NCBI GenBank assembly: GCA_021325215.1 | Contig: JAJPHO010000189.1 | Coordinates: forward strand, 1-64,000 | Source of the DNA: Alphaproteobacteria bacterium | GTDB lineage: Bacteria > Pseudomonadota > Alphaproteobacteria > Rhodospirillales > Magnetospirillaceae | DNA length: 64,000 bases | Reading direction: 5' to 3' | Shown: piece by piece, positions 1 through 64,000 of the stretch | Position numbering within the stretch: position 1 is the first letter of the stretch | How the letters are laid out: each line of letters opens with the position of its first letter | The notes under the pieces: generated by a model | Told to the model about the DNA's origin: nothing | Database searches by the model: none | Seen by the model: only the letters and a program-made list of their open reading frames with translations | Made by a program: the position numbers and the translations under genes

Positions 1-1152
1 TCGTCGGCCTTCTCGACCAACACCTACAAGATCAACGCCGACTACGCGCCGATCGACGACCTCCGCTTCCGCGGCGGTTACAACCGTGCGGCCCGCGCGC
101 CGAACGTCTATGAACTGTTCCAGGGCGCCGTCTATGGTAACGACGCCGGCTATCAGGACCCGTGCGCCAATGGCGTCCTGTCGCTGGCTACCTGCACCAA
201 TCCGGCTCTCGGCAGGGCGGGTGTCACCGCCGCCCAGTACAACGCCGGCATCCTTCAGTGCTCGGCCAACCAGTGCAACAACTTCACGGGCGGCAACCTC
301 GCGCTGAAGCCTGAGGAAGCCGATACCTGGACCTGGGGCGTCAACGTGACCCCGACCTTCCTGCCCGGTTTCAACGCCTCGATCGATTACTGGGACATCA
401 AGGTCGCCAATTTCATCAGCACCTTGGCCGGCTCGGAAATCATCAATGGCTGCTATGCCGGTCAGACCTACTACTGCCAGTTCATCCAGCGCGACCCGGT
501 CACCGGCGCCCTCGTCGGCAATGGCCGCGTGTTCGAGCAGACCCAGAATTTCGACTCGCTGCACAACACCGGTATCGACGTCGATCTGGAGTACACCAAG
601 AAGATCGCCGATCTGGGCCTGGGCATCACCGACGATTTCGGCGCTCTGTCCTTCCACCTGACCGGTACCTACAACCTCGAAGCCAACAGCCAGTTCAGCG
701 ACAACACCCACACCACCCGGTGCGCCGGCCTGTATGGCTCGACCTGCGGCAATCCGCTCCCCTATTGGCGCCACCAGGCTCGTCTGACCTGGCTGACCCC
801 GTGGAATGCGGACTTCTCGGTCAATTGGCGCTACATCGGCGGTTCCAAGCTCGATGCCGCTGATCCGTCCAACCCCGCCTACGGCAATGCGCATTACGGT
901 GACTCGCAGATCTCCAACGGCATCGACAACACGATCAACGCGTACAGCTACATCGATCTGTCGGCCAGCTATAAGCTGTGGGAGAAGTACACCTTCCGCG
1001 TCGGCGTGAACAATTTGATGGACAAGGACCCGCCGGTGCTGGACGCCACTTATGCGGTTCCGGGTAACTTCATCGGTGAAAACGGCAACACCTTCACGAT
1101 GTACGACGTGATGGGCCGCGTTATTTACATGAGCTTCTCCGCCAAGTGGTGA
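1..1152 (+). CDS. TonB-dependent receptor, C-terminal part (5' end outside window)
   Basis: An open frame runs from the first base to the TGA at 1150-1152, so only the C-terminal 383 residues of an outer-membrane beta-barrel receptor are present. Typical receptor features are visible: an early segment reading FRGGYNRAARAPNVYELFQG, a conserved late-barrel motif in this family, alternating aromatic beta strands, and a final strand ending in aromatic residues (VIYMSFSAKW) as needed for BAM-mediated insertion. Several Cys pairs in the loops (around NGCYAGQTYYCQ) suggest extracellular loop disulfides. Receptors of this kind take up siderophores, vitamins or glycans using TonB energy. The plug domain that might show the ligand lies outside the window, so the substrate is unknown. 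Confidence 0.93.
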   Translation, partial: SSAFSTNTYKINADYAPIDDLRFRGGYNRAARAPNVYELFQGAVYGNDAGYQDPCANGVLSLATCTNPALGRAGVTAAQYNAGILQCSANQCNNFTGGNLALKPEEADTWTWGVNVTPTFLPGFNASIDYWDIKVANFISTLAGSEIINGCYAGQTYYCQFIQRDPVTGALVGNGRVFEQTQNFDSLHNTGIDVDLEYTKKIADLGLGITDDFGALSFHLTGTYNLEANSQFSDNTHTTRCAGLYGSTCGNPLPYWRHQARLTWLTPWNADFSVNWRYIGGSKLDAADPSNPAYGNAHYGDSQISNGIDNTINAYSYIDLSASYKLWEKYTFRVGVNNLMDKDPPVLDATYAVPGNFIGENGNTFTMYDVMGRVIYMSFSAKW

Positions 1153-1158
1153 GGCGTT

Positions 1159-1190
1159 GGGCGGCGGATTTATCCGCCGCCCTCTTTTTT
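1159..1190 (+). terminator. Rho-independent terminator after the TonB receptor
   Basis: GGGCGGCGGAT (1159-1169) pairs perfectly with ATCCGCCGCCC (1172-1182) around a two-base TT loop, followed by TCTTTTTT (1183-1190). It starts 6 nt after the receptor stop codon and separates it from the antitoxin gene at 1209. Confidence 0.95.
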
Positions 1191-1208
1191 CGAATGAAAG
1201 GAGGTATC

Positions 1209-1505
1209 ATGACGCACCGCGTTCTTTCCCCGATCGAACAGACAGCCTTCGAGCAGGTGCGTCTGGCAGAGCTGTCGACGGTGTTTCCGGGCATTACCGC
1301 GCGCAATGCCAAGGATCATTTCGGCAGCGTGGTCGAACGCTCGGCGATACAGCCGGTAATCGTGACCCGCTATGATCGTCCGGTCGCCATCGTGGTGTCG
1401 CCGGAGACCTATCTCAGCCTGGTGCGCGACCGCGAACGGCTCGAGACCATGATGGCCATCGAGCGCGTCATCGCGTCTGAACAGGGCGTCGAAGCGGCCG
1501 AGTGA
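1209..1505 (+). CDS. Phd/YefM-family antitoxin, orphan
   Basis: 98-residue protein with a Phd/YefM core in its middle: ITARNAKDHFGSVVERS followed by PVIVTRYDRPVAIVVSPETY. These antitoxins bind their own promoter through the N-terminal domain and neutralise a partner toxin with the C-terminal helix. The ATG at 1209 is preferred to an upstream in-frame start at 1146 because AAAGGAGG lies just before it and the terminator at 1159-1190 would otherwise be inside the coding region. No toxin gene (RelE, Doc or PIN type) is present on either side. The next gene, more than 200 bases downstream, is a hydrolase. It is therefore either an orphan antitoxin or a stand-alone DNA-binding protein. Confidence 0.85.
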   Translation: MTHRVLSPIEQTAFEQVRLAELSTVFPGITARNAKDHFGSVVERSAIQPVIVTRYDRPVAIVVSPETYLSLVRDRERLETMMAIERVIASEQGVEAAE

Positions 1506-1658
1506 TCAGCTGGCCCTGCAGGGGGCAGCTTCACAAATCATCCTGAAATCAAGTGCTTGCCATGTTCCTGCCCGGAAACATGCCGCAGCTCTTTTTTCGT
1601 TTTCCCGTGCGACTTTCAGGCCTTGATCGGACCGGAGAAAGGTTCCACGGAAATTCAT

Positions 1659-1687
1659 TTGACTAATTGCAGACGACTGGTCATACG
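1659..1687 (+). promoter_or_regulatory. Promoter with putative TetR operator for the hydrolase operon
   Basis: A -35-like TTGACT (1659-1664) and a weak -10-like CATACG (1682-1687) are 17 bp apart. Between and over them lies CAGACGACTGGTCATACG (1670-1687), whose core fits the palindrome AYGACYRGTCRT. The same layout recurs at 5458-5486 beside the TetR gene, with 22 of 29 bases identical. This suggests repression by the TetR protein encoded at 4835-5446. Promoter calls are by eye. Confidence 0.65.
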
Positions 1688-1740
1688 GTAATTATCGCTG
1701 CTCACGTGGCGCCTGTTGGCAAAAGGCCGGGAGACCGGGA

Positions 1741-2634
1741 ATGGTTGTGAAAATTGACGTCGCGGTGCCTGCGGAAGGCGGAGTTTCCCTCGGCGCCTGG
1801 CTGTTCCTGCCCGATGGCGCCGCAGCCCGCCCGGCCATCACGATGGCGCATGGTTTTGCCGGCACCAGAGAACACGGTATCGAGCGGTTCGCTCAGGCTT
1901 TTGCCGCGGCCGGATTCGTCGTTCTGGTTCACGATCACCGTAATTTCGGGACCAGCGGGGGCGATCTTCGCGGGGATATCGATCCGTGGCGGCAGGTCGC
2001 GGATTGGCGGCGCGCGATCTCCTATCTGGAGACGCGGGCGGAGGTCGATCCGACCCGCATCGGCTTATGGGGCACGAGCTACGCCGGCGGGCATGCTCTG
2101 GTGCTGGGAGCGACGGACCGGCGTCTGCGCTGCATCGTCGCGCAAGTTCCGACGATCAGCGGTTACGAGCAGGGGTTGCGCCGCGTCTCGCCCGACGCAT
2201 CGCCCGCGTTGGAACTTGCCTTCACCGAAGACGAAAGAGCTCAATTGCTCGGAGCGGCGCCGCGCCGGCAGGCGGTGGTAAGCGCCGATCCTTCGGTCCC
2301 CGCCGCTTACCGGTCGCAGGATGCCATCGACTTCTATTCTCGGCCGCTGCCCGCGGGGCTTTGGGAAAACGAGATCACCCTGCGGTCGACGCGGGCGGCG
2401 CGCATGTACGAACCCGGTCACTGGATCGCCCGCGTTTCGCCGACGCCGTTGCTGATGATCGTCGCGCGTGAGGATCGGGTGACGGTGGCGGATCTCGCGC
2501 TCGCCGCTTACGAGCGCGCGCAGGAGCCCAAGCGGCTGACCCTGATCGCGGGTGGTCATTTCGATCCTTATCTCGATCAGTTTCCGCTCGCTGAAAAGGC
2601 CGCCACCGAGTGGTTTCGCGAACATCTGGCATAG
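1741..2634 (+). CDS. Alpha/beta hydrolase (dienelactone hydrolase/acyl-peptidase-like)
   Basis: 297-residue cytoplasmic alpha/beta hydrolase. The oxyanion region HGF is at 37-39, the nucleophile elbow is G-T-S113-Y-A-G-G, the likely acid is D245 (VAREDRV) and the catalytic His is H273 (AGGHFDPY). The sequence GLWGTSYAGGHAL and the small lid between residues 140 and 230 resemble the DLH-like or S9/S15-like hydrolases that act on small esters, lactones or acyl compounds. No signal peptide is present. It is the first gene of an apparent operon with a SnoaL-like protein (2668), an MBL hydrolase (3115) and a second alpha/beta hydrolase (4029), behind a promoter with a putative TetR operator. The substrate is not evident. 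Confidence 0.85.
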   Translation: MVVKIDVAVPAEGGVSLGAWLFLPDGAAARPAITMAHGFAGTREHGIERFAQAFAAAGFVVLVHDHRNFGTSGGDLRGDIDPWRQVADWRRAISYLETRAEVDPTRIGLWGTSYAGGHALVLGATDRRLRCIVAQVPTISGYEQGLRRVSPDASPALELAFTEDERAQLLGAAPRRQAVVSADPSVPAAYRSQDAIDFYSRPLPAGLWENEITLRSTRAARMYEPGHWIARVSPTPLLMIVAREDRVTVADLALAAYERAQEPKRLTLIAGGHFDPYLDQFPLAEKAATEWFREHLA

Positions 2635-2667
2635 CCCTTCATCAACTCGAACGAAGCGAGAGAGACC

Positions 2668-3093
2668 ATGACCAATGGCAAGCCCTTCGGTAGCGCCGAC
2701 ATCGAGGAAATCCGCGCTCTCTTCCTGCGCCAGGCCGCAGGCGAAACGGCCCATGACATCGATGTGATGGATAGCGTGCTGGCGCGCGCGGCGCCCGGAC
2801 AGCCAGATCCCGTGAATTTCGTGGCGCGCGCTTATCGATTCTGGGGGCGCGAAGCGGTCATGGATCATTTCCGCACGGTCTTCGCCGGGACCTGGCGCTT
2901 CGAGCCCGACGAGGCCGAGATCAGCATCATCCCGCTCGGCGCCGATGCGGCCCACATCTATGCGCCGACGCGCATCACCGTGGGCGCGGCCGGTCAGGAG
3001 GCGGCGACCTATGTTTTTCTGGTCAATGAGATCGCGATCCGTACGTCCGAAGGCTGGCGCATCTCGGCCATAGTCCCGGTCCCGGCTCAATAA
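2668..3093 (+). CDS. SnoaL-like / nuclear transport factor 2 family protein
   Basis: 141-residue protein with the NTF2/SnoaL alpha+beta cone fold pattern: N-terminal helices, then WGREAVMDHFRTVFAGTWRFEP and a C-terminal strand GWRISAIVPVPAQ. Members bind small hydrophobic ligands, and some are ketosteroid-isomerase-like or polyketide-cyclase-like enzymes. No signal peptide is seen. AGCGAGAGAG precedes the ATG. It lies 33 nt after the first hydrolase and 21 nt before the MBL gene, so it is probably co-transcribed with them. It is clearly paralogous to the secreted protein at 5559-6047: both share FAGTW followed by an acidic stretch, AGQ...T..FL, and GW.(I/V).AI(V/L)P. Confidence 0.8.
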   Translation: MTNGKPFGSADIEEIRALFLRQAAGETAHDIDVMDSVLARAAPGQPDPVNFVARAYRFWGREAVMDHFRTVFAGTWRFEPDEAEISIIPLGADAAHIYAPTRITVGAAGQEAATYVFLVNEIAIRTSEGWRISAIVPVPAQ

Positions 3094-3114
3094 TCAACCA
3101 GAAGGATTGCGATC

Positions 3115-3975
3115 ATGAACGCCGCCGACATTTCCGGTCTTCAGTGGGACGTGCTCACGGTAAAGCGCCCCGGCCTCACCCGCGATCTGCCGCCCGGCAA
3201 GGAGGAACTCACCTGGGTGGCCAATTCCGCGACCCTTATCTATGGGAGCCGGGACGCCATTCTCGTCGACACCTTCCTCACGGTGGAGCAATCCCGAACC
3301 CTGGTCGAATGGGTCGCCGCGAGCGGCAGGAACCTTGTCGCGATTTACGTCACCCACGGACATGGCGACCATTTTTTCGGTCTGACATCGCTTCTGGAGC
3401 GTTTTCCCGACGCCCGCGCCTATGCGGCGCCTGAAATCGTCGAAGCGATGCACAAGCAGCTGTCACCGGAGAGCCTCGATAATTTCTGGCGCCGGCTGTT
3501 CCCCGGCGATATCCCGGACCGGCTGCGGGTTGCCGAGCCGCTCGACGGCGGAGAGCTGGAGCTGGAAGGGCAAAAGCTGGTCGTGGTGAATACCGGGCGG
3601 ACCGATACCGAGCGCTCCACCGCCCTGCATGTTCCGTCGATCGGGCTGATCGTCGCCGGAGATGTCGTCTATAACGGCATTCACCCTTATCTCGGCGAGA
3701 CCGACGCGGAAAGCCGCCTCGAATGGGTGGCCGCCCTCGACAAGCTGCAGGCTCTCAACCCGAAAGCTGTCGTGGCCGGGCACAAGATTCCGGAAAATGA
3801 CGATGATCCCCGCAACATTGCCGAGACCCGTAAATATCTCCGTGACTTCGACCGTCTGAATGCGGCGACGGAAACCGCGCGCGAACTTTATGACGCCATG
3901 CTCGAACTCTATCCCGACCGCGCCAATCCGGGCTCGCTTTGGGGCGGGGCAAATAGAGCCAAAAAGCGGACATAG
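3115..3975 (+). CDS. MBL-fold metallo-hydrolase
   Basis: 286-residue metallo-beta-lactamase fold protein. The zinc motif is H81-G-H83-G-D85-H86 (YVTHGHGDHFFG). Further metal ligands are likely in the strand ending LIVAGDVVYNGIHPY and in VVAGHKIPEND. The N-terminal half has the usual GSRDAILVDT strand. No signal peptide is present. The family covers many hydrolases and a few oxidoreductases, so specificity cannot be read from the sequence. It is third in the hydrolase operon. The preceding gap of 21 nt contains AACCAGAAGGATTG as ribosome-binding site. Confidence 0.85.
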   Translation: MNAADISGLQWDVLTVKRPGLTRDLPPGKEELTWVANSATLIYGSRDAILVDTFLTVEQSRTLVEWVAASGRNLVAIYVTHGHGDHFFGLTSLLERFPDARAYAAPEIVEAMHKQLSPESLDNFWRRLFPGDIPDRLRVAEPLDGGELELEGQKLVVVNTGRTDTERSTALHVPSIGLIVAGDVVYNGIHPYLGETDAESRLEWVAALDKLQALNPKAVVAGHKIPENDDDPRNIAETRKYLRDFDRLNAATETARELYDAMLELYPDRANPGSLWGGANRAKKRT

Positions 3976-4028
3976 AACAGGACCGCCTCCGAAATCCCAT
4001 GACTTCTGCCGTGAAGGAGTACCCTGCG

Positions 4029-4805
4029 ATGATGAATAGGCGAACTTTTTCCGCCACTCTGGTTGCCGGCGCCGCTGCGTCGCTGGTTGCCGCGCGCGGC
4101 ATGGCCGCAACCCCTGTCACCGCAAAAGTGCGCAACGTCGTCCTGGTGCATGGGCTGTTCGCCGACGGCTCGTGCTGGACCGAGGTGATCGCGCGCTTGC
4201 AGGCGGCAGGGCTCAACGCCACGTCCGTGCAAAATCCCCTGACGACGCTGCCTGACGCCGTCGCATCGGCGCAGCGCGTGCTGGATCGGCAGGACGGTCC
4301 TGCCGTGCTTGTCGGGCATTCCTTTTCCGGGATGATCGTTACCGAGGCCGGCGTTCATCCGAATGTCTCGGCGCTTGTCTATGTCGCGGCGCGCGCACCG
4401 GACGCGGGCGAGGACTACACCGCCTTGGCAAAGACTTTCCCGGCGCCTCCGGCATCCGCCGGAATCGTCTTCGACGGCGACGAGGGACGCCTTACCGAGG
4501 CTGCCTTCCTACGCGATTTTGCGGGCGATCTGCCCGAGGCGAAGGCGAAAGTCCTCTATGCCGTCCAGGCGCCGTTCCAGAAGGCTCTGCTGACGGGAAA
4601 GACCACGCATGCGGCCTGGCGGTCCAAGCCGAGTTTCTATGCCGTTTCGACAGAAGACAGAACGATAAATCCGGATCTGCAGCGCTTCATGGCCAAACGC
4701 ATGGAGGCCAAGACTATCGAGGTCAAGGCAAGCCATCTTTCGCTGATCTCTCATCCGGACGAGATCGCCAGGTGCATTCTCGAGGCGGCCGGACAACCGG
4801 TCTGA
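4029..4805 (+). CDS. Exported alpha/beta hydrolase (Tat-type signal)
   Basis: 258-residue hydrolase beginning MMNRRTFSATLVAGAAASLVAARGMAA, a twin-arginine-like leader with a short hydrophobic core and an Ala-rich cleavage region. The mature part has HGLFADGSCW (oxyanion region), the nucleophile elbow V-G-H-S-F-S-G, and a C-terminal His in KASHLSLISHP. It matches the esterase/salicylate-esterase-like group of alpha/beta hydrolases. The start at 4029 was chosen over 3999 because GAAGGAGTA lies 9-18 nt upstream and it places the signal at the N-terminus. It is the last gene of the operon starting at 1741 and converges with the TetR gene at 4835. Confidence 0.82.
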   Translation: MMNRRTFSATLVAGAAASLVAARGMAATPVTAKVRNVVLVHGLFADGSCWTEVIARLQAAGLNATSVQNPLTTLPDAVASAQRVLDRQDGPAVLVGHSFSGMIVTEAGVHPNVSALVYVAARAPDAGEDYTALAKTFPAPPASAGIVFDGDEGRLTEAAFLRDFAGDLPEAKAKVLYAVQAPFQKALLTGKTTHAAWRSKPSFYAVSTEDRTINPDLQRFMAKRMEAKTIEVKASHLSLISHPDEIARCILEAAGQPV

Positions 4806-4834
4806 CGCGTCAGCGCAAAGATGTGTGGGTTACG

Positions 4835-5446
4835 CTATTGGATTACTTTCTCGAAAACCAATTTCATGAACTCTCTGAGAGGGGCGGCGCTGTTTTCGAC
4901 GCGCATGCGCAGCAAGGCTCCTTCCCAGCTGTTGAAGATGAAATTCGCCAGCAACCCGGCGGAAAATTGGCGGCTGATCTCGCCCTGGCCCTGGGCTTCG
5001 GAAATGCAGCTCTCGAAGATCTGGCTCCAGGCTTTGAACTCTTTGACCAGTTGTTCGCGGATCTGCACGCTGTGATCCGCCGCCTCTGCGCTGAAATTCC
5101 CCATCAGACAGCCGCGGGCATAATTTGCGGTTCCGAAGGCCTCGATCCGGTCTTCGAAAAAGGCCTTCAACCGGGTGAGCGGCGTTTTCTCGGAATCGCA
5201 CAGGAAGTGGCGCAGTTTGCCCTGGCCACGCTTGGAATATTCCGCGATGACCTCCGCCCCGAACGCCTCCTTGCTGTCGAAGTAGGTGTAGAAAGACCCT
5301 TTGGGTATGCCGGCCGCGTCGACGATGCTTTGGATGCCGGTGGCCGCATATCCCGCGGAATGAATTATGCGAAGGCCTGCCTCGACGAGATTGGCCCGGG
5401 TGTCCGGCTTCGGCTTTGGGCCTCGTTTGCCTGGAGCGGTTTTCAT
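4835..5446 (-). CDS. TetR/AcrR-family transcriptional regulator
   Basis: 203-residue regulator with an N-terminal helix-turn-helix domain (about residues 15-60: RANLVEAGLRIIHSAGYAAT, then SIVDAAGIPKGSFYTYFDSKEAF, the signature TetR recognition region) and a helical ligand-binding C-terminal domain. The basic extreme N-terminus (KRGPKPKP) is common in regulators that contact the minor groove. Its gene is divergent from the secreted SnoaL-like gene at 5559. The shared intergenic region holds a palindromic site at 5469-5486 that reappears in the promoter of the hydrolase operon (1670-1687). It is inferred to repress itself, the 5559 gene and the 1741-4805 operon, probably released by an electrophilic or ester substrate. 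Confidence 0.9.
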   Translation of the reverse strand: MKTAPGKRGPKPKPDTRANLVEAGLRIIHSAGYAATGIQSIVDAAGIPKGSFYTYFDSKEAFGAEVIAEYSKRGQGKLRHFLCDSEKTPLTRLKAFFEDRIEAFGTANYARGCLMGNFSAEAADHSVQIREQLVKEFKAWSQIFESCISEAQGQGEISRQFSAGLLANFIFNSWEGALLRMRVENSAAPLREFMKLVFEKVIQ

Positions 5447-5457
5447 TTTAACGCCAT

Positions 5458-5486
5458 TTAACGAACTACAGACGACCAGTCATGCG
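5458..5486 (+). promoter_or_regulatory. Second copy of the putative TetR operator/promoter
   Basis: TTAACG (5458-5463) and CATGCG (5481-5486) occupy the same positions relative to the site CAGACGACCAGTCATGCG (5469-5486) as the elements at 1659-1687. The 18-bp sites differ at three positions, and the two central differences (TG versus CA) keep the palindrome AYGACYRGTCRT. It lies 23-40 bp upstream of the TetR start codon and 73-90 bp upstream of the 5559 gene, so it can control both. Confidence 0.65.
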
Positions 5487-5558
5487 ACATTAGTTGTCGC
5501 TTGAAAGCGGAAGTGTCAATAGGCCGCTCTCGACAGTCTTAGCAAAAGGGGGATTGCA

Positions 5559-6047
5559 ATGCCGCTTTTTAGAAATGCCCGGGATTTTCTTTCGCTGAGA
5601 AGCGCGTTGGTTTTTGCCGTCTTATCGATAGTTGTTTCCGGCGCGGCGTCAGCGTCGAGCGAAGATGAAATACGACGCGTGTTCGGCCAGCTCGTGGCGG
5701 CCCAGAATGCGCATGACGTCGCCGGGGTCGTCGCGTTGCTGTGGGATTCTCCGGACGTGCTGTGGCTCACGCGGGGCGTCGAAGTCAGGGGCAAGGCGGC
5801 GTTCGCCGATGAACTTGCCGCGCACTTCGCCGGAACCTGGCATCTGGACCCCGACATGAGTCATTTCCACTGGACGGCGATTTCCGAAGACGCCGGCCAG
5901 ATTTTGGTCCCCATCGCCTTTACGCGCGGCCGCGCCGGACAGCCGTCTCAGACCGATACTTTCCTGATCAGCCAAACTCTCGTCCGCGATGCCGCCGGTT
6001 GGCATGTCGCGGCCATTCTGCCGATCGCAAACACGCAGCTGAAGTAG
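5559..6047 (+). CDS. Secreted SnoaL-like protein
   Basis: 162-residue protein with an N-terminal signal segment (SALVFAVLSIVVSGAASA) and an NTF2/SnoaL-like domain from about residue 33. It includes an EIRRVFGQLVAAQNAHDVAGV helix, FAGTWHLDPD and the closing strand GWHVAAILPIA. It is a periplasmic paralogue of the cytoplasmic protein at 2668-3093, so the locus has one copy on each side of the inner membrane. AAAAGGGGGATTG precedes the ATG. It is divergent from the TetR gene and carries the shared operator. A ligand-binding or isomerase role is possible but not shown by the sequence. Confidence 0.8.
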   Translation: MPLFRNARDFLSLRSALVFAVLSIVVSGAASASSEDEIRRVFGQLVAAQNAHDVAGVVALLWDSPDVLWLTRGVEVRGKAAFADELAAHFAGTWHLDPDMSHFHWTAISEDAGQILVPIAFTRGRAGQPSQTDTFLISQTLVRDAAGWHVAAILPIANTQLK

Positions 6048-6083
6048 CCGGAGTGCGGACGAGCCTGCAAGCGATCGTCCTGG

Positions 6084-6794
6084 CTAGGCTGGATTCCTTT
6101 TGGGAATTTCCAGGCCGCGCTGGACCGCCGGACGGGCTAGGCCGCGTTCGAGCCAGGCCGGCACATGCTTCAGCTTTTCATAGTGGACCAGCTCTCCGGC
6201 GCCGTAGAAGCCAATCAGATTCCGAACCCAGCCCAGCAATGAGACGTCGGCGATGGTGTAGACGTCTCCCATGATCCAGGTCCGGCCGGTCAGACGCTCT
6301 TCCAGCACACCCAGCAATCTTTGCGATTCGGCGCGGTAGCGTTCGAGCGGGCGCTTGTCCTCGATTTCCTTGCCGGCGAATTTGAAGAAATAGCCGACCT
6401 GGCCGAACATCGGCCCGACCGCCGCCATCTGGAAGAACACCCATTGGATGGTCTCGTAGCGCAGCGCCGGATCGGCGGGCAGCAGCTTGCCGGTTTTCTC
6501 GGCCAGATAGATCAGGATAGCGCCGGATTCGAACAGGGCGATCGGCTTGCCGCCCGGACCGTCGGGATCGATGATGGCGGGAATCTTGCCATTGGGGTTC
6601 AGCGACAGATATTCGGGCGTCCAGCTCTCATTCTTGCCGATGTCGACCAGATGCGGCTCGTAGGGCACGCCCACTTCCTCCAGCATGATCGAGACCTTCA
6701 CACCGTTGGGCGTCGGCAGCGAATAGAGCTGCAATTTGCCCGGATCGGCGGCAGGCCAGCGTCTGGTGACGGGAAAAATCGAGAGATCGGACAT
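6084..6794 (-). CDS. Glutathione S-transferase, Nu-class (YfcG/YghU-like)
   Basis: 236-residue two-domain GST. The thioredoxin-like N-domain has [18 protein letters not shown] (Thr/Asn active-site region typical of Nu-class enzymes), NPNGKIPAI with the cis-Pro that contacts glutathione, and [15 protein letters not shown], the Glu-Ser pair that binds the gamma-glutamyl group. The C-terminal helical domain ends with [19 protein letters not shown]. Nu-class enzymes reduce disulfides or peroxides with glutathione rather than conjugating it. The gene is monocistronic and divergent from the hybrid kinase at 6874. Confidence 0.88.
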
Positions 6795-6873
6795 CAGGTC
6801 GGCTCCTTTGCCGGGCGATATTTTTGCGTTAATCTTGCTGTCTGGATTGATCGCTTGCGCACAGGGATATTGG

Positions 6874-9800
6874 ATGAGCGCCGCAGAAATACTAGGGCGT
6901 CAGACCAAGGGTGTTACTCGCCTGTACGCGCTTGCCCTGACCGCCATATTCGCGCTGATGCCGATGGCGGCCATCCTGTATGTCGATCAGTTCCAGGACC
7001 CCAAGCTTCTTTTCATGAGTCACGGCTTCCACGTTCTGGCGATCGCGGTCGCGACGCTGGAAGGCCTGTTCGTCAGCTATGTGTCCTGGCGCTGCTACCG
7101 GGAGTCCGGCGAGCCGTTTCTGCGCTGGTTGACCGCCGGTTTTCTGGGTTTCACCCTGGTCTATGCCCCGCACGGCTTTTTCACGCCGCTGGCGCATCAG
7201 AATGTCTGGCTGTTCATTCTCTACGGCCCGGCCTCGCGCTTCGTGATGGCCGGCAGCCTGCTTGCCGCCATATGGGCCTATGGCGATCAGGCGCATCCCG
7301 AGAAGATCCGGCAGGGCAACAGGTTCTGGCTGGGGTGGATCGCCGCCTATGTGGTGATCGATGTCGGCGTGGCGATCCTGGCCTATTCGCCGATCGCCGG
7401 GGCGCCCTGGGTGCGGTTGTCGATGGAGTGGGGGGCCTTGATCATGTCGGCCCTGTGCGCCGCCAGCATGATGGTCCGGCGCATCGCGGCGCCGCTGATG
7501 CGGCTGTATTTCATCTCGACATTGTTTTTCGCCGAATCCTCCTTTTCCTTCGTCAACGCCAAGGTGTGGAACCACCAATGGTGGCTGGCGCACATCATCT
7601 TCGCCGGCGGGTTCTTTCTGCTGAGCTATGGCGTGGTGCGGGCCTTCCTGACCACCGGCGCCTTCTCGACCGTGCACAGCGAAGAGCGGATGATGGCCGA
7701 ACTGGCGGCGGCCAAGGAAAAGGCCGAGGCGGCCAGTTCGGCCAAATCCTCCTTCCTCGCCAATATGAGCCACGAGATTCGCACGCCGATGAACGCCATT
7801 CTCGGCATGGCGCAATTGTTCCGCCAGACCGATCTGGATGCCCGCCAGACCGATTATGTCGACAAGATCGACGCGGCGGCGCGCACCCTGCTGGGCATCC
7901 TCAACGACATTCTCGATTTCTCGAAGGTCGAGGCCGGCAAGCTGGAACTCGATCTGCAGCCCTTCGATCTCGATAAGCTGATGCGCGATGTCGGGGCGAT
8001 CCTGTCGGCCAATGTCGGGGGCAAGGATGTCGAGATCCTGTTCGACATCGATCAGGCCGTGCCGCGCTGGATCATCGGCGACGCGCTGCGGCTGCAGCAG
8101 ATCCTGATCAATCTGGGCGGCAATGCGGTGAAGTTCACCGAGCACGGCGAGGTGGTGCTGGCGGCCCGGCTCGATCGCGACGAGGCGGGCCAGCCGGTGA
8201 TCGCCGTCTCGGTGCGCGACACCGGCATCGGCGTTCCGGCCGACAAACTGGCCAGCATCTTCGAAGGCTTCAGCCAGGCCGAGCATTCGACCGCGCGGCG
8301 CTTCGGCGGCTCGGGCCTGGGCCTGGCCATCAGCCAGCGCCTGGTCGAGCTGATGGGCGGCGTCCTCTCGGTCGAGAGCGCGTTCGGCATCGGCAGCACG
8401 TTCCGCTTCACCTTCCCGTTCGAGCCGTCCCAGGCGCGCAGCGTGGCCGTGCCTGCCGCTGACAAGCTGAAGGGGCTGTCGGCCCTGGTGGTCGACGACA
8501 ATGATTCCGCCCGCCAGGTGCTGTCCGGCATGGTGCGTTCGTTCGGCTGGTCCGCGGCCGAAGCGCCGGGCGGTGCCGAGGCGTTGGAGATCATCACCGA
8601 AAAGGCGCAGCGCCAGGAATTCTTCGACATCGTGCTGCTGGATTGGCGCATGCCGAAGATGGATGGGTGGGAGACGGCGCAGCGCATCAAGGATCTGTTC
8701 GGCAATGGCCGCTCGCCGCTGATCGTGATGGTGACGGCCTTCGACCGTGAAGCGCTGGAACAACGGCGCATCGAGGCCCCGGCGCTGCTCGATCATTTCC
8801 TGGTCAAGCCGATCACCGCCTCGATGCTGTTCGATGCGGTCGCCGAATCCCGTGTCGGCGGCCCGGCGGCGGTGGCGAAGCGCGGCGAGGAGAAGCCGAG
8901 CGGCAGGCTGACCGGAATTCGCCTGCTGCTGGTCGAGGATAATCCGACCAATCAGCAGGTCGCCCGCGAATTGCTGCAGAGCGTCGGCGCCGAAATGGTC
9001 GTCGCGGAGGGAGGACGCCGCGCGCTGGATCTGCTGCAGGCCCAGCCCGGCGGCTTCGACGCGGTGCTGATGGATGTGCAGATGCCCGACCTCGACGGCT
9101 ATCAGGCGACGCGGGAGATCCGCGCCCGGCTGGGGCTTGCGGCTCTGCCGGTGATCGCGATGACCGCCAACGCCATGGCGGCCGACCGCCAGGCGGCGCT
9201 GGAGTCGGGGATGAACGACCATGTCGCCAAGCCGTTCGATCTGGCCGACCTGGTCGCGGTGATCGGCCGTCATGTCGGGATCGATGACAAAGCGGCGCGC
9301 GGGGGCGGAGCATCGGGGGATACGGTTCCGCTCGAAGGCGGGGCATTGGATGTCGACGGCGCGCTGGCGCGGTTCTGCGACGATACCGGCATCTATCGCC
9401 GGGCGCTGCAAAGCTTCGCGATCGAAGCGCCGAAGCTGCTCGACCGGGTCATCTCTACCGCCGATCCCCGCGAACTTGGGCTGCTGCTGCACAGTCTGAA
9501 AGGTGCTGCGGCCCAGATCGGCGCCGATCCGCTGGCCGCTCTGCTGGCGCGCGCCGAGCAGATGCCCGAGGAGAGTTTCCGGCCCTTATTGTCCGACATT
9601 GCGGCGCTGCTTGAGCGGACGGTGGATACCGCCCGGACGGTCGCCGCGCGCTGGCCCGAGGAAGAAGCCGAACCGGGCGCGGAGGCTCCCGGGCTGGGAC
9701 CCGAATTGCAGCGGCTGCGTGTCCTGCTGGAGGAATCGAACATGGCCGCCGTGGACGGCTATGAGACGCTGCGCCTGCATTATGCCGGCGGGATGCCGCG

Positions 9801-9897
9801 CGAGTTCGCGGAACTCGGCACGGCCATCCACAGGCTCGATTTTGCCGGCGCCCTGCTGATTTGCGATGCGATGCGGCGCATCGCAGAGGCAGGATAA
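6874..9897 (+). CDS. Membrane hybrid histidine kinase with two receiver domains and an Hpt domain
   Basis: 1007-residue phosphorelay protein. Residues 1-255 contain about seven hydrophobic segments, an integral-membrane sensor of MASE type. A short coiled linker leads to HisKA with the phospho-accepting H300 ([15 protein letters not shown]), then the HATPase with VRDTGIGVP and [12 protein letters not shown]. Receiver 1 has D590 ([12 protein letters not shown]) and receiver 2 has D734 ([12 protein letters not shown]). The Hpt domain carries H873 ([13 protein letters not shown]). The start at 6874 (GGATATTGG upstream) is preferred over 6736, which would overlap the divergent GST gene. The last eight residues and the stop codon lie in a repeat shared with 21551-21638, so the natural C-terminus may have been altered. 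No output regulator is adjacent. Confidence 0.9.
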
Positions 9898-9956
9898 CGC
9901 CGCCCTCGGCTTTCCGGATGCGATGCAGGTCATGCCCAATTCCCAAACAGCCTCTT
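9869..9956 (+). repeat. 88-bp dispersed repeat, copy 1 (one end of a MITE-like element)
   Basis: This segment matches 21551-21638 at 81 of 88 positions. It includes the right terminal repeat of the element at 21479-21637 (here 9931-9955, followed by TA) and an internal palindrome CGATGCG-G-CGCATCG. The left half of the element is absent. The first 29 bases form the end of the hybrid kinase reading frame. Confidence 0.85.
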
Positions 9957-10049
9957 AACCCACTCCCAAAGTATTATGAGCGTTGAACGGCGCCTCTGAT
10001 ACGCTTCCCCCAGGGCCGCATAGACGGCCGCTCGGAAGCGGAGGACGTC

Positions 10050-10529
10050 ATGAAAGTCGCGCGAATCCTTGTGGCGGCCGGGGCCGCATCATTGCTGGCC
10101 GGGTCTGCCATGGCCGCGGAGATCTCCAAACAGCTCGACGTTGCCGTGGCGCCCGACAAGGCCTGGGCGGCGGTCGGCGAGTTCTGCGGCATCGGCGACT
10201 GGCATCCCGCCGTCGCGACATGCGAGCTGTCCAGCCAGGGAAAAGACAAGATCCGCACCTTGTCGCTGAAGGGTGGCGGCACCATTGTCGAGAAGCTGGT
10301 CAAATGGGAACCCCGGAAGCACAGCTATACCTATGCCATCATCAGTTCTCCCCTGCCGGTCTCCGACTATGTCTCGACCATTTCGGTCAGCCCGCACGGC
10401 GATTCCGGCAGCCGCCTGGTTTGGAAAGGCAAATTCTCGCCGGTGGGCGACGAAGCCAAGGCCAAGGAAGTCATCGCCGGCATCTATACCGACGGGCTGG
10501 CCGGCATCGCCAAAAAGGCGGCTCCTTGA
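10050..10529 (+). CDS. Exported SRPBCC-family protein
   Basis: 159-residue protein with a signal peptide (MKVARILVAAGAASLLAGSAMAAE) followed by a START/SRPBCC domain: VAVAPDKAWAAVGEFCGIGDWHP near the start, then paired beta strands and a C-terminal helix GIYTDGLAGIAKKAAP. The opening motif with D-W-H-P is typical of the polyketide cyclase/dehydrase branch, which binds hydrophobic small molecules. Export to the periplasm is inferred from the leader. It lies 9 nt upstream of the LysR gene and is probably transcribed with it. Ligand unknown. Confidence 0.8.
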   Translation: MKVARILVAAGAASLLAGSAMAAEISKQLDVAVAPDKAWAAVGEFCGIGDWHPAVATCELSSQGKDKIRTLSLKGGGTIVEKLVKWEPRKHSYTYAIISSPLPVSDYVSTISVSPHGDSGSRLVWKGKFSPVGDEAKAKEVIAGIYTDGLAGIAKKAAP

Positions 10530-10538
10530 GGATCTGAC

Positions 10539-11525
10539 ATGAGCACCGGCAAGTCCGACCTGACCCTGCACCAGCTGCACATCTTCTGCGCGGTGGCGCA
10601 GGCCGACAGCCTGACCCGCGCCGCCAAGCAGCTCGGCCTGGCTCAGCCGACCTTGTCGCAGCAATTATCGAAGCTGGAGGAGGGCGTCGGGGTGCGGCTG
10701 TTCGACCGCACCCTCAACGGCATGTCGCTGACCGACGCCGGGCGCTCGCTGCTGCGCCGGGCGCAGTTCATTCTCAACGATGTCGACGAGGCGCTGGCGA
10801 CGCTGAAGGAATTTTCGGAGGGAACGCGCGGGATCATCCGCCTGGCCGGGCTCAATTCGATCCTGCGGGCCTTGCTGCCCTGCGCCATGTCGCGCCTGGC
10901 CAAGACCCATCCCGAGATGGAGTTCGACATCCATGAAGTGGCGCCGGCCGAAACGCTGGAGCTGCTCTATAATCGCACCGTCCATATAGGCCTGATCGCG
11001 GCGCAATCGGTGGCACAGAGCGGCGTGTCGTTCGCCCAGGCGCCGGTGGTCGAAGACGCCTATGCCCTGGCTGTGCCGACCGGGCTTGAGCTCGGCGATC
11101 TGAAGGACCCGGTGCGGGGGTTGCCGGCCGAGCAGGCGCGCATCCTGCATAATTGCATCCAGTTCAATTTCGGCACCCAGCACACCCAGCGGGTGGCGCA
11201 TTGGTACCAGTCGGTGCTGCCCGGCCATCGGCTGATCGCGCAATGCCGCAGCTATGAGATGGCGCTGAGCCTGGTGCGCGCCGGGAAGGGCGTGTGCCTG
11301 GTGCCGGCCCTGGCGGTCAAGGACAATGAGGCCGGCATCGATCTCTACGCCGCTGGTCTGCCGCCCCGGCGCATCGTCGCGGTGCTGCCCTCGCATTATC
11401 AGCGTGTCGAGCCTTACCGAACCTTCCTCGACTGCCTGGCGGCGGCGGGGAGGGCGGTGGCGATGCCGGTCATGAACCCTCCGCCCCCCTTCATGTCCGG
11501 GGACGTAGTACTAAAGCAGGCATAG
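10539..11525 (+). CDS. LysR-family transcriptional regulator
   Basis: 328-residue LTTR with the N-terminal winged helix-turn-helix (LHQLHIFCAVAQADSLTRAAKQLGLAQPTLSQ region, about residues 10-65), the linker helix, and a PBP2-type effector domain starting near GIIRLAGLNSILRALLP. It is upstream of pqqA in the same direction with 95 nt between, and could control PQQ synthesis, though that is inference. The C-terminal tail (MPVMNPPPPFMSGDVVLKQA) is unusual and extends into what looks like the pqqA promoter region. Confidence 0.9.
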   Translation: MSTGKSDLTLHQLHIFCAVAQADSLTRAAKQLGLAQPTLSQQLSKLEEGVGVRLFDRTLNGMSLTDAGRSLLRRAQFILNDVDEALATLKEFSEGTRGIIRLAGLNSILRALLPCAMSRLAKTHPEMEFDIHEVAPAETLELLYNRTVHIGLIAAQSVAQSGVSFAQAPVVEDAYALAVPTGLELGDLKDPVRGLPAEQARILHNCIQFNFGTQHTQRVAHWYQSVLPGHRLIAQCRSYEMALSLVRAGKGVCLVPALAVKDNEAGIDLYAAGLPPRRIVAVLPSHYQRVEPYRTFLDCLAAAGRAVAMPVMNPPPPFMSGDVVLKQA

Positions 11526-11620
11526 GAAAATCCGATGGCGCTCATAGGTTTCCACCTCGCGCCGCGCGGCTTAGGCTTTTCTCCGGACCGCATCGGGTCC
11601 GCTGAAAAAAGGAGGATTTC

Positions 11621-11698
11621 ATGGCCTGGAAAAAGCCGAAGATCGCCGTCGTGTGCGTCGGTATGGAAATCAATTCCTACGCGTCCGCGCGCCGCTGA
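11621..11698 (+). CDS. pqqA: PQQ precursor peptide PqqA
   Basis: 25-residue peptide starting MAWKKPKI and containing the diagnostic E-x3-Y motif as E16-I-N-S-Y20. In PQQ biosynthesis the Glu and Tyr side chains are cross-linked by the radical SAM enzyme PqqE while PqqD presents the peptide. The freed dipeptide-like core becomes the whole cofactor. AAAAAAGGAGGATTTC places a strong Shine-Dalgarno site 7-10 nt ahead of the ATG, as expected for a highly expressed precursor. It is followed 39 nt later by pqqB. The length is within the family's usual 22-29 residues. Confidence 0.96.
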   Translation: MAWKKPKIAVVCVGMEINSYASARR

Positions 11699-11737
11699 CA
11701 TCGAAACCGACCGCCGCGATTTCCAGGGTTATAGGCG

Positions 11738-12652
11738 ATGATGCGCATATTGGTCCTCGGAGCCGCGGCGGGAGGCGGCGTTCCCCAGTGGAACTGCAAT
11801 TGCGGCATCTGCCGCAGCGCCCGGCAGGGCGGTAACGGCATCGGGCGCTCCGCTCAGGCCTCGGTGGCGGTCAGCGCCGATGGCGATCATTGGTTCCTGA
11901 TCAATGCCTCGCCGGACCTCCGCCAGCAGATCACGGACAATCCCCAGCTCCACCCCCGTCATGGCCTGCGCCACAGCCCCATTTCCGGCGTGCTGCTGAC
12001 CAATGGCGACGTCGACGCCATCGCTGGCCTGCTGACCATGCGCGAAGGCTCGCCCTTCACGCTCTATGCCCATGACAATGTGCTGAGCATCCTGCGCGCC
12101 AATTCGATCTTCAATGTGCTGTCGCCGGTCCATGTGAAGCGCCAGCCGATCCGGCTGGAGGAGCCTTTCGCGCTGACTCTGCCGGATGGCCGTCCATCCG
12201 GCCTGAAGGTCACGGCCTTCGCGGTGCCGGGCAAGGTGCCGCTCTATCTCGAAGGCGGCGCGCCCGATCCGGATGCGGTCGATACCATCGGCCTGCTGAT
12301 CGAGAATGGTGACAGCCGTTTCTACTATGTCGCCGCCTGTGCCGAAGTGACGCCGGATCTGGCCGAACGATTGGCCGGGGCGCCGATGGTTTTCTTCGAC
12401 GGCACGCTGTGGCAGGACGACGAGATGATCAAAGGCGGCCTGAGTGCCAAGACCGGGCGGCGCATGGCGCATCTCGCGATGTCCGGCGCCCAGGGATCGA
12501 TCGAATCCTTCAAGTCGATCGCGGTCGACCGGAAAATCTACCTGCACATCAACAATTCCAATCCCGCCTGGCATCCGGACTCGCCCGAGCGTCACCATCT
12601 GACGCAAGCGGGCTGGGAGATCCTGCCGGACGGCACGGAGATTTCGCTATGA
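11738..12652 (+). CDS. pqqB: PQQ biosynthesis protein PqqB
   Basis: 304-residue MBL-fold protein with the PqqB opening MRILVLGAAAGGGVPQWNCNCGIC, in which C20, C22 and C25 form the structural metal site. PqqB is a non-haem iron hydroxylase acting on the tyrosine ring of the PqqA-derived intermediate. The late motif HINNSNPAWHPDSPERHHL is also characteristic. Two ATG codons are adjacent (11738, 11741) and either may be used. The stop overlaps the pqqC start by four bases (ATGA), indicating translational coupling. Confidence 0.96.
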   Translation: MMRILVLGAAAGGGVPQWNCNCGICRSARQGGNGIGRSAQASVAVSADGDHWFLINASPDLRQQITDNPQLHPRHGLRHSPISGVLLTNGDVDAIAGLLTMREGSPFTLYAHDNVLSILRANSIFNVLSPVHVKRQPIRLEEPFALTLPDGRPSGLKVTAFAVPGKVPLYLEGGAPDPDAVDTIGLLIENGDSRFYYVAACAEVTPDLAERLAGAPMVFFDGTLWQDDEMIKGGLSAKTGRRMAHLAMSGAQGSIESFKSIAVDRKIYLHINNSNPAWHPDSPERHHLTQAGWEILPDGTEISL

Positions 12653-13386
12653 ACGTGATCCTGCCGCAGCCCCTCGATTCCGCCGACGCCATGGAGGCGC
12701 GGCTGCGCGAGATCGGCGCCACCCGGTATCACAGCCTGCATCCCTTCCATCATCTGCTGCATTCAGGTCAGTTGACCAAAGGGCAGGTGCAGGCCTGGGC
12801 GCTGAACCGCTATTACTACCAATCCTCGATCCCGCTGAAGGATGCGGCGGTCATCTCGCGCTTTCGCGACAAGGCGGTCCGGCTGGAATGGCGCCATCGC
12901 CTCGACGATCATGATGGCGGCGAGGGTGCGGAAGGCGGCATCGACCGCTGGCTGAAGCTGACCGATGGGTTGGGACTCGATCGCGATTATGTCGAATCGA
13001 CCGAAGGAATCCTGCCCGCCACCCGCTTTGCCGTGGACGCCTATGTGACCTTCGTGCGCGAGAAGACGCCGCTGGAAGCGGTCGCCTCGTCGCTGACCGA
13101 ACTGTTCGCGCCGCAGATCCATGAAGAGCGGATTTCGGGGATGCTGGCGAATTACGATTTCATCGATGACGGCATCATGGCCTATTTCAAACGCCGCCTG
13201 ACCCAGGCGCCGCGCGATGCCGACTTCGCGCTGCATTACGTGCGCGAGAATGCCCGCACGCCGGAACAACGCCAGGCCGTGTGTGACGCTTTGATATTTA
13301 AAACCAATGTCTTGTGGGTTCAGCTTGATGCTTTGCATCATGCCTATGTGAACGGCTTCATTCCGCCGGGAGCCTTCAGGCCATGA
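12649..13386 (+). CDS. pqqC: PQQ synthase PqqC
   Basis: 245-residue all-helical oxidase that catalyses the final ring closure and eight-electron oxidation to PQQ using O2 and no metal. Conserved segments are visible: YHSLHPFHHLLHSGQL, WALNRYYYQSSIPLKDAAVISR, and EWRHRLDDHDG near the active site. The ATG at 12649 overlaps the pqqB stop by four bases and the TGA at 13384-13386 overlaps the start of pqqD, so the operon is tightly coupled. An upstream in-frame extension to 12409 runs through pqqB in another frame and is rejected. Confidence 0.96.
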   Translation: MNVILPQPLDSADAMEARLREIGATRYHSLHPFHHLLHSGQLTKGQVQAWALNRYYYQSSIPLKDAAVISRFRDKAVRLEWRHRLDDHDGGEGAEGGIDRWLKLTDGLGLDRDYVESTEGILPATRFAVDAYVTFVREKTPLEAVASSLTELFAPQIHEERISGMLANYDFIDDGIMAYFKRRLTQAPRDADFALHYVRENARTPEQRQAVCDALIFKTNVLWVQLDALHHAYVNGFIPPGAFRP

Positions 13387-13658
13387 CGAGTTTGTCGGAA
13401 ACCAGCTGTCCGGCCCTGGCGCCGCATGTCGTGCTGAAGCGCGACGAGGCGCGGTCGCGCTGGGTCATTCTGGCGCCGGAACGAGTCCTGGTGCCGGACG
13501 AGACCGCGGCCGAGGTGGTCCGCATGACCGACGGCAAGGCGACCATCGCCGAGATCGTCGACCGGCTGGCCGAGAAATATGCGGCGCCGCGCGACGAGAT
13601 CGCCGGCGACGTGATCGAGATGCTGCAGGATCTGGCCGATCAGGGATATCTGAAATGA
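13383..13658 (+). CDS. pqqD: PQQ peptide chaperone PqqD
   Basis: 91-residue protein with the PqqD fold (RiPP recognition element): HVVLKRDEARSRWVILAPERVLVPDETAAEVVRM followed by ATIAEIVDRLAEKYAAPRDEI and the terminal helix DVIEMLQDLADQGYL. It binds the PqqA peptide and delivers it to PqqE. It overlaps both pqqC and pqqE by four bases. Confidence 0.95.
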   Translation: MTSLSETSCPALAPHVVLKRDEARSRWVILAPERVLVPDETAAEVVRMTDGKATIAEIVDRLAEKYAAPRDEIAGDVIEMLQDLADQGYLK

Positions 13659-14758
13659 ACCACGTCCAGGCCGCAATAGAGATCCCTCTCGCGGCGATGG
13701 GCGAGATGACTCACCGCTGTCCGCTGCAATGTCCCTACTGCTCGAACCCGGTGGAATTGGCCAAGGCTTCGGATGAATTGGCGACGTTCGAGTGGAAGAG
13801 GGTGCTGGACGAGCTGGCATCCCTCGGCGTGCTGCAATTTCACTTCTCCGGCGGCGAGCCGCTGGTCCGCAAGGACATCGTCGATCTGGTGGCGCACGCG
13901 GCCAAGGCCGGCCTCTACACCAATTTGATCACTTCGGCGGTTTTGCTCGACGACGCGAAGATGACGGCGCTGGCCGAAGCCGGGCTCAATCATGTTCAGA
14001 TCAGCATCCAGGGCGCCGAGGCTGAAACCGCCGATCGCATCGCCGGTTTCCCGGGGCATGAAAAGAAACTGGCCGCCGCGAGACTGGTGCGCGCCGCCGG
14101 CATTCCGCTGACCGTCAATGCGGTCATGCATCGCCAAAATCTCGGCCAGCTCAGCGACATCGTGGCGTTGTCGCTGGACATGGGCGCCGCGCGGCTGGAG
14201 GTCGCCCATGTCCAATATTACGGCTGGGCGCTGAAGAACCGCGCCGCCCTGATACCGACGCCCGAACAGCTCGACGAGGCGACCGGCATCGTCGATGAGG
14301 CACGCATCCGGCTGAAGGGGCGGCTGGTGATCGACTATGTGATTCCGGACTATTACGCCGAAACGCCGAAGAAATGCATGGGCGGCTGGGCCCAGAGCTT
14401 CCTGATCCTGTCGCCCTCCGGCAAGGTGCTGCCCTGTCATGCGGCGGAGAGCCTGACAGGCCTTTCGTTCGACTCGGTGCGGGATGGATCGATCGAGGAG
14501 ATCTGGCGCGATTCGCCGGCCCTCAATCTCTATCGCGGCACCGGCTGGATGGCCGAGCCGTGCCGCAGCTGTGAATTCCGCGAGATCGATCTGGGCGGTT
14601 GCCGCTGCCAGGCTTTCGCCCTGGCCGGCGACGCCTCGGCGACCGATCCCGCCTGCGGCAGGTCACCTTTGCACCGCGGGATTTTCTCGCTCGCGGTGGC
14701 GGAGGCGAGCGAAGACCGGCGAACGCTCGTCTATCGGAGGTACGCCGGACAGTCCTGA
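13655..14758 (+). CDS. pqqE: PqqA peptide cyclase, radical SAM enzyme PqqE
   Basis: 367-residue radical SAM/SPASM protein that joins Glu16 and Tyr20 of PqqA. The AdoMet iron-sulfur cluster motif is C22-PLQ-C26-PY-C29. FSGGEPLVRKDI is the conserved AdoMet-binding strand. The C-terminal SPASM region provides auxiliary cluster ligands in CMGGWAQ, LPCHAAES and EPCRSCEFREIDLGGCRCQ. The start at 13655 overlaps pqqD by four bases. It ends 13 nt before the Met-rich gene at 14772, which has its own Shine-Dalgarno sequence (GACAGGGAGGATG). Confidence 0.97.
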   Translation: MNHVQAAIEIPLAAMGEMTHRCPLQCPYCSNPVELAKASDELATFEWKRVLDELASLGVLQFHFSGGEPLVRKDIVDLVAHAAKAGLYTNLITSAVLLDDAKMTALAEAGLNHVQISIQGAEAETADRIAGFPGHEKKLAAARLVRAAGIPLTVNAVMHRQNLGQLSDIVALSLDMGAARLEVAHVQYYGWALKNRAALIPTPEQLDEATGIVDEARIRLKGRLVIDYVIPDYYAETPKKCMGGWAQSFLILSPSGKVLPCHAAESLTGLSFDSVRDGSIEEIWRDSPALNLYRGTGWMAEPCRSCEFREIDLGGCRCQAFALAGDASATDPACGRSPLHRGIFSLAVAEASEDRRTLVYRRYAGQS

Positions 14759-14771
14759 CAGGGAGGATGAC

Positions 14772-15080
14772 ATGTCCATTGCCAAGAAAGTAACCGTAGC
14801 CGCCGTGGTGGCCGCGGCGGTGGCGGGTATGGCGGTAATCGCCGACGACATGAAGAACGGCAGCATGACCATGGTCGAACCGTCCGGCAAAGTGACAGAG
14901 CTGAAGAACGCCGCGACCGTCGACAAGGCCATGATGGACGACATGATGAAGCATGCCGAGGAAATGAAGGACGGGATGGTCATCATGGTGTGGGGCCAGC
15001 GGCTCTACATCGTCAAGAACGAGAAGATGGCCGACGGCAAGATGACGTTCGATTACTGGGGCCTGCATGGCGTGAAGTGA
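14772..15080 (+). CDS. Methionine-rich small exported protein in the pqq operon
   Basis: 102-residue protein of unrecognised family. An N-terminal hydrophobic segment (VTVAAVVAAAVAGMAVIA) suggests export or membrane anchoring. The rest is acidic and unusually rich in Met (14 of 102), with the cluster KAMMDDMMKHAEEMKDGM in the centre. Such Met/Asp/His clusters can bind copper or other metals, but that is inference. The C-terminal part predicts beta strands (GMVIMVWGQRLYIVKNEKM). It sits 13 nt after pqqE and 2 nt before the zinc metallohydrolase, with GGGAGGATG ahead of the ATG, so it is clearly an operon member. Its function is not known. Confidence 0.8.
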   Translation: MSIAKKVTVAAVVAAAVAGMAVIADDMKNGSMTMVEPSGKVTELKNAATVDKAMMDDMMKHAEEMKDGMVIMVWGQRLYIVKNEKMADGKMTFDYWGLHGVK

Positions 15081-15082
15081 GG

Positions 15083-16003
15083 ATGGAGCTGTCCCGCCGG
15101 CGGCTGCTCGCGGCCGCCGGCAGCTGCCTGGCCTTGCCCGTTCTGCCGGCGTTGGCGCAGGACCCGGTGAGCGAAGTCGCGCCAGGCCTGTTCGTGCGGC
15201 ACGGTATCGACCAGGATGCCAACAAGGCCAACCGCGACGCCATCGCCAACCTGGCTTTCGTGATCGGCAGGCAGGCGGTGGCGGTGATCGATCCCGGCGG
15301 CAGCCGCGCCGACGGCGAGGCCTTGCGCAGCGCCATCGCCGCCAGAACGAACCTGCCGGTGCGCTGGGTGGTCATGACCCATGGCCATCCCGACCATGTG
15401 TTCGGGGCGGAAGCCTTCCTGCCCGAGAAACCTACTTTCGTCGGACATGCGCGATTGCCCGAGGTTTTAGCTTCGCGCGGGGAGTATTATCGGCAGGGCC
15501 TGGGGCGCATCCTCGGCACCGATGCGGGCACTGTCGAACCGCCCGGCAAATTGGTCGACGGCAAGGCAGAGATCGATCTCGGCGGCCGGGTACTGGAACT
15601 GACCGCCCATCCGCCGGCCCATACGATGGCGGATCTGACGGTGATCGATGTCGGCGCGCAGATCCTGATTGCCGGCGATCTGCTGTTCGTCGGCCGCGTG
15701 CCGTCGCTGGATGGCAGCCTCAAGGGCTGGATCGCGGTGCTCGACGATCTGGCCAGGCTGCCGCTGGAGCATGCGGTGCCGGGCCATGGTCCGCCGCTGG
15801 TGGCGTGGCCGGAGGCGGCCAAGCCGCTGCAGCATTACCTTACGGCGCTGCGCGACGAGGTGAAGCAGGCCATCGCCAAGAATGTGCCGCTGGAAAAAGC
15901 GGTGACGAGCATCGGCCGCGGGGAGCGCGGCAAATGGAAATTGTTCGACGATTATCAGGGCCGCAATGTTACCGAGGCCTATCGCGAACTGGAATGGGAT
16001 TAG
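15083..16003 (+). CDS. Quinoprotein relay system zinc metallohydrolase (SoxH-like)
   Basis: 306-residue MBL-fold protein with a Tat-like signal (MELSRRRLLAAAGSCLALPVLPALA). The metal-binding motif H100-G-H102-P-D104-H105 is intact, with further ligands likely at TAHPPAHTMAD, LIAGDLLFVG and VPGHGPPLV. It matches the SoxH-related hydrolases found beside PQQ dehydrogenases and named quinoprotein relay zinc metallohydrolases. Their reaction is not established. The gene begins 2 nt after the Met-rich protein and is followed by the SoxYZ-like carrier, suggesting the hydrolase acts on a substrate bound to that carrier in the periplasm. Confidence 0.88.
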   Translation: MELSRRRLLAAAGSCLALPVLPALAQDPVSEVAPGLFVRHGIDQDANKANRDAIANLAFVIGRQAVAVIDPGGSRADGEALRSAIAARTNLPVRWVVMTHGHPDHVFGAEAFLPEKPTFVGHARLPEVLASRGEYYRQGLGRILGTDAGTVEPPGKLVDGKAEIDLGGRVLELTAHPPAHTMADLTVIDVGAQILIAGDLLFVGRVPSLDGSLKGWIAVLDDLARLPLEHAVPGHGPPLVAWPEAAKPLQHYLTALRDEVKQAIAKNVPLEKAVTSIGRGERGKWKLFDDYQGRNVTEAYRELEWD

Positions 16004-16012
16004 GAGGTTTTC

Positions 16013-16822
16013 ATGAAGGCCGCCGTTCTGCTTTCCGTCATCCTGCTGTCGGCTTCGGCCGCCCGGGCGGTCGAGCTGCCCGACGATCAGGCCGATCGTA
16101 TGAAGCGCTGGAAAGACCTTTCACAGCAGGTATTCGGCGACAAGAAACTGGAGAACGGCGCTAAATTCATCGCCATCGACGCGCCGGACCGCGCCATGGA
16201 CGCCGCGCTGGTGCCGGTCGGGGTCAAGATTTCCGGCAAGACCGGGGTCAAGGCCCTCTATCTGCTGGTGGACGACAATCCGGTGCCGCTGGCGGCGCAT
16301 TTCACCTTCGGGCCTGCCGCCGATCCCAAGGAAATGAAGATCCGCATCCGGCTGGAGCAATACACCTACATCCATGCGGTGGTCGAAGGCGGCGACGGCA
16401 AGCTTTACCAGGCGGCGCGTTTCGTGAAAGCGGCGGGCGGATGCTCGGCGCCGGCCGGTCCCCAGGATGAGGCGCTGAAGGGGCTTGGCCAGATGAAGCT
16501 GCAGACCATGGCGACCTATATTCCGGGCAAGACCATGGAAGTGCAGCTGCATATCCGCCACCCGAACTTCAACGGCATGCAGATGGATCAGGTGACCCGC
16601 TATTACACGCCGGCCCGCTTCATCAATGAGGCCGAGGTGTCCTATGACGGCCAGCAGGTGTTCCATTTCGAGGGCGGCATCTCGATGAGCAGCGATCCCG
16701 CCATCACCTTCGGCTTCAAGCCCAAGGAGAAGGGCGAACTGACCGTCGTGGCGCAGGACAGCAAGGAGACGGTGTTCGAGCACGTCTTCCCGATCCCTCA
16801 GACCGAAGCGGTCACTCAATGA
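16013..16822 (+). CDS. Quinoprotein dehydrogenase-associated SoxYZ-like carrier
   Basis: 269-residue exported protein (signal MKAAVLLSVILLSASAARA). The N-terminal half resembles SoxY and ends at a Gly-Gly-Cys segment with C144 (AAGGCSAPAG), corresponding to the swinging-arm cysteine of SoxY. The C-terminal half resembles SoxZ (LGQMKLQTMATYIPGKTMEVQLHIRHPNF). In sulfur oxidation SoxYZ carries covalently bound sulfur intermediates. The fused form in PQQ clusters has no proven cargo. It overlaps the next gene by four bases, and AGGAGG precedes its ATG. Confidence 0.88.
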   Translation: MKAAVLLSVILLSASAARAVELPDDQADRMKRWKDLSQQVFGDKKLENGAKFIAIDAPDRAMDAALVPVGVKISGKTGVKALYLLVDDNPVPLAAHFTFGPAADPKEMKIRIRLEQYTYIHAVVEGGDGKLYQAARFVKAAGGCSAPAGPQDEALKGLGQMKLQTMATYIPGKTMEVQLHIRHPNFNGMQMDQVTRYYTPARFINEAEVSYDGQQVFHFEGGISMSSDPAITFGFKPKEKGELTVVAQDSKETVFEHVFPIPQTEAVTQ

Positions 16823-17337
16823 AGGCTGTGCTGGTTGCCGCCGTGCTGGCGGCAAGCGTGCCCGAACCCTCCGGCTATTGGACCGGCCCCAATCAGGGCG
16901 ACACCCCCGATACCGTTGCCGGCGCGACGGTGATTCACACGGCGCTGCTGGCGAAGCTGATCAGACGGGAAAGGCCGGTGCTGATCGACGTCTCGCCCGC
17001 GCCGCCGCCGCCGCCCGAGCTTCCCGCCGGCACGGTATGGATGGCGCCGCCGCACCGCGACATCCCCGGCAGCGTCTGGCTGCAGGAAGCCGGCAAGGGC
17101 GATCTGCCGCCCGAGGCTGAAGATTTCTACCGCGCCACGCTGGAGCGGCTCACCCACGGCAGCAAGGCGCACGCAGTGGTGCTCTACTGCCATCCCAAAT
17201 GCTGGCTCAGCTGGAACGCCGCCAAACGCGCCGTGTCCTTCGGTTACCAGCAGGTCTATTGGTATCCCGACGGGATCGAAGGCTGGCAGGGAGCGGGGAA
17301 GCCGGTGGCGGCGGCCGAGGCGCTGCAGCCTGGCTGA
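16819..17337 (+). CDS. PQQ-catabolism-associated CxxxCW rhodanese-like protein
   Basis: 172-residue protein with a short signal-like N-terminus (MKAVLVAAVLAASVPEPSGYW) and a rhodanese-related fold: VLIDVSPAPPPPPELPAGTVWM in place of the usual pre-loop strand, and an active-site segment C124-HPK-C128-W-LSWNAAKRA, then VYWYPDGIEGWQGAG. The paired cysteines plus Trp define the PQQ-associated CXXCW-motif family. A persulfide or disulfide-exchange role together with the SoxYZ-like carrier is plausible but unproven. It overlaps the SoxYZ gene by four bases and is the last gene of the pqq operon before the VapBC insertion. Confidence 0.85.
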   Translation: MKAVLVAAVLAASVPEPSGYWTGPNQGDTPDTVAGATVIHTALLAKLIRRERPVLIDVSPAPPPPPELPAGTVWMAPPHRDIPGSVWLQEAGKGDLPPEAEDFYRATLERLTHGSKAHAVVLYCHPKCWLSWNAAKRAVSFGYQQVYWYPDGIEGWQGAGKPVAAAEALQPG

Positions 17338-17365
17338 CAATAGGATGTTCTTATGGGATATCCTT

Positions 17366-17385
17366 ATGGTATATTTATATATCAT
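17366..17385 (+). promoter_or_regulatory. Inverted repeat in the vapBC promoter
   Basis: ATGGTATAT (17366-17374) and ATATATCAT (17377-17385) form 9-bp arms with one mismatch around TT. The region is strongly AT-rich compared with its surroundings and ends 13 nt before the vapB ATG. It is a likely operator for autoregulation by the VapBC complex. A nearby GGATATCC palindrome (17357-17364) may be part of it. Confidence 0.55.
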
Positions 17386-17398
17386 ATAGGGATATGCC

Positions 17399-17641
17399 AT
17401 GGCTCTGTTCGTCAAGGACCCGGAAGTCGATAAGCTGGCCGAGCGGCTCGTTGCGCTTCGGAAGGTCAGTAAAACCGAGGTGATTCGCCAGGCTCTGCTG
17501 CACGAGCTCGAGCGGGAGGGCGCCATTCCGACCCTGGTCGATCAGGGCGTTGCATTCTGCCGTGCCTTGCGCGCGAAGGCCGGCGCGGCAGGGAAATCCG
17601 CCGATAAGCCCTTTATTGACAGCCTCTACGGGAACGACTGA
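17399..17641 (+). CDS. vapB: VapB-type antitoxin
   Basis: 80-residue antitoxin with a ribbon-helix-helix start (MALFVKDPEVDKLAERLVALRKVSKTEVIRQALLHELERE), characteristic of the VapB branch paired with PIN toxins. The C-terminal tail (DKPFIDSLYGND) would wrap the toxin active site. The stop codon TGA shares its last base with the ATG of the toxin gene, so the two are translationally coupled. The promoter region holds an AT-rich inverted repeat. Confidence 0.88.
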   Translation: MALFVKDPEVDKLAERLVALRKVSKTEVIRQALLHELEREGAIPTLVDQGVAFCRALRAKAGAAGKSADKPFIDSLYGND

Positions 17642-18036
17642 TGTTCGTGGATGCTTCCGCCCTCACGGCCATGATGACCGACGAGGCCGACGCGCGGGCG
17701 TTGCTCGCTCGTCTGCAGAACTATCGAAGCAGGACGACGTCGCCTTTGGCGGTTTGGGAGACCGGCATCGCCGTGGCCCGCATTCTCGACCTTCCCATTC
17801 CCGATGCGGCCACCGCCGTGGAGGACTTCCTCAAGCTGGCGGGAATTACGGTTGCGCCGGTTGCGCCCGAAACGCGCGCCATTGCCCTGGATGCCTATGA
17901 TCGATACGGCAAGTCCCGCCATCCCGCCGCCTTGAATTTCGGTGATTGCTTCGCCTATGCCTGCGCCCGGCATGAGAATGTGCCGCTTCTCTATAAAGGC
18001 GACGATTTCCCCCGCACCGATATCGAAGCCGCGTGA
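17641..18036 (+). CDS. vapC: VapC-type PIN-domain ribonuclease toxin
   Basis: 131-residue PIN domain protein. Acidic metal ligands are visible at D4 (MFVDASAL), in VWETGIAVARIL, and at the late motif LNFGDCFAYACARHENVPLLYKGDDF. These residues hold Mg2+ for RNA cleavage. In known systems the targets are tRNA or rRNA. It directly follows vapB. The pair separates the pqq/relay operon from the binding protein and TonB receptor genes downstream. Confidence 0.9.
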   Translation: MFVDASALTAMMTDEADARALLARLQNYRSRTTSPLAVWETGIAVARILDLPIPDAATAVEDFLKLAGITVAPVAPETRAIALDAYDRYGKSRHPAALNFGDCFAYACARHENVPLLYKGDDFPRTDIEAA

Positions 18037-18146
18037 TCAGACGGCATCGGCAAGGCGGTGTCCGCGGCAAGATCGTCATCGATATCGAATGAGAGAGAAC
18101 TGAGGTACTTTAAGCTCTGTCCCAATCCGGGGGAGTGGAGCAGGGC

Positions 18147-19073
18147 ATGGATTTCCGCGTCTTTTCACCGATCTCGCGGCGCGCCGTGATGCGCGCCGCG
18201 CTTGCCGCGCCGTTTCTGCCGGGGGGCGGCAGGTCTGAAGAACCGGGCGGCAAGCCGATTTCCTATGTCCGGGCCGTTTCCGCGTCCGATATCGACGCCC
18301 ATGCCGCCTTCGGCTGGGAGCTGTTGAGCACGATATTGGAGCGGACGCGTTCCACCCATGGCGATTACACATTGGCCATGTCGTCGGACCCGGCGCAGGC
18401 GCTGCGCTTCCGTCATGCCAACAGCAGCTCGGACATCCAGGTCAATGTGGTGATCCTGACCATCTCGCCGGAATGGAACGACATTCTTCTGCCGGTTCGG
18501 ATTCCGGTGCTGCGCGGATTGCTCGGCTATCGCCTGCTGCTGGCGCACCGGCAGGATCTCGACCGTTTCAACGGGATCAAGACCCTGGAGGATCTGCGCA
18601 GGATCACTTTCGGCTCGGTCAAGCATTGGCTCGACACCACCATCATGGAGAAAGCCGGCCTCTCCGTCGTCACCGGCACCACATTCGACGGTCTCCACAA
18701 GATGATGCAGGCTCGCCGCTTCGAGGCTCTGACCCGCGGCGTGCATGAAATCGAGTCGGAGACGGCGTCGATCGCCAACGACCCGGACAGCGACATCGTC
18801 GTGGTGCCGCATCTGCTGATGCATTACTACCTGCCGGTCTATTTCTGGTTCTCGCGCGACAAGGAAGGCCAGCGCCGCGCCGAGCGGGTCAAGGCCGGCC
18901 TGTCGGCGATGGTGGCCGATGGCAGCTTCGAACGGATGTTCGACAGCCGCTTCGGTCCGGTGATCCAGAAATACGACCTGGCCCACCGGACCATCATCGA
19001 GCTACCCAATCCATTGCTGTCGCCGGAAGATCCGGTCAACGACCCGCGCTATTGGTACAAGCCTAGAACCTGA
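18147..19073 (+). CDS. Periplasmic substrate-binding-like protein near the pqq operon
   Basis: About 308 residues with an RR-containing leader (ISRRAVMRAALAAPFLPGGG) and a type-2 periplasmic-binding fold: KTLEDLRRITFGSVKHWLDTTIMEKAG, then VVTGTTFDGLHKMMQARRFEALTRGVHEI, a pattern seen in amino-acid-type solute-binding proteins. No transporter partner is adjacent. It may be an independent sensor or scavenging protein. A GTG start at 18135 is also possible. The ATG at 18147 with GGGAG upstream is used here. It converges with the TonB receptor gene and overlaps its end by 11 bases. Confidence 0.72.
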   Translation: MDFRVFSPISRRAVMRAALAAPFLPGGGRSEEPGGKPISYVRAVSASDIDAHAAFGWELLSTILERTRSTHGDYTLAMSSDPAQALRFRHANSSSDIQVNVVILTISPEWNDILLPVRIPVLRGLLGYRLLLAHRQDLDRFNGIKTLEDLRRITFGSVKHWLDTTIMEKAGLSVVTGTTFDGLHKMMQARRFEALTRGVHEIESETASIANDPDSDIVVVPHLLMHYYLPVYFWFSRDKEGQRRAERVKAGLSAMVADGSFERMFDSRFGPVIQKYDLAHRTIIELPNPLLSPEDPVNDPRYWYKPRT

Positions 19074-21381
19074 CCTTTACGCCACCGAAGGCCGCAAGCG
19101 GCGCGCCGGGGCTCTGGAAGCGGGGATCGACAGAGGAACCGTCGGCAGGAATCCCCGGGGCGCCGACGCCGGTCGGGTCGCCCAATACGCCGAAATTGGC
19201 GTAATGGGCGTTCAGGGCGTTCTCGATCCGCAGGGTTAGGGTCATCCATTTGGTCAGGTCGTAGCTGGAATGCAGGTTCACCACCGCATAGCCGGCCAAA
19301 GGCGCCATCAGATTGGCTTCGTCGCCGCGATAATAGGTGTCGCTGACCCAGGTCACCGTGCCGCCGACGATCCAGCCGGCCGACAGTTCGGCGTCGGCGC
19401 CGGCCTTGAGGCGGTGGCGCGGGATGCCGGGCAGGCGGTCGCCCCGGGTCACCTGGATATTGCCGTTGGGGTCCTGGAACGGGTTGGACGGCGAATTGAT
19501 CAGCAGGCCCGACTGGAAGCTGGCGTCGATATAGGAATAGTCGGCGAACACCGACAGCCCGCCGGTCCGATAGCGCAGTCCGAGTTCGGCGCCCTGGCGG
19601 CGCGTGCCGCCGATATTCTGGAAATAGCCGGTGCTGATCGAGGTGGCGACGCCATAGATGTCGTCATCGACATCGGTGCGGAACAGGCCGGCGTTCCAGG
19701 TCAGGTCGTTCCAGCTGCCGCGCAGGCCGGCCTCGTAGCTGTGCGAGACCACCTGCTTGAGATTGGGCGGGTCGCTCGACAGGCTGGAGGGCAGCAGGCA
19801 GGGCGCGGTGGGGTCCGAGCATTCGATCTCGCCCGGCGTCGGCACGCGGTTGTTTTCGGCATAGCCGGCATAGAAGGTCATGGTGTCGGTCAGCTTGTCG
19901 GTGAAGCCGAGCGCCGGATTGAAGTGGCTGTAATGGTTGTTGCCCGACAGGGCGCTGCCGATCTGATCGGAGAGATCGACCTCGGCGTAGTTGTAGCGGC
20001 CGCTGGCGGTGACCGACAATCCCTCGGTGACGTCGAAGATGTCCGAGAAGAAGACGCCGTAATAGCGCGTGGACGACGCGAGGCTGACCGGCGTGGCGGT
20101 CCAGCCGGTCCCTTCGGGGGTCGAGACGAACAGGCCGGAATAGGTGACCTGCAGGGCCGGATTGATCACTCCCAGTTCGGCGCTGGAATGGAAATCGGTG
20201 GTGTCGCTGTCGAGGCTGGCGCCCAGGGCGAGATGATTGTCGTGGCCGAACAGCCGGCTCGACGCGGTCATCTGCAGCGAGCCGCCGACGCTGACCGAGC
20301 GGATCTGTTCGAAATCATTCTCGCCGATCGGCACGGTGCCCCCCTGCGACAAATCGGGGATCGATCCGCCGCCGGGGCCGGCCAGCGGCGTCGCGCCGTC
20401 TGACTGGCACATCGAGCCGGTCAGGGCCGGGTCGGTGCAGGCGGTGTAGTTTGTGGTGTTGCCATTGACCACCGACTGGTGGAATTCGCGGTAATAGGCG
20501 TTGGCCTGGACCGACAGATGGTCGTTGAATTCGTAGCCGCCATTCAGGGTGACGAATTCGAGTTCGTTGATGTTGCTCTGCGGCGTGGTGAAGACCAGGT
20601 TGCGGCCGACCGCCAGTTCCTGCACCGGGGTCGCCGATTGCCCGCCCAGGCGGTTGTTGGCGCCGGTGAAGGACAGGTCGAGGGTGATGTCGCCATCGTG
20701 ATAGCCGGCTGCGCCGTAGAATTGCCGGATCGAATCCTTGGTGAAATCGCGCCAGCTGTCCTGATCGGAAACGCGGCCGGCGGCGTAGAGACCCCAGGGC
20801 CCCTCGCGCAGGCCATATTGTGCGGAAAATTGCCGCTGGTTCCAGGAGCCGCCGGAAATTTCGGCCTCGCCGCCTTGATAGGTGAAGCCGTTCTTCATGG
20901 TCAGCACCACGGCGCCTCCCAGGGCGTTGAGGCCATAGACCGGATTGGCGCTCATCACGTCGACACGGTCGATCGCGATGTCGGGGAACAGATCCCAATT
21001 GACGGTATCGCCGAAGGCTTCGTTGATGCGCACGCCGTTCTGGTAGACCGCCAGGCCCTGTGGCGTGCCCAGCACCGGTGACGCCTCGAAACCGCGGAAC
21101 AGGATGTCGGGCTGGAAGGGATCGTCGAGATCGTCATTGATGCTGATGCTGCCCAGCTGGTCGCTCAGCGCCCGTGTGACGCTGGGCGTGCCGGACCGCG
21201 AAATGTCCTGCGACGACAGTGTTCGATTGGCGCCGGGCAGCTTGTCGGCGTCGACATAGGAACCGGGCAGGGGCGTCGTGCCGATGACCGTGATGGTGTC
21301 GATGGGGGCTTCATTGTCGTCGGCCAGCGCCGGATAGGCCAAGACGAGCGGCACCAGAACAAACCATTTGCGGGTGGGCAC
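19063..21381 (-). CDS. TonB-dependent receptor in the PQQ island
   Basis: 772-residue outer-membrane receptor, full length: signal peptide (MPTRKWFVLVPLVLAYPALA), plug domain with the conserved ILFRGFEASPVLGTPQGLAVYQNGVRINEAFGD and IDRVDVMSANPVYGLNALGGAV, and a 22-strand barrel ending AAFGGVKVRF with terminal Phe. The segment DTITVIG near the N-terminus is a TonB-box-like sequence. Its place between the pqq operon and the regulatory genes suggests import of something the quinoprotein system needs (PQQ itself, or a lanthanide or calcium chelate), but the ligand cannot be read from the sequence. It is divergent from the NarX-type kinase at 21686. Confidence 0.92.
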   Translation of the reverse strand: MPTRKWFVLVPLVLAYPALADDNEAPIDTITVIGTTPLPGSYVDADKLPGANRTLSSQDISRSGTPSVTRALSDQLGSISINDDLDDPFQPDILFRGFEASPVLGTPQGLAVYQNGVRINEAFGDTVNWDLFPDIAIDRVDVMSANPVYGLNALGGAVVLTMKNGFTYQGGEAEISGGSWNQRQFSAQYGLREGPWGLYAAGRVSDQDSWRDFTKDSIRQFYGAAGYHDGDITLDLSFTGANNRLGGQSATPVQELAVGRNLVFTTPQSNINELEFVTLNGGYEFNDHLSVQANAYYREFHQSVVNGNTTNYTACTDPALTGSMCQSDGATPLAGPGGGSIPDLSQGGTVPIGENDFEQIRSVSVGGSLQMTASSRLFGHDNHLALGASLDSDTTDFHSSAELGVINPALQVTYSGLFVSTPEGTGWTATPVSLASSTRYYGVFFSDIFDVTEGLSVTASGRYNYAEVDLSDQIGSALSGNNHYSHFNPALGFTDKLTDTMTFYAGYAENNRVPTPGEIECSDPTAPCLLPSSLSSDPPNLKQVVSHSYEAGLRGSWNDLTWNAGLFRTDVDDDIYGVATSISTGYFQNIGGTRRQGAELGLRYRTGGLSVFADYSYIDASFQSGLLINSPSNPFQDPNGNIQVTRGDRLPGIPRHRLKAGADAELSAGWIVGGTVTWVSDTYYRGDEANLMAPLAGYAVVNLHSSYDLTKWMTLTLRIENALNAHYANFGVLGDPTGVGAPGIPADGSSVDPRFQSPGAPLAAFGGVKVRF

Positions 21382-21458
21382 GGCGATTTCTCCGTGGCGT
21401 TGATTTCCTTTTGCTGGAACTTACCAGCAAAGTCCTCGTCTTTACTTCCTGATATCGC

Positions 21459-21473
21459 CGGGAATAATTCCCG
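21459..21473. promoter_or_regulatory. Perfect palindrome between the TonB receptor and kinase genes
   Basis: CGGGAAT-A-ATTCCCG has 7-bp perfect arms and a single central base, 78 bp upstream of the TonB receptor start. It looks like an operator. A second inverted repeat TTTGCTGG-N6-CCAGCAAA (21410-21431) lies closer to the receptor ATG. Confidence 0.5.
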
Positions 21474-21478
21474 AAATA

Positions 21479-21637
21479 AGAGCCTGTTTGGGAATTGGGT
21501 ATGGCCTGCACAACGATATCAGAGGCTTGGGCCAGGCAGCGGGAGCGACGCGATGCGGCGCATCGTCGAGGCGGGATAACGCCGCCCTCGGCTTTCCGGT
21601 TGCGATGCAGGTCATATCCAATTCCCAAACAGGCTCT
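21479..21637. mobile_element. 159-bp MITE-like element with 25-bp terminal inverted repeats
   Basis: The ends 21479-21503 (starting AGAGCCTGTTTGGGAATTGG) and 21613-21637 are inverted repeats matching at 24 of 25 positions. TA dinucleotides flank both sides (21477-21478 and 21638-21639), as left by elements that duplicate TA on insertion (IS630/Tc1-mariner type or some IS5-group elements). There is no transposase. The right half occurs again at 9869-9956. The element makes up much of the 304-base gap between the TonB receptor and the sensor kinase and may affect their promoters. Confidence 0.8.
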
Positions 21638-21685
21638 TAGACCCTGCTCTTGACTCGCCTGAGGAAGCGGGGGCGTGATTGAGCC

Positions 21686-23026
21686 ATGCCATTGCGCGTC
21701 CGCCTGATCTGTTCCGTCGCCGGAGCCCTGCTGGGCGGGCTGCTGCTTGCCTTCGCGCTGACGGTATGGCAGGCGCATGGCGCCGTGGTGCGCGAACTGG
21801 GCGCCGCCCTGGTGCTGGGCCGCCAGGAGATCCAGAACACGCTCGACACGGTTCCGCCCGGCGGCGATCCGAGCGATCCCGTGCGCCGCCAGATCATCGC
21901 CTTCAACGGCAACCGGCATGTCGCCGCCTCGCTGTTCGACGTCGAGGGGCTGCCCATGTCGATCTCGGTGCCGTCGGCGCCGGCCGCGCGGGTGCCGGCC
22001 TGGTTCGTCCGCGCCGTCAGCGGCAAGCCCGTCCAGTTGCGGATCGATCTGCCGCCCGGCGATTACCGGGCCCGCACGGTGCTGCTGGAGGGCGACCCGC
22101 GTAACGAGGCGCTTGAAGCCTGGAATTCGCTGCGCGACATGGTGCTGGTCATCCTTGCGCTGAGCGCGGCGGCTGGGCTGTTCGCCTGGTGGTCGATCGG
22201 CCGCGCCTTGCGTCCGCTGGAATCGCTGGCCGCCGCGCTGCAGAGCGTCGGCGAGGGCGAATATGCCGCGCGGCTGCGGGGCGAGGGGCCGCCGGAGACC
22301 CGGCAATTGGCCGAAGCCTTCAATCTGATGGCGCTCGAACTGGATCTGGCGCGGGAACGCAACCGCTTGCTGCATCGCCAATTGCTGACCGCGCAGGAGA
22401 CCGAACGGGCCGAGATCGCCCGCGACCTGCATGACGATATCGGCCCGCTGCTGTTCGCCATCACTGTCGATGCCGCCACCGCCGAGAACGGCGCGATCCG
22501 CCAGGACCGCACCGGAGCGCTGGAAGCGGCGCAGGGCATCCGGTCGACGGTGCAGCAGGCGCATGAGCGCATCCGCGCCATCATCAACCGGCTGCGTCCG
22601 GTCGGCCTGGCCGAATTCGGAGTCGAGCGCGCGGTCGAGAATCTGGTCGATTTCTGGCGGCGCCGCCACCCCGAGGTGCGCTTCACCCTGGAATTGCGGC
22701 GCCCCGCCGCCGCGTGCGGCGAACTGGTCGACGTCACCGCCTTCCGGGTCATCCAGGAGGCGGTCAGCAACGCTCTGCAGCACGGCAGGCCGTCGCACAT
22801 CCTGGTCACCATGAAACCGCGAGGCGAACCGGGCGCGGCGCTTCTGCTCGACATCGTCGATGACGGGCGCGGCGACGCCTCGGTAACGCCGGGCTTCGGC
22901 CTGACCGGCATGCGCGACCGCATCGAAGCGGTGGGCGGCAGCCTGACCGTGACCTCCGGCAAGGGGCAGGGCTTTCATGTCGCCGCCAGCCTGCCCTTGG
23001 CGCTGGATGGGGAGAGCGCGCGGTGA
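21686..23026 (+). CDS. NarX/DegS-type sensor histidine kinase
   Basis: 446-residue membrane sensor. TM1 is at about residues 7-29 and TM2 at about 152-172, with a periplasmic sensing domain of about 120 residues between, then a HAMP-like region (RALRPLESLAAALQSVGEGEYAARL). The HisKA_3 dimerisation domain carries H249 (RAEIARDLHDDIGPLL) and the HATPase has VSNALQHGRPS and DDGRGDASVTPGFGLTGMRDR. This type of kinase pairs with NarL-family regulators, and the next gene is one, overlapping by four bases. The position in the PQQ island suggests control of alcohol oxidation genes. Confidence 0.9.
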   Translation: MPLRVRLICSVAGALLGGLLLAFALTVWQAHGAVVRELGAALVLGRQEIQNTLDTVPPGGDPSDPVRRQIIAFNGNRHVAASLFDVEGLPMSISVPSAPAARVPAWFVRAVSGKPVQLRIDLPPGDYRARTVLLEGDPRNEALEAWNSLRDMVLVILALSAAAGLFAWWSIGRALRPLESLAAALQSVGEGEYAARLRGEGPPETRQLAEAFNLMALELDLARERNRLLHRQLLTAQETERAEIARDLHDDIGPLLFAITVDAATAENGAIRQDRTGALEAAQGIRSTVQQAHERIRAIINRLRPVGLAEFGVERAVENLVDFWRRRHPEVRFTLELRRPAAACGELVDVTAFRVIQEAVSNALQHGRPSHILVTMKPRGEPGAALLLDIVDDGRGDASVTPGFGLTGMRDRIEAVGGSLTVTSGKGQGFHVAASLPLALDGESAR

Positions 23027-23649
23027 GGTTCCTGCTGGTCGACGATCATCCTATCGTCCGCGCCGGCCTGCGCCGCCTGATGCAGGGGCTGGGTGAGATC
23101 GAGGTGGTCGAGGCCGATTGCGGGCGCGACGCGTTCCAGCTGTTCCTGACCGAGCGGCCTGATGTGGTGCTGATCGACGTCAACATGCCGGGCATGGGCG
23201 GTTTCCAGCTGCTGCGCCGCCTGCTGGCCGAGGATGGTCATGCCAAGGTGCTGATGTTCTCGATGCATGCGGAGCAGCTTTACGCCGCGCAGGCCCTTGC
23301 GGAAGGCGCGCTCGGCTATGTCAGCAAGACCGCCTCGCCCGAGGAAATTCTCGAAGCCATCCGCGGCGTCGCCGAGGGCACCGGCTATGTCGAGCGCCGC
23401 CTGGCCCAGGAGATGGCGCTGCGCCGCCTGCCGTCCGCCCGTTCCGAGGACGGATTGCCCGCGCTTAAAGGGCGCGAGTTGGAATGGCTGCGGCTGGTGG
23501 GCGAGGGGCGCGCCTTGACCGACATGGCCGCGGCGATGGGCGTCAGCTACAAGACCGCGGCCAATTCGCTCAGCCTGCTCAAAGCCAAACTCAGGGTTTC
23601 CTCGACCGCCGAACTGGTGCGCATCGCCCTGCGCTACGAGTCCTCATAG
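23023..23649 (+). CDS. NarL/LuxR-family response regulator
   Basis: 208 residues: receiver domain with phospho-acceptor D52 (VVLIDVNMPGMGGF) and a C-terminal LuxR-type helix-turn-helix (LKGRELEWLRLVGEGRALTDMAAAMGVSYKTAANSLSLLKAKL). The recognition helix has the usual 'SYKTA' pattern. A GTG start overlaps the kinase stop, so the two are one operon. Likely targets are PQQ-island promoters such as the two carrying the 28-bp element. Confidence 0.9.
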   Translation: MRFLLVDDHPIVRAGLRRLMQGLGEIEVVEADCGRDAFQLFLTERPDVVLIDVNMPGMGGFQLLRRLLAEDGHAKVLMFSMHAEQLYAAQALAEGALGYVSKTASPEEILEAIRGVAEGTGYVERRLAQEMALRRLPSARSEDGLPALKGRELEWLRLVGEGRALTDMAAAMGVSYKTAANSLSLLKAKLRVSSTAELVRIALRYESS

Positions 23650-23753
23650 TCAGGCACTACTTTAGTCTTATGGTTTCTGTAATGACGCCTAGTTCTTTGG
23701 TATGAGCTCGGTGCTGAATTCTGCTTTATGTAAGATATGTGTCAAGGCGGCAA

Positions 23754-23800
23754 CATCCGCCGAAAGTACCAAATACTTTATGTATTTAAGAAATTACCAT
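23754..23800 (+). promoter_or_regulatory. 28-bp shared activator-type element plus -10 region (copy 1)
   Basis: The element (23754-23781) contains AAAGTACCAAATACTTTAT, in which AAAGTA and TACTTT form an inverted repeat around a 5-bp spacer. A second copy at 32291-32318 matches at 26 of 28 bases. In both cases a -10-like hexamer begins 14 nt after the element's last base (TACCAT at 23795 here, TAGAAT at 32332 there), so the element overlaps the -35 position as expected for a class II activator site. The downstream gene is the outer-membrane protein at 23893. Confidence 0.75.
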
Positions 23801-23892
23801 TTCCCCTGAATTCAACCGTCGCGTCCGTTTGGGCGCCCTGTCGAAGGCAGGCTCCGGACTCCGGCGCGGCAATAAGATCAGGGAATACGGAA

Positions 23893-24738
23893 ATGGAACC
23901 AGAAAAGCGGCTTTATTGGAGGACGGGACTGCTGTCGGCGGTCTGTGCGGCGGCTTTATCCTGTGCCATGCCTCAGGCGGCCATGGCCGGCCCGGTTACC
24001 GAGGCGGGCGAACTGGTCGGTCTCGCCATGGGCGCTCCGCTGCCCGAGGGCGTCTATTTCGTCGATACCGGCAGCATGGTTTCGCTGGGCCACAACTACA
24101 ACACCACCCTGTTCGTCAATATTCCGGTGGTCGCCTATTCGACGCCCTGGAAGCTGTTCGGCGGCCGCGTCGAAGGCTATATCGCCGTGCCCGAACTTTA
24201 TGAAGGCGTCAAAGGCAGTGCCTCGACGGCAGGTCTCTATAATCCGGCGCTGCTGGTCGGCGAGGCCTGGGATCTCGGCAATGGCTGGGGGTTTTCGGAC
24301 TTCGTCGGCGGCTATGCGCCGATGAATTCTCCGATCACCCGCGGCCAGAACGAATGGGTGTTCAACAATCGCGCGGCGCTCAGCTATACCGCCAACGGCT
24401 ATGATCTGACCGCTCATATCACCTATGGCGTGACCGGCAGCAGCGAGGGCGCGGATCAGGGCGAATCGCCCAGCCCCGATTACATCAATTACGACATCAC
24501 CGCGACCAAGACCTTCGGCAAATGGGAACTCGGTCCGATCGCGTTCGGCACCAACGATCTCAGCCGTGGTTCGAGTTCGCATCTGTTCGAGATGGGCGGC
24601 CTGGTCGGCTATGCCTTCGGCCCCCTCAGCCTGCAGGTTTATGGCGCGCATTCGGTCAGCGCGTCGTCCGATTACGGTGACGGCGATTCCCGCGTTTTCC
24701 TGCGCATCGTCGTACCGCTGTGGAACCCCGGTTCCTGA
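23893..24738 (+). CDS. Outer-membrane transporter-like protein (SphA/MetA phenol-degradation family)
   Basis: 281-residue protein with a signal peptide (LLSAVCAAALSCAMPQAAMA) and a beta-rich body of the 'MetA pathway of phenol degradation' outer-membrane family. The family hallmark near the start is LPEGVYFVDTGSMVSLGHNYN. The repeated amphipathic strands end in RVFLRIVVPLWNPGS. Members are thought to be porins for hydrophobic compounds. The ATG at 23893 is preferred over 23737 because the latter would place the promoter element inside the frame and precede the leader by 52 residues. It carries the same upstream 28-bp element as the alcohol dehydrogenase gene, so co-regulation is likely. Confidence 0.78.
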   Translation: MEPEKRLYWRTGLLSAVCAAALSCAMPQAAMAGPVTEAGELVGLAMGAPLPEGVYFVDTGSMVSLGHNYNTTLFVNIPVVAYSTPWKLFGGRVEGYIAVPELYEGVKGSASTAGLYNPALLVGEAWDLGNGWGFSDFVGGYAPMNSPITRGQNEWVFNNRAALSYTANGYDLTAHITYGVTGSSEGADQGESPSPDYINYDITATKTFGKWELGPIAFGTNDLSRGSSSHLFEMGGLVGYAFGPLSLQVYGAHSVSASSDYGDGDSRVFLRIVVPLWNPGS

Positions 24739-24767
24739 ACCGGATCAGATTTGCTTGAGCGTGCCGG

Positions 24768-24804
24768 GCGTTCCCGCAATGCGGGAGCGCTCGCGCGTTT
24801 GTTT
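24768..24804 (+). terminator. Hairpin after the outer-membrane protein gene
   Basis: GCGTTCCCGC (24768-24777) pairs with GCGGGAGCGC (24781-24790) with one G-U pair around AAT, followed by a T-containing but not continuous tract (GTTTGTTT). It lies 29 nt after the stop codon. A probable but imperfect terminator. Confidence 0.55.
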
Positions 24805-24885
24805 ACATTAAATTTACTTTTTTTAGAGCGCCCGGGCCCCTACACTGTGGGCCACATACCCATAAAAAAATATTAGGGGTAGGTC

Positions 24886-25542
24886 ATGTCCGAAAGTGCG
24901 TGTCAGACCGTCCTCATTGCAGACGACCATCCGCTCTTCCGCGAGGCCCTGCAACGAGTTGGCGGCGAAGTCTTTTCAGACCATGTCTTCCGTGAAGTCG
25001 CCACCAGCGACGAAGCCCTCGCCATGGCGACCGACGATGACAGCGTCGATCTCATCTTCCTCGATCTCAACATGCCGGGAATGGACGGGTTCTCCGGCCT
25101 GGTCAGTTTGCGCAACGCGGTTCCCTCGGTGCCGATCATCGTGGTCTCGGCCACCGATGACAGCGCGACGATCCGCGAGGCGATCACCTGCGGCGCTTCC
25201 GGCTTCATGCCGAAATCCTTGTCGAAGGACGGCATGGTCGCCGCCGTGCGCTATGTGCTGGAGGGCGGGGTGTTCACCCCCGAGCCCGCTGACCAGAGCG
25301 TCAGCGGCGCCGACGCCAGGCTGACGGAGAGCATCTCGCAGCTGACCCATCAGCAGCGCATCGTGCTGCAGATGCTGGTTGCCGGCCAGTCGAACAAGAT
25401 GATCGCCTATGAGCTGAACATCGTGGAAAGCACGGTGAAAGCCCATGTTTCCGCGATTCTGCGCAAGCTCAACGTGCATTCGCGGACCCAGGCGGTGATC
25501 AAGGCCAGCAAGATCCTGTCGGCTTTGGGACGGCTAAGCTAG
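24886..25542 (+). CDS. NarL/LuxR-family response regulator (second)
   Basis: 218 residues with receiver D60 (IFLDLNMPGMDGFS) and a C-terminal LuxR-type HTH (LTHQQRIVLQMLVAGQSNKMIAYELNIVESTVKAHVSAILRKLNVHSR). This is close in layout to the regulators of PQQ-dependent ethanol oxidation in pseudomonads (AgmR/ErbR type), based on motif pattern and context only. It has no adjacent kinase gene in the same operon. Possible partners are the PAS kinase at 27791-30427 or the NarX-type kinase at 21686. Its stop overlaps the convergent ABC ATPase gene by four bases. AGGGGTAGGTC serves as ribosome-binding site. Confidence 0.9.
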   Translation: MSESACQTVLIADDHPLFREALQRVGGEVFSDHVFREVATSDEALAMATDDDSVDLIFLDLNMPGMDGFSGLVSLRNAVPSVPIIVVSATDDSATIREAITCGASGFMPKSLSKDGMVAAVRYVLEGGVFTPEPADQSVSGADARLTESISQLTHQQRIVLQMLVAGQSNKMIAYELNIVESTVKAHVSAILRKLNVHSRTQAVIKASKILSALGRLS

Positions 25543-26114
25543 CGGTCTAGTTCGACGATCCGGCCCGCCATCCGTTCCAGATCGGGCCGGTCATGGCTGA
25601 CCGTCAGCACCGCCATGCCGCGGGCCTTTACCGCTTCGAGTACGACGCCGCGCGCCTGGTCGGCGCTGCGCGGATCGAGCGAGACGAAAGCCTCGTCGAG
25701 CAGCAGCACGTCCGGCTCTATCGCCAAGGCTCGGGCCAGCGCGACGCGTCGCGCCATTCCCAGTGACAATCGGGCGGGATAGACGGCACCGGCGTCCGCC
25801 AGCCCCACCTTCTGCAACGCCGCCGAGGCTTTGGCGGTATCTCCTGCGACCGCAAGGGCGACGTTCTGCAGCGCCGTGCGCCAGGGCAGCAGGCGGGGCG
25901 ATTGGAATACCATGCCGAGGCGCGGGCTTCCGTCCCAGCGCACCGTGCCCTCGTAATCGGAATCCAGCCCGGCCAGGATCGACAGCAGGGTGGTCTTGCC
26001 GGCCCCGGACGGGCCGGCCAGGCCGAGCACCTCGCCGCGCGCCAGCGTGAAAGCGAGGTCGCGGAACAGATCCCGCCCGCCGAGCCGCTTCGCCAAGGCT
26101 TCGACCGTCAGCAT
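25539..26114 (-). CDS. ABC transporter ATP-binding protein (NitT/TauT-like)
   Basis: 191 residues with Walker A GPSGAGKTT, a signature motif written LSLGMARRVALARALA (an LSxGM variant of LSGGQ), Walker B VLLLDEAFVSLD, and a switch His in TVSHDRPD. It is shorter than most ATPases of this group, lacking the usual C-terminal extension. The ATG at 26114 is preferred over 26156 because the latter runs into the permease gene. It is the last gene in an operon of binding protein, permease and ATPase. The substrate is unknown, but the operon follows the island's PAS kinase and FIST genes. Confidence 0.88.
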   Translation of the reverse strand: MLTVEALAKRLGGRDLFRDLAFTLARGEVLGLAGPSGAGKTTLLSILAGLDSDYEGTVRWDGSPRLGMVFQSPRLLPWRTALQNVALAVAGDTAKASAALQKVGLADAGAVYPARLSLGMARRVALARALAIEPDVLLLDEAFVSLDPRSADQARGVVLEAVKARGMAVLTVSHDRPDLERMAGRIVELDR

Positions 26115-26115
26115 T

Positions 26116-26853
26116 TCAGCGTTTCCAATGGGCGGCACGGCGGTCCAGCCAGGCAAGCAGGGAGATTTCGATCAGCTGGATCACCAGCATGAAGGACAGC
26201 GCATAGGCCAGGATGCGGGCGATGTCGAGCAGCTGGAAATAGACATGCAGGCGGAACCCGATTCCGCTCGATCGGCCCAGCAGCTCGACCAGCAGCACGA
26301 TCTTCCACACCAGCGAGAGACCGGATCGGGTCGCGGCGAGAAAATAGGGCGCCAATTCCGGCAGCATCAGATCGAAGAACAGGCTTTTGCGCGAAAAACG
26401 GAACAGTCTCGCCATCTCCGCCAGGTCACGGTCGCGGCTGCGGGCGCCCTCGCGCAGGATCACCACCACATTGGGCAGCTTGCTGAGCGTCACCGCCAGG
26501 ATCGCCGCCGTTTCGCCCATGCCGAGCCAGATGTAGCAAAGGATCGCTACCGCCATCGCCGGCAGGGTCAGCAGCAGCTGCACCCAGGGATCGAACCAGC
26601 GCCCGAATTGCGGGGAAGACGCCATGCCGATGCCGATCGCGCTGCCGGCGATCATCGCCAGGCTGAAGCAGATGCCGACCCGGGCCAGAGTGGCGCCGAG
26701 ATCTGCCAGCAGCGGGCCGTGTGCCGCTTCCGACCAGAGCACAGCCAGCACGGCGGCGGGCGAGGGAAGCTCGGGGGTGGCCACGATCATCGCGGCGGCC
26801 TGCCAGACCAGCAGGATTACCAGGACCGGTGCTGCTGAAAAGGCATGCTTCAA
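26116..26853 (-). CDS. ABC transporter permease (NitT/TauT-like)
   Basis: 245-residue inner-membrane permease with about six transmembrane segments and the binding-protein-dependent permease motif region EMARLFRFSRKSLFFDLMLPELAPYFLAATRSGLSLVWKIVLLVELLG (EAA loop, coupling to the ATPase). It begins four bases inside the end of the binding-protein gene and ends one base before the ATPase ATG. The family imports nitrate, taurine, sulfonates, pyrimidine precursors and similar small ligands. Specificity is not visible here. Confidence 0.88.
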   Translation of the reverse strand: MKHAFSAAPVLVILLVWQAAAMIVATPELPSPAAVLAVLWSEAAHGPLLADLGATLARVGICFSLAMIAGSAIGIGMASSPQFGRWFDPWVQLLLTLPAMAVAILCYIWLGMGETAAILAVTLSKLPNVVVILREGARSRDRDLAEMARLFRFSRKSLFFDLMLPELAPYFLAATRSGLSLVWKIVLLVELLGRSSGIGFRLHVYFQLLDIARILAYALSFMLVIQLIEISLLAWLDRRAAHWKR

Positions 26854-27794
26854 GGGGGAGCATCCCTCCAGAAGGTGCCTGGCGCCACGGCGGGCGCCCC
26901 GCCGGTCAGGCCGGCACCGCCGACCTGGGCGAGCACGGTATAGAGCCGGGCCGCGGCGTCGGCACCGTCGGACGGATGCGGCAGCAGGCCGGCGGTGAAA
27001 CGCTGGCGCAGGGAGGGCAGGGCGGCGTCATCCGCGGCGCCGGTCAGCGGCTTCAGCCGGGCCCATTCCGCCTCGTCGCGCATCAGATCATCGGCCTTGT
27101 CGAGGGCAGCCAGGAAGCGGCGGGCGAGATCGGCATGGGCGGTGATCCAAGTTTCCGAGAAGGCATAGCCTATCATCGGCACCGGCGGCGAGAAGCCCAA
27201 TCCGTTCATGACGTCGGTCATCGACACCAGCCGGCGATAGCCTTGCGCCTCCAGCCGCGCGGCGAAAGGCCAGAAGGTCAGCACCGCATCGAGCCGCCCT
27301 TTGGCCAGTTCCTGCGACAGCAGCGGCGGAGCGCCGAACTGGACCTCGATCTTGCCGGTGGTGTCCGGATCGTAGGCGCGCAGCAGCAGCCAGGATTTGT
27401 CGAGCGGTCCGCCGGCCACGCCGACATGCTTGCCGGCCAGGTCCTTGAGACCCGCGAGGGGCGATCCGGCGGGAACCAGGATCTCGCCCAGGGCGGTGGA
27501 ATGGGGCACGAAGACGATATGCCGGCCGGCATGGCGCTGGCGCGACACCCATAGCCAGTCGGTGACGATCGCGTCGGCTCCGCCGGCTTGCAGCGCGATC
27601 TCGCCGGCGGCGGGATCGGCCAGCGCGACGCTCTCCAGCGTGCCGCCGAGATCGCGGTCCAGGCCGTGGCGGCGCAGCGTGTCGATTTCCCAGGCGGCGG
27701 TGCCGAAGCTGACCAGCCCGACCCGCAAAGTGTCGGCGCGGGCCGGAGAGCCCAGCCATAGAACGGCCAGGATTACCGCGAGTGCAGCCTTCAA
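26850..27794 (-). CDS. ABC transporter substrate-binding protein (NitT/TauT-like)
   Basis: 314-residue periplasmic protein with a signal peptide (MKAALAVILAVLWLGSPARA) and the SsuA/TauA-type fold: LRVGLVSFGTAAWEIDTLRRHGLDRDL at the start, ALADPAAGEIALQAGGADAIVTDWLWVSRQRHAG, and KDLAGKHVGVAGGPLDKSWLLL. These align with sulfonate/nitrate binding proteins. It overlaps the PAS kinase gene upstream and the permease downstream by four bases each, so transporter and kinase are in one transcription unit. The transporter may feed, or be sensed by, the kinase. Confidence 0.85.
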   Translation of the reverse strand: MKAALAVILAVLWLGSPARADTLRVGLVSFGTAAWEIDTLRRHGLDRDLGGTLESVALADPAAGEIALQAGGADAIVTDWLWVSRQRHAGRHIVFVPHSTALGEILVPAGSPLAGLKDLAGKHVGVAGGPLDKSWLLLRAYDPDTTGKIEVQFGAPPLLSQELAKGRLDAVLTFWPFAARLEAQGYRRLVSMTDVMNGLGFSPPVPMIGYAFSETWITAHADLARRFLAALDKADDLMRDEAEWARLKPLTGAADDAALPSLRQRFTAGLLPHPSDGADAAARLYTVLAQVGGAGLTGGAPAVAPGTFWRDAPP

Positions 27795-30427
27795 TTACGC
27801 GCCCCGGCAACGGTGAGATGAGCCAGCAGCGAGCGCAGCCGCGCCGGTTTCAGCGGCTTGTTGAGCAGGTGGAAGCCGGCTTCGCGCACGGCGTTATGAA
27901 CCTCATCGGAGCGGTCGGCGGTGATGATGATGCCGGGCACCCGATGGGGGAACAGCGGCTGCAGGGTCGACAGCGCGTCCAGCCCGGTGCGGTTCTCGTC
28001 GAGATGATAATCGGCCACCAGCACATCGGGCGGTCCATCGAGGGTGCCGAGCTGCGGAATCGCATTCTCCAGCGAGTCGGCGGCCACCACCCGGCATTGC
28101 CAGGTGCGCAGCAATTCGCGCATGGCGTCCAGCGCCGATTGGTCGTTCTCGATCACCAGCACCTGGGCGCCGATCACCTTGTGCAGCGGCGCGGGCAGGG
28201 CCAGGCTTTGTTCGTGCGGGCGGGCCTGGTGGTGGACGCCATAGGGCAGGGTGACGCTGAACATCGAGCCCTTGCCCGGCTCGGACCTCAGGCCGATCGG
28301 ATGGTCGAGGCGGCGGGCGATGCGGTCGACGATGGCGAGGCCCAGCCCGATGCCGCGGTCCTTGCCGTGACTGTCACGCGCCAGGCGGCGGAATTCCTCG
28401 AACACTTCGGCCTGCTTGGCTTCCGGGATGCCTATTCCGCTGTCCCACACCTGCACTTCGACCCCCTCCGCGTGCCGCCGGCAGCCCAACAGCACGCGGC
28501 CGGTCGGAGTGTAGCGCATCGCGTTGCTGAGGAAATTACGCAAGATGCGGCCGGTCATCACCGGATCGGTACGGACCACCGCCCGGCACGGCACCCAATG
28601 CAAAGCGAGGCCGCGTCCCTTGGCCTGGGGCTGATATTCGGCGGCCAGCGATTTCAGCAGGTCGTTGATCTCGAAATCCGAGATCTCCGGCGTTTGCGCT
28701 CCGGAATCCAGTTTCGAGATGTCGAGCAGCGCGCTCAGCAGCTCGTCCACCGAGTTCAGCGCCACATTGACGTTGGCGACCAGGTTGCGCTTATGCTCGG
28801 TCATACGGGTTTCGGACAAGGCGGCGGCGAAGACGCGGGCGGCGTTCAACGGCTGCAGCAGATCGTGGCTGGCCGCGGCGATGAACTTGGTCTTGCTCAT
28901 ATTGGCGCGCTCGGCTTCGGCCTTGGTGATGCGCAGGGCGGCTTCGACCTGGCGGCGCTCCTCGATTTCCTGGGTCAGCTCGACGGTGCGCGCGGCGACG
29001 CGGACTTCCAGCGATTCCTTGGCTTCCTGCAGCTCCTGCGCCGCCTTCTTGCGCTCGGTGATGTCCTGCAGCAAAGCGAAGAAGCCCAGCACTTCGCCGT
29101 CATTGCCGAAATGCGGCACATAGGTCGCCACCGCATGTTCGATACGGCCTTTCAGCAGCGGCAGGCCGATCTCGAACGTGACGCGCTGGCCCGACAGCAC
29201 GGCGTCCACCGCGTCGCGCCGCGCATTATAGAGTTCCGGCCCCAGCACGGTGCGCATATGGCGGCCGTTGATCTCGCTGCGCGGACGGCCGAACCATTCT
29301 TCATAGGGTTTGTTGGTGAAGCGATAGCGCAGCGTGCTGTCGACATAGGCGATCAGCGCCGGCACCGCGTCGGTGATCAGACGGATGCGCTGTTCGGAAT
29401 CCCGCAGCGCCCATTCCGACGCCTTGCGGCCGGTGATGTCGGTATAAGTGGTGATCATCCCGCCGCCCGGCATCGGATTGAGCTGGATGTCGAGAATGCG
29501 GCCGTTATCGACCATCTGCTCCAGGCTGAAGCCGCGGAAATCGGGGACGCCCGCCATGCCGGCATGCAGGAACTGGCACGAGATGGCGGGCTGGTAAGCG
29601 AGGTCGCGCAAGGGCTTGCCGACCGCCATCTCATCGGGGGCGACATTCAGCAATTCGAGGAAACGCTCGTTCCACGCCACCAGCCGCTGGTCGCTGTCGA
29701 CCACCGAGATGCCCTGCGACAATTTGTCGAAGATGGCCTGCAGCAATTTGTTTTTCTGGGCCAATTCGTAGTCGCGCTGGCGCTTTTCCGACAGCTTGAT
29801 CTCGGTGATGTCGGTATAGATCGCCACCGTGCCGCCATCGTCGGTGCGGCGTTCGCTGATCTGCAGCCAGCGCTGATTGGCCAGCTTGACCACGAACATC
29901 TTTTCCTTGAGCTGGCGGTGATGCTGCAGGCGCCGCGTCATCGCCGCCTCGGCGCCGCCGTCGGACTCGTCGAACAGCCCCAGTTCCTGCGCATGCTGCA
30001 CCAGGGTGATGAAGGGCATGCCCGGCTTCACCAGATCGCCCAGGCCCGGCCACAGCTCGCGGTATTTCTGGTTGCACATGACAAGGCGATCTTCGGCGTC
30101 GCACAGGATGAAGCCTTCGCTGACCGATTCGATGGCGGTGGCCAGGCGGATGCGCGCCGTTTCGGCTTCCTCGGTGGCCTGGCTGAGATCGCGGTTGGTC
30201 TTGGCGAGTTCGCGCAGGGCGTTTTCCAGCTCGATCGTGCGGTCGCGCACGCGGCCTTCCAGCACGATGGCAGTCTGGAACAGCGAGAAGGCGTTGCCCT
30301 GGAAATCCATGCTGCGCTCGACCCGGTCCATCAGGACCTTGTTGATCTTGCGCAGCTTGGCGTTCTCGCGTTCGAGTTCGGCGATGCGCTGCTGCTCGTG
30401 ATGAAGGTCGAGAGGCGCATCCGGCAT
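27791..30427 (-). CDS. PAS-domain hybrid histidine kinase/response regulator (NahK/ErcS'-like)
   Basis: 878 residues, no transmembrane segments. An N-terminal coiled coil (about 10-100) is followed by three PAS domains, at about 100-210 (ATAIESVSEGFILCDAEDRLVMCN), 230-350 (KLSQGISVVDSDQRLVAWNE) and 360-470 (AVPALIAYVDSTLRYRFTNKPYEEWFG). Next are HisKA with H521 (AAASHDLLQPLNAARVF), a HATPase (WDSGIGIP, GKDRGIGLGLAIV) and a C-terminal receiver with D806 (DVLVADYHLDENRTG). It lies between the FIST-domain gene upstream and the ABC transporter downstream. In pseudomonads, FIST proteins and similar kinases also occur beside PQQ ethanol-oxidation genes. Its signal is unknown. Confidence 0.9.
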   Translation of the reverse strand: MPDAPLDLHHEQQRIAELERENAKLRKINKVLMDRVERSMDFQGNAFSLFQTAIVLEGRVRDRTIELENALRELAKTNRDLSQATEEAETARIRLATAIESVSEGFILCDAEDRLVMCNQKYRELWPGLGDLVKPGMPFITLVQHAQELGLFDESDGGAEAAMTRRLQHHRQLKEKMFVVKLANQRWLQISERRTDDGGTVAIYTDITEIKLSEKRQRDYELAQKNKLLQAIFDKLSQGISVVDSDQRLVAWNERFLELLNVAPDEMAVGKPLRDLAYQPAISCQFLHAGMAGVPDFRGFSLEQMVDNGRILDIQLNPMPGGGMITTYTDITGRKASEWALRDSEQRIRLITDAVPALIAYVDSTLRYRFTNKPYEEWFGRPRSEINGRHMRTVLGPELYNARRDAVDAVLSGQRVTFEIGLPLLKGRIEHAVATYVPHFGNDGEVLGFFALLQDITERKKAAQELQEAKESLEVRVAARTVELTQEIEERRQVEAALRITKAEAERANMSKTKFIAAASHDLLQPLNAARVFAAALSETRMTEHKRNLVANVNVALNSVDELLSALLDISKLDSGAQTPEISDFEINDLLKSLAAEYQPQAKGRGLALHWVPCRAVVRTDPVMTGRILRNFLSNAMRYTPTGRVLLGCRRHAEGVEVQVWDSGIGIPEAKQAEVFEEFRRLARDSHGKDRGIGLGLAIVDRIARRLDHPIGLRSEPGKGSMFSVTLPYGVHHQARPHEQSLALPAPLHKVIGAQVLVIENDQSALDAMRELLRTWQCRVVAADSLENAIPQLGTLDGPPDVLVADYHLDENRTGLDALSTLQPLFPHRVPGIIITADRSDEVHNAVREAGFHLLNKPLKPARLRSLLAHLTVAGARN

Positions 30428-30432
30428 CGCGG

Positions 30433-31602
30433 CTAGCCTCTCCGCCCTATGGCGACGCCGGTGAAGGTCTGGTTCACATGCATGGCATTGAATTGTTCGC
30501 CATAGGTGTTGAACCCGACCACGTGATTGTCGCGGAACAGGCCGGCCATGGCCTGTTCCAATCCCTTCTGCTTGATCTCCAGATTGCGCAGGATGCAGTC
30601 GCAGCCGATCACCACTTCGGGCTGGCCGATGAGGGCGCGCAGCTCGTCGAAGCGCCGCGTCATGTCCTCGACGATGTCGGTGCCGGTCGCGGCGGTCAGT
30701 ACGATGCCTTCGTCGATCGACGAGAAGAAGGTCAGGCTGTCATCGTCATTGGCCTTCTGCAGCGCCCGCACATAGGGAACGTTGCCGATCCGCACCACCA
30801 GCGGATGGGTGGCGAACACGGTCGGGGTCAGCTGCTCGCGGGTCAGGCCGATCAGCCGGGCATATTCGCGCGCCGCCGGTTCGGCATTGATCTCGGTGAC
30901 GACGCGCCGGGCCGGATCGGCGGCGGTGATCACCATCTTCTCCTGGCTCAGCAGGAAATGCTCGGTCTTGAAGACCTGGAAGGGATGGGTGGTGGCGACC
31001 AGCACCAGCACCGCGCCATGCTGATGGAATTCGCCGTCGCACAGGATGCGCGTGGTGCGGAAATCCAGTTCGTCGCCGGCCGAGCCGCCGAACAGCGGGA
31101 TCGGTCCCAGCTCGTGATGCAGCGCGCTGACCACCGATTCCTCGGTGGCGTCGAGGCCGTCGATGAACAGCAGCGCGAAGATCTGCTCATGCGGCAGGCC
31201 GGGCGCCTTCTCCTCCAATTCGCTGAGGCAGCTGCGCACCAGCTGCCGGCCGTCGGCCACCGAAAAATTCCGGATATCCAGGATATGGCGGGCGGCGGCA
31301 TGGAAATCGGGGGCGGCGAAGCTGACCCCGGTGACGCTGCCATGCTGATACCCGAACGGGGTGATCTCGCCCGCCGTGGTACAGCCGATCACCGGCGTGG
31401 CGCCGAAGCGTCTCTTGAGATCGGCGGCAAAGCCGTCGAGCGCCAGCTTGGGCGAGCAGAACAGCACCACCAGCGAGGCTTCGTCCTGCGACAGATCGGC
31501 GTGCAGTTCCTCGGCGGCCTTGGACGCGCCGGTGGCGGTGGTGACGGCGCGGCGCACCCGTTGATTCGGCGTTGGGGTGGCAAGGGCGTTCATCTCCCGC
31601 AC
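30433..31602 (-). CDS. FIST N/C-domain sensory protein
   Basis: 389 residues with the FIST N domain (DLSQDEASLVVLFCSPKLALDGFAADLKRRFG, then VIGCTTAGEITPFGYQHGSVTGVSF, the conserved CTTAGEI core) and the FIST C domain (QEKMVITAADPARRVVTEINAEPAAREYARLIG; late motifs VVIGCDCILRN and HVVGFNTYGEQFNAMHVNQTFTGVAIG). FIST domains are proposed ligand-binding sensor modules, often encoded next to kinases. Here it is 5 nt upstream of the PAS kinase start. It begins with GTG two bases after the stop of the Cys-rich gene. An ATG at 31593 is the alternative. It probably presents a cytoplasmic ligand to the kinase. Confidence 0.9.
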   Translation of the reverse strand: MREMNALATPTPNQRVRRAVTTATGASKAAEELHADLSQDEASLVVLFCSPKLALDGFAADLKRRFGATPVIGCTTAGEITPFGYQHGSVTGVSFAAPDFHAAARHILDIRNFSVADGRQLVRSCLSELEEKAPGLPHEQIFALLFIDGLDATEESVVSALHHELGPIPLFGGSAGDELDFRTTRILCDGEFHQHGAVLVLVATTHPFQVFKTEHFLLSQEKMVITAADPARRVVTEINAEPAAREYARLIGLTREQLTPTVFATHPLVVRIGNVPYVRALQKANDDDSLTFFSSIDEGIVLTAATGTDIVEDMTRRFDELRALIGQPEVVIGCDCILRNLEIKQKGLEQAMAGLFRDNHVVGFNTYGEQFNAMHVNQTFTGVAIGRRG

Positions 31603-31603
31603 C

Positions 31604-31963
31604 CTATTCGCAGCGCAGATTGGCCTCGGCCTGGGCGGTACGCAATTTCGCCAGATTGTCCTTGGCGATCGGCGTGTCGCGCACCAGTCCGCCTCGCTGG
31701 CCCAGGGCGCCGCCCTGCTGCAGGCTCAGCACCGTCGAGGCTTTCTCATACTCGTCATAGGGCATGTAATTGGCGATGGTGTCGATCTCGCACGAGCATT
31801 TGTCGAGAAAGAGCCGGCTGAAGCCGTTCGACCCCAGGCAGCCGATCACGTAATCGGCCCGCGCCGCCGTTGGATAGTCGTATTTCGGATGTGCCGGCAC
31901 CGCAGCGATTGCGGGCAGGGCGAGCGCCAGGCTGACCAGGGCCAGCAAGGAACGGACAGTCAT
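31604..31963 (-). CDS. Small secreted Cys-containing protein of the quinoprotein island
   Basis: 119 residues with a clear signal peptide (MTVRSLLALVSLALALPAIAA). The mature part contains YVIGCLGSNGFSRLFLDKCSCEIDTIANYMPYDEYEKASTVLSLQ, with three closely placed cysteines, and a final Cys in NLRCE. Similar small proteins occur near quinoprotein dehydrogenase genes, but no function is known to me. The ATG at 31963 has GGGAGGACTGG upstream and is preferred to 32065. It is first in the operon Cys-protein, FIST, PAS kinase, ABC transporter, and divergent from the 68-residue ORF at 32064. Confidence 0.8.
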   Translation of the reverse strand: MTVRSLLALVSLALALPAIAAVPAHPKYDYPTAARADYVIGCLGSNGFSRLFLDKCSCEIDTIANYMPYDEYEKASTVLSLQQGGALGQRGGLVRDTPIAKDNLAKLRTAQAEANLRCE

Positions 31964-32063
31964 TCCAGTCCTCCCGATATGCTTATTTTTGCAACTAACT
32001 TGCCACAAACAGGTTGCCTGGGCGCATAGTATTTTGGTCGATATCCGGCCCGAGGTGATGACC

Positions 32064-32270
32064 ATGATCCAGCTCGTGCTCGTCTATTGCATGATCCAGA
32101 ACGCATCGGTCTGCGTGGAAGACCGGCCGACCTATCTCGAACCCATGTCGATGAGCTCGTGCATGAGTTCGGCTCAGTTCGTCGCCGTGGATTACGTCCG
32201 CGACCACCCTCGCTGGCAGCTTTCGAAATGGAGCTGCGAGGTCGACGTTCCGCGCAAGATTCCGGCCTGA
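32064..32270 (+). CDS. Small Cys-rich conserved-looking protein
   Basis: 68 residues starting MIQLVLVYCMIQNASVCVEDRP, with cysteines at 9, 17, 33 and 57 (SSCMSSAQ; KWSCEVD). No signal peptide is obvious. The spacing and aromatic content suggest a compact disulfide or metal-binding fold. An SD-like GAGG (32052-32055) is 8 nt ahead of this ATG. An alternative in-frame ATG is at 32058. It lies alone upstream of the alcohol dehydrogenase gene, within the island and divergent from another Cys-containing small protein. Function unknown. Confidence 0.65.
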   Translation: MIQLVLVYCMIQNASVCVEDRPTYLEPMSMSSCMSSAQFVAVDYVRDHPRWQLSKWSCEVDVPRKIPA

Positions 32271-32290
32271 ACCCGGTGGCTGGAATGTGA

Positions 32291-32337
32291 CATTCGCCAA
32301 AAGTACCAAATACTTTATCGGGCGAAGTTACTAGAAT
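32291..32337 (+). promoter_or_regulatory. 28-bp shared activator-type element plus -10 region (copy 2)
   Basis: This copy (32291-32318) of the element at 23754-23781 contains the identical 19 bases AAAGTACCAAATACTTTAT. TAGAAT (32332-32337) is a good -10 hexamer whose distance from the element is the same as in copy 1. It is the probable promoter of the PQQ alcohol dehydrogenase gene starting at 32496, giving a leader of roughly 150 nt. Confidence 0.78.
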
Positions 32338-32495
32338 TCCGACCCATGCCGTGAAAAACGGTTCGGCCGCTGCATGTCGCGCCGGGCAATCCGCCTGACG
32401 CCGAAGCACGGGCGGAATCGCAGATTCTCCGCACTTGCAAGCCGCCTCGGGCGGATATGGGCGACCGGGATTTCGCGACCAAGGGAGGAAAGCCT

Positions 32496-34288
32496 ATGTT
32501 AACGAGACAAACGACGACGAAGCGCACACTTCTTGTTGTTCTCGGTGCGCTGGCGTTGGCGGGAGGTTCGGCGAATGCGAACGAAGAGCTGCAAAAGCTC
32601 ACGCAGGACCCCAACCAGTGGGTGATGCCGACAGGCGACTATTCCAATCACCGCCACAGCACGCTCTCTCAGATCACTGCGACCAACGTCAAGGATTTAC
32701 GTCCGGTCTGGACTTTCTCGACCGGCGTGCTGCGCGGCCATGAAGGCGCCCCGCTGGTAGTCGGCGACACCATGTATGTCCATACGCCGTTCCCCAATAC
32801 GGTGTTCGCCCTCGACCTCAACAACAACGGCAAGATCATCTGGAAGTACCAGCCCACCCAGGACCCCAACGTGATCCCGGTGATGTGCTGCGATACCGTC
32901 AATCGCGGCGTGGCGTACGGTGACGGCAAGATCATCCTCGACCAGGCCGATGCGACCGTTGTCGCGTTGGACGCCAAGACCGGCCAGGTGGTGTGGACCG
33001 TCAAGAATGGCGACCCCGGCAAGGGCGAGACCATGACCTCGGCCCCGATGGTTGTTAAGGACAAAGTGCTGGTGGGCATTTCGGGCGGCGAATTCGGCGT
33101 CCAGGGACGTATCACCGCTTATAGTCTCAAAGACGGCAAACTGCTGTGGAAAGCCTATTCCGAAGGGCCGGACGACCAGATCCTGTTCGACCCGGAAAAG
33201 ACCACGGTGCTCGGCAAGCCGGTCGGCAAGAATTCCTCGCTGGCCACCTGGCAGGGCGATCAGTGGAAGATCGGCGGCGGCGCCACCTGGGGCTGGTATT
33301 CGTACGATCCCAAGCTGAACCTGGTCTATTACGGCACCGGCAATCCCAGCACCTGGAACCCGCATCAGCGGCCGGCGACAATAAATGGTCGATGACCATC
33401 ATGGCCCGCAACCCTGATACCGGCGTGGCCAAGTGGGTCTATCAGATGACGCCCTACGACGAGTGGGACTATGACGGCGTCAACGAGATGATCCTGGCCG
33501 ACATCGATGTCGGCGGCAAACCGACCAAGGCCCTGGTCCATTTCGACCGCAACGGCTTCGCCTATACCCTCGACCGCGAGACCGGCGCCCTGCTGGTGGC
33601 CGAGAAGTATGATCCGGCGGTGAACTGGGCCAACAAGGTCGACGTCAAGACCGGCCTGCCGGACCGCGTCGCCGCGATGAGCACCGAGAAAGAGGACCAT
33701 AACGTCAAGGGAATCTGTCCCGCGGCGCTGGGGTCCAAGGACGAGCAGCCGGCCTCCTTCGATCCGAAGACCGGTCTGTTCTACGTGCCGACCAACCATG
33801 TCTGCATGGATTACGACCCCTTCGCGGTCTCCTACACGGCGGGCCAGCCCTATGTCGGCTCGACCCTGTCGATGTATCCCGGCCCCGGCGGAAATCTGGG
33901 CAACTTCATCGCCTATGACGCCGGCAAGGGCAAGATCGTATGGACCGACAAGGAACCCTTCTCCGTCTGGTCGGGCGCTCTGACCACCGACGGCGGCGTC
34001 GCCTTCTACGGCACGCTGGAAGGGTATCTCAAGGCGGTCGACGTCAAGACGGGCAAGGAGCTGTACAGCTTCAAGACTCCGTCCGGGATCATCGGCAACG
34101 TGATGACCTACAGCCATGGCGGCAAGCAGTATGTCGCCGTGCTGTCGGGTGTCGGCGGCTGGGCCGGTATCGGCATGGCGGCCGGCCTCACCAAGAGCAC
34201 CGACGGCCTGGGCGCCGTGGGTGCGTACGAGCAGCTGTCCAACTATACGCAGTTGGGCGGCGTCATGACTGTGTTCGCTCTTCCCTAA
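32496..34288 (+). pseudogene. Lanthanide-type PQQ alcohol/methanol dehydrogenase, frameshifted
   Basis: Periplasmic eight-bladed propeller dehydrogenase of the methanol/ethanol family, oxidising primary alcohols with PQQ. The signal peptide starts at 32496 (AAGGGAGGAA upstream). The vicinal Cys pair C131-C132 ([10 protein letters not shown]) forms the disulfide ring over PQQ. The active-site motif [10 protein letters not shown] has its catalytic Asp at 33467-33469 and a second Asp two residues later at 33473-33475, the signature of lanthanide-dependent XoxF/PedH-type enzymes (calcium enzymes lack it). The frame breaks at about 33374: the N-part ends at 33395 and the C-part continues one base shifted. 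Adding one G to the GG at 33374-33375 restores ...[14 protein letters not shown]. Both parts are otherwise intact, so this is either a recent mutation or a sequencing error. Confidence 0.93.
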
Positions 34289-34304
34289 AACTCCCAACCT
34301 GAAT

Positions 34305-34340
34305 TCTTCCGGCGGCCTCGCGCCGCCGGAAGATCTTTTT
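34305..34340 (+). terminator. Terminator-like hairpin between dehydrogenase and pedF
   Basis: TCTTCCGGCGGC (34305-34316) pairs perfectly with GCCGCCGGAAGA (34322-34333) around CTCGC, followed by TCTTTTT. It lies between the dehydrogenase stop and the cytochrome start (34365). It may partly terminate transcription and lower cytochrome expression relative to the dehydrogenase. Confidence 0.85.
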
Positions 34341-34364
34341 CCCGTAGAGAGTTCGGAGTTCCCA

Positions 34365-34796
34365 ATGGTTCTGAGATTTTCCGCCCGATCGGGGGTTGCC
34401 GCGATCGGCTTTTTCGTCCTCTGTACTTCGATCGCCGTTCCCGCCCGGGCCGACAATCCGCCCTACAACATCAAGGACGGCAAGGTCGACATCCATGTCT
34501 ATAACGGCTATCGCCGCTACGGCGATTCCTGCATGCGCTGCCACGGCCCGGATGGCGCCGGCAGCTCCTATGCGCCGGATCTGACCAATTCGCTGAAGCA
34601 TCTGTCCGAGGACCAGGTCAAGGAGACCATCATCAATGGCCGTCAGAATCTCGCCAACGGCCAGGACAAGGTCATGCCGTCCTTCGGCACCGTGGCCGAT
34701 GTGGTCAATTATCTCGACGACATCTACGCCTACCTCAAGGCCCGCTCGGACGGTAAACTGCCGCGCGGACGCCCCGAGCGCTATGATGATAATTAA
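34365..34796 (+). CDS. pedF: Cytochrome c-550 PedF-like
   Basis: 143-residue periplasmic c-type cytochrome: signal peptide (VAAIGFFVLCTSIAVPARA), haem-binding C56-MR-C59-H60, and a likely distal Met in KVMPSFGTVADVVNYL. It is the usual electron acceptor gene next to PQQ ethanol dehydrogenases and matches the PedF pattern (NGYRRYGDSCMRCHGPDGAGSSYAPDL). Electrons from PQQH2 would pass through it toward the terminal oxidase. The next gene starts inside its last codons (14-nt overlap), so the two are coupled. Confidence 0.92.
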   Translation: MVLRFSARSGVAAIGFFVLCTSIAVPARADNPPYNIKDGKVDIHVYNGYRRYGDSCMRCHGPDGAGSSYAPDLTNSLKHLSEDQVKETIINGRQNLANGQDKVMPSFGTVADVVNYLDDIYAYLKARSDGKLPRGRPERYDDN

Positions 34797-35586
34797 AGGC
34801 CTGGTGGCTGCGTCGATGCTTCTGGCATCCGCCGCGTCCTGGGCGCAGCAACGCAGCGAACTGCGCGTCTGCGCCGATCCCTCCAACCTGCCTTATTCCG
34901 CCCAGGACATGAGCGGCTTCGAGAACAAGATCGCCGCCTTGTTCGCCGACGATATGCATCTGAAAGTGTCCTACACCTGGTTTCCCCAGGTCACCGGCTT
35001 CGTCCGCAACACGATCGCGGCGCAGAAATGCGATCTGGTGATGGGGACGGTGTCGGGCGAGGACATGATGGCCAACACCACGGCCTATTATCACACCGCC
35101 TACATGATCGTGACCCGCACGGCGGACAACATCACCGCCACCTCGATCGGCGATCCGGTCTTCAAGAACAAGAAGATCGGCCTGATCGCCCGCACGCCGC
35201 CGGTCGACGCGGTGGTGAAGTTCGACCTTACCAGGCAGGTTGTTCCCTATGATCTGATGACCGACACCCGAATCGTCCAAGCGCCGCGCGAGATGCTCAA
35301 GGACCTGGCCAAAGGCGAGATCGACGTCGCCTTGGTGTGGGGGCCGCAGGCGGGCTATTTCATCAAGCACGACAATCTGCCGCTGACCGCCGCTTTCCTG
35401 AAGCAGGAAGAGGGAAGCGCCCGCCTCGACTACCACATCGCCATGGGCGTCCGCGCCAACGACACCGACTGGCGCCGCCAGATCAGCGACGAGATCGTCA
35501 GGAACAAGGCCAAGATCCAGGACATATTGCTGGATTACGGGGTGCCGCTGCTGGACGAGCAGGGGCAGCCGATCAAGGGGAAATAG
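34783..35586 (+). CDS. Quinoprotein dehydrogenase-associated binding protein (XoxJ-like)
   Basis: 267 residues with a signal peptide (IKGLVAASMLLASAASWAQ) and a periplasmic-binding type 2 fold: LRVCADPSNLPYSAQDMSGFENKIAALFADDM, typical of the amino-acid-binding-like proteins encoded beside quinoprotein dehydrogenases. XoxJ, the homologue in methylotrophs, is needed for dehydrogenase activity and is thought to help activate the apoenzyme rather than transport a solute. The start overlaps pedF by 14 nt. ATG codons at 34783 and 34786 are both possible. No transporter is adjacent. Confidence 0.9.
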   Translation: MMIIKGLVAASMLLASAASWAQQRSELRVCADPSNLPYSAQDMSGFENKIAALFADDMHLKVSYTWFPQVTGFVRNTIAAQKCDLVMGTVSGEDMMANTTAYYHTAYMIVTRTADNITATSIGDPVFKNKKIGLIARTPPVDAVVKFDLTRQVVPYDLMTDTRIVQAPREMLKDLAKGEIDVALVWGPQAGYFIKHDNLPLTAAFLKQEEGSARLDYHIAMGVRANDTDWRRQISDEIVRNKAKIQDILLDYGVPLLDEQGQPIKGK

Positions 35587-35590
35587 TTTT

Positions 35591-35628
35591 AGAGCGTTTA
35601 GCGATCCCTTAGAATCGCGAAATGCTCT
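35591..35628. repeat. Intergenic AGAGC-type hairpin
   Basis: AGAGCGTTTAGCGAT (35591-35605) and ATCGCGAAATGCTCT (35614-35628) form 15-base arms with two mismatches. It looks like one of the small 'AGAGC...GCTCT' palindromic repeats common between genes in alphaproteobacteria. It follows the XoxJ-like gene. Confidence 0.7.
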
Positions 35629-35685
35629 TGAGCCCGAGCGGCGTTTGAGCCTCGCCGGAGCGGAGCGCAGGCGTCATATAAAATC

Positions 35686-35726
35686 TTAGAGCGACTTGTG
35701 ATCCTATTGATCGCAAGTCGCTCTAA
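35686..35726. terminator. Long hairpin between convergent genes
   Basis: TTAGAGCGACTTGTGATC (35686-35703) and GATCGCAAGTCGCTCTAA (35709-35726) pair at 17 of 18 positions around CTATT. It overlaps the stop codon of the HicB gene and could terminate transcripts from both directions, although no long T tract follows. Confidence 0.6.
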
Positions 35727-36106
35727 GCGGAAAGTTTCTGTTCGGCGGCTTCGACAAGAAACCGGGAACGGTTTCCGCCGCTTGCGGCATCGATCCTGCC
35801 GAGCAGGCTCTTCGGAATCATGACATTGACCCGTTCCGCCTTGAGCAGGGCGGGGTCGAGATCGATCAGCATCATCACCGCGTTACCGCGATGGGGATCG
35901 TCTGCCAGTTGATCCAGGCTGGAGGGCGCGGGAACCGGTTCCCCCATTTCCTGCAAAACCGAGATATGTCCAACCAGCGCCTCGGCGGCCATGGCTTTGG
36001 CTTCCTCCAGCGTATGACCTGCGCTGATGCAGCCGGGCAGGTCGGGAAACTCGACGCCGAAGTCGCTGTCCTTGTCCTTGCGCAGATAAGCGATATAAGC
36101 CGTCAT
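35723..36106 (-). CDS. hicB: HicB-family antitoxin
   Basis: 127 residues. The N-terminal half is the HicB partial RNase H fold (MTAYIAYLRKDKDSDFGVEFPDLPGCISAGHTLEEAKAMAAEAL, with the hallmark FPDLPGC.SAG.T.EEA). The C-terminal part is a ribbon-helix-helix-like DNA-binding region (RVNVMIPKSLLGRIDAASGGNRSRFLVEAAEQKL). HicB binds and blocks the HicA mRNA interferase and represses the operon. Only the tail of hicA remains upstream (36111-36176), so this antitoxin appears to have lost its toxin. Confidence 0.92.
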   Translation of the reverse strand: MTAYIAYLRKDKDSDFGVEFPDLPGCISAGHTLEEAKAMAAEALVGHISVLQEMGEPVPAPSSLDQLADDPHRGNAVMMLIDLDPALLKAERVNVMIPKSLLGRIDAASGGNRSRFLVEAAEQKLSA

Positions 36107-36110
36107 CGTC

Positions 36111-36176
36111 TCAATCCTGAATTTTCAAGCCGCATTGGCGCTCGATGGCTTTGACCGTTCCGACCGGAAGGTCCAT
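36111..36176 (-). pseudogene. Remnant of hicA (C-terminal 21 codons)
   Basis: On the minus strand the sequence MDLPVGTVKAIERQCGLKIQ plus one residue precedes a stop, 4 nt before the hicB start. This is the conserved end of HicA toxins (normally a H-x-x-K-D-(I/L)-x-x-G-T-(L/V)-x-x-I segment). The N-terminal part with the catalytic His is missing, and the frame upstream runs into the amidohydrolase gene. A deletion or replacement has joined the amidohydrolase 3' end to the hicA tail. Identification rests on a short motif and on position. Confidence 0.7.
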
Positions 36177-36178
36177 GG

Positions 36179-37495
36179 TCACGACGCCTTCGGCAGCAGC
36201 GACCGTGTCGCGGTCACCAGAGTCTCGATCCCCGTCTTGATGGTCGGTTCGGCATCCGGCGCCCATTGCGGGGAGTGGGTGCCGGGCAGTTTGGTCCTGT
36301 CGGGCGTGGCGTCCCAGGTCTGGCGGTTGACGGCGCCCAGCCAGATCTGCGCCGAGGGGATCTTCGGCTCGACGCGGCCATATTCCGAGAAATCTTCCGA
36401 CGACATCAGCGGGCTGCCCTGCAGCACCCGGTCCTTGCCCATAGCACCCTCCCAGGCCGGAACCAGATGCGCGATCAGGTCCGGGTTGTTGTAGGTGACC
36501 GGCACCGATTCGACCACCTTCACCACCGGCAGCTTGTCCTCGGGCACGCCGAAGGCGCGCGCCTCGTTCTCGGCGATGCGCTTGATGCCGTCCAGCAGCA
36601 TGGCGCGGGTCTGCTCGTCCATGCTGCGCACCGACAATTCCAACTTCACCGAGCTGGCGATGATGTTGTGCTTGGTGCCGCCATGGAACGACCCCACCGT
36701 CACCACCGCCGGATGGAACGGGTCGTTATTGCGCGATACCAGGGTTTGCAGCGCCATGACGATGGCCGAGGCGACCACGATCGGGTCGCGGGTATATTGC
36801 GGGATGGCGCCGTGGCCGCCGATGCCCTTGACCTCGATATCGACCGAATCCGCCGCCGATTTCAGCGGGCCGGCGAAATAGCCGATGGTGCCAGCCGGCA
36901 TCGCCGCCGTATCGTGCAGCGACAAATTATAGTCCGGGCGCGGGAAGCGGGTGAACAGCCCGTCCTCGATCATCTTCTTGGCGCCGCCGATGGTCTCCTC
37001 GGCCGGCTGGGCGATCATCACCAGGGTGCCCGACCATGAGCCGCGATCGGCGGCCAGGCGGCGCGCCGTGCCGGTCCAGATGGTCATGTGCGCGTCATGG
37101 CCGCAGGCATGGGCGACCGGCACATCCTCGCCCTTGTCGTTCTTGGCGCGGACATGCGAGGCGAAGGGCAGGCCGGTCTGTTCCTCGACCGGCAGGGCGT
37201 CGAGTTCGGTGCGCAGCAGCAGGGTCGGGCCGGGGCCGTTCTTCAGCACCGCGACTAGGCCGTTGCCGCCGACATGCTCGGTCACCTCGAAGCCGGCGGC
37301 GCGGGCTTCCTTGGCCAGGCGCTTGGCGGTCTCGATTTCGTGGCCGGACAGTTCGGGGTGGCTGTGCAGATCGCGATAGAGCGCTTCGAGCGAGGGATAA
37401 TCCTTGTCGATGGCACCCTTCAGATCGTCCGCCATGGCCGGAACCGTGAGGGCGAGGGCCGCCGCCGCGGCAAGAAAACGCGAAATAGCCATCAA
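36179..37495 (-). CDS. Exported M20-family amidohydrolase
   Basis: 438 residues with a signal peptide (FLAAAAALALTVPAMA) and a peptidase M20D domain. Visible are YRDLHSHPELSGHEIETA, LRTELDALPVEEQTGLPFAS, the metal-binding HACGHDAHMT, and the base region AQPAEETIGGAKKMI with the catalytic Glu pair. The dimerisation domain spans roughly 215-330. A later GSPLMSSEDFSEYG supplies another metal ligand. Such enzymes hydrolyse N-acyl amino acids, hippurate-like compounds or auxin conjugates. A periplasmic location is unusual and follows from the leader. It is the apparent newcomer that truncates hicA. Confidence 0.9.
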   Translation of the reverse strand: MMAISRFLAAAAALALTVPAMADDLKGAIDKDYPSLEALYRDLHSHPELSGHEIETAKRLAKEARAAGFEVTEHVGGNGLVAVLKNGPGPTLLLRTELDALPVEEQTGLPFASHVRAKNDKGEDVPVAHACGHDAHMTIWTGTARRLAADRGSWSGTLVMIAQPAEETIGGAKKMIEDGLFTRFPRPDYNLSLHDTAAMPAGTIGYFAGPLKSAADSVDIEVKGIGGHGAIPQYTRDPIVVASAIVMALQTLVSRNNDPFHPAVVTVGSFHGGTKHNIIASSVKLELSVRSMDEQTRAMLLDGIKRIAENEARAFGVPEDKLPVVKVVESVPVTYNNPDLIAHLVPAWEGAMGKDRVLQGSPLMSSEDFSEYGRVEPKIPSAQIWLGAVNRQTWDATPDRTKLPGTHSPQWAPDAEPTIKTGIETLVTATRSLLPKAS

Positions 37496-37563
37496 GCACC
37501 ACCTCTGTTGAAGGTGGCTAGATTACCGTGCCGGAGGGCGGAAACGCCATGCGAACATTGTTG

Positions 37564-38133
37564 CTATTCCTGCAACGCTTTTGCGAAATCTCCCAGACGC
37601 GCTTCCAGATCGACCGGAATCTGGCAGGCATAGCGCAGCGTCTTGTCGAGGCTGTCATAGTCGCGCTGCAGGAAGCCGCGGCGCTGCAGGATTTCGTCAT
37701 GCTTGGCGCCCGCAGACTCCGGCGTCGCGCTCAGCTCGTCATTCACTTTCTGGATGGTGCCGTTCAGATTGGCCTGGCGCTGGGCCATGCCACGGATCTT
37801 GGTGATCACCTCGGCGCGTTGGCGGTCGGTTTCCTCGACCAGGCCGGTGAACAACATCGGCAGCGCCTTTTTTCCGTGCGGGGCCTTGCGGAAGGCGGCG
37901 AGCTGGCGCACATCGTCGTCGCGGTCGGTGTCGCGCGGAGCGAGCTTGCCGACCAGGGCAGCGATCTTCTTGTCCTTGTGCCAGTCGGGCAGGTTCTCGA
38001 GCTGGGACGTGTCTTCCCAATAGGTGGCGGGCGCCAGACTGTCGGAGAAATGCTGCTGGCAGGGCAGGGCCGCTTCATCGGCCAGGGCAGGGGCGCCGAG
38101 GGTCAGGGCCAGAATCACGGATGCGAGTTTCAT
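37564..38133 (-). CDS. Exported protein of unknown function in the PQQ-linked ABC operon
   Basis: 189 residues with a signal peptide (MKLASVILALTLGAPALA). The mature part is predominantly charged and helical, with two Cys (LPCQQHF, RYACQIP) near its ends that could form a disulfide, and coiled-coil-like stretches (RQANLNGTIQKVNDELSATPESAGAKHDEILQRRGFLQRDYDSLDKTLR). I do not recognise the family. It overlaps the end of the permease gene by four bases (ATGA) and is the last member of the 37564-42409 operon, so it may serve the transporter from the periplasm. Confidence 0.75.
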   Translation of the reverse strand: MKLASVILALTLGAPALADEAALPCQQHFSDSLAPATYWEDTSQLENLPDWHKDKKIAALVGKLAPRDTDRDDDVRQLAAFRKAPHGKKALPMLFTGLVEETDRQRAEVITKIRGMAQRQANLNGTIQKVNDELSATPESAGAKHDEILQRRGFLQRDYDSLDKTLRYACQIPVDLEARLGDFAKALQE

Positions 38134-38936
38134 TCACCGCCTCCCTTGCGCGCCAGCATGCCGCGGCCCGGGTCGTAGCCCAGGATCGCCAGCGCCAGGA
38201 ACAGGATCGTGCTGCCGGCCACGACGGCCAGCGATACGCAATCGAGCTTGAGATAGAGCGCGAAGCGGATCAGCTCGACCGCATGGGTAAAGGGATTGGC
38301 CTGGCAGACATACCAGAGCGCCAATCCCCCTTCCTTAACCCGCCATAGCGGATAAAGCGCCGAAGAGGCGAAGAACATCGGAAAGATCACGAAGTTCATC
38401 ACCCCGGCGAAATTCTCCAGCTGGCGGATCAGCGACGACAAAGCCAGCCCCAGCGCGCCCAGCATCAATCCGGACAGCAGCAGCGCCGGCAGCACCGCCA
38501 GATAGCCCCAATAGGGCGGCTCGACATCCCAGAACCAGGCGACGGCCAGGAAGGCATAGGCCAGCGGAACCGAGATCAGCGCGCCGGCCAGCAGCTTGCT
38601 GGTCAGCAGGAACCAGCGCGGCAGCGGGCTGATCAGCAGGGTCCGCATATTGCCCATCTCGCGGTCATAGACCATCGACAAGGAGCTCTGCATGCCGTTG
38701 AACAGCTGGATCATCGCCAGCAATCCCGGCGCGATATAGACCTGATAGGGGATGTAGGTCTCGTAGGGCGGAATGATCGAGACGCCCAGCACGAAGCGGA
38801 AGCCCGAGGCGAACAGGATCAGCCAGACCAGCGGCCGCACCAGGGCCGAGACGAAGCGGCTGCGTTGGTTGAGAAAGCGCAGGAATTCGCGCGCCAGGAT
38901 GCCGAGACAGCAGCGAAAATAGGCGGCGGGGTTCAT
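38130..38936 (-). CDS. ABC-2 type permease, PQQ-alcohol-dehydrogenase-linked (PedC-like)
   Basis: 268-residue inner-membrane permease with about six TM segments. It follows the ABC-2 exporter pattern: FLNQRSRFVSALVRPLVWLILFASGFRFVL, MQSSLSMVYDREMGNMRTLLISPLPRWFLLTSKLLAGALISVPLAYAF, and a late IFPMFFASSALYPL. It is the type found with PQQ alcohol dehydrogenase systems (PedC). The transported molecule is not known. An inserted 143-bp foldback sequence separates it from its ATPase gene. Confidence 0.88.
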   Translation of the reverse strand: MNPAAYFRCCLGILAREFLRFLNQRSRFVSALVRPLVWLILFASGFRFVLGVSIIPPYETYIPYQVYIAPGLLAMIQLFNGMQSSLSMVYDREMGNMRTLLISPLPRWFLLTSKLLAGALISVPLAYAFLAVAWFWDVEPPYWGYLAVLPALLLSGLMLGALGLALSSLIRQLENFAGVMNFVIFPMFFASSALYPLWRVKEGGLALWYVCQANPFTHAVELIRFALYLKLDCVSLAVVAGSTILFLALAILGYDPGRGMLARKGGGE

Positions 38937-38971
38937 GGGGGGGGCCTCTTCGCGGTTGAGAGGCTTGTTGT

Positions 38972-39114
38972 TTCACCACGAAGACACGAAGACACGAAGG
39001 AGGAGAAGCGCCGCAGGCAATCTCTGCCTTGTCCAGCGAATGCCTGCGGATGAGGAATGATTGCCTGCGGCGCTTTTCTTGTTTTCCTTCGTGCCTTCGT
39101 GTCTTCGTGGTGAA
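38972..39114. repeat. Foldback (long inverted repeat) inside the ABC transporter operon
   Basis: The left arm 38972-39021 and right arm 39060-39114 are imperfect inverted repeats of about 50 bases, built on CACGAAGACACGAAG-type repeats and GCGCCGCAGGCAAT, separated by about 38 bases that contain another TGCCTGCGG. It could fold into a long stem. CACGAAGACACGAAG-type arrays are known as dispersed intergenic repeats in several phyla. It interrupts the otherwise tightly packed ATPase-permease pair. Confidence 0.8.
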
Positions 39115-39156
39115 TCGTCTGGAGGCCGAGGACGAACGAGGCGTGGATGTAATCGC

Positions 39157-39888
39157 TCATGGCGCTTCCCCGGTCAGGCTCTGGAAGGCCGATTTCAGTG
39201 AGTCCGCCCCGGCTGCCGCGACCACGTCAGGCACCGAGCCATGGGCTCGCACCTTGCCTTTGTGCAGCACCACGACGCGAGATTTGTCGTCGGCTTCGTC
39301 GATCAGATGGGTCGCCCACAAAACCGCCAGGGCGCGGTCCGCGCACAGCGCCCGCACATGATCGAGCAGGAAGCCTCGGCTGGCGATGTCGAGGCCGACA
39401 GTGGGCTCGTCGAGCAGCAAAAGGTGCGGTTCATGCAGCAGAGCGCGGGCGAGTTCGACGCGGCGGCGCAGGCCGCCCGACAGCAGCCGCACCTTGTCGT
39501 GGCGGCGATCAGCCAGCTGCAATCGTTCCAGTTCGGCCTCGATCCGCTGTTTGGCCAATCCGCGCGCCATGCCGTGCAGGGCGCAATGATAGGACAGGTT
39601 CTGCTCGACCGAGAGATCGAGGTCCAGGGTCGGCTGCTGGAACACCACGCCCATGCGCCGCAACGCCTGCGAGGCGTGATGGCGAATGTCGTGGCCGAAC
39701 ACCGAAATGCTGCCGCTGCGATTGTGATAGAGATGGGTGGCCAGCGCGAACAGGGTGCTCTTGCCGGCGCCGTTCAGGCCCAGCAGCACGGTGAAGTCCC
39801 CCGGCTTAACGCTGAAGTCGACCTGATCGAGGGCTTTGCGTTCGCCGAAGGAATGGCTGAGGTCGGTGATCTGAAGAGCGGGTGTCAT
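39157..39888 (-). CDS. ABC transporter ATP-binding protein, PQQ-alcohol-dehydrogenase system
   Basis: 243 residues with Walker A GLNGAGKSTLFAL, Q-loop VVFQQPTLDLDLSVEQNL, signature LLSGGLRRRVELARALLH, Walker B LLLLDEPTVGLD and switch His in WATHLIDEAD. It is the ABC-2 partner ATPase of the PedC-like permease. The gene ends 220 bases before the permease start because of the foldback insertion. It starts 1 nt after the beta-propeller gene's stop. Confidence 0.92.
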   Translation of the reverse strand: MTPALQITDLSHSFGERKALDQVDFSVKPGDFTVLLGLNGAGKSTLFALATHLYHNRSGSISVFGHDIRHHASQALRRMGVVFQQPTLDLDLSVEQNLSYHCALHGMARGLAKQRIEAELERLQLADRRHDKVRLLSGGLRRRVELARALLHEPHLLLLDEPTVGLDIASRGFLLDHVRALCADRALAVLWATHLIDEADDKSRVVVLHKGKVRAHGSVPDVVAAAGADSLKSAFQSLTGEAP

Positions 39889-39889
39889 C

Positions 39890-40852
39890 TTACGGGGCGA
39901 CCGCCACTCCCCACGGCGCGCGTCCGACCGGCACCGACTTGATGACCTTCAGCGCCTTCACGTCGATCATCGACACGTCGTTGGAAACCCCATTGGCGGT
40001 GTAGAGCTTGCTTTCGTCGCCATTGAAGGCGAGGTGCCAGACGCGCTGTCCGACCAGCAGATATTTCTTCACCTCATAGGTCTTCTGATCGACCACCGCG
40101 ACGCGGTTTGCCGGACCCAGCGCGATGAATGCCAGCGAGCCGTCCTTCGACAGCGCCATGCCGACCGCCTGCACCTGGCCGGCGGGAATGCCGGGGATGG
40201 GGAATTTGATGGTCTGCAGCACTTTGTGCGTGGCGGCGTCGATGATCGCCACCGAGCCGCCGACCTCGGACGAGACCCATACCTTCGAGCCATCCGCCGT
40301 CCATTCGGCGAAGCGCGGGCGGCTGCCGACCAGCACGCTGCCCGCCACCTGGTGCGAGGCGATGTCGATGAAATGGGCCATGCTGGTGGTTTCCGAGGTG
40401 TTGACCAGAACCTTGCCGTCCGGGCTGACCGCCATGCCCTCCGGTTCGACCCCGACCGGGATTTCGCCGGTCACGCCGCCGCCGGCAACGTCGACGATCG
40501 AGACCATATTGTCGTTCTCATTGGCGACATAGAGGGTCTTGCCGGCCGGATCGATGTCGAACAGCTCGGGGTCGGGATTGCTGGCCAGGGTGCGGACGAT
40601 CTTCAGGCTCTGGGTGTCCAGCACCTCGATATGGTTCGAGTCGCTGGCGCAGATGAACAGCGACTTCTTGTCCGGCGACAATACGATGCCGCGCGGACGG
40701 GTGCCGGTCTTGATCGTGGCGATCGGCGCCAGACTGTCGGCGTCGAGCACGGTGACGCTGTTGTCCTTTTCGTTCGAGACGAACAGTTTTTCGGCGGCGG
40801 CGGGCGCCGCCAGCGCGAGCAGGCACAGGCCCAACATCATTTTGCGTGACAT
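39890..40852 (-). CDS. PQQ-dependent catabolism-associated beta-propeller protein
   Basis: 320 residues with a signal peptide (MMLGLCLLALAAPAAA) and seven YVTN-type repeats of about 42 residues, each with a core like KLFVSNEKDNSVTVLDADSLAPIATIKTGTRPRGIVLSP. This is the beta-propeller family found with PQQ alcohol dehydrogenase clusters. It has no PQQ-binding Trp-docking motifs, so it is not itself a dehydrogenase. A scaffold or ligand-binding role in the periplasm is likely. It overlaps the upstream binding-protein gene by 16 nt and precedes the ATPase by 1 nt. Confidence 0.92.
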   Translation of the reverse strand: MSRKMMLGLCLLALAAPAAAEKLFVSNEKDNSVTVLDADSLAPIATIKTGTRPRGIVLSPDKKSLFICASDSNHIEVLDTQSLKIVRTLASNPDPELFDIDPAGKTLYVANENDNMVSIVDVAGGGVTGEIPVGVEPEGMAVSPDGKVLVNTSETTSMAHFIDIASHQVAGSVLVGSRPRFAEWTADGSKVWVSSEVGGSVAIIDAATHKVLQTIKFPIPGIPAGQVQAVGMALSKDGSLAFIALGPANRVAVVDQKTYEVKKYLLVGQRVWHLAFNGDESKLYTANGVSNDVSMIDVKALKVIKSVPVGRAPWGVAVAP

Positions 40853-42027
40853 GACGTCTCCGGCTGGTCGATTCCCAGCGTGTCCAGTTCCGAGGTCTCA
40901 TGCAGGAAGCCGGGCTGCGGCGACACCGAGACCAGCGCCCGCGCATCGGACAACAGCACCGGCTGGCGCAGCTGCCCGTCCCAGGCGCGGAAGCTCAATT
41001 GTGTGCCCTTGAAACCGGCCACGGCGAAATCCGGCCCGCGTAAATATGCGGCGATCTTGGCCGGATCGCTCGTCTGGGCGCGCACGGCGGCTTCGCCATA
41101 GGAGCGCACCGCCAGCCAGGCGCCGTAATCGCGCTCGCTCATCCAGCGATGGGCCAGTTTGAGGAAGCGGTTCTGCAATTGCGTGCCGCCCCATTCCTCG
41201 AATGGACGGGCCCAGGCGGTGGGAACCACGCCCTGGGTGCCAGCGACCGGGCGCGGCAAGGTGGTGCGGAAGGCGAGGTCGTCGCCGAAATCATTGTTCT
41301 CGTCGGCCACCACCAGCACGTCATACTCGATGCCCTGGGTGAAGCGGGCGGATTCGTCGGCGATGCCGAAATGGCCGGTATCGGTCTGCCGGGCGCCGGG
41401 ATCGTAGGTCCAGGGCTTGTCGGCGGCGAGCTTGATCTGGAACTTCCTGGCGGAACGGCGGATGGCGTCGGCATAGGCCTTGTCGCCTGGCGTCGGGCCG
41501 GCCGCCAACAGAATCCTGGTCCAGCGCTTGACCGAGAGGAACTGCATCAGCGCGTCGGCCAGCATGGCGTCGCTGGGCAGGGTATGCAGCAGATTGGCGC
41601 GGCAATCCGCGGCGCGCAGGGAATCGTCGTGGCTGGTGGCGTCGATGATGATGGCGCCCTGGGCCTTGCCCAGATCGGCGATCGCATCCAGCGCGGCGGC
41701 CGGCAAATCGGCGACGAACAGGCGCTGGCCCTGGGCGAGCAGATCCTTGACCGCGGCGACCGCATGGTCGGCGTCGGGGGCGATGGTCTCGGAAAGCTGG
41801 AAGGTCTGGCCGACGAAACGGCCGGTGGTGTTGTCGTCCTCGATGGCGAGGCGGGCGCCCTGCATCCCGTCGTCGATGGCCGGCTGGTCGAGCCAGGCTT
41901 GCGGCAACGAGCGGGAAGAAGCGGCGCCGACATAGGCGATCTTGACGATCGATGACGGCGCCGCCGAGGCGGACGCGGCCACCGTGACGCCGAGCAGCAG
42001 AAACAGGCTCAGCGTACGGATGACCAT
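40837..42027 (-). CDS. ABC-type substrate-binding protein, PQQ-alcohol-dehydrogenase system
   Basis: 396 residues with a signal peptide (LSLFLLLGVTVAASASA) and a type-1 periplasmic-binding fold related to the branched-chain amino acid receptors (VKIAYVGAASSRSLPQAW; GARLAIEDDNTTGRFVGQTFQL). It corresponds to the binding protein regularly encoded with the PedC-type ABC exporter and beta-propeller in PQQ clusters. Two Cys (DCRAN and the C-terminal TSCHAK) may form a disulfide. It lies 10 nt downstream of the cytochrome gene, suggesting one operon from 42409 to 37564. Confidence 0.88.
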   Translation of the reverse strand: MVIRTLSLFLLLGVTVAASASAAPSSIVKIAYVGAASSRSLPQAWLDQPAIDDGMQGARLAIEDDNTTGRFVGQTFQLSETIAPDADHAVAAVKDLLAQGQRLFVADLPAAALDAIADLGKAQGAIIIDATSHDDSLRAADCRANLLHTLPSDAMLADALMQFLSVKRWTRILLAAGPTPGDKAYADAIRRSARKFQIKLAADKPWTYDPGARQTDTGHFGIADESARFTQGIEYDVLVVADENNDFGDDLAFRTTLPRPVAGTQGVVPTAWARPFEEWGGTQLQNRFLKLAHRWMSERDYGAWLAVRSYGEAAVRAQTSDPAKIAAYLRGPDFAVAGFKGTQLSFRAWDGQLRQPVLLSDARALVSVSPQPGFLHETSELDTLGIDQPETSCHAK

Positions 42028-42037
42028 TGCGTGCTGC

Positions 42038-42409
42038 TTACTTCAGCGTCGCCAGATAGGCGATCACATTGTCGCGGTCGGCCTGGTTCGGCAGACCCGG
42101 GAACACCATCTTGGTGCCCTTGACCAGGTCGGACGGCTTGGTCAGCCACTTGTCGAGGGTAGCGGCGTCCCAGGTCAGCTTCGCGTTGGTCATCGGGTCG
42201 GAATATTTGAACCCGGCAATGCTGCCCGAGGGACGGCCGACGACGCCGAACAGGCTCGGGCCGACCTTGTTTTCGCCGGCCTTGTCGGAGTGACAGGCCT
42301 TGCACTTGTTGAAGACAGTCTTGCCGGCTTCGACGTCGGCCGCCTGGGCGACCGACGAAACAGCGAAGAGAGCGCCGGCGGCGAGGGCGAGGAGGAATTT
42401 GGAATTCAT
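42038..42409 (-). CDS. Periplasmic class I cytochrome c
   Basis: 123 residues: signal peptide (FLLALAAGALFAVSSVAQA), haem attachment C36-KA-C39-H40, the GPSLFGVVGRPSGSIAGFKYSD segment typical of mitochondrial-like cytochromes c, and the axial Met M101 (GTKMVFPG). It is a likely second electron acceptor for the quinoprotein or an oxidase donor. The ATG at 42409 has GAGGATGTCC upstream. A longer frame to 42937 crosses the AraC gene and is rejected. It heads the PQQ-linked ABC operon. Confidence 0.93.
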   Translation of the reverse strand: MNSKFLLALAAGALFAVSSVAQAADVEAGKTVFNKCKACHSDKAGENKVGPSLFGVVGRPSGSIAGFKYSDPMTNAKLTWDAATLDKWLTKPSDLVKGTKMVFPGLPNQADRDNVIAYLATLK

Positions 42410-42458
42410 GGGACATCCTCTTGGTTTTGAATGTGGCCTAATATGCCGTTCCTCGCCC

Positions 42459-42980
42459 TCATGAGCAATGGCGTGTACGTGACGGTGGTGCGCCAAATCG
42501 CTTTTTAAACAATCGGCTGAAGTGCGATGAGCTGTTGAAACCCCAAGAGAAAGCCACTTCGGTGATGGTCCGGCCCGACGGGGTTTCCTGCTCGAGCTCG
42601 CGCCGGCACTGGTCCAGCCGCTCGATCCAGATGAACTCGGTGATCGACAGTCCTTGATCGGCAAAGCACATGTGAAGGTAGCGCTTCGAGCAGGACAGGG
42701 CACCGGCGATGCGGTCGATGGTGAGGTCCGGGTCGCGCAGATGCAGGCGGATATAGGCCTTGACCCTGTGCCGCAGCGTTTCGGCCGGCGATGGTGCCGC
42801 GGAAGGCGCGGCGCGGCCGGGCAGCGACAGATCGAGCAGGCTGAGGATGGTGCCGGCCAGTTCCGCCTCGTGCGCGGCGCGGCCCGGCCTTTCATCGAGA
42901 GCGACCCGCACCAGCGCCTGGGCGAGGCGGCCGACATCGTCGCTCCAAGGCGCGAGAGTGTCGGTGATCCTGTTGCTCAT
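42459..42980 (-). CDS. AraC-family regulator, short form
   Basis: 173 residues. The C-terminal 100 residues are a complete AraC HTH pair (VKAYIRLHLRDPDLTIDRIAGALSCSKRYLHMCFADQGLSITEFIWIERLDQCRREL, then ITEVAFSWGFNSSSHFSRLFKKRFGAPPSRTR). The family of this type (FeaR-like) normally has a sensor domain of about 150-200 residues before it. Here only a 70-residue linker remains, so the protein is N-terminally truncated or a natural short form. It lies between the PQQ-linked operon (same strand, upstream of it) and the divergent formaldehyde genes. It may regulate either. Confidence 0.85.
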   Translation of the reverse strand: MSNRITDTLAPWSDDVGRLAQALVRVALDERPGRAAHEAELAGTILSLLDLSLPGRAAPSAAPSPAETLRHRVKAYIRLHLRDPDLTIDRIAGALSCSKRYLHMCFADQGLSITEFIWIERLDQCRRELEQETPSGRTITEVAFSWGFNSSSHFSRLFKKRFGAPPSRTRHCS

Positions 42981-43184
42981 GGCGGTGAGGCCCCTGAATT
43001 CACTGCGATGATGGTAACGGAGATGGGGGAGGAGCCTCCATGCTGCTTTGGTAGTGGTTCCCTACGAAATCAGCGGGTTAGCGGGCGTATTTCTTTCTCA
43101 GACAAAGGCCGCTTCTCCCTCGGGCAAGCCGTGTGCGGCCCGGCGGACTAAGGTCGAAACGCTTATTATCTCTGGGAGAACGCC

Positions 43185-43760
43185 ATGAGCGCTGTTTCGA
43201 TCCACCCCGCCGTCGATCACGGTTTCCCGCCGACGGCGGCCGGATTTTCCGGCGGCACGCTGACCTGCAAATGCGCCAGCAAGCCGGTCAAGGTGGCCAT
43301 CAAGGCCCAGACCGCGCACAACCATGTCTGCGGCTGCACCAAATGCTGGAAACCCAAGGGCGCCTTGTTCGCGCAGATCGCGGTGGTGCCCAAGGAAGCC
43401 GTCAGCGTCATCGAAAACGGCGACAAGCTGCACGTGATCGATTCGTCCGCCACCATCCAGCGCCATGCCTGCAAGGAATGCGGCGTGCATATGTATGGGC
43501 GCATCGAGAACACCAAGCATGCCTTCTATGGCCTCGACTTCGTCCATACCGAGCTGTCCGCGGAAAAGGGCTGGGCCGCGCCGGGCTTCGCCGCCTTCGT
43601 CTCGTCGATCATCGAATCGGGCGCCGATCCCAAGAACATGGATGCGGTGCGGGCCCGTCTGCGCGAGCTGAAGCTGGAACCCTATGACTGCCTGTCGCCG
43701 CCTCTGATGGATGCCCTGGCGACACAAACCGCCAAATTGAATGGCGTTCTCGCGGCCTGA
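43185..43760 (+). CDS. gfa: S-(hydroxymethyl)glutathione synthase (glutathione-dependent formaldehyde-activating enzyme)
   Basis: 191 residues with the GFA zinc-binding cysteine pattern: [26 protein letters not shown] and [17 protein letters not shown]. It speeds condensation of formaldehyde with glutathione to S-hydroxymethylglutathione, the substrate of the next gene's product. It is 15 nt upstream of frmA with GGGAAGACAG between, and CTGGGAGAACGCC precedes its own ATG. Together gfa-frmA-frmB form a complete detoxification/dissimilation pathway for formaldehyde produced by methanol oxidation. Confidence 0.95.
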
Positions 43761-43775
43761 TCACGGGGAAGACAG

Positions 43776-44885
43776 ATGAAAGTACGCGCCGCTGTCGCCT
43801 GGGAGGCCGGCAAGCCTCTCAGCATCGAGACGGTTGACCTCGAAGGCCCCAAGGCCGGCGAGGTGCTGGTGGAGATCAAAGCCACCGGCCTCTGCCACAC
43901 CGACAAATACACCTTGTCGGGCGCCGACCCGGAAGGTCTGTTCCCCGCCATCCTGGGCCATGAGGGCGCAGGCGTGGTGGTGGATGTCGGGCCCGGCGTG
44001 GCCAGCCTGAAGAAGGGCGACCATGTCATCCCGCTCTACACGCCGGAATGCCGCCAGTGCAAATCCTGCCTGTCGGGCAAGACCAACCTCTGCACCTCGA
44101 TCCGCGCGACCCAGGGCAAGGGTGTGATGCCGGACGGGTCGAGCCGCTTCTCGATCGGCGGCAAGCCCGTGCTGCACTATATGGGCTGCTCGACCTTCTC
44201 GAACTTTACGGTGCTGCCGGAGATCGCCCTGGCCAAGGTCCGCGAGGACGCGCCGTTCGACAAGATCTGCTACATCGGCTGCGGGGTCACCACCGGCATC
44301 GGCGCGGTGATCTATACGGCCAAGGTCGAGCCGGGCGCCAATGTCGTGGTGTTCGGCCTGGGCGGCATCGGCCTCAACGTGATCCAGGGGGCGAAGATGG
44401 TGGGGGCCGACATGATCGTCGGCGTCGATCTCAACCCGGAGCGCGAGGCGATGGCCCGCAAATTCGGGTTGACCCATTTCGTCAATCCCAAGGATCACGG
44501 CAAGGATCTGGTCGCCCATCTGGTCGAGCTGACCGGCGGCGGCGCGGATTATTCCTTCGAGTGCATCGGCAATACCGACGTGATGCGCCAGGCCCTGGAA
44601 TGCTGCCACCGCGGCTGGGGCACCTCGGTCATCATCGGCGTCGCCGCCGCCGGCAAGGAGATCTCGACCCGGCCGTTCCAGCTGGTCACCGGCCGCAACT
44701 GGCGGGGCTCGGCCTTCGGCGGCGCCAAGGGCCGGCGCGATGTGCCGAAGATCGTCGACTGGTACATGGAGGGCAAGATCAATATCGACGATCTGATCAC
44801 CCACACCATGCCGCTCGACCAGATCAATCACGGGTTCGATCTGATGACATCGGGCGAATCGATCCGCAGCGTCGTGATCTACTGA
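43776..44885 (+). CDS. frmA: S-(hydroxymethyl)glutathione dehydrogenase / class III alcohol dehydrogenase
   Basis: 369 residues. Catalytic zinc ligands are in [19 protein letters not shown] and [10 protein letters not shown]. The structural zinc site is [18 protein letters not shown] is bound by [21 protein letters not shown] with the terminal acidic residue in VGVDLN. It oxidises S-hydroxymethylglutathione to S-formylglutathione with NAD+. Its length and motifs are those of class III ADHs. It ends in TGA whose last base is the first of the frmB ATG, showing coupling. Confidence 0.97.
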
Positions 44886-45718
44886 TGGAAACCCGGGACA
44901 GTTTCGTCTCGTTCGGCGGACGGGTGAGCTTCCATGTTCACCCGTCTTCCGAGACGGGCACGCCGATGCGCTTCGGCCTTTATCTGCCGCCCCAGGCGGA
45001 GAAGGAAAAGGTCCCCGCGCTCTACTACCTGGCCGGTCTGACCTGCACCGAGGAAACCTTTCTGATCAAGGCGGGGGCGGTGCGGCTGGCGGCCAAGCTG
45101 GGCCTGGCGCTGGTGGCGCCGGACACCAGCCCGCGCGGGCTCGATCTGCCGGGCATCCGCGACAATTGGGATTTCGGCGAGGCAGCGGGCTTCTATCTCG
45201 ACGCCACGGCGGAACCCTGGAAGCCGAATTTCCGAATGTATTCCTATGTCACCAAGGAATTGCCGGCGCTGATCGAAGCGAATTTTCCGGTCGCCGGCGA
45301 CCGGCGCGGCATCTTCGGCCATTCGATGGGCGGGCACGGCGCCTTGACCATCGCGCTGAAGCAGCCCGGCCGCTGGCAATCGCTGTCGGCCTTCGCGCCG
45401 ATCTCCAATCCGGTGGCGGTGCCGTGGGGCGAGAAGGCCTTTTTGAACTATCTCGGTTCAGATCGGGGGGGCTGGGCGGATCACGATGCCAGCCTGCTGA
45501 TGCGCAAGAAGGCCTGGCCCGGCCCGATTCTCGTCGATCAGGGCGACGCCGACAAATTCCTCGAACAGCAGCTGCATCCGGAAGCGCTGGAACGTGCCGC
45601 GGCGGAATCGGGCCAGAAGCTTACCTTGCGCCGCCATCGCGGTTACGATCATTCCTATTGGTTCATCCAGAGCATGATCGAGGACCACATGACCTGGCAT
45701 GCCGAGAGGCTGTGCTAG
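44885..45718 (+). CDS. frmB: S-formylglutathione hydrolase
   Basis: 277-residue esterase-D-type alpha/beta hydrolase. It has YYLAGLTCTEETFLIKAGA, the nucleophile S147 in FGHSMGGHGAL, an acidic residue in LVDQGDADKFL and the His in YDHSYWFIQSMIEDH. It cleaves S-formylglutathione to formate and glutathione. No formate dehydrogenase gene is in the window. It is coupled to frmA and overlaps the convergent gene at 45715 by four bases. Confidence 0.95.
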   Translation: METRDSFVSFGGRVSFHVHPSSETGTPMRFGLYLPPQAEKEKVPALYYLAGLTCTEETFLIKAGAVRLAAKLGLALVAPDTSPRGLDLPGIRDNWDFGEAAGFYLDATAEPWKPNFRMYSYVTKELPALIEANFPVAGDRRGIFGHSMGGHGALTIALKQPGRWQSLSAFAPISNPVAVPWGEKAFLNYLGSDRGGWADHDASLLMRKKAWPGPILVDQGDADKFLEQQLHPEALERAAAESGQKLTLRRHRGYDHSYWFIQSMIEDHMTWHAERLC

Positions 45719-46452
45719 TCGATCTTTTCGGTGAGCCGGCTGAAGGTCCCGTCGGCGCGCATCGCGTCGAGCGCGTTCTGCCAGGCCCGCACCGTCTCGG
45801 GAGGGGTGCCCAGGGAAAAGGCGATGTAGGTCTTCGTGGTCTTGAATTCGTATTTCCTGACGATGGCATGGGCGGAAACTTTCCATCGTTCCAGGACGGC
45901 GGGACTGACGAAGCCGTCGTCGCTGGCAAACGCCTCATTGCGTCCCGCCAGCAGTTTTTCGATCATTTGACCCGGCCGCTCGACCCGGTCCAGATTGGCG
46001 AAGCCCAGCCGGGTCAATTCCTGGTCCACGGCGAACTCGCGGGTGACGCCGATGGAGCGGAGCCGGCGCGCATCGTCCGTCGAATTGATCTCGACGCCGT
46101 CGCCGGCGCGCCCATAGAAGCTCATATGCAATGTCTGGAGAGGCCCGACCCATTGGAACAGCGGCGCGCGCTCCTCGGTCCACATGGTGGCGAACAGGGC
46201 GACGTTCGGTTCGTGCAGACCGGCACGGTAGGCGCGTGCCCAGGGCACCAGACGTATCTCGTCCTGGGTGCCGACGCGGCGCTCGATCTCCCGCACCACG
46301 TCGACCGCCCAGCCGGCCGGCGCGCCATCGCGGTTCAGCGTGACGGGCGGGGAATCGTCGGTGAAGATCTGCAGCGGCTCGGCGCGGCAAGGGGCCCCAG
46401 CGGCAATTAGCGTCAGGACCAGGCACAGCGAGAGGCGGCGGGTCAGGGTCAT
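45715..46452 (-). CDS. Periplasmic substrate-binding-like protein (PBPb family)
   Basis: 245 residues with a signal peptide (RLSLCLVLTLIAAGAPCRA) and a type-2 binding fold: LQIFTDDSPPVTLNRDGAPAGWAVDVVREIERRVG, then FATMWTEERAPLFQWVGPLQ. This resembles the solitary amino-acid-binding-like sensors of proteobacteria. No permease is adjacent. The start at 46452 is chosen because the leader begins there. An ORF extension to 46563 is not supported. Confidence 0.8.
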   Translation of the reverse strand: MTLTRRLSLCLVLTLIAAGAPCRAEPLQIFTDDSPPVTLNRDGAPAGWAVDVVREIERRVGTQDEIRLVPWARAYRAGLHEPNVALFATMWTEERAPLFQWVGPLQTLHMSFYGRAGDGVEINSTDDARRLRSIGVTREFAVDQELTRLGFANLDRVERPGQMIEKLLAGRNEAFASDDGFVSPAVLERWKVSAHAIVRKYEFKTTKTYIAFSLGTPPETVRAWQNALDAMRADGTFSRLTEKID

Positions 46453-46583
46453 GAAGCGATCATATCCCGAGAGGAGTGTTACAATAAGATGATATTGCGG
46501 CCCGCCGGCTTGTTTCGCGCCGGACCGCCGATTATTGCTGGCCCGCCATAGCGCTTTCCTCAATGTGCCGGTGTGATCCTGAA

Positions 46584-47699
46584 ATGCGGCTCGTTCTCGG
46601 TCTCGTGATGCTGTTGTCCGCCGCCGGCCCGGTGCTGGCGGCGGAAGGAAGCGAAACCCTCGAGCGGGTGGTCATGGTTCAGCGCCATGGCGTGCGCTCG
46701 CCGACCAAGCCGCCCTCGGCCTATGCCCGTTATTCGTCCGAAGCCTGGCCGGACTGGCCGGTAGAGCCGGGCAATCTGACCCCGCACGGTGCCGAGAATA
46801 TCCGGCTGATGGCGGCGCGCCTCAGGGCCAATTATGCCGGTCTCGGCCTGGTGCCGGCACAGGGCTGTCCGGCCGGAATCTCGGTCTGGGCCGATGGTGC
46901 CGACGAGCGGACCCGCGACAGCGGTCAGGCCTTTCTCGATGGTGCTTTCCCTGGGTGTGGCCTGATCGCGGCGCATGGGCCCGAGGGGCAGCGCGATCCG
47001 GTGTTCGACGGCGCGGAACTGGCCTGCAAGCCCGATCCGGACGCCTCGCGCCGGGCTCTGGTCGCGGCGGCGCAGGGCTTGGAAAGCCGCGGCGCCGAGA
47101 TCGAGCAGGCGAAACAGGTGCTGAACGGCATTCTGAGGCCGCCCGCCGGCGAGGAGGTCCAGGATCTCAAGACCGCCGCGTCGCTGGCCGAGACTCTGCT
47201 GCTGGAATATGGCCAGGGCATGGAGCCGGCCAAGGTCGGTTGGGGCCGGGCTTCGGCCGCCGATATCGCCAAGGTGATGCCGCTGCATAATCTGTCGGCG
47301 ATGGTGAACCGCCACACGGCCTATATCGCGTCCCACAATGGCGCGGTGCTGGCGCGAACCGTGCTTGCGGCCTTGCAGGGGCAGGGCGGCGAGACCTTGA
47401 AGCTGATCGCCGGGCATGACACCAACCTGTCCAACCTGGCCGGCATCCTCGATCTGTCGTGGAGCCTGCCGGGCCAGCCCGACGACACGCCGCCCGGCGG
47501 CGCCCTGGCCATCGAGCTGTGGCGCGACGGACAGGGACACCGGACGGTCAGGCTGGCCTTCTTCTATCAGAGGCTGGAAGACATGCGCGCCGGGGCGGAC
47601 AAGCCGCTGGGCCGGGTGGATATCCAGGCTCCGGTCCCGCTGGACGTTTTCATCCAGCGGGTGGAGAAGGCGCTGCCCGCCGAGTGCCGCAAAGGTTAG
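46584..47699 (+). CDS. Histidine acid phosphatase (phytase/glucose-1-phosphatase-like)
   Basis: About 371 residues with a signal peptide (LVLGLVMLLSAAGPVLA) and the active-site motif RHGVRSPTKP, whose His is phosphorylated during catalysis. The proton donor motif is LIAGHDTNLSNL. Several Cys (QGCPAG, GCGL, LACKPD, AECRKG) would form the disulfides seen in AppA-type enzymes. It releases phosphate from organic phosphates in the periplasm. The start at 46584 begins the leader; 46563 is also possible. It converges with the SRPBCC gene, overlapping by four bases. Confidence 0.92.
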   Translation: MRLVLGLVMLLSAAGPVLAAEGSETLERVVMVQRHGVRSPTKPPSAYARYSSEAWPDWPVEPGNLTPHGAENIRLMAARLRANYAGLGLVPAQGCPAGISVWADGADERTRDSGQAFLDGAFPGCGLIAAHGPEGQRDPVFDGAELACKPDPDASRRALVAAAQGLESRGAEIEQAKQVLNGILRPPAGEEVQDLKTAASLAETLLLEYGQGMEPAKVGWGRASAADIAKVMPLHNLSAMVNRHTAYIASHNGAVLARTVLAALQGQGGETLKLIAGHDTNLSNLAGILDLSWSLPGQPDDTPPGGALAIELWRDGQGHRTVRLAFFYQRLEDMRAGADKPLGRVDIQAPVPLDVFIQRVEKALPAECRKG

Positions 47700-48166
47700 C
47701 CGTCGAGGAACGCCGCCAGCCGGTCGAGCAGGCCTTCGCTGCCCTCTTTGCGGCCGGCGGCGCCCGGGTCGTCGAAGCCGTTGATGAAGGTGGTGTGCTC
47801 GGTGAAGATCATCTTCGTGCCGCTGCCATCGGCGAACAGTTCGACCGTGTTCAGCGAGACCGAGATATGCCAGTCGCTGATATACATGTTGTAGGTGAAG
47901 ACGATCCGCTGATCCGGCACGATTTCCTCGAAGCGGGCCTGGAAATTCGATTGTTTGCCGTCGGGCCACTGGCCGATGGTGACCTCGCTGCCGCCCTTGC
48001 GGAAATCCAGGCTGCGCTCCATTTCCTTCCAACCGGGCGGGCCGACGAACCAGCGGGCCCGGGCATTCATGTCGGAAAAGGCGGCGAAGACGCGCGCGGG
48101 CTTGGCGTTGAAATGGCGTTCGAGGGTGAAGCTTCCGTGCGTGGCGGGAGCGGTGGGCGAGGTCAT
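47696..48166 (-). CDS. SRPBCC/AHSA1-family protein
   Basis: 156 residues of the activator-of-Hsp90-ATPase-like START fold: FTLERHFNAKPARVFAAFSDMNARARWFVGPPGW, TIGQWPDGKQSNFQARFEEIVPDQRIVFTYNM, and the C-terminal helix GLLDRLAAFLDG. Pairs of AHSA1-type and ArsR genes in one operon are common, and the ArsR gene overlaps its start by four bases. Ligand unknown. Confidence 0.88.
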   Translation of the reverse strand: MTSPTAPATHGSFTLERHFNAKPARVFAAFSDMNARARWFVGPPGWKEMERSLDFRKGGSEVTIGQWPDGKQSNFQARFEEIVPDQRIVFTYNMYISDWHISVSLNTVELFADGSGTKMIFTEHTTFINGFDDPGAAGRKEGSEGLLDRLAAFLDG

Positions 48167-48516
48167 TCCTGGCTTCCTTTTTCGTCATCGGGTTGGGTTT
48201 CGGCGAGATAGGCATCCAGCCGGTCGAAATGATGCTGCCAATTGGCCCGCCGGGCGCCGATCCATTCTTCCGCCGGGGCCAGGGCCTGGAGTTGGAGCTG
48301 GCACATGCGGACCCGGCCCGATTTTTCCGAGCGGACCAGGCCGCTCGCTTCGAGGATCTGCAGATGCTGCATCACCGCGGGCAGGGTCAGGCCGGTGGGC
48401 TGGGCGAGTTCGGAGACCGAGGCCGGACCGATCGACAATCGTTCGACGAATTGCCGCCGGGTGGGATCGGCCAGGGCCTGGAACAGCAGGGTCACGAGGG
48501 CTTGATGGTTAAGCAT
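48163..48516 (-). CDS. ArsR-family transcriptional regulator
   Basis: 117 residues with a winged HTH: VTLLFQALADPTRRQFVERLSIGPASVSELAQPTGLTLPAVMQHLQILEASGLVRSEKSGRVRMCQL. The metal-binding CxC motif of ArsR/SmtB is absent, as usual for members paired with AHSA1 proteins. A perfect inverted repeat (TAACTATCG-N6-CGATAGTTA) begins 6 bp upstream of the start codon and is probably its operator. It is divergent from the S53 peptidase gene at 48646. Confidence 0.92.
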   Translation of the reverse strand: MLNHQALVTLLFQALADPTRRQFVERLSIGPASVSELAQPTGLTLPAVMQHLQILEASGLVRSEKSGRVRMCQLQLQALAPAEEWIGARRANWQHHFDRLDAYLAETQPDDEKGSQE

Positions 48517-48521
48517 GTGCC

Positions 48522-48545
48522 TAACTATCGCGATCTCGATAGTTA
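48522..48545. promoter_or_regulatory. Palindromic operator of the ArsR/SRPBCC operon
   Basis: TAACTATCG (48522-48530) and CGATAGTTA (48537-48545) are perfect 9-bp arms around CGATCT, placed 6-29 bp upstream of the ArsR start. TGCCTAAC also occurs twice as a direct repeat here (around 48518 and 48552). It may also affect the divergent S53 peptidase promoter. Confidence 0.8.
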
Positions 48546-48645
48546 AGTCAATGCCTAACCATTATCCGCCTTGATTTGGCCCGACTCGTGCCCGATGTTC
48601 AGGATGAGGCGAGGGCATCGATCAACCAACCGCGGAGCGACCGAA

Positions 48646-50226
48646 ATGGCCAGCAGTTCCACCGTCGAGTTGAAGGGCAGCCATCGCGCTCCCCCCACTC
48701 AGGCGGCCTATCTCTCCGATCTTGCCGATGACGAGATCGTGACCGCCAGCGTCTATCTCAACCGCAAGGAAGATCCTGCTTCCCTGAGCAGCCTCGACCA
48801 GCTCGACCAGCGCCGCGCCGCGCTGCACGAGCATCGCCGCACCCAATATGCCGGCGAGGTGAAACTGGTCCTCGATTTCGCCCGCGACAACGGCCTGGAA
48901 GCGGTGTCGGTCGAGCCGGAAAAGCGCCTGATCCGCCTGTCCGGGCCGGCCCGCAAGATCGAAGCCGCCTTTCATACCAGGCTGGCCCATTACGAGCATG
49001 TCGACGGCCATCAGTTCCGCGCCCGCGCCGGCACTTTGTCGCTGCCCGCCGATGTGGCCGGTGTGGTCGAATCGGTGCTCGGCCTCGATACCCGGGCGGT
49101 GGCGCGGCATCATCTGGTGCGCGCCAATGCGGCCCAGGCGGCAGCGGCGGGCTATGAACCCAATCAGGTCGGCGCGTTCTACGGCTTTCCCACCGACGTC
49201 ACCGGCAAGGGCGAGTGCATTGCGCTGGTCGAGCTGGGCGGCGGTTTCAACGCCTCCGACAATATGGCGGCGTTCGGCGCCATGAAGCTGCCGACGCCGA
49301 CGGTCGTGGCGGTGCCGGTCGATGGCGGGACGAACGCGCCGAGCCCGGGCAACGACGCCGATACCGAGGTGGCGCTCGACATCCAGGTGGCGGGCGGCGT
49401 GGCGCCGGGAGCGAAGATCGCCGTCTATTTCTCCCCCAATACCGATGCCGGTTTCACCGATGCCATCAGTTCGGCTACCCACGATACGGCCAATAATCCT
49501 TCGGTGATCTCGATCAGCTGGGGCGGCCCGGAAAACCAATGGACCGCCCAGGCCGTCCAGAGCATGAACAGCGCGCTGCAGGACGCCGCCTCGGTCGGTA
49601 TTTCGGTGTTCGTCGCTTCCGGCGATTCGCTGGCCACCGACGGCGTGGGCGACGGCGTGGCGCATGTCGATTTCCCGGCTTCCAGCGTCTGGGCGATCGG
49701 TTGCGGCGGCACCCAGATCACCGTCGCCAACGGCGCGATCACGGCGGAAACCGTGTGGAACGACGGCAATAGCGGCACCGGCGGCGGCATCAGCGATCTG
49801 TTCGCTGTGCCGTCCTTCCAGTCCGGCGTCACTTTGCCGCCCAGCGTGAATGGCGGGCGGAAGGGGCGCGGCGTGCCCGATATCGCCGGTAATGCGGCGC
49901 CGGGCAGCGGCTATCGGGTGGTGTCGGACGGCCAGACCGGCGTGGTCGGCGGCACCAGCGCGGTGGCGCCGCTGTGGGCCGGATTGACGGCTTTGCTGAA
50001 CCAGAAGACCGGCAAGCCGGTCGGTTTCTTCCTGGCCAGGCTTTATGCCGCCAAATCGGGCACGCGGGAAATCACCACCGGCAACAACCGCCCGGCCGGC
50101 TCGACCATCGGCTACGATTCCGGTCCGGGCTGGAACGCCTGCACGGGGCTGGGCGTTCCAGTCGGATCGGCGTTGGAGACGCTGCTTACTTCGCCTGCAG
50201 CTCACTCTTCAGCGCATCGGCGCTGA
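48646..50226 (+). CDS. S53-family serine-carboxyl peptidase (sedolisin/kumamolisin-like)
   Basis: 526 residues. An N-terminal pro-domain (about 20-170; DEIVTASVYLNRKED, VSVEPEKRLIRLSGPARKIEAAFHT) is followed by the subtilisin-like catalytic domain. Catalytic residues are E241 and D245 (DTEVALDIQ), D327 (ASGDSLATDG) for the oxyanion hole, and S438 in GGTSAVAPLWAG. A calcium site is likely in the C-terminal IGYDSGPGWNACTGLGVP. Such proteases act at acid pH. No classical signal peptide is visible, although these enzymes are normally extracellular, so another export route or a cytoplasmic role is possible. The 3' end overlaps the convergent M3 peptidase gene by 41 bases. Confidence 0.9.
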   Translation: MASSSTVELKGSHRAPPTQAAYLSDLADDEIVTASVYLNRKEDPASLSSLDQLDQRRAALHEHRRTQYAGEVKLVLDFARDNGLEAVSVEPEKRLIRLSGPARKIEAAFHTRLAHYEHVDGHQFRARAGTLSLPADVAGVVESVLGLDTRAVARHHLVRANAAQAAAAGYEPNQVGAFYGFPTDVTGKGECIALVELGGGFNASDNMAAFGAMKLPTPTVVAVPVDGGTNAPSPGNDADTEVALDIQVAGGVAPGAKIAVYFSPNTDAGFTDAISSATHDTANNPSVISISWGGPENQWTAQAVQSMNSALQDAASVGISVFVASGDSLATDGVGDGVAHVDFPASSVWAIGCGGTQITVANGAITAETVWNDGNSGTGGGISDLFAVPSFQSGVTLPPSVNGGRKGRGVPDIAGNAAPGSGYRVVSDGQTGVVGGTSAVAPLWAGLTALLNQKTGKPVGFFLARLYAAKSGTREITTGNNRPAGSTIGYDSGPGWNACTGLGVPVGSALETLLTSPAAHSSAHRR

Positions 50227-52192
50227 AGTCGCGGCCCAGGAAGTCCTTGATCAGATCGCCGGCATCGGACACCGCGCCCGGATCGAGCACCCGGGTGCGG
50301 TAAGCCATCGCGGTCTTGGGATCGCGGATGCCGGTGCTCTTGAAGCGGGTGAACAGGTCCAGCGCGATCGCCTTCGACCACACATAGGTGTAATAGATCG
50401 ACGAATAGCCGTTCAGATGGCCAAAGCTGGCATAGGGATGGGTTCCCTCGACATAGGGCGTCAGGGAATAGCGGTTGAATTCGCTCTTCCACAATTGGGT
50501 CAGGTCGAAATCGGCCGGCCGGTCGTGATAGGCCAGCGAGATGGCGGAAAAGGCGATCTGCCGCTTCCAGCTTCCGGCCTCGCCGAAATGGCGCCCGGCA
50601 TTCATCTTGGCGACCAGAGCTTCGGGGATCGGCTGGCCTTCGGCATTGGTCGCGAAGCGGCGCAGCGTGTCGTAATCCCAGGTCCATTCCTCCAGCATCT
50701 GTGAGGGCGCCTCGACGAAGTCCCACTGCACCTTGGGCATCGACTGGGCGGCGTAATCCTGATGGCCGGAATAGAGGAAATGGATCAGATGGCCGAATTC
50801 ATGCAGGAAGGTGGTGACGTCGCTGTGTTCCATCGGCCCTTCGGCGGGGAAATTGCAGATCAGCAGCCCGATCGGCAGCTGGCGCCCGGACATGCCGGTG
50901 CGCACCATGCTGGTCTCGGCATGGGTGAACTTGCCCTTGCGCGGCGACATGTCGAGATAGAACTGGCCGATCAGGCGGCCATGGTCATACAGCTCCCAGG
51001 CGGTGACCGACGGGTCCCACACGGCGGTCTTCCACGGGCGGATATCGGCGCCGAACAGGTCGTGCAAAAGCTGGAAGATGCCGGCGCGGGCCTTCTCATA
51101 GGTGAAGTACTGGCGCAACACGCTGCCATCGACGTCGAACTTCTCCTTCTGGATGATGTTCGACAGATATGAGCTGTCCCAGGCGTTCACGCTGGTGGCG
51201 GCCGGATCGATCTTCTTTTCCTCGGCCAGCAGCAAAGCCTGGTCGCGCTCGGCGGCCGGGTTGGCGGCCTGGTTGACCTCGTCGAGGAACTGCTTCAGAT
51301 GCGCGGCGTTGCCGATCATCTTGTCGGCGGTGATCAGTTCGGCGAAATTCGGATAACCCAGCACCTGCGCCAGTTCATAGCGCTTGGCCAGCATCTTCTT
51401 CAGCACGTCTTCGTTATCCGGCCAGGCGCGGTTCTGGAAGGCCATGTACATCGCCTTGCGCACGTCGGCCCGCTTGGCGAATTTCAGCAGCGGCAGGGCG
51501 TCGGGATAATTGGTGCTGATGTGAAGCTTGCCATCGGCGCCGGGCTTGTGCGCGTCGATGTAATCCTGCGGCAACCCTTCCAGCGCGTCGGCTGAGTCGA
51601 GCACGATCTCGCTGGGCTTCTCGGCGATGGTGCGCTCGAAGGCCAGGCCGGTGTCGGTGATGTCCTTCTGCAGGGCCTCGACCTTCTGGCGGGTCGCCTC
51701 GTCCTTGTCGACGCCGGACAGGCGGAACTGCAGCAAGGTGCGGTCCACGGCGTGTTCGGCGGGCGGCGGCAGCGAGTCCTTCGGGATCGCCGCCAGCCGG
51801 TCATAGATGGGTCGCGACAGGCTGATCTTGGTCGACAGGTCCGAGACCTTGCTGATGCAGTCCTGCGCCGCGTCGCGCACTTCCTTGACCGGGCTGACGG
51901 CGGCGATGGTGCTCATCTCGCCGACGGTGGAATCCAGCAGATTGGACAGATCGTCGAAGGGCACGAAATCCCCCTTCAGCGAGGCCTTGCCGGTGCGCTT
52001 CTCGATGGCGGCGCGGCTTTTGCCGGCCAGCGACAAGGCCGCCTTGCAGCGCTTGTCGATGACCTGGGACTTGGCGCTGACGACGACATTGCTCGCCAGG
52101 AACTGGTCGATCGCGGTCTTCGGCTCGACGGACGCCTGAGACGATCCCGCCGCCAGCAGAGCGGCGGCGGCCAATCCGGTACGAAGCTTCAT
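50186..52192 (-). CDS. M3-family metallopeptidase (oligopeptidase), exported
   Basis: 668 residues with a leader (MKLRTGLAAAALLAAGSSQAS) and a thimet/Dcp-type catalytic domain. The zinc motif HEFGH is in TTFLHEFGHLIHFLYSGH, with a downstream Glu ligand in VEAPSQMLEEWTWD. YVEGTHPYASFGHLNGYSSIYYTYVWSKAIALDLF is typical of the substrate-binding cap. It degrades short peptides, probably in the periplasm. The ATG at 52192 is preceded by GGGGGGAAAC and begins the leader. 52204 is an in-frame alternative. Confidence 0.92.
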   Translation of the reverse strand: MKLRTGLAAAALLAAGSSQASVEPKTAIDQFLASNVVVSAKSQVIDKRCKAALSLAGKSRAAIEKRTGKASLKGDFVPFDDLSNLLDSTVGEMSTIAAVSPVKEVRDAAQDCISKVSDLSTKISLSRPIYDRLAAIPKDSLPPPAEHAVDRTLLQFRLSGVDKDEATRQKVEALQKDITDTGLAFERTIAEKPSEIVLDSADALEGLPQDYIDAHKPGADGKLHISTNYPDALPLLKFAKRADVRKAMYMAFQNRAWPDNEDVLKKMLAKRYELAQVLGYPNFAELITADKMIGNAAHLKQFLDEVNQAANPAAERDQALLLAEEKKIDPAATSVNAWDSSYLSNIIQKEKFDVDGSVLRQYFTYEKARAGIFQLLHDLFGADIRPWKTAVWDPSVTAWELYDHGRLIGQFYLDMSPRKGKFTHAETSMVRTGMSGRQLPIGLLICNFPAEGPMEHSDVTTFLHEFGHLIHFLYSGHQDYAAQSMPKVQWDFVEAPSQMLEEWTWDYDTLRRFATNAEGQPIPEALVAKMNAGRHFGEAGSWKRQIAFSAISLAYHDRPADFDLTQLWKSEFNRYSLTPYVEGTHPYASFGHLNGYSSIYYTYVWSKAIALDLFTRFKSTGIRDPKTAMAYRTRVLDPGAVSDAGDLIKDFLGRDFSADALKSELQAK

Positions 52193-52222
52193 GTTTCCCC
52201 CCATGAAAGAATGGGGGGAAGT

Positions 52223-54031
52223 TTAAGAGGCTTCCCGCGCGCTTGGCAAGGCGGGCTCGTCTCCGCCGACCAGCCCGAGGACCTGGGTCTCGAACAGCTG
52301 TCGGTAATGGCCGTCGGGCTTGGCGAGCAGGCTTTTATGATCGCCTTCTTCGACGATGCGGCCTTGGTCGAACAGCAGGATGCGGTCGACGCTCTGCACC
52401 GTCGACAGGCGGTGCGCGATGATGATGGTGGTGCGGCCGCGCGTCACCTCCTCGACCGCCTGCTGCAGCAGGTGCTCCGACACGCTGTCGAGGCTGGAGG
52501 TTGCCTCGTCGAGGATCAGCACGCGGGCGTCCGACAGCACCGCGCGGGCCAGGGCGACGCGCTGGCGCTCTCCGCCCGACAGCTTGATGCCGCGCTCGCC
52601 GACCAGCGTGTCGTAACCCTGCGGCAGCGCGGCGATGAAGTCGTGGGCGTTGGCGCGCTTGGCGGCGGCGACGATTTCTGCATGAGTGGCGCCCGGCTTG
52701 GCATAGGCGATGTTCTCGGCGAGCGAGCGGTGGAACAGGATCGGGTCCTGCGGCACCACGGTCACCGCTTCGCGCAGGGATCGCTGGGTGACGCCGGCGA
52801 TGTCCTGGCCGTCGATCAGGATGCTGCCGGAATCGACGTCGTAAAGGCGCTGGATCAGCTTGACGAAGCTGCTCTTGCCGCTGCCCGACGGTCCGACCAG
52901 ACCGATCCGCTCGCCCGCCGCGATGTCGAGGGTCAGGCCGGTATAAAGCGGCCGCTCCTTGCCGGGATAGCGGAAGCCGACGCTCTGGAATTCGATATGG
53001 CCGGCGCTGGCGATCAGGCCTTTGGCGCCCTCGTGATCCTCGACGCCGAGCGGAATGGTCGAGATGTTGGCCAATTCCTCGATATCGCTGACCGAGCGCA
53101 GCAGGTTGCGGAAATGGTTCGAGGCTTCGCGCAGATAGCCGTTCAGCAAGGTGAAGGTGGTCAGCACATAGGCGATGTCGCCGGCCGAAGCGCGGTTCTC
53201 GCTCCACAGCCAGACGCCGACGGCCAGGATGGCGCCCTGCATCGACAGCGAGACGACGTTCTGCGCGAAGGCGGTCAGCACATGGGCATTCCAGTTGCGC
53301 GACAGCAGGCCCCGCCATTTGCCGGTGATCTCGCCCAGCCGGCGTTCCTCGCGCTCTTCGGCGGCGAAGGATTTGACCACCGCATTGCAGGTGATGGCGT
53401 CGGCCAGAGCGCCGCTCATCTTGGAATCATAGCGGTTGGAGCGCCGGGTGATCGGGGTGATGTAGATCAGGGTCATGCCGACCGCCAGCATCAGATAGAG
53501 CGCGACACCTGCCGCCACCACGGCACCCATCGCCCGCCAATGCCAGGTCATCAATCCGACCGCCGAGACCAGCATCACCAGCACCGGCAGGAAGCCCAGC
53601 ACCAGGGTATCGGCCAGCACATCGTAGCCCCACACGCCGCGCGTGATGTTGCGCACCGTCGAGCCGGCGAAGGTCGAGGCGTGCCAATCGGTCGAGAAGC
53701 GCTGCACGCGCCGGAAACCTTCGTCGACCATGTCGCGCATGACGCTGATCGACGAGCGGATCAACGTCAGGAAATTGAGATAGCGGAACACCGCCAGGAC
53801 GGCGCCGGCCGCCACCACCCACAGCACCGCATGCACCGCGCCGGGCTTGTCGCCGGCGCCGATGCTGTCGATAAGCCGCCCGAACAGGAGCGGGGTGACG
53901 GCTTCGGTGCCGGTCGCGATCATCATCAACCCCGCCATGGCAGCGATGCGCACGGGCTGGCGGCGCCAATGGGTCCAGCAAAAGGTGAATACCAGCCGGA
54001 ACAGGCCGGCCTTCGAGCGTTCTGTCGTCAT
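52223..54031 (-). CDS. ABC exporter, fused permease and ATPase
   Basis: 602 residues with an N-terminal six-helix transmembrane domain (about 1-310) and a C-terminal nucleotide-binding domain: Walker A GPSGSGKSSFV, Q-loop VVPQDPILF, signature LSGGERQRVALARAVL, Walker B VLILDEATSSLD and switch His IIAHRLSTV. Half-transporter architecture (homodimer) as in MsbA/multidrug or ATM1-like exporters. No substrate is visible. An ATG at 54067 is possible, but 54031 (MTTERSK) gives the usual N-terminus. Confidence 0.92.
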   Translation of the reverse strand: MTTERSKAGLFRLVFTFCWTHWRRQPVRIAAMAGLMMIATGTEAVTPLLFGRLIDSIGAGDKPGAVHAVLWVVAAGAVLAVFRYLNFLTLIRSSISVMRDMVDEGFRRVQRFSTDWHASTFAGSTVRNITRGVWGYDVLADTLVLGFLPVLVMLVSAVGLMTWHWRAMGAVVAAGVALYLMLAVGMTLIYITPITRRSNRYDSKMSGALADAITCNAVVKSFAAEEREERRLGEITGKWRGLLSRNWNAHVLTAFAQNVVSLSMQGAILAVGVWLWSENRASAGDIAYVLTTFTLLNGYLREASNHFRNLLRSVSDIEELANISTIPLGVEDHEGAKGLIASAGHIEFQSVGFRYPGKERPLYTGLTLDIAAGERIGLVGPSGSGKSSFVKLIQRLYDVDSGSILIDGQDIAGVTQRSLREAVTVVPQDPILFHRSLAENIAYAKPGATHAEIVAAAKRANAHDFIAALPQGYDTLVGERGIKLSGGERQRVALARAVLSDARVLILDEATSSLDSVSEHLLQQAVEEVTRGRTTIIIAHRLSTVQSVDRILLFDQGRIVEEGDHKSLLAKPDGHYRQLFETQVLGLVGGDEPALPSAREAS

Positions 54032-54149
54032 GCCCGCTGATATAGGCCCAAGGCCTTTAAAAACCAATTGCGGTGATTAATTCTACGGTAGTAGTGTGAA
54101 ATGTGATTATTCAGCTTGAATTTTGTGTAAAATATGAGGGGTCATCACC

Positions 54150-54665
54150 ATGCGCCTGAAAGCTTTGCCGCTTCTCGCCATCCTCGCCGCCGCGCCGTTG
54201 CTGGCGTTCGCCGACGTTCCTTCGCCGAAGATCGGCCAGGTCGAGCTGGCTCAGCCCTTGCCGCTGCCCTATGACGTCAACGCCAATGCCCAGGCCGATG
54301 TCGACGCCGCTCTGGCGCGCGCCAAGGCGACCGGCAAGCGGGTCATCATCGATCTGGGCGGCAATTGGTGCGGCGATTGCCGGGTGTTCGCCGGCATCCT
54401 CGACGTTCCCGCGGTGAAGAAATTCGTCGACGCGCATTTCGAGGTGGTGCAGGTCAATGTCGGCCGCTACGACACCAACCTCGATATTCCGGCCCGCTTC
54501 GGCTTAGAAAAGCCTCACGCGGCACCGACCACGCTGATCGTCTCGCCGCAGGGCAAGCTGTTGAATGCCGATGACCTGGTGGCGCTGAAGGATGCCCGCT
54601 CGATGACGCCGCAGGCGGTCGCCGACTGGCTGGCCCATTGGGCGGCGCCAGCCGGTAAGGCTTGA
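54150..54665 (+). CDS. Exported thioredoxin-family protein
   Basis: 171 residues with a signal peptide (MRLKALPLLAILAAAPLLAFA) and a thioredoxin-like domain with the active site W-C-G-D-C in IIDLGGNWCGDCRVF, an atypical variant of WCGPC. It lacks the canonical cis-Pro sequence, but a Pro in HAAPTTLIVSPQG fits the position. Such periplasmic proteins reduce or isomerise disulfides. The gene stands alone. Confidence 0.88.
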   Translation: MRLKALPLLAILAAAPLLAFADVPSPKIGQVELAQPLPLPYDVNANAQADVDAALARAKATGKRVIIDLGGNWCGDCRVFAGILDVPAVKKFVDAHFEVVQVNVGRYDTNLDIPARFGLEKPHAAPTTLIVSPQGKLLNADDLVALKDARSMTPQAVADWLAHWAAPAGKA

Positions 54666-54726
54666 GATCTGGCGGGTTGTTTGGTCCGACCGGCTCATTG
54701 AACCGCGGAGGCGCAGAGACGGCGTA

Positions 54727-55305
54727 TCAGCCCTTGACGGTGACCGTGATGCTTGTCGGCGGGTGGCGCATCGAGATCGCGCCGTCATGGTCGAGCGTCT
54801 GCAGCAGCAGGTGATGCTGGCCCGGCGGCAAGGTCACGGTCATTTGCGGAATGCCGGCGGGGAAAGCGATGTGCTGGGCGTCGGGCTTGAAGGCCGTGCC
54901 GACATCGAGCGCCGGGGAATCCACCAATAGAACGAAATGCGGTCCGCGCGGACGATGTTCGCCGGGCGGGGTCAGGCCGGTGCCCTCGGACGGGCCGCGG
55001 TCGTCGCGGTCGCCGCGCGGCGGCGGGGTGCCCTCGGGCGGGGGCGGCGGGCCCATATTGATGCCGGTGCCTTCCGACGGGCCGCGGGGGCCACCGCCGG
55101 CGAAGCCGATGCGGACGGTGAAATCATGATCGACCGTCGAGCCGTTGGCCGGCGACACCAGGGTCGGGCCGGGCCTCTCGTGATCGTGCTCGCGCATTTC
55201 CTGGGAGGATGCGGCGTCGCTGGCGATCATATTGACGGCCAGCATCAGGGCGAAGCGGCCGGAGACGGTAAAAGGCGAAAACAAGCGGAACATGCTCTGA
55301 TCCAT
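54727..55305 (-). CDS. Exported DUF4399-like protein with Gly/Pro-rich insertion
   Basis: 192 residues with an N-terminal leader-like stretch. TLVSPANGSTVDHDFTVRIGFAG at the start and HFVLLVDSP...TVTLPPGQHHLLLQTLDHDGAI...PPTSITVTVKG at the end match the DUF4399 beta-sandwich, which normally has GxxxP(A)G...HHHLLID directly between them. Here about 50 residues rich in Gly, Pro and charge are inserted, containing the repeat GPSEGTG twice. The function is unknown. The insertion may be a flexible surface or linker segment. Confidence 0.65.
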   Translation of the reverse strand: MDQSMFRLFSPFTVSGRFALMLAVNMIASDAASSQEMREHDHERPGPTLVSPANGSTVDHDFTVRIGFAGGGPRGPSEGTGINMGPPPPPEGTPPPRGDRDDRGPSEGTGLTPPGEHRPRGPHFVLLVDSPALDVGTAFKPDAQHIAFPAGIPQMTVTLPPGQHHLLLQTLDHDGAISMRHPPTSITVTVKG

Positions 55306-55397
55306 ATTATTGTGACGAGCCTACTCTGCATGAGACGTTTTACGCCGCTATTTCCCTCAGGTTGTGTTTTTGTAACAGATCGGGTTTATAGGCGCCG

Positions 55398-56024
55398 ATG
55401 ATCCTGACGCCCGTAGATTTAGCGGCGGTTCCGCGCCTGCTCGATGAATTTTCCGACGCCCTGCGCGACCAGCCGGCGGCGCTGGCGGTGCTCGAGCGCA
55501 TACGGGAAAGCCTGGCCGCGGTCGACGGCACCGACATCAGCCTGTCGCAGCGCGCCGATCATCATGAACAGGCGCTCGGCCTGCTGCGCCGGTTCGGCCT
55601 GGGCATTCTCGACCAAGACCCGCAGGACGGCCTGACCTGGGACGGGCTGGCGGTGGCGGTCCGCATGGAACCGTCGGTTATCATCCACGAGGTCGCGCAT
55701 TATCAGCTGGCCGCGCCGGAACGGCGCCATCTGCCGGATTTCGGATTGGGCGCTGGGCCGGAAAGCGGCGACAAGGCACGCGGCGAGGCCGGCCGCCGGG
55801 TGTTCGGCGTCGATTGCGACCGCGAGGAAGCGCTGGTTTCGCTGCTGGGCGTGCTGTGGGAGGCCGAGCTCGGCCAGCCGGCGGTGCTGGCGTTTCTCGA
55901 ACAGAATTGGCTGGAAGGCGGCGCAAGCCCGCAAAATCTCAGCCATTTCATCCGCAATGTGACGGAATTGATGGAGGGCGGCTTCATCGATGGCGAAGGC
56001 CGCCCCACCACCAGGCTCAGGTGA
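55398..56024 (+). CDS. EpmC/YfcM-like putative metal-dependent hydroxylase
   Basis: 208 residues. The segment IIHEVAHYQLAAPERRHLPDFGLG closely follows the EpmC signature H-E-I-A-H-x-x-(I/L)-A-G-P-E-R-R-x-L-x-D-F-G. EpmC hydroxylates modified elongation factor P in enterobacteria. The HExxH-like His residues are likely metal ligands. Later sequence (REEALVSLLGVLWEAELGQPAVLAFLEQNWLEGG) also fits the C-terminal helices. No EF-P, EpmA or EpmB gene is nearby, so the substrate here is open. The start at 55398 is the only convincing one. Confidence 0.6.
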   Translation: MILTPVDLAAVPRLLDEFSDALRDQPAALAVLERIRESLAAVDGTDISLSQRADHHEQALGLLRRFGLGILDQDPQDGLTWDGLAVAVRMEPSVIIHEVAHYQLAAPERRHLPDFGLGAGPESGDKARGEAGRRVFGVDCDREEALVSLLGVLWEAELGQPAVLAFLEQNWLEGGASPQNLSHFIRNVTELMEGGFIDGEGRPTTRLR

Positions 56025-56027
56025 TCG

Positions 56028-56183
56028 CTATATGGCCCCGATGAGGGCCAGGACCAGCAGGATCACGACGATCGCCCCCAGTCCGCCGCTCGGGTAATAG
56101 CCCCAGCCGGAGCTGTAAGGCCAGGTCGGCAGCGAGCCGATGAGCAGGAGAATGAGGACGACGAGCAGTATCGTTCTGATCAT
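56028..56183 (-). CDS. DUF3309 small membrane protein
   Basis: 51 residues: an N-terminal hydrophobic segment (IRTILLVVLILLLIGSLPTW), the DUF3309 hallmark PTWPYSSGWGYYPSGGLG, and a second hydrophobic segment (AIVVILLVLALIGAI). The start has TCGGAGGAACGTCC upstream. These proteins are common in alphaproteobacteria and often stress-related, with no defined function. It is next to the CsbD-like gene. Confidence 0.9.
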   Translation of the reverse strand: MIRTILLVVLILLLIGSLPTWPYSSGWGYYPSGGLGAIVVILLVLALIGAI

Positions 56184-56210
56184 GGACGTTCCTCCGAGTG
56201 ACTCCCTCGA

Positions 56211-56396
56211 TCAGTGCTTCTTCGCCGCGTCCCGCACCGCATCCTTGACGCTGCCGGCAGCGTTTTGAGCCTTGCCGGCCAGTTTGTCGGCGGCGCCTTC
56301 GGCTTTCAGCTTGTTGTCGCCGAGGATCTTGCCGGCCATTTCCTTCACCGAGCCTTTGGCTTGTTTGGCCGAGCCGGCCATGCGGTCCTTATCCAT
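56211..56396 (-). CDS. CsbD-family stress protein
   Basis: 61 residues starting MDKDRMAGSAKQAKGSVKEMAGKILGDNKLKAEGAADKLAGKAQNAAG, the CsbD-like helical repeat with regular Ala/Lys/Gly spacing. CsbD proteins accumulate in general stress. The ATG at 56396 has TGGAAAGGAATT upstream and is preferred over 56438. It lies 27 nt upstream of the DUF3309 gene, probably one operon. Confidence 0.92.
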   Translation of the reverse strand: MDKDRMAGSAKQAKGSVKEMAGKILGDNKLKAEGAADKLAGKAQNAAGSVKDAVRDAAKKH

Positions 56397-56474
56397 GATG
56401 AATTCCTTTCCAGGGCATAGGGTCCCCCATCGGTTCATGATGAACCTCAGGAGCCGCAGCGCTAGCCTCGGAAA

Positions 56475-57131
56475 TTACTCAGGGATTTCGGAAACCTCCC
56501 ACGCCGCGGCGAGCGCCAGGCGGGCCAGCTCGGGCAGGGATTTGGCACCGGTCTTGCGCATGATCACCGCGCGGTGATTCTCCACCGTGCGCTGGCTGAT
56601 GCCGAGATCGGCGGCGATATTCTTGCTGGGCGCGCCGGCCAGGACCATTTCCATGATCTGCTGCTGACGGGGCGTCAGGCGGGCGATCTGCCCGGCCGCG
56701 ACCGTTCTTCCGCGCGCACGGCGGCGGTTCCGGCGCGAGGTCACCAGCGCCTGGTCGATGCGGGCCAGCAGTTCCTTGGTGCCGATCGGCTTTTCGATCA
56801 CGTCTTCGGCGCCGGCCCGCATGGCCTCGACCGCCATCGGAACACCGCCATGGCCGGTGATGATGATGGTGGGCAAAGGCGCGCCGCTGTCTTTCAGGCG
56901 GCGCAGCAATTCGACGCCGTCCATGCCGGGCAGATGGGCGTCTGCCAGCAGGCATCCGTCGATTCCAGGCCTGTAGCGTTCGATGAATTCCTCGCCGGTC
57001 GCGAAATCGCGGACCTTGCGTCCGTCATCTTCGAGAATGGCCCGCAACGTTTCGCGGACAAGGTCGTCGTCATCGACGATGAAGACCGTGGGGGGCTCGC
57101 AAGCCCTGATAATGGTCGCTCCAGTAGCCAT
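56475..57131 (-). CDS. FixJ-type response regulator
   Basis: 218 residues. The receiver has the acidic triad VFIVDDDDLVRET, phospho-acceptor D64 (CLLADAHLPGMDG) and the switch Lys in VIEKPIGTKEL. The C-terminal LuxR/FixJ HTH is LTPRQQQIMEMVLAGAPSKNIAADLGISQRTVENHRAVIMRKTG. The motif GHGGVPMAVEAMRAGAEDVIEKP is the usual FixJ hallmark. No cognate kinase is nearby. The start at 57131 is used because the long upstream extension to 57488 crosses a divergent promoter region. Confidence 0.92.
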   Translation of the reverse strand: MATGATIIRACEPPTVFIVDDDDLVRETLRAILEDDGRKVRDFATGEEFIERYRPGIDGCLLADAHLPGMDGVELLRRLKDSGAPLPTIIITGHGGVPMAVEAMRAGAEDVIEKPIGTKELLARIDQALVTSRRNRRRARGRTVAAGQIARLTPRQQQIMEMVLAGAPSKNIAADLGISQRTVENHRAVIMRKTGAKSLPELARLALAAAWEVSEIPE

Positions 57132-57396
57132 GAGTCCGGCTTTTCCTCCCGTTTTGACCGCCCTGCGGGAGTGAGGACGTAAACACCTAGTTAATGGAGC
57201 GGGCGGAAATTTCCAAGCCGAAGGGGCGTGACCATTTTGGGGCGGGGAACCAAGGCGCGCTCCCAACCAAGCCTCTAACGCGCAGCGGGGGCGGGCGGTT
57301 CCGTCCGGGCGCCGGGAGTATCGTCGTCGGGCTCTTTTTGACCACGGGCCATGGCCGGCGCCGGGTGCTAAGCCTGAGGATCGGGGGCGCATATTT

Positions 57397-57651
57397 GTGA
57401 AGGCCTCGATCATGACGGCTTGGCTTGCCGCTTTATGCACATTGATTCCGGTTTTTCTGGTGCCGGCGTTCGCTTCCTTCGGCGGCACCTCGACGCGCCG
57501 GGTGATCGCCGGCCAGGCGGCGGGTTATCTGCTGACCTTCATCCTGGCGGCGGCGACCTTCGTCTTCGACCAGGGCGCCTTTCTCGATCTGGCGCTGGCG
57601 CTCGCGGTGGTCAACCTGCTGGGCGCCCTGACGCTGGAGGCCTGGATATGA
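57397..57651 (+). CDS. Monovalent cation/H+ antiporter subunit F-like (MrpF)
   Basis: 84 residues, with three predicted transmembrane segments and a central FGGTSTRRVIAGQAAGYLLTFILAAATF resembling the R-x-x-x-G-x-x-x-D-R-V core of MrpF/MnhF. The final segment FLDLALALAVVNLLGALTLE is typical. GTG at 57397 (GGGGGC upstream) is the likely start, with ATG at 57412 as alternative. The gene overlaps the MrpG-like gene by four bases. The catalytic subunits A-E are absent from the window. Confidence 0.6.
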   Translation: MKASIMTAWLAALCTLIPVFLVPAFASFGGTSTRRVIAGQAAGYLLTFILAAATFVFDQGAFLDLALALAVVNLLGALTLEAWI

Positions 57652-57968
57652 GCGGGAACTGGGCCGTCGACGCGCTGCTCTGCTTTGCCGTGGCCGCCGC
57701 ATGGATAGCCTGCTTTGGCTTCGTGTGCCGGCGCAGAGCCCTCGACAGCCTGCATTATCCCAGCATCATCGCCTCGGTTACCGGTTCCGCGTTGGCACTG
57801 GCCGGCCTGTTCACCGAAGGATTGACCGTGCGGGCGGGCAAGCTGCTGCTGCTCGACGCTTTGGCCCTGATCTCCGCCCTGGTCCTCGCCCACGCTCTGG
57901 CCCGCAGCGCGCTGCGCCGCGCACGGCAGCAGATCGAGAGCGGAGTGATGATCGACCGCCGGGAATGA
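57648..57968 (+). CDS. Monovalent cation/H+ antiporter subunit G-like (MrpG)
   Basis: 106 residues with three predicted TM segments and RRRALDSLHYPSIIASVTGSALALAGLFTEG, an equivalent of the MrpG/PhaG motif FPDFYTRLHA.TKA.TLG. It starts in the last codons of the F-like gene and ends directly beside the convergent LrgB gene. Subunits F and G alone do not exchange ions in the known complex, so they may serve a distant Mrp operon or have a different role. Confidence 0.6.
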   Translation: MSGNWAVDALLCFAVAAAWIACFGFVCRRRALDSLHYPSIIASVTGSALALAGLFTEGLTVRAGKLLLLDALALISALVLAHALARSALRRARQQIESGVMIDRRE

Positions 57969-58691
57969 CTATTTGAACCAGCCCGCCAGCAGCGGCACGA
58001 CGATCGCGGTCACCACGCCGTTCAATCCCATCGCCAAGCCCGAAAAAGCACCAGCCGTCTGGCTCTCGGCCAGGGCGCGCGCCGTGCCGATGCCATGCGA
58101 GGCGGTGCCCATGGCGAGGCCGCGGGCGCGGGCGTCGCGGATCTTCAGGCGGTCCAGCACCCAGGGTCCGACCACCGCGCCGATGATGCCGGTCAGCAGC
58201 ACCAGCGCCGCGGTCAGCGAGGGCAGGCCGCCGACCTGTTCGGCGACGCCCATGGCGATCGGCGTGGTGACCGATTTCGGCGCGGCGGACAGCACGGTCT
58301 GCGGCGCGGCGCCCAGCGCCTGAGCGATCCACATCGCGCTGAGGCTGGCGACGATCGAGCCGACGATCAGCGCCGTCGCCACCGCATGCATCGAGCGGCG
58401 CAGCGTATGGAGCTGGCGATAGAGCGGCAGGGCCAGCGCGACCGTGGCCGGACCCAGCAGGAAATGGACGAACTGGGCGCCCTGGAAATAGGTCTGGTAA
58501 TCGGTGCCGGTCAGCTTGAGCAGCACGATCAGCAGCACCACCGAGACCAATACCGGATTGAGAAAGGGCGTGCCCTTGGCCTTGAGATAGGCCCATCGTC
58601 CGGCCAGATAGGCGAGCAGGGTCAGCGACAGGCCGAGCAGCGGCTGGGCGGCCAGGTAAACCCAGATGGTCTGCAGGTCGGCGGGGATCAT
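57969..58691 (-). CDS. lrgB: LrgB/CidB-family membrane protein
   Basis: 240 residues with about seven TM segments and conserved LrgB features: LSAAPKSVTTPIAMGVAEQVGG, and a late ARGLAMGTASHGIGTARALAE. The pair with LrgA (stop/start overlap of four bases) is standard. In bacteria the LrgAB/CidAB proteins influence autolysis and export of pyruvate or other small acids. The ATG at 58691 is preferred over an upstream frame to 59006, which runs through lrgA. Confidence 0.93.
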   Translation of the reverse strand: MIPADLQTIWVYLAAQPLLGLSLTLLAYLAGRWAYLKAKGTPFLNPVLVSVVLLIVLLKLTGTDYQTYFQGAQFVHFLLGPATVALALPLYRQLHTLRRSMHAVATALIVGSIVASLSAMWIAQALGAAPQTVLSAAPKSVTTPIAMGVAEQVGGLPSLTAALVLLTGIIGAVVGPWVLDRLKIRDARARGLAMGTASHGIGTARALAESQTAGAFSGLAMGLNGVVTAIVVPLLAGWFK

Positions 58692-59035
58692 GGCTGATCT
58701 CCCGGCTTGGCCAGGCGCTGCATCAGCCAGGCGGTGACGCCGATGGTCAGCGCGGTCGAGACCACCAGCGAGACCAGGATCGGCAGCCATTGCGACAGGA
58801 TCAGATCGAGATGCAGCATGATGCCGACGCCGGCCGGCACGAACAGCAGCGACAGATGGGAGAGCAGCGAGCCGGCGGTTTCCTCCAGCTTGGCCGAGGG
58901 GCCGCCGCGCCAGACCAGGCCGGCGAACAGCAGCCCCATGCCGATCACCGGCCCCGGAACCGGCAGATGGATCAGCCTGACCAGCACTTCGCCGGCCAGC
59001 TGGCACACCAGGATCAGGGCCAGGCTTTCAATCAT
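58688..59035 (-). CDS. lrgA: LrgA/CidA-family membrane protein
   Basis: 115 residues with four predicted TM segments and the family motif HLPVPGPVIGMGLLFAGL plus LSLLFVPAGVGIMLHL. It is the holin-like partner of LrgB, whose start overlaps its stop by four bases. Confidence 0.93.
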   Translation of the reverse strand: MIESLALILVCQLAGEVLVRLIHLPVPGPVIGMGLLFAGLVWRGGPSAKLEETAGSLLSHLSLLFVPAGVGIMLHLDLILSQWLPILVSLVVSTALTIGVTAWLMQRLAKPGDQP

Positions 59036-59081
59036 CGAACTCTCCCGCTGTCGCGCTCGTCAGGCGGGAGAGGATAGGGCT

Positions 59082-61895
59082 TTAGACCAGCACCAGCCAG
59101 TGCTGGGCATCTGCGGGATGCGCAGAGGTGACCTGCACGTCGCTGATGAATTCGCCCGAATTGCTGAAATCGGCCAGTACCTGGGCGTGGGCCGCCAGTT
59201 CCGCGGCGGCGTAGGCGGCGGTACCGGCGGCGAGGCCATTGGTGAACTGATTGATGATGGTCAGATAGAAGGTGACCGCCGCGGCATTGTCCGGCGCCCG
59301 GTGCAGCAGATTGTTGTAGGTGTCGGTGATGAACTGCGTGTCGCCCGTCGCGCTCTGCGCGTAAGTGTGCGCATTGGTGTATTCCGGCGAGGACAGGAAG
59401 GATTCGGCGAAATTGATGATGGTCAGGCTCGGATTGGCCGAAGCCTCCTGCTCGTAGTAATTCAGCCCGGCGACGTCCGGCGTGCGGGCGAAGACGGCGG
59501 CATAGAGGTTGGCGACCTGGGCCGAGGAGACCGCTCCGGCGGCGGACGGCGTTTCGCTCGCCACGAACAGGGTGTGGTCGGAGAATTGCAGCGCGGTGAC
59601 GTCGCTGAGCGCGGTGGTGCCGCCGCCGCTCTTGGTGACGTCGAAGGTGCCGGCCTGGGCGGTCGAGGCGAAGCTGTACTGGCTTGCCGTGCCGCTGAAC
59701 ACCACCACCGTGGCCAGGTTGGGCATGCCCTGGATCGAGGCTTCGGTGCCGGTCGCGGTGACGTCGAGCACCATGGTGGAGTCGATGATCGACAGCACGC
59801 CGCGGTCGGCGGAAAGCTGGGCCGACGTGATCGTCTCGGTCGGGATGCCGCTGTCGGTCAGGGTAATGCCCAGCAGCGCCCAGTTCGGCATCATTTCTTC
59901 GAGATGGTCGAGATTGGCGAACACGGTGGCGGCGCTGTCGGTCACCGCCACCTGGAAGGGCGTCTCGCCCTGGTCGAAGGCGGTCAGAGCGGCGGAAACG
60001 GAATAGCCGATATCGACCGGCACCTGGGTGATGTCGCTGGTGTTGGAGCCGTCGGTGGCGGTGATGTCGAGTACCGCGATGCCCGAGCTGGAGGAGGCGG
60101 TGTAGGTTAGCTTGGCGAGGTCGCCGGCGCTTACCTCGACTTGTCCGCCGCTGCCGCCGCCCTGCAGATCCTGCGCGCCGTTGAGACTGATGCTTCCGCC
60201 GCCGGACTCGATCGAGACGAAATATTTCAGGCCCGACTCGCCCGCCAGCGGCCCGGACAGCGAGAACAGATCGGCGACCGAGACCGACGAGGAGCGGGCG
60301 ACGATGGTGTCGACCGTGGGCAGGATGGTCAGCAGGGTCGAATCGACGCTCCAATAGACCTCGGTCGGCGTGGTCCAGCCGGTGCCGTCATTGCCCGAAA
60401 TGAACAGATCGACATTGCCGCCGGCGGCGCCGGTGGAAATGCTCAGCTTGCCGAAATCGGCCGCGGACACCACCACTTCGCCGGCCGCCTGCTGCGCGGC
60501 GGTGGCGAGATTGGTCGCCCCATTGAGGTTGAGCGCGCCGGTTCCCAGCAGCTCGATCTTGTATTCGGTGATGGTCAGGCCGGCGGTATCGATCGGCTTG
60601 ACCAGCGGCGAAAGCGCGATATTGCTCTGCGCGCTGAAGGTGAGCGCGCTCTCGTTGAAGCCGGCATTGGTGCTGATGGCCAGCCCGGTGATCTGTTCGG
60701 CGAAATTGAAGACGGCGTCGGGGGCGGCGGAATTGTCGATGGCGAAATCGCCGTCGACGCCGACCACGTCGCTCATCGAGACCTCGAACTGGGTCACATA
60801 GGTCTGGCCCGGCTCGACGCCCCAGGGATTGCGCACGATGAAGTCGCCGGTGCTGGCGTCGTAGCCGATCACCGCGAAGGCGTGATCGCCGACCAGCAGC
60901 GTCTGGCCTTGGGCGTTGACGGTGTCCTGCGCATTGGGGCCGGTTTCCAGCACCACGTCGTTGCCGGCCTGCACGGCCTCGATGATGATGTTCTTGTAGG
61001 ACAGCCAGTTGGCGCTGCTGCTGGTCAGATATTCGACGCTCGACGTATTGACCAGATTGGTCAGCACGTCGAAGGCGCTGTCCGCCGAGATGTTGTTGTA
61101 GGAATTGACCGCCGGGTGGTCGATGTTGCCGGTGGCGCTGAGCTGGGCATAAGCCTTTTCGACCAGCGAGGCCCACAGGCCCTGATTGCTGCCGTCGACG
61201 CCGTCATTGTAGAGCAGATAGCCCTGATAGGTGGGCAGCTGGGTGTTGACGGTGACCCAGGTCTCCTTGCCGTCGACATAGAAGCGCACGCCATAGACGC
61301 CGTTGCCGTCATTGACGAACATCGAATTGATCAGATTGGGATGGTTCTCGACCATCTCGATCATGCCCGAGCACAGCTCGCAATCGCCGTCATAGCCCTG
61401 GGCGACGTCGGCCACCTGGGCGACGCCCGAGATGCCGAACAATTTGTAGGCGCTGTAGCTCGTATAGGTCGGATTGACGGTCGGTTGCGTGCTGTCGCTG
61501 CTGGCGGTCGGATCGGGAAGGTCGGTGCCGAGGAACCATTTGCCGATCAGTTCGTTCAGCTGCTGCGTGCTGGTGCCGACCGTCAGATTGCCCAGCGCCG
61601 TCGCCGTCGCGCTGCCGCCATTCCAGGTCGCGTTGGCGGCGCTGCCTTCGGCCAGCTGGTAGAAGATCGAGGCGACATACCCCGAGGCAGCCAGCGCGTC
61701 GTCCGGATTTTCCAGGTTGAGCGCGATCGTCTGCAGATCGGCCAGTTCCGATGCCGTGACCGGACCCTGCTTGGCGACATCCTGCAGAACCGTCAGGGCG
61801 CCGGCATAGGACAGCGAACCGCTGGCGGTGAGGGATTCCATGTCCGACTTGATGCCGGCATTGGTGAGCGAGCTGATCCAGGAGACGGTCGTCAT
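59082..61895 (-). CDS. Calpain-type cysteine protease with DUF4214 tail
   Basis: 937 residues. A C2 calpain-like catalytic domain at about 150-365 contains C172 (AQGYDGDCELCSGM), H338 (VGDHAFAVIGYD) and N356 (VRNPWGVEPG), the complete Cys-His-Asn triad. It is followed by Ig-like and beta-solenoid-like repeats (380-790), including VTDSAATVFANLDHLEEMM, a pattern found in large secreted alphaproteobacterial proteins. A DUF4214 region (about 795-930: LYAAVFARTPDVAGLNYYEQEA, YNNLLHRAPD) closes it. No N-terminal signal peptide is seen, which fits type I secretion or a surface-layer link. It begins four bases inside the end of the next upstream gene. Confidence 0.85.
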   Translation of the reverse strand: MTTVSWISSLTNAGIKSDMESLTASGSLSYAGALTVLQDVAKQGPVTASELADLQTIALNLENPDDALAASGYVASIFYQLAEGSAANATWNGGSATATALGNLTVGTSTQQLNELIGKWFLGTDLPDPTASSDSTQPTVNPTYTSYSAYKLFGISGVAQVADVAQGYDGDCELCSGMIEMVENHPNLINSMFVNDGNGVYGVRFYVDGKETWVTVNTQLPTYQGYLLYNDGVDGSNQGLWASLVEKAYAQLSATGNIDHPAVNSYNNISADSAFDVLTNLVNTSSVEYLTSSSANWLSYKNIIIEAVQAGNDVVLETGPNAQDTVNAQGQTLLVGDHAFAVIGYDASTGDFIVRNPWGVEPGQTYVTQFEVSMSDVVGVDGDFAIDNSAAPDAVFNFAEQITGLAISTNAGFNESALTFSAQSNIALSPLVKPIDTAGLTITEYKIELLGTGALNLNGATNLATAAQQAAGEVVVSAADFGKLSISTGAAGGNVDLFISGNDGTGWTTPTEVYWSVDSTLLTILPTVDTIVARSSSVSVADLFSLSGPLAGESGLKYFVSIESGGGSISLNGAQDLQGGGSGGQVEVSAGDLAKLTYTASSSSGIAVLDITATDGSNTSDITQVPVDIGYSVSAALTAFDQGETPFQVAVTDSAATVFANLDHLEEMMPNWALLGITLTDSGIPTETITSAQLSADRGVLSIIDSTMVLDVTATGTEASIQGMPNLATVVVFSGTASQYSFASTAQAGTFDVTKSGGGTTALSDVTALQFSDHTLFVASETPSAAGAVSSAQVANLYAAVFARTPDVAGLNYYEQEASANPSLTIINFAESFLSSPEYTNAHTYAQSATGDTQFITDTYNNLLHRAPDNAAAVTFYLTIINQFTNGLAAGTAAYAAAELAAHAQVLADFSNSGEFISDVQVTSAHPADAQHWLVLV

Positions 61896-62887
61896 TTCAA
61901 TCCTGACATCTGATGGGCGAATTCCTGACCGGCTGGGCGCAGCCGGCCCTGTTCGTCGAAAAGAGAAACGCTGTCCTCGCCGTCGAACGAGGTCCAGATG
62001 GCGACCTTCACGCCGCCGGCCATCGCCGCGCGCATCAGAGGTCTCACGTGGCGCGGGTCGGAATCCGTGCGGCGCAGCGACAGATCGGTGCAGGCCGCCG
62101 GCTTGCCGGTCAGCCGTCCGATGGCCTCGATGGTCTGGGCCAGGGCCGCGGCGTCGCCGCCGTTCCAGCGGAAATTGACCATGTCGACCGACGCGGCGCG
62201 ATAGATCGGCAGCAGCGCATCGGCGCCCTGCAGCAATCTCTCGCGCATATCGGGCGGAACCTCGTCGGCGCGGCGATAAGAGCAGACTGTGCCGAGGCGG
62301 TCATAGAAGGCGCGTTTGGCATAGTCGCAGGCGAGGTCGGGCTTGCCGTCCTTCAGCAATTGAAGCCAGGTGGCGGCGGTCACGGAGTCGTAGGACAGGC
62401 CGCCATTGGCGCAGCGTATGCCGCGCTGATGCGAGACCTTGCAGGCGGTTTCCAGTTCCTTGCGGTAATCGACCGCGGTGCCGGCGAAACGATAGAGGCG
62501 GTTTTCCTCCTCCTCGACCACCAGCAGGGCCGGGTGCCATTGATCGAGCATGGCGCCGACGACGCGACCATAGGCGTCGGCATCCTCGGGCGGGGCGGAG
62601 GGGCGGCGGGGCGGGGCGTCGCGTCCGGTATTGCGCACGGTCAGGGCAAGCGACAGGCCGCTCTTGGCCAGGGCGCGGCAGGCGGCGCAATTGGGATCGG
62701 CGCGCCAGCGGTCGACATAGAGGGTGGGGGGACGGAACCAGGCTACGTCGAGAGCGCCGGCCCGCGCCGCCATCAGCGTGTAATCCTGACCGGGGGCCGG
62801 CCATAGCGCCACGCCGAACGGATTCTCGGCCCGCGACGCGGAACAGGCCGCCAGCAAAAGTAGAACTAGAATAAACCTACGTAGCAT
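61892..62887 (-). CDS. Exported protein of unknown function (putative TIM-barrel-like)
   Basis: 331 residues with a lipoprotein-like leader (MLRRFILVLLLLAACSASRA; the Cys follows LLLAA, a lipobox-like LAAC). The mature part has alternating strand-helix spacing with YTLMAARAGALDVAWFRPPTLYVDRWRADPNCAACRALAKSG, LLVVEEEENRLYRF and VDMVNFRWNGGDAAAL, suggesting a TIM-barrel glycosidase-like fold. I do not recognise the family. It lies directly upstream of the calpain-type protease with a four-base overlap, so the two are co-translated. It could be a surface partner or chaperone for that protease. Confidence 0.7.
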   Translation of the reverse strand: MLRRFILVLLLLAACSASRAENPFGVALWPAPGQDYTLMAARAGALDVAWFRPPTLYVDRWRADPNCAACRALAKSGLSLALTVRNTGRDAPPRRPSAPPEDADAYGRVVGAMLDQWHPALLVVEEEENRLYRFAGTAVDYRKELETACKVSHQRGIRCANGGLSYDSVTAATWLQLLKDGKPDLACDYAKRAFYDRLGTVCSYRRADEVPPDMRERLLQGADALLPIYRAASVDMVNFRWNGGDAAALAQTIEAIGRLTGKPAACTDLSLRRTDSDPRHVRPLMRAAMAGGVKVAIWTSFDGEDSVSLFDEQGRLRPAGQEFAHQMSGLK

Positions 62888-62972
62888 GGCGGTATCATGC
62901 TCAAGCGCGCGGATGGCGCCAAGCCGAAAATCGGCTATGGTTGATGACAATTTGGTTCCAGGAGTACCGGTC

Positions 62973-63554
62973 TTGCGCTTGTCCCGTTTCGCTTCCGCCG
63001 TTCTGCCCGCCTTGGCCACCCTGGCCTTCGCCGGCGCGGCTTCGGCCCAGTCCACCACGCCCAAGCTGGTCCTCGGCAAATATGAGAGCGCGCTCAAGCT
63101 GATGGATCAGGGGCAGTGCGAGAAGGCCAAGGACATGCTGTTCCCGTCGGGACACATGGTCGAGGGTGACGAGCTGGCGATAGAGGATATCGGCGAATGC
63201 TATCTCAAGGCCGCCGGCAAGCAGCCCGATGCCGACGCTGCGCAGAAGATGCGTGAGACCGGCGCCGGCTGGGTGCTGCGCGCCGCCGACATGGGCGTGC
63301 GCGAGGGTCAGGCTACGGCGGTGAAGCTCTATCTCGACGGAAAGATCTTTGTCACCGACCCCTATGAAGCGGCCAAATGGTATCTGCTGTGGCAGGCCAA
63401 CCGCAGCCAACTGCAGCTCGGCCTGGTCGAATTCGACTCAGGCCTGGCCCGGCAGGTCAACGCCTATGGCGCCGATGTGTGGGGCGAGGCGCGGACCCGC
63501 GCCCAGCATTGGAACAGGACTATTTTGCGGCCGGCGCAGTCTGAGGCGGAGTAG
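62973..63554 (+). CDS. Exported protein with Sel1-like features
   Basis: About 193 residues beginning with a signal peptide (LRLSRFASAVLPALATLAFAGAASA). The mature part is helical, with AADMGVREGQATAVKLYLDGKIFVTDPYEAAKWYLLWQANRSQLQ, resembling Sel1-like repeat helices (family motif AAxxGxxxAxxxLGxxYxxG). The TTG start at 62973 fits the CAGGAGTACC Shine-Dalgarno. An ATG at 62937 is in frame but has no ribosome-binding site. Function unknown. Confidence 0.7.
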   Translation: MRLSRFASAVLPALATLAFAGAASAQSTTPKLVLGKYESALKLMDQGQCEKAKDMLFPSGHMVEGDELAIEDIGECYLKAAGKQPDADAAQKMRETGAGWVLRAADMGVREGQATAVKLYLDGKIFVTDPYEAAKWYLLWQANRSQLQLGLVEFDSGLARQVNAYGADVWGEARTRAQHWNRTILRPAQSEAE

Positions 63555-63885
63555 ACTTCTCCTTGAACGTCTTCAAGGCATAGGAAAACTGGTTGGCCAG
63601 ATAATTGGCGGCGTCCACGGCGGCGTCGCCCTGGGCCAGCCAGGCCAGCTTCTGCTCTTCCGAAGTGCCGGCGGGCGCGTTGTCGTACAGGTCCTTGAGA
63701 CAGGTCTTGTAAGCTTCCAGCTGGACGACATAGCCCTGGATCGAATCGTGGGCTTCCTTCATCGACTGCTCGTCGGCCTTGGCGCCATTGGGAATGGCCG
63801 GCTCCTGAACGGCGGGCCGGGTGCAGGCGGCGTTAGCGCCAGTGGCGGCCAGCGACAGAAGGGCTGCGGCAAACAGGGCTTTCAT
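63520..63885 (-). CDS. Small exported protein of unknown function
   Basis: 121 residues with a signal peptide (MKALFAAALLSLAATGANA) and a helical mature part (EAHDSIQGYVVQLEAYKTCLKDLYDNAPAGTSEEQKLAWLAQGDAAVDAANYLANQFSYALKTF), with two Cys (AACTRP and YKTCLKD) that could form one disulfide. No family was recognised. It converges with the 62973 gene, the 3' ends overlapping by 35 bases. The final 115 bases of the window contain no recognisable gene. Confidence 0.72.
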   Translation of the reverse strand: MKALFAAALLSLAATGANAACTRPAVQEPAIPNGAKADEQSMKEAHDSIQGYVVQLEAYKTCLKDLYDNAPAGTSEEQKLAWLAQGDAAVDAANYLANQFSYALKTFKEKSTPPQTAPAAK

Positions 63886-64000
63886 AACAATCCTTTTTCC
63901 AACTGGGGTACCGGTGACACGGCGCTGCCCCAATTATGCCTGCCCGCCAGAGAAACGAAAGCCCGAAGCGCGGGCGAGAAGCGCCTTCCCGCAATGGTGG

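Follow-up and report, generated by a model that had tools for sequence, protein, structure and literature searches.

The closest described systems are those formed by PP_2666, PP_2677 and PP_2678 of P. putida and META1p1703-1705 of M. extorquens, which, according to a 2026 review (PMC12997753), comprise the same three protein types as the locus considered here and lie by lanthanide PQQ dehydrogenases. Section 15 of that review groups the families and suggests that they either form disulfides or shield PQQ from sulfur. Both functions proposed in a first-pass annotation of the present DNA, a thiol relay forming the disulfide of the vicinal Cys pair and detoxification of a side product, are thus already in print in that section, and the families themselves are already named in NCBIfam. 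The annotation was right that they lack a known reaction: the "quinoprotein relay" proteins have until now been names. Another known system close to it is the true SoxYZ of thiosulfate oxidation, which acts with SoxXA and SoxB and shares the SoxY and SoxZ domains and a Gly-Gly-Cys arm. What is tested anew here is the distribution of the set against dehydrogenase type in 240 genomes, a comparison that separates two published ideas, one centered on the Cys pair of the dehydrogenases and the other on their lanthanide signature.

A carrier, a hydrolase and a rhodanese behind the pqq genes

The window, i.e. the whole stretch of DNA analyzed, comprises 64,000 nucleotides (positions 1-64,000 of contig JAJPHO010000189.1, assembly GCA_021325215.1) of an Alphaproteobacteria bacterium (Rhodospirillales; Magnetospirillaceae). 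On its + strand pqqABCDE are followed head-to-tail by a gene for a Met-rich protein and by three more whose products all score above the curated cut-offs of their NCBIfam profiles: TIGR04559 (zinc hydrolase), TIGR04557 (fused SoxYZ) and TIGR03865 (CxxxCW rhodanese). The pqqA precursor peptide (11621..11698, 25 aa) was read in frame and has an ME-x3-Y core (E-x3-Y), and NCBIfam profiles back the identities of pqqB (11738..12652; TIGR02108, 393 bits), pqqC (12649..13386; TIGR02111, 365.1 bits), pqqD (13383..13658; TIGR03859, 73.1 bits) and pqqE (13655..14758; TIGR02109, 539.8 bits). Gaps of 13, 2 and 9 nt separate pqqE, the Met-rich gene, the hydrolase gene and the SoxYZ gene in turn, and the SoxYZ and rhodanese genes overlap by 4 nt. 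Given this tight spacing, together with the lack of terminator-like sites on the + strand and of any excess of promoter-like sites over shuffled sequences between pqqC and position 17968, the genes from pqqA through the rhodanese probably constitute a single transcription unit. The first-pass annotation had asserted such a unit outright; spacing and the lack of a terminator-like site agree with it, as a likely reading of the sequence. Its gene order, coordinates, residues and family assignments were confirmed by profile scores and in-frame reading. Relative to the P. putida and M. extorquens sets, the window is distinguished by having all three genes in tandem after pqqE. Its hydrolase is of type 2 (TIGR04559); a second SoxYZ subtype, sampled at 8 loci, is paired with the type-1 hydrolase TIGR04558 in 8/8 loci tested.

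The fused SoxYZ-like carrier (16013..16822, + strand; TIGR04557, 253.7 bits against a cut-off of 140) has a signal peptide and combines the SoxY and SoxZ Pfam domains in one open frame with no internal stop. Cys144 of its arm, KAAGGCSAP (codon at 16442-16444, by arithmetic), is kept in all 75 rows covering the site, one further row having a gap there. Unlike true SoxYZ, the window protein is a fused chain whose GGCSAP arm lies in the SoxY-SoxZ linker rather than at a C-terminal GGCGG end, and it falls below the cut-offs for both SoxY_true (77.4 of 125 bits) and SoxZ_true (58.9 of 76 bits). It is the single TIGR04557 match in the window genome, and the search with this profile found no separate SoxY or SoxZ gene there. 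The upstream gene (15083..16003, + strand; TIGR04559, "quinoprotein relay system zinc metallohydrolase 2", 362.5 bits, cut-off 280) encodes a protein with a Tat-type signal and a di-metal metallo-beta-lactamase fold, in which the metal-ligand positions H100, H102, D104, H105, H180, D199 and H235 form a complete set kept in 81/81 aligned rows; from profile and ligand set we predict a di-zinc enzyme. In fold it resembles chlorothalonil dehalogenase (Z 31.2), and alkylsulfatases and lactamases less closely, and it weakly matches TIGR03413 (hydroxyacylglutathione hydrolase, 28 bits). In a joint AlphaFold2 model, with the stop codon between hydrolase and carrier read through, both fold well (mean pLDDT 89, pTM 0.69); the model yields no docking of the Cys144 arm, which is itself at low confidence.

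The third protein (16819..17337, + strand; TIGR03865, 188.6 bits, cut-off 128; Pfam Rhodanese) is an exported rhodanese-fold protein bearing C124-x3-C128-W in the active-site loop, with C124 aligned to the loop Cys of YgaP and C124 and C128 each kept in 66/67 rows. Its family is named PQQ-dependent catabolism CXXCW protein, and the conserved motif is C-x3-C-W. The intact carrier Cys and the paired Cys singled out by the first-pass annotation are therefore present and conserved. TsoB, a rhodanese/DsbD fusion selenoprotein (NF045694), has the rhodanese loop region in common with it (35 bits, far under cut-off), but the window protein is without the DsbD part and no selenocysteine was seen in it. 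The Met-rich secreted protein (14772..15080, + strand) has no NCBIfam or Pfam match and no homologue outside the window's own genome among 120 genomes of the order; being unconserved, it was dropped as a module member, contrary to its initial inclusion.

Farther along the window lies an XoxF-type lanthanide-signature PQQ alcohol dehydrogenase gene in two halves (32457..34288, + strand; TIGR03075, 371 and 366 bits), which failed the test for an intact reading frame, with frame shifts near 33365-33395. It encodes a vicinal Cys pair (VMCCDT) and an EWDYDG motif with an extra Asp, two residues past the catalytic Asp, which we take to be a lanthanide ligand; its C half falls in the XoxF clade of our tree. 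Next to it are genes for a XoxG-like c-type cytochrome (34365..34796, +; TIGR03874, 134 bits, under the cut-off of 161.75) and a XoxJ-like binding protein (34780..35586, +; TIGR03871, 293.4 bits, cut-off 212). These are followed by a pedA1-pedA2-pedB-pedC-like PQQ-associated ABC system (38130..42027, - strand; TIGR03863, TIGR03866, TIGR03864 and TIGR03861, all above cut-off) and by gfa and frmA of the cytosolic glutathione route for formaldehyde (43185..44879, +; TIGR02820, 331 bits, and TIGR02818, 623 bits, both above cut-off).

Distribution against dehydrogenase type

A large share of methanol oxidation in the environment is due to lanthanide enzymes. Our survey set consisted of 240 genomes of the same class as the window, of which 20 had TIGR04557 matches over cut-off; in G314 and G205 a stop divides the match between two genes, and leaving these two out gives 18 SoxYZ genomes, 8 of them small assemblies (0.8-1.8 Mb). 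Among the 32 genomes encoding a lanthanide-signature (Asp-x-Asp) dehydrogenase, 13 had the fusion above cut-off; among the 20 whose PQQ alcohol dehydrogenases are all of other kinds, none did (0/20; Fisher p 0.0007). Up to five dehydrogenase candidates were scored per genome, and an unscored Asp-x-Asp enzyme could therefore exist in a genome counted as having none. The same contrast by family code gives 12/25 versus 0/12 (p 0.003). A contig-edge fragment in G346 (123.9 bits, accompanied by a 209-bit hydrolase) was scored as lacking the fusion and, if counted, would bring the figure to 14/32. The five SoxYZ genomes outside the 13 comprise one with a broken xoxF (G000), one with the dehydrogenase cut at a contig end (G298), one with a partial match of 174 bits (G308) and two in which none was found (G248 and G273, 97% and 79% complete). 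SoxYZ lies within 4.1 kb of an Asp-x-Asp dehydrogenase in 12/18 SoxYZ genomes, and 10 of the 12 rows of the XoxF clade come from the SoxYZ genomes. Conversely, 19 of the 32 Asp-x-Asp genomes have no fusion over cut-off, G249 and G146 among them, each with an XoxF-clade enzyme. Every one of the 52 genomes has the vicinal Cys pair in one or more of its dehydrogenases; 39 of the 52 are without fused SoxYZ over cut-off. These observations point to the lanthanide signature, and not the vicinal Cys pair, as the predictor of the kit; the association with quinoproteins previously put forward is thus upheld and narrowed to lanthanide-signature dehydrogenases.

Within the kit, carrier and hydrolase go together. 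All 13 genomes with a type-2 hydrolase above cut-off have the fused SoxYZ, and the two genes are adjacent in 72 of 76 usable loci among the matches listed, more than expected by chance; hydrolase, SoxYZ and rhodanese occur all together in 59 of these 76. The 80 named loci underlying these counts were chosen by hydrolase similarity among the matches listed, and are therefore enriched in Methylobacterium and uninformative on how frequently the hydrolase occurs without these neighbors elsewhere. The rhodanese is found in only 7 of the 18 SoxYZ genomes, being absent at E 1e-15 from 11, so it is optional and not the obligatory part previously implied, and the core is the carrier plus the hydrolase. 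The pqq-linked order, also seen in Roseomonas marmotae, is a minority form (8/80 named loci among the matches listed); fusion into the pqq operon thus describes the window locus and not the general arrangement. A thioredoxin-fold gene lies downstream in Methylobacterium loci. A candidate for an unrecognized further component is a secreted four-Cys protein, encoded in the window on the - strand at 31604..32065 (likely start near 31963), which adjoins SoxYZ and/or xoxF in 9/80 named loci among the matches listed and likewise in G177, G193, G236, G298 and on plasmids. It has no Pfam match and no credible NCBIfam match, and comparison by fold gave nothing in Foldseek at E 0.001 and an uninformative top score in VIA (Z 4.8).

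Possible chemistry of the carrier-hydrolase pair

Taken together, the domain identities, the conserved arm Cys and metal ligands, the carrier-hydrolase pairing, the Asp-x-Asp linkage and the optional rhodanese make it very probable that the components form a periplasmic carrier-hydrolase kit dedicated to lanthanide-dependent PQQ dehydrogenases (XoxF/PedH). For the full mechanism we infer all three steps, namely adduct uptake by Cys144, hydrolytic release and PQQ protection, and offer them tentatively, at somewhat less than even chances. Lanthanide-bound PQQ would be a strong electrophile, to which sulfite, thiosulfate, persulfide or other nucleophiles might otherwise add, poisoning it; the Cys144 thiol on the GGC arm could take up such nucleophiles instead, or pull them off. 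The metallo-hydrolase may then cleave the loaded group from the arm, in a role like that of SoxB, the hydrolase that releases groups from true SoxYZ. The CxxxCW rhodanese and, in Methylobacterium, also the thioredoxin-like protein would be optional additions moving sulfane sulfur or resetting thiols. PQQ does add nucleophiles such as amines at C5 according to one study (PMC13088180), and thiosulfate with auxiliary donors is described in the review as inhibiting growth of Hyphomicrobium on methanol and not on formate (PMC12997753). An unlikely extension is outright cofactor repair, in which nucleophile adducts (e.g. of sulfite) on Ln-PQQ in XoxF/PedH would pass to Cys144 and be hydrolyzed off, restoring the enzyme, with the four-Cys protein and rhodanese resetting thiols. 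We know of no earlier dedicated repair of a quinone cofactor; if true, this would be the first. A link to YeeE/PmpAB sulfur transport, an idea derived from Hyphomicrobium, was rejected: PF04143 has no match in the window genome and matches in 7/21 genomes, near the module in 0/21, and sulfur traffic via the module is therefore unsupported by context.

The chief competing proposal, made both in section 15 of the review (PMC12997753) and in the first-pass annotation, is that the module acts on the vicinal Cys-Cys disulfide by PQQ in the dehydrogenase, forming or re-forming it, with carrier and rhodanese serving as a thiol-disulfide relay. The paired Cys of the rhodanese loop (66/67), the thioredoxin-fold gene of the Methylobacterium loci and the four-Cys protein would fit it; however, it is weakened because all 52 genomes have the Cys pair and none of the 20 with only non-Asp-x-Asp enzymes has the kit, and with the rhodanese missing from most SoxYZ genomes and the zinc hydrolase having no evident part in such chemistry we regard it as improbable. 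Slightly more doubtful than disulfide formation is a maturation role, in which the kit would serve to load PQQ or lanthanide into XoxF/PedH or to check them there, the Cys chemistry being incidental: the proximity to pqq genes in 8/80 loci among the matches listed and to Asp-x-Asp dehydrogenases in 12/18 genomes would suit it, but the invariant arm Cys and complete ligand set favor chemistry over chaperoning. Least probable is that the locus represents a remnant or a normal offshoot of Sox sulfur oxidation: despite the homology to SoxY, SoxZ and SoxH both true-Sox cut-offs are missed and the window SoxYZ is its genome's only TIGR04557 match.

A relay for the dehydrogenase product, with the aldehyde held on Cys144 as a hemithioacetal, oxidized to a thioester and hydrolyzed by the metallo-hydrolase in a protein-bound counterpart of the glutathione formaldehyde route, has in its favor the carrier thiol, the fold common to hydroxyacylglutathione hydrolase and the oxidation of formaldehyde by purified XoxF1 (PMC6414531). 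In the same study, however, the in vivo product of XoxF1 in M. extorquens is formaldehyde rather than formate, with a requirement for Fae. A check of 16 of the 18 SoxYZ genomes (all except G243 and G308) recovered a cytosolic route in 14 (Fae in 10, FrmA in 4 more), and frmA with a formyl-glutathione hydrolase gene lies beside xoxF in Sagittula and Ruegeria. On account of the Fae/FrmA counts and the published M. extorquens data the formaldehyde relay was dropped as the main flux, and in any form we consider it as unlikely as a maturation role.

Speaking against the proposed protection of Ln-PQQ, RB-TnSeq in P. putida gave minimal effects, according to the review, in a screen without rare earths and hence lacking lanthanum (PMC12997753). 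The terms looked for are absent from an M. extorquens transposon screen (PMC7391723). Sinorhizobium meliloti carries the kit on pSymB, beside xoxF, and since strain 2011 is reported to grow on methanol via XoxF (PMC12628762), the question can be asked in a tractable organism with lanthanum present.

Organization and conservation of the module

A forward-strand gene row in the window (11621-17337) has the order pqqA-pqqB-pqqC-pqqD-pqqE, a Met-rich secreted protein, a metallo-beta-lactamase-fold hydrolase (15083-16003), a fused SoxYZ carrier (16013-16822) and a rhodanese-fold protein (16819-17337). The last three belong to families already named in NCBIfam and exceed the curated cut-offs (TIGR04559, 362.5 bits against 280; TIGR04557, 253.7 against 140; TIGR03865, 188.6 against 128). 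Re-reading the window bore out the coordinates, families and gene order of the first-pass annotation, as well as its C144 in the SoxYZ arm and C124 and C128 in the rhodanese loop. From pqqE onward the successive genes are spaced by 13, 2 and 9 nt and finally overlap by 4 nt, and a simple scan of the forward strand found no terminator-like site from pqqC to a downstream toxin-antitoxin-like pair. This pair, comprising an RHH antitoxin-like and a PIN-domain gene (17399-18036), lies immediately 3' of the rhodanese.

With the hydrolase as query we retrieved at least 80 named loci, and downstream order was counted in the 76 having at least 1.5 kb of downstream sequence. Among the matches listed, SoxYZ lies 3' of the hydrolase in 72 of these, the rhodanese in 60 and both in 59. 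Eight of the 80 listed loci have pqq genes 5' of the hydrolase in the same orientation (seven of the 76, plus L053; in L128 it is pqqE alone): Afipia, two Hyphomicrobiales MAGs, one Rhodospirillales MAG and four Nitrospirillum/Azospirillum records. Roseomonas marmotae, too, shows the order pqqE-hydrolase-SoxYZ. Hence the earlier description of the module as fused into the pqq operon stands as a recurrent arrangement, but a minority one. The Met-rich protein (14772-15080), encoded between pqqE and the hydrolase gene, is an orphan: none of the other pqq-linked loci was found to have it at this position and, among 120 genomes of the order, it is present in the window's own and absent from the other 119.

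All seven metal-ligand positions of the hydrolase are invariant in 81/81 alignment rows, and the GGC arm of SoxYZ is kept in all 75 rows covering the site, with one row gapped there. The rhodanese C124, which aligns to the loop Cys of YgaP, and C128 are each kept in 66/67 rows. The N-terminal C15 of the window's hydrolase is kept in 69 of 81 rows, and in several Methylobacterium loci (L060, L064, L076 and others) the hydrolase has a Tat-like signal peptide with a conserved Cys cluster (GGLCLCCLP). In two small-genome relatives (loci L046 and L047; genomes G127 and G260) the GDLVF motif of the hydrolase, judged by eye, seems to be without its Asp and reads SENIF; here hydrolase and SoxYZ are on different contigs and SoxYZ is divergent from xoxF. 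A pentapeptide-repeat protein, PedD-like by type, lies between or beside hydrolase and SoxYZ in L137 (10004-10843) and L289 (6960-7739).

Association with lanthanide-type dehydrogenases

An evenly drawn sample covered 240 genomes from the same class; PQQ alcohol dehydrogenases turned up in 52 of them (E up to 1e-130) and fused SoxYZ in 18 (above the cut-off, with no stop inside). Scoring the two relevant sites from an alignment of the retrieved dehydrogenases showed that all 52 genomes encode at least one enzyme with the vicinal Cys pair, and 32 encode one with the Asp-x-Asp motif, which we take to be the lanthanide signature. Fused SoxYZ occurs in 13 of these 32 versus none of the remaining 20 (Fisher p 0.0007), or in 12/25 versus 0/12 when grouped by family code (p 0.003). 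In a FastTree phylogeny, the clade with the window's XoxF has 12 rows, 10 of them from SoxYZ genomes (the exceptions being sampled genomes G249 and G146), and in a PedH/ExaA-like clade three of the five genomes have fused SoxYZ. Another clade, of 32 rows, consists of long dehydrogenases, probably quinohaemoproteins; it includes one row from a SoxYZ genome, and that genome also carries a PedH-like enzyme. Twelve of the 18 SoxYZ genomes have SoxYZ no more than 4.1 kb from an Asp-x-Asp dehydrogenase; in the window the separation is 15.8 kb. By this distribution, these clades and these distances, the module is tied to lanthanide-type enzymes rather than to the Cys pair itself. The fact that 8 of the 18 are small assemblies (0.8-1.8 Mb) suggests that the kit is worth retaining.

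The type-2 hydrolase (TIGR04559) exceeds its cut-off in 13 genomes, all with fused SoxYZ, and a second SoxYZ subtype is accompanied by the type-1 hydrolase (TIGR04558) in 8/8 loci tested. The rhodanese, being present in 7/18 SoxYZ genomes (E 1e-15), is accessory. That carrier and hydrolase constitute a kit serving lanthanide dehydrogenases appears highly probable.

Possible functions

A review (PMC12997753, section 15) has grouped the three proteins, linked the set to lanthanide PQQ dehydrogenases that carry vicinal Cys, and proposed that it forms disulfides or shields PQQ against sulfur. Among the titles, abstracts and passages listed by full-text searches on the combination, of partial coverage, no experimental study of module function was recognised; nor was an explicit separation of lanthanide signature from Cys pair, a core/accessory division or the four-Cys neighbor described below found in that partial literature. 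The function is now open to test. Two findings, how the vicinal Cys pair is distributed and that the rhodanese is optional, weaken the case for disulfide formation at that pair, which the first-pass annotation also gave as an example. A relay of aldehydes as thioesters is likewise weakened, given Fae or FrmA in 14 of 16 module genomes examined and the release of formaldehyde in vivo by XoxF1 of M. extorquens reported in PMC6414531.

The structures most similar to the hydrolase model are an unnamed one from Burkholderia (Z 32.6) and chlorothalonil dehalogenase (Z 31.2), followed by lactamases and alkylsulfatases; as this fold hydrolyses many kinds of bond, the substrate is not readable from it. 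The module might clear reactive sulfur or other nucleophiles, which would preserve known SoxYZ chemistry, with the metallo-hydrolase occupying the place of SoxB. We infer that the lanthanide, a harder Lewis acid, makes PQQ more electrophilic, which would explain why lanthanide enzymes need the module. Such clearing fits the thiosulfate inhibition of Hyphomicrobium on methanol reported in PMC12997753. Against it, the searches made of the window genome found neither a further SoxY/SoxZ nor a YeeE transporter, and for this reason we consider the clearing mechanism possible rather than probable.

The surrounding island and a four-Cys protein

The module's surroundings are a lanthanide/PQQ alcohol-oxidation island, with an XoxF-type dehydrogenase (32457-34288; VMCCDT pair and EWDYDG, the Asp-x-Asp motif), an XoxG-like cytochrome, an XoxJ-like protein, a pedA1-A2-B-C ABC system, FIST and hybrid histidine-kinase genes and, close to xoxF, gfa and frmA for formaldehyde (43185-44879). 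A second frmA lies elsewhere in the genome (C74). The xoxF frame is disrupted near 33365-33395, both halves being otherwise well conserved; no further dehydrogenase was found in the window genome at the family cut-off. This is the only XoxF-type gene found in that genome. The break is either an assembly error or a real, recent loss. A reverse-strand gene (37564-38133) with no Pfam or NCBIfam match is a conserved neighbor of the ped ABC genes, and several plasmid loci have relatives of it next to the hydrolase gene or ped genes.

The reverse-strand gene at 31604-32065, annotated as a hypothetical protein, encodes a secreted four-Cys protein with the pattern GC-x13-CxC-x59-C. Pfam has no match to it, and neither NCBIfam nor PDB a credible one; AlphaFold2 predicts four helices with a well-predicted core, for which a structure search returned no known fold. 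Further versions occur at L086 (9300-9656), L099 (12675-13064), L288 (9716-10414), L293 (9846-10412) and other loci. Of the 80 listed named loci, 9 have it adjoining SoxYZ and/or xoxF, and it has the same neighbors in four further genomes and on plasmids of Sagittula, Ruegeria, Azospirillum, Rhizobium, Sinorhizobium and Roseomonas.

Follow-up and report, generated by a model that had tools for sequence, protein, structure and literature searches.

The xoxF cluster and an outer-membrane channel gene

The window, a stretch of 64,000 nucleotides analyzed as a whole, carries a xoxF gene for a PQQ methanol dehydrogenase and a gene for an outer-membrane channel (Table 1). Near these two genes lie pqqB, pqqC, pqqE, genes for SoxH-like, SoxYZ-like and CXXCW proteins, PedA1A2BC-type genes and a gene for a NahK/ErcS-family kinase. 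The dehydrogenase, called an alcohol dehydrogenase in an earlier sequence-only reading of this DNA, does match the PQQ methanol/ethanol dehydrogenases and is, more exactly, a methanol dehydrogenase of the XoxF type. Its nearest solved structures are 6oc5 and 6dam, DEWDYDG is retained, and the C-terminal half aligns with XoxF1 of Methylorubrum extorquens (6oc5) at an E value of 3.3e-143 with the lanthanide-type DxD kept. The fold, the DxD and the accompanying xoxG and xoxJ place the protein in the XoxF group, and lanthanide dependence is predicted. Downstream of the dehydrogenase gene come genes for a cytochrome c and a MoxJ-2 binding protein, which makes the unit xoxFGJ. A single-base frameshift near 33375 splits xoxF into two frames (32496-33395 and 33383-34288) and may be a real mutation or an assembly error; in relatives, xoxF is one open frame of 594 to 611 codons. 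The window gene differs from that of M. extorquens XoxF1 in being frameshifted in the assembly, and also in its promoter control.

Table 1. Coordinates (nt of the window) of the genes and promoter features discussed
Feature	Position	Strand	Remarks
Further distal ACTU-like site CTTTAGTC	23660..23667	+	103 bp upstream of proximal AAAGTA; like sites upstream of relatives' RR2
Distal site CTTTGGTA	23695..23702	+	68 bp upstream of proximal AAAGTA
RR1, NarL/UvrY-type response regulator	23023..23649	+	Paired with kinase 21686-23026; disfavored candidate binder
Channel-gene operator block GCAACATCCGCCGAAAGTACCAAATACTTT (putative)	23750..23779	+	Perfect dyad 23763-23779; 26/28 with xoxF copy
-10-like hexamer TACCAT, channel promoter	23795..23800	+	Spacing same as xoxF copy
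COG4313/PF13557 outer-membrane channel gene	23893..24738	+	PF13557 E value 3.7e-16
RR2, NarL-type response regulator, AgmR/ErdR-like	24886..25542	+	Response_reg and GerE; favored candidate binder
NahK/ErcS-family hybrid histidine kinase	27791..30427	-	NF041832 481.7 bits, above cut-off; possible RR2 partner
xoxF operator block GTGACATTCGCCAAAAGTACCAAATACTTT (putative)	32287..32316	+	Perfect dyad 32300-32316
-10-like hexamer TAGAAT, xoxF promoter	32332..32337	+	Spacing same as channel copy
xoxF, lanthanide-type PQQ methanol dehydrogenase	32496..34288	+	TIGR03075 on both halves; frame broken near 33375
xoxG-like cytochrome c	34365..34796	+	TIGR03874 (methanol metabolism-related c-type cytochrome) 134 bits, below cut-off 161.75
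xoxJ-like periplasmic protein	34687..35586	+	TIGR03871 (MoxJ-2 binding protein) 292.9 bits, above cut-off; true start may be further downstream
PedA1A2BC-type transporter genes	38130..42027	-	TIGR03863, TIGR03866, TIGR03861 above cut-off; ATPase 39157-39888

The channel protein scores 60.3 bits against PF13557 (gathering score, 22), and its structure model (pLDDT 78.8) is a 12-strand barrel with 12 long strands. A Foldseek search with this model returned 4rl8 as the top match (TM ~0.62-0.65, 14% identity). That structure is Pput2725, likewise a 12-strand barrel of the COG4313 family, which is encoded near monoaromatic degradation genes and has been proposed to pass hydrophobic molecules (PMC4493636). 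In contrast, the window channel accompanies PQQ dehydrogenases: a PQQ alcohol dehydrogenase is present in 11 of 55 genomes of the family, these include all seven in which a close channel orthologue occurs, and in several genomes the channel gene adjoins PedBC-type genes or a gene reading like tonB. This co-occurrence supports a functional tie between the channel and the quinoprotein dehydrogenase system, as had been proposed; the suggested role in alcohol or cofactor uptake was a guess, the nearest solved fold being one proposed for hydrophobic molecules.

The locus as a whole resembles the Pseudomonas ped cluster, which also combines a PQQ dehydrogenase, PedA1A2BC, SoxYZ-like, SoxH-like and CXXCW proteins, a NahK/ErcS-type kinase and a NarL-type regulator (PMC12997753). 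It departs from that cluster in that the window dehydrogenase is a XoxF with xoxG and xoxJ, and in that the ped cluster porin PP_2662 differs from the window's COG4313 outer-membrane protein (PMC12997753). The PP_2662 gene is co-induced with the ped cluster by ethanol and methanol, the cluster is controlled by AgmR/ErbR-type regulators (AgmR being PedR1/ErbR), and how lanthanides cross the outer membrane in the ped system is described as an unresolved question in the same review (PMC12997753). Beside the window cluster lies a gene for a TonB-dependent receptor (19063-21381; no equivalog above cut-off), which might be the receptor for a lanthanide carrier. A repeat of ~66 bp containing GATAACGCCGCCCTCGGCTTTCCGG, found at 9885-9950 and 21567-21632 and in nine exact genome copies, looks like an intergenic REP-type sequence, and an inverted repeat, TTCACCACGAAGACACGAA, with 19-bp arms (38972-38990 and 39096-39114), lies between two ABC operons.

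A 30-bp element upstream of both genes

The two 28-bp copies, at 23754-23781 (CATCCGCCGAAAGTACCAAATACTTTAT) and 32291-32318 (CATTCGCCAAAAGTACCAAATACTTTAT), are identical at 26 of 28 bases. Both contain the 19-base run AAAGTACCAAATACTTTAT, which includes the perfect dyad AAAGTA-CCAAA-TACTTT, and their likeness ends abruptly on either flank. While the repeat that the sequence-only reading described is real, the conserved block is longer than the dyad, ~30 bp (GCAACATTCGCCRAAAGTACNNAATACTTT), reaching 13 bp past it. A genome scan for exact AAAGTA-N5-TACTTT, which that reading had proposed, finds two sites in 4,878,613 bases, both of them the window copies. Besides the copy pair, the window holds one other direct diagonal with at least 26 of 28 identities, a REP-like repeat, and no such direct pair arises in five windows shuffled under a Markov-2 null. 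When the regions upstream of the channel gene and of xoxF are compared, their best common ungapped segment reaches a score of 23, whereas none of 60 shuffles exceeded 11. A chance origin of the copy pair is excluded. An Rfam search of the window for a riboswitch gave no match. A wider regulon was also sought: the dyad with up to two mismatches occurs at 13 places in the genome versus 72 for a reversed control. The 24-base pattern, searched with three mismatches allowed, retrieves only the two known sites, so we claim no further member.

At both sites, a -10-like hexamer starts 14 nt past the last base of the copy, and a TAnnnT hexamer begins 15 to 16 nt past the dyad at all six sites considered (two in the window and four in relatives). 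The element-bearing promoters have no recognizable -35 consensus; a -35 box at 17-nt spacing would fall on AATACT, and the promoter should therefore need an activator. Relative to a start placed by means of the hexamer, the whole block spans about -57 to -28 with its center at ~-42.5, and the dyad alone is centered at ~-36. An activator site centered ~42.5 bp before the start occupies the classical class II position. The class II layout put forward earlier fits and is conserved, with the site over -35, a fixed distance to the -10 and no -35 consensus; its start is read from the hexamer and activation is a prediction. Overall, the sequence supports a genuine operator-promoter element common to two unrelated genes. 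Further upstream, CTTTNGTA or its variant CTTTNGTC lies 67 to 68 bp before the proximal AAAGTA in five of seven channel promoters, including that of the window; the window's xoxF promoter has no CTTTNGTA-type site at this distance.

Conservation of the element in relatives

Six further family genomes have a channel orthologue, with 52-75% identity. In four of these relatives (G014, G022, G026, and G034), the ~30-bp block, as GCAACATTNGCCRAAAGTACNNAATAC, stands upstream of the channel orthologue, with dissimilar DNA around it among the four, and a weaker version precedes the channel gene of MAG REEB62. When 12 genomes were scanned with ACATTNGCCNAAAGTACNNAATAC at up to three mismatches, the four relatives' sites, the two window sites and one match with three mismatches were recovered. 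A survey of 317 genomes of the order yielded the same six promoters, and no other site, when one mismatch was allowed; matches with three mismatches are no commoner than in the reversed control. A weight matrix was trained on the channel promoters of five relatives, with both window sites left out. It gives the window's channel site 39.6 bits and the xoxF site 36.7, whereas the third-best place in the 64 kb scores 8.2 and shuffled windows peak at 14.9. A channel gene (52%) without the element occurs in G003, and on inspection the PF13557 channels of Methylobacterium, Xanthobacter and Rhodoblastus relatives have no such element upstream. In G020, the proximal channel site is different (AAAGTATCAG). 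The same AAAGTATCAG is common to the channel and xoxF upstream regions of that genome; as 8 of 60 shuffles do likewise, no sharing is claimed there. In four relatives (L078, L079, L081, and L083), a tonB-like gene, in some followed by a receptor-like gene, points away from the channel gene on the opposite strand, and given this divergent arrangement the element might influence tonB as well.

The element is absent from the xoxF promoters of relatives. Those of G022, G014, and G020 (L018, L019, and L020) instead carry GTACCAAAGTATCAG, exact and once per genome, which in L020 sits inside a long palindrome, GTACCAAAG-N6-CTTTGGTAC. In the window's genome, GTACCAAAGTATCAG has no match with up to two mismatches. 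Within G014, G022, and G020, shuffles reveal nothing common beyond chance between the channel and xoxF upstream regions. The element is common to two genes here and is conserved at the relatives' channel genes, but the xoxF site is not conserved, and as the relatives' xoxF promoters use GTACCAAAGTATCAG, the putative joint control is known from this genome only; a search of the family found no second genome of the same genus. It is conceivable, though unlikely in our view, that the xoxF promoter of this lineage lost GTACCAAAGTATCAG and gained a channel-type element, which would have brought XoxF under a ped-like regulator together with the COG4313 channel as an entry route for alcohol, PQQ or a lanthanide carrier.

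Candidate regulators and competing explanations

The sequence-only reading had treated the regulators encoded at 23023 (RR1) and 24886 (RR2) as equal candidates. That equality does not survive: across genomes, the element is accompanied by RR2 and not by RR1. RR2 is a NarL-type response regulator, with PF00072 at 82.8 bits and PF00196 at 74.7 bits, both above the Pfam cut-offs. Its best NCBIfam match is ErdR (NF041830) at 179.3 bits, well under the cut-off of 390, and its likeness to AgmR/PedR1/ErbR is one of gene context alone. Orthologues with 67-75% identity occur in G014, G020, G022, G026, and G034, and in G003 and in genomes that have no close channel orthologue the relatives of RR2 reach only 50-53%. 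The recognition helix of RR2 is the same in those five orthologues and different in four aligned sequences of the 50-53% group. The co-occurrence of RR2 and the element within one family is partly shared descent. In G034 and G026, a gene for a NahK/ErcS-type kinase adjoins RR2 and its ABC genes. The upstream region of RR2 itself contains no good match to the relatives' matrix. In three relatives (L078, L079, and L082), RR2 lies beside an ethanol-dehydrogenase-like PQQ gene whose upstream region carries another conserved box, CCTTGTACTAATTGTCAATAGGC, identical in all three and a further candidate operator of the same regulatory system. With this other box beside it, RR2 may recognize more than one arrangement, or more than one regulator exists.

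Operators of two-component regulators in PQQ alcohol dehydrogenase clusters are a known kind of thing. Our literature search found no operator sequence for AgmR and none for xoxF control, and the 30-bp element and the channel/xoxF pairing look new within the literature searched. A comparable case is CrbR (ErdR), a LuxR-type regulator that at acs of Pseudomonas fluorescens needs an inverted repeat, the ACTU motif, just upstream of the promoter (PMC5715377). ACTU and the window element have in common an inverted repeat, an adjacent sigma-70-like promoter and, as predicted for the window element, a LuxR/NarL-type response regulator. In the published ACTU examples (PMC5715377), the sequence is GAC/TAC-N4-GTC and the site runs from -52 to -36, stopping upstream of -35. 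The ACTU core ACCAAAG resembles the distal sites and the box at the xoxF genes of relatives. Unlike the ACTU examples, with which it was compared by eye, the window element is GTA-N5-TAC, covers -35 and is extended on its 5' side by conserved bases. An ACTU-type operator (TACTACCAAAGTCTAAT-like, with the GAC/TAC-N4-GTC core) was thus rejected for the element, which reads AAAGTACCAAATACTTT; the distal sites and the relatives' xoxF box are nearer to ACTU than the proximal element is.

The reading we prefer, at a probability of roughly 50%, is that an activator binds as a dimer to the ~30-bp block GCAACATTNGCCRAAAGTAC-NN-AATACTTT and drives the channel gene and xoxFGJ jointly. The 28-bp repeat would form the core of an activator-type operator-promoter module, in which the bound activator would recruit RNA polymerase to a promoter that has a -10 but lacks a -35 box, with predicted starts near 23807 and 32344. 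The binder would most likely be RR2, probably phosphorylated by the NahK/ErcS-type hybrid kinase. Two transcription units would be driven in this genome, the COG4313 channel and xoxFGJ, and with one module driving both, the channel and the lanthanide methanol dehydrogenase would be made together. The signal that we infer is alcohol and/or lanthanide; the transcription starts, activation over repression, the binder, the kinase and co-expression are likewise inferred. As relatives keep the site upstream of the channel gene, the channel and xoxF are probably co-induced. That one activator site is common to the two genes is a well-supported idea.

It is rather less likely, but possible, that a regulator encoded elsewhere binds the block or that an alternative sigma factor reads the module, with GCAACATT or AAAGTAC as its -35 element. 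The dyad alone does not explain the 13-bp extension of the block, and the link to RR2 is a correlation only; however, sigma sites do not usually form a perfect dyad, TATTAT, TACAAT, TAAGAT and TAGAAT at the -10 position resemble ordinary sigma-70 boxes, and two promoters in the genome are few for a sigma regulon. A repressor operator over the -35 position, keeping both genes off until an inducer is present, would suit a perfect dyad that covers the -35 region with an inferred center at ~-36. We regard it as improbable, as the conserved block is centered near -42.5, the missing -35 consensus implies that the bare promoter should be weak, and the neighboring response regulators are of types known to activate such clusters (PMC12997753). 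Activation by RR1, the partner of kinase 21686, at the same operator and the same two genes is quite improbable: although this NarL/UvrY-type protein has its own kinase and its gene lies directly upstream of the channel gene, its matches in element-bearing relatives reach only 31-45% (31% in G014 and 35% in G026), and the element is therefore conserved without it. REP-like repeats exist in this genome, yet that the copy pair is a chance likeness or a dispersed repeat without regulatory meaning is exceedingly improbable, given two copies genome-wide, conservation at the relatives' orthologous promoters and no similar pair in shuffles.

The conserved 30-bp element, with two copies in the genome, is a precise and mutable target. 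Through it, a quinoprotein dehydrogenase is connected with a single named outer-membrane channel and a single candidate response regulator.
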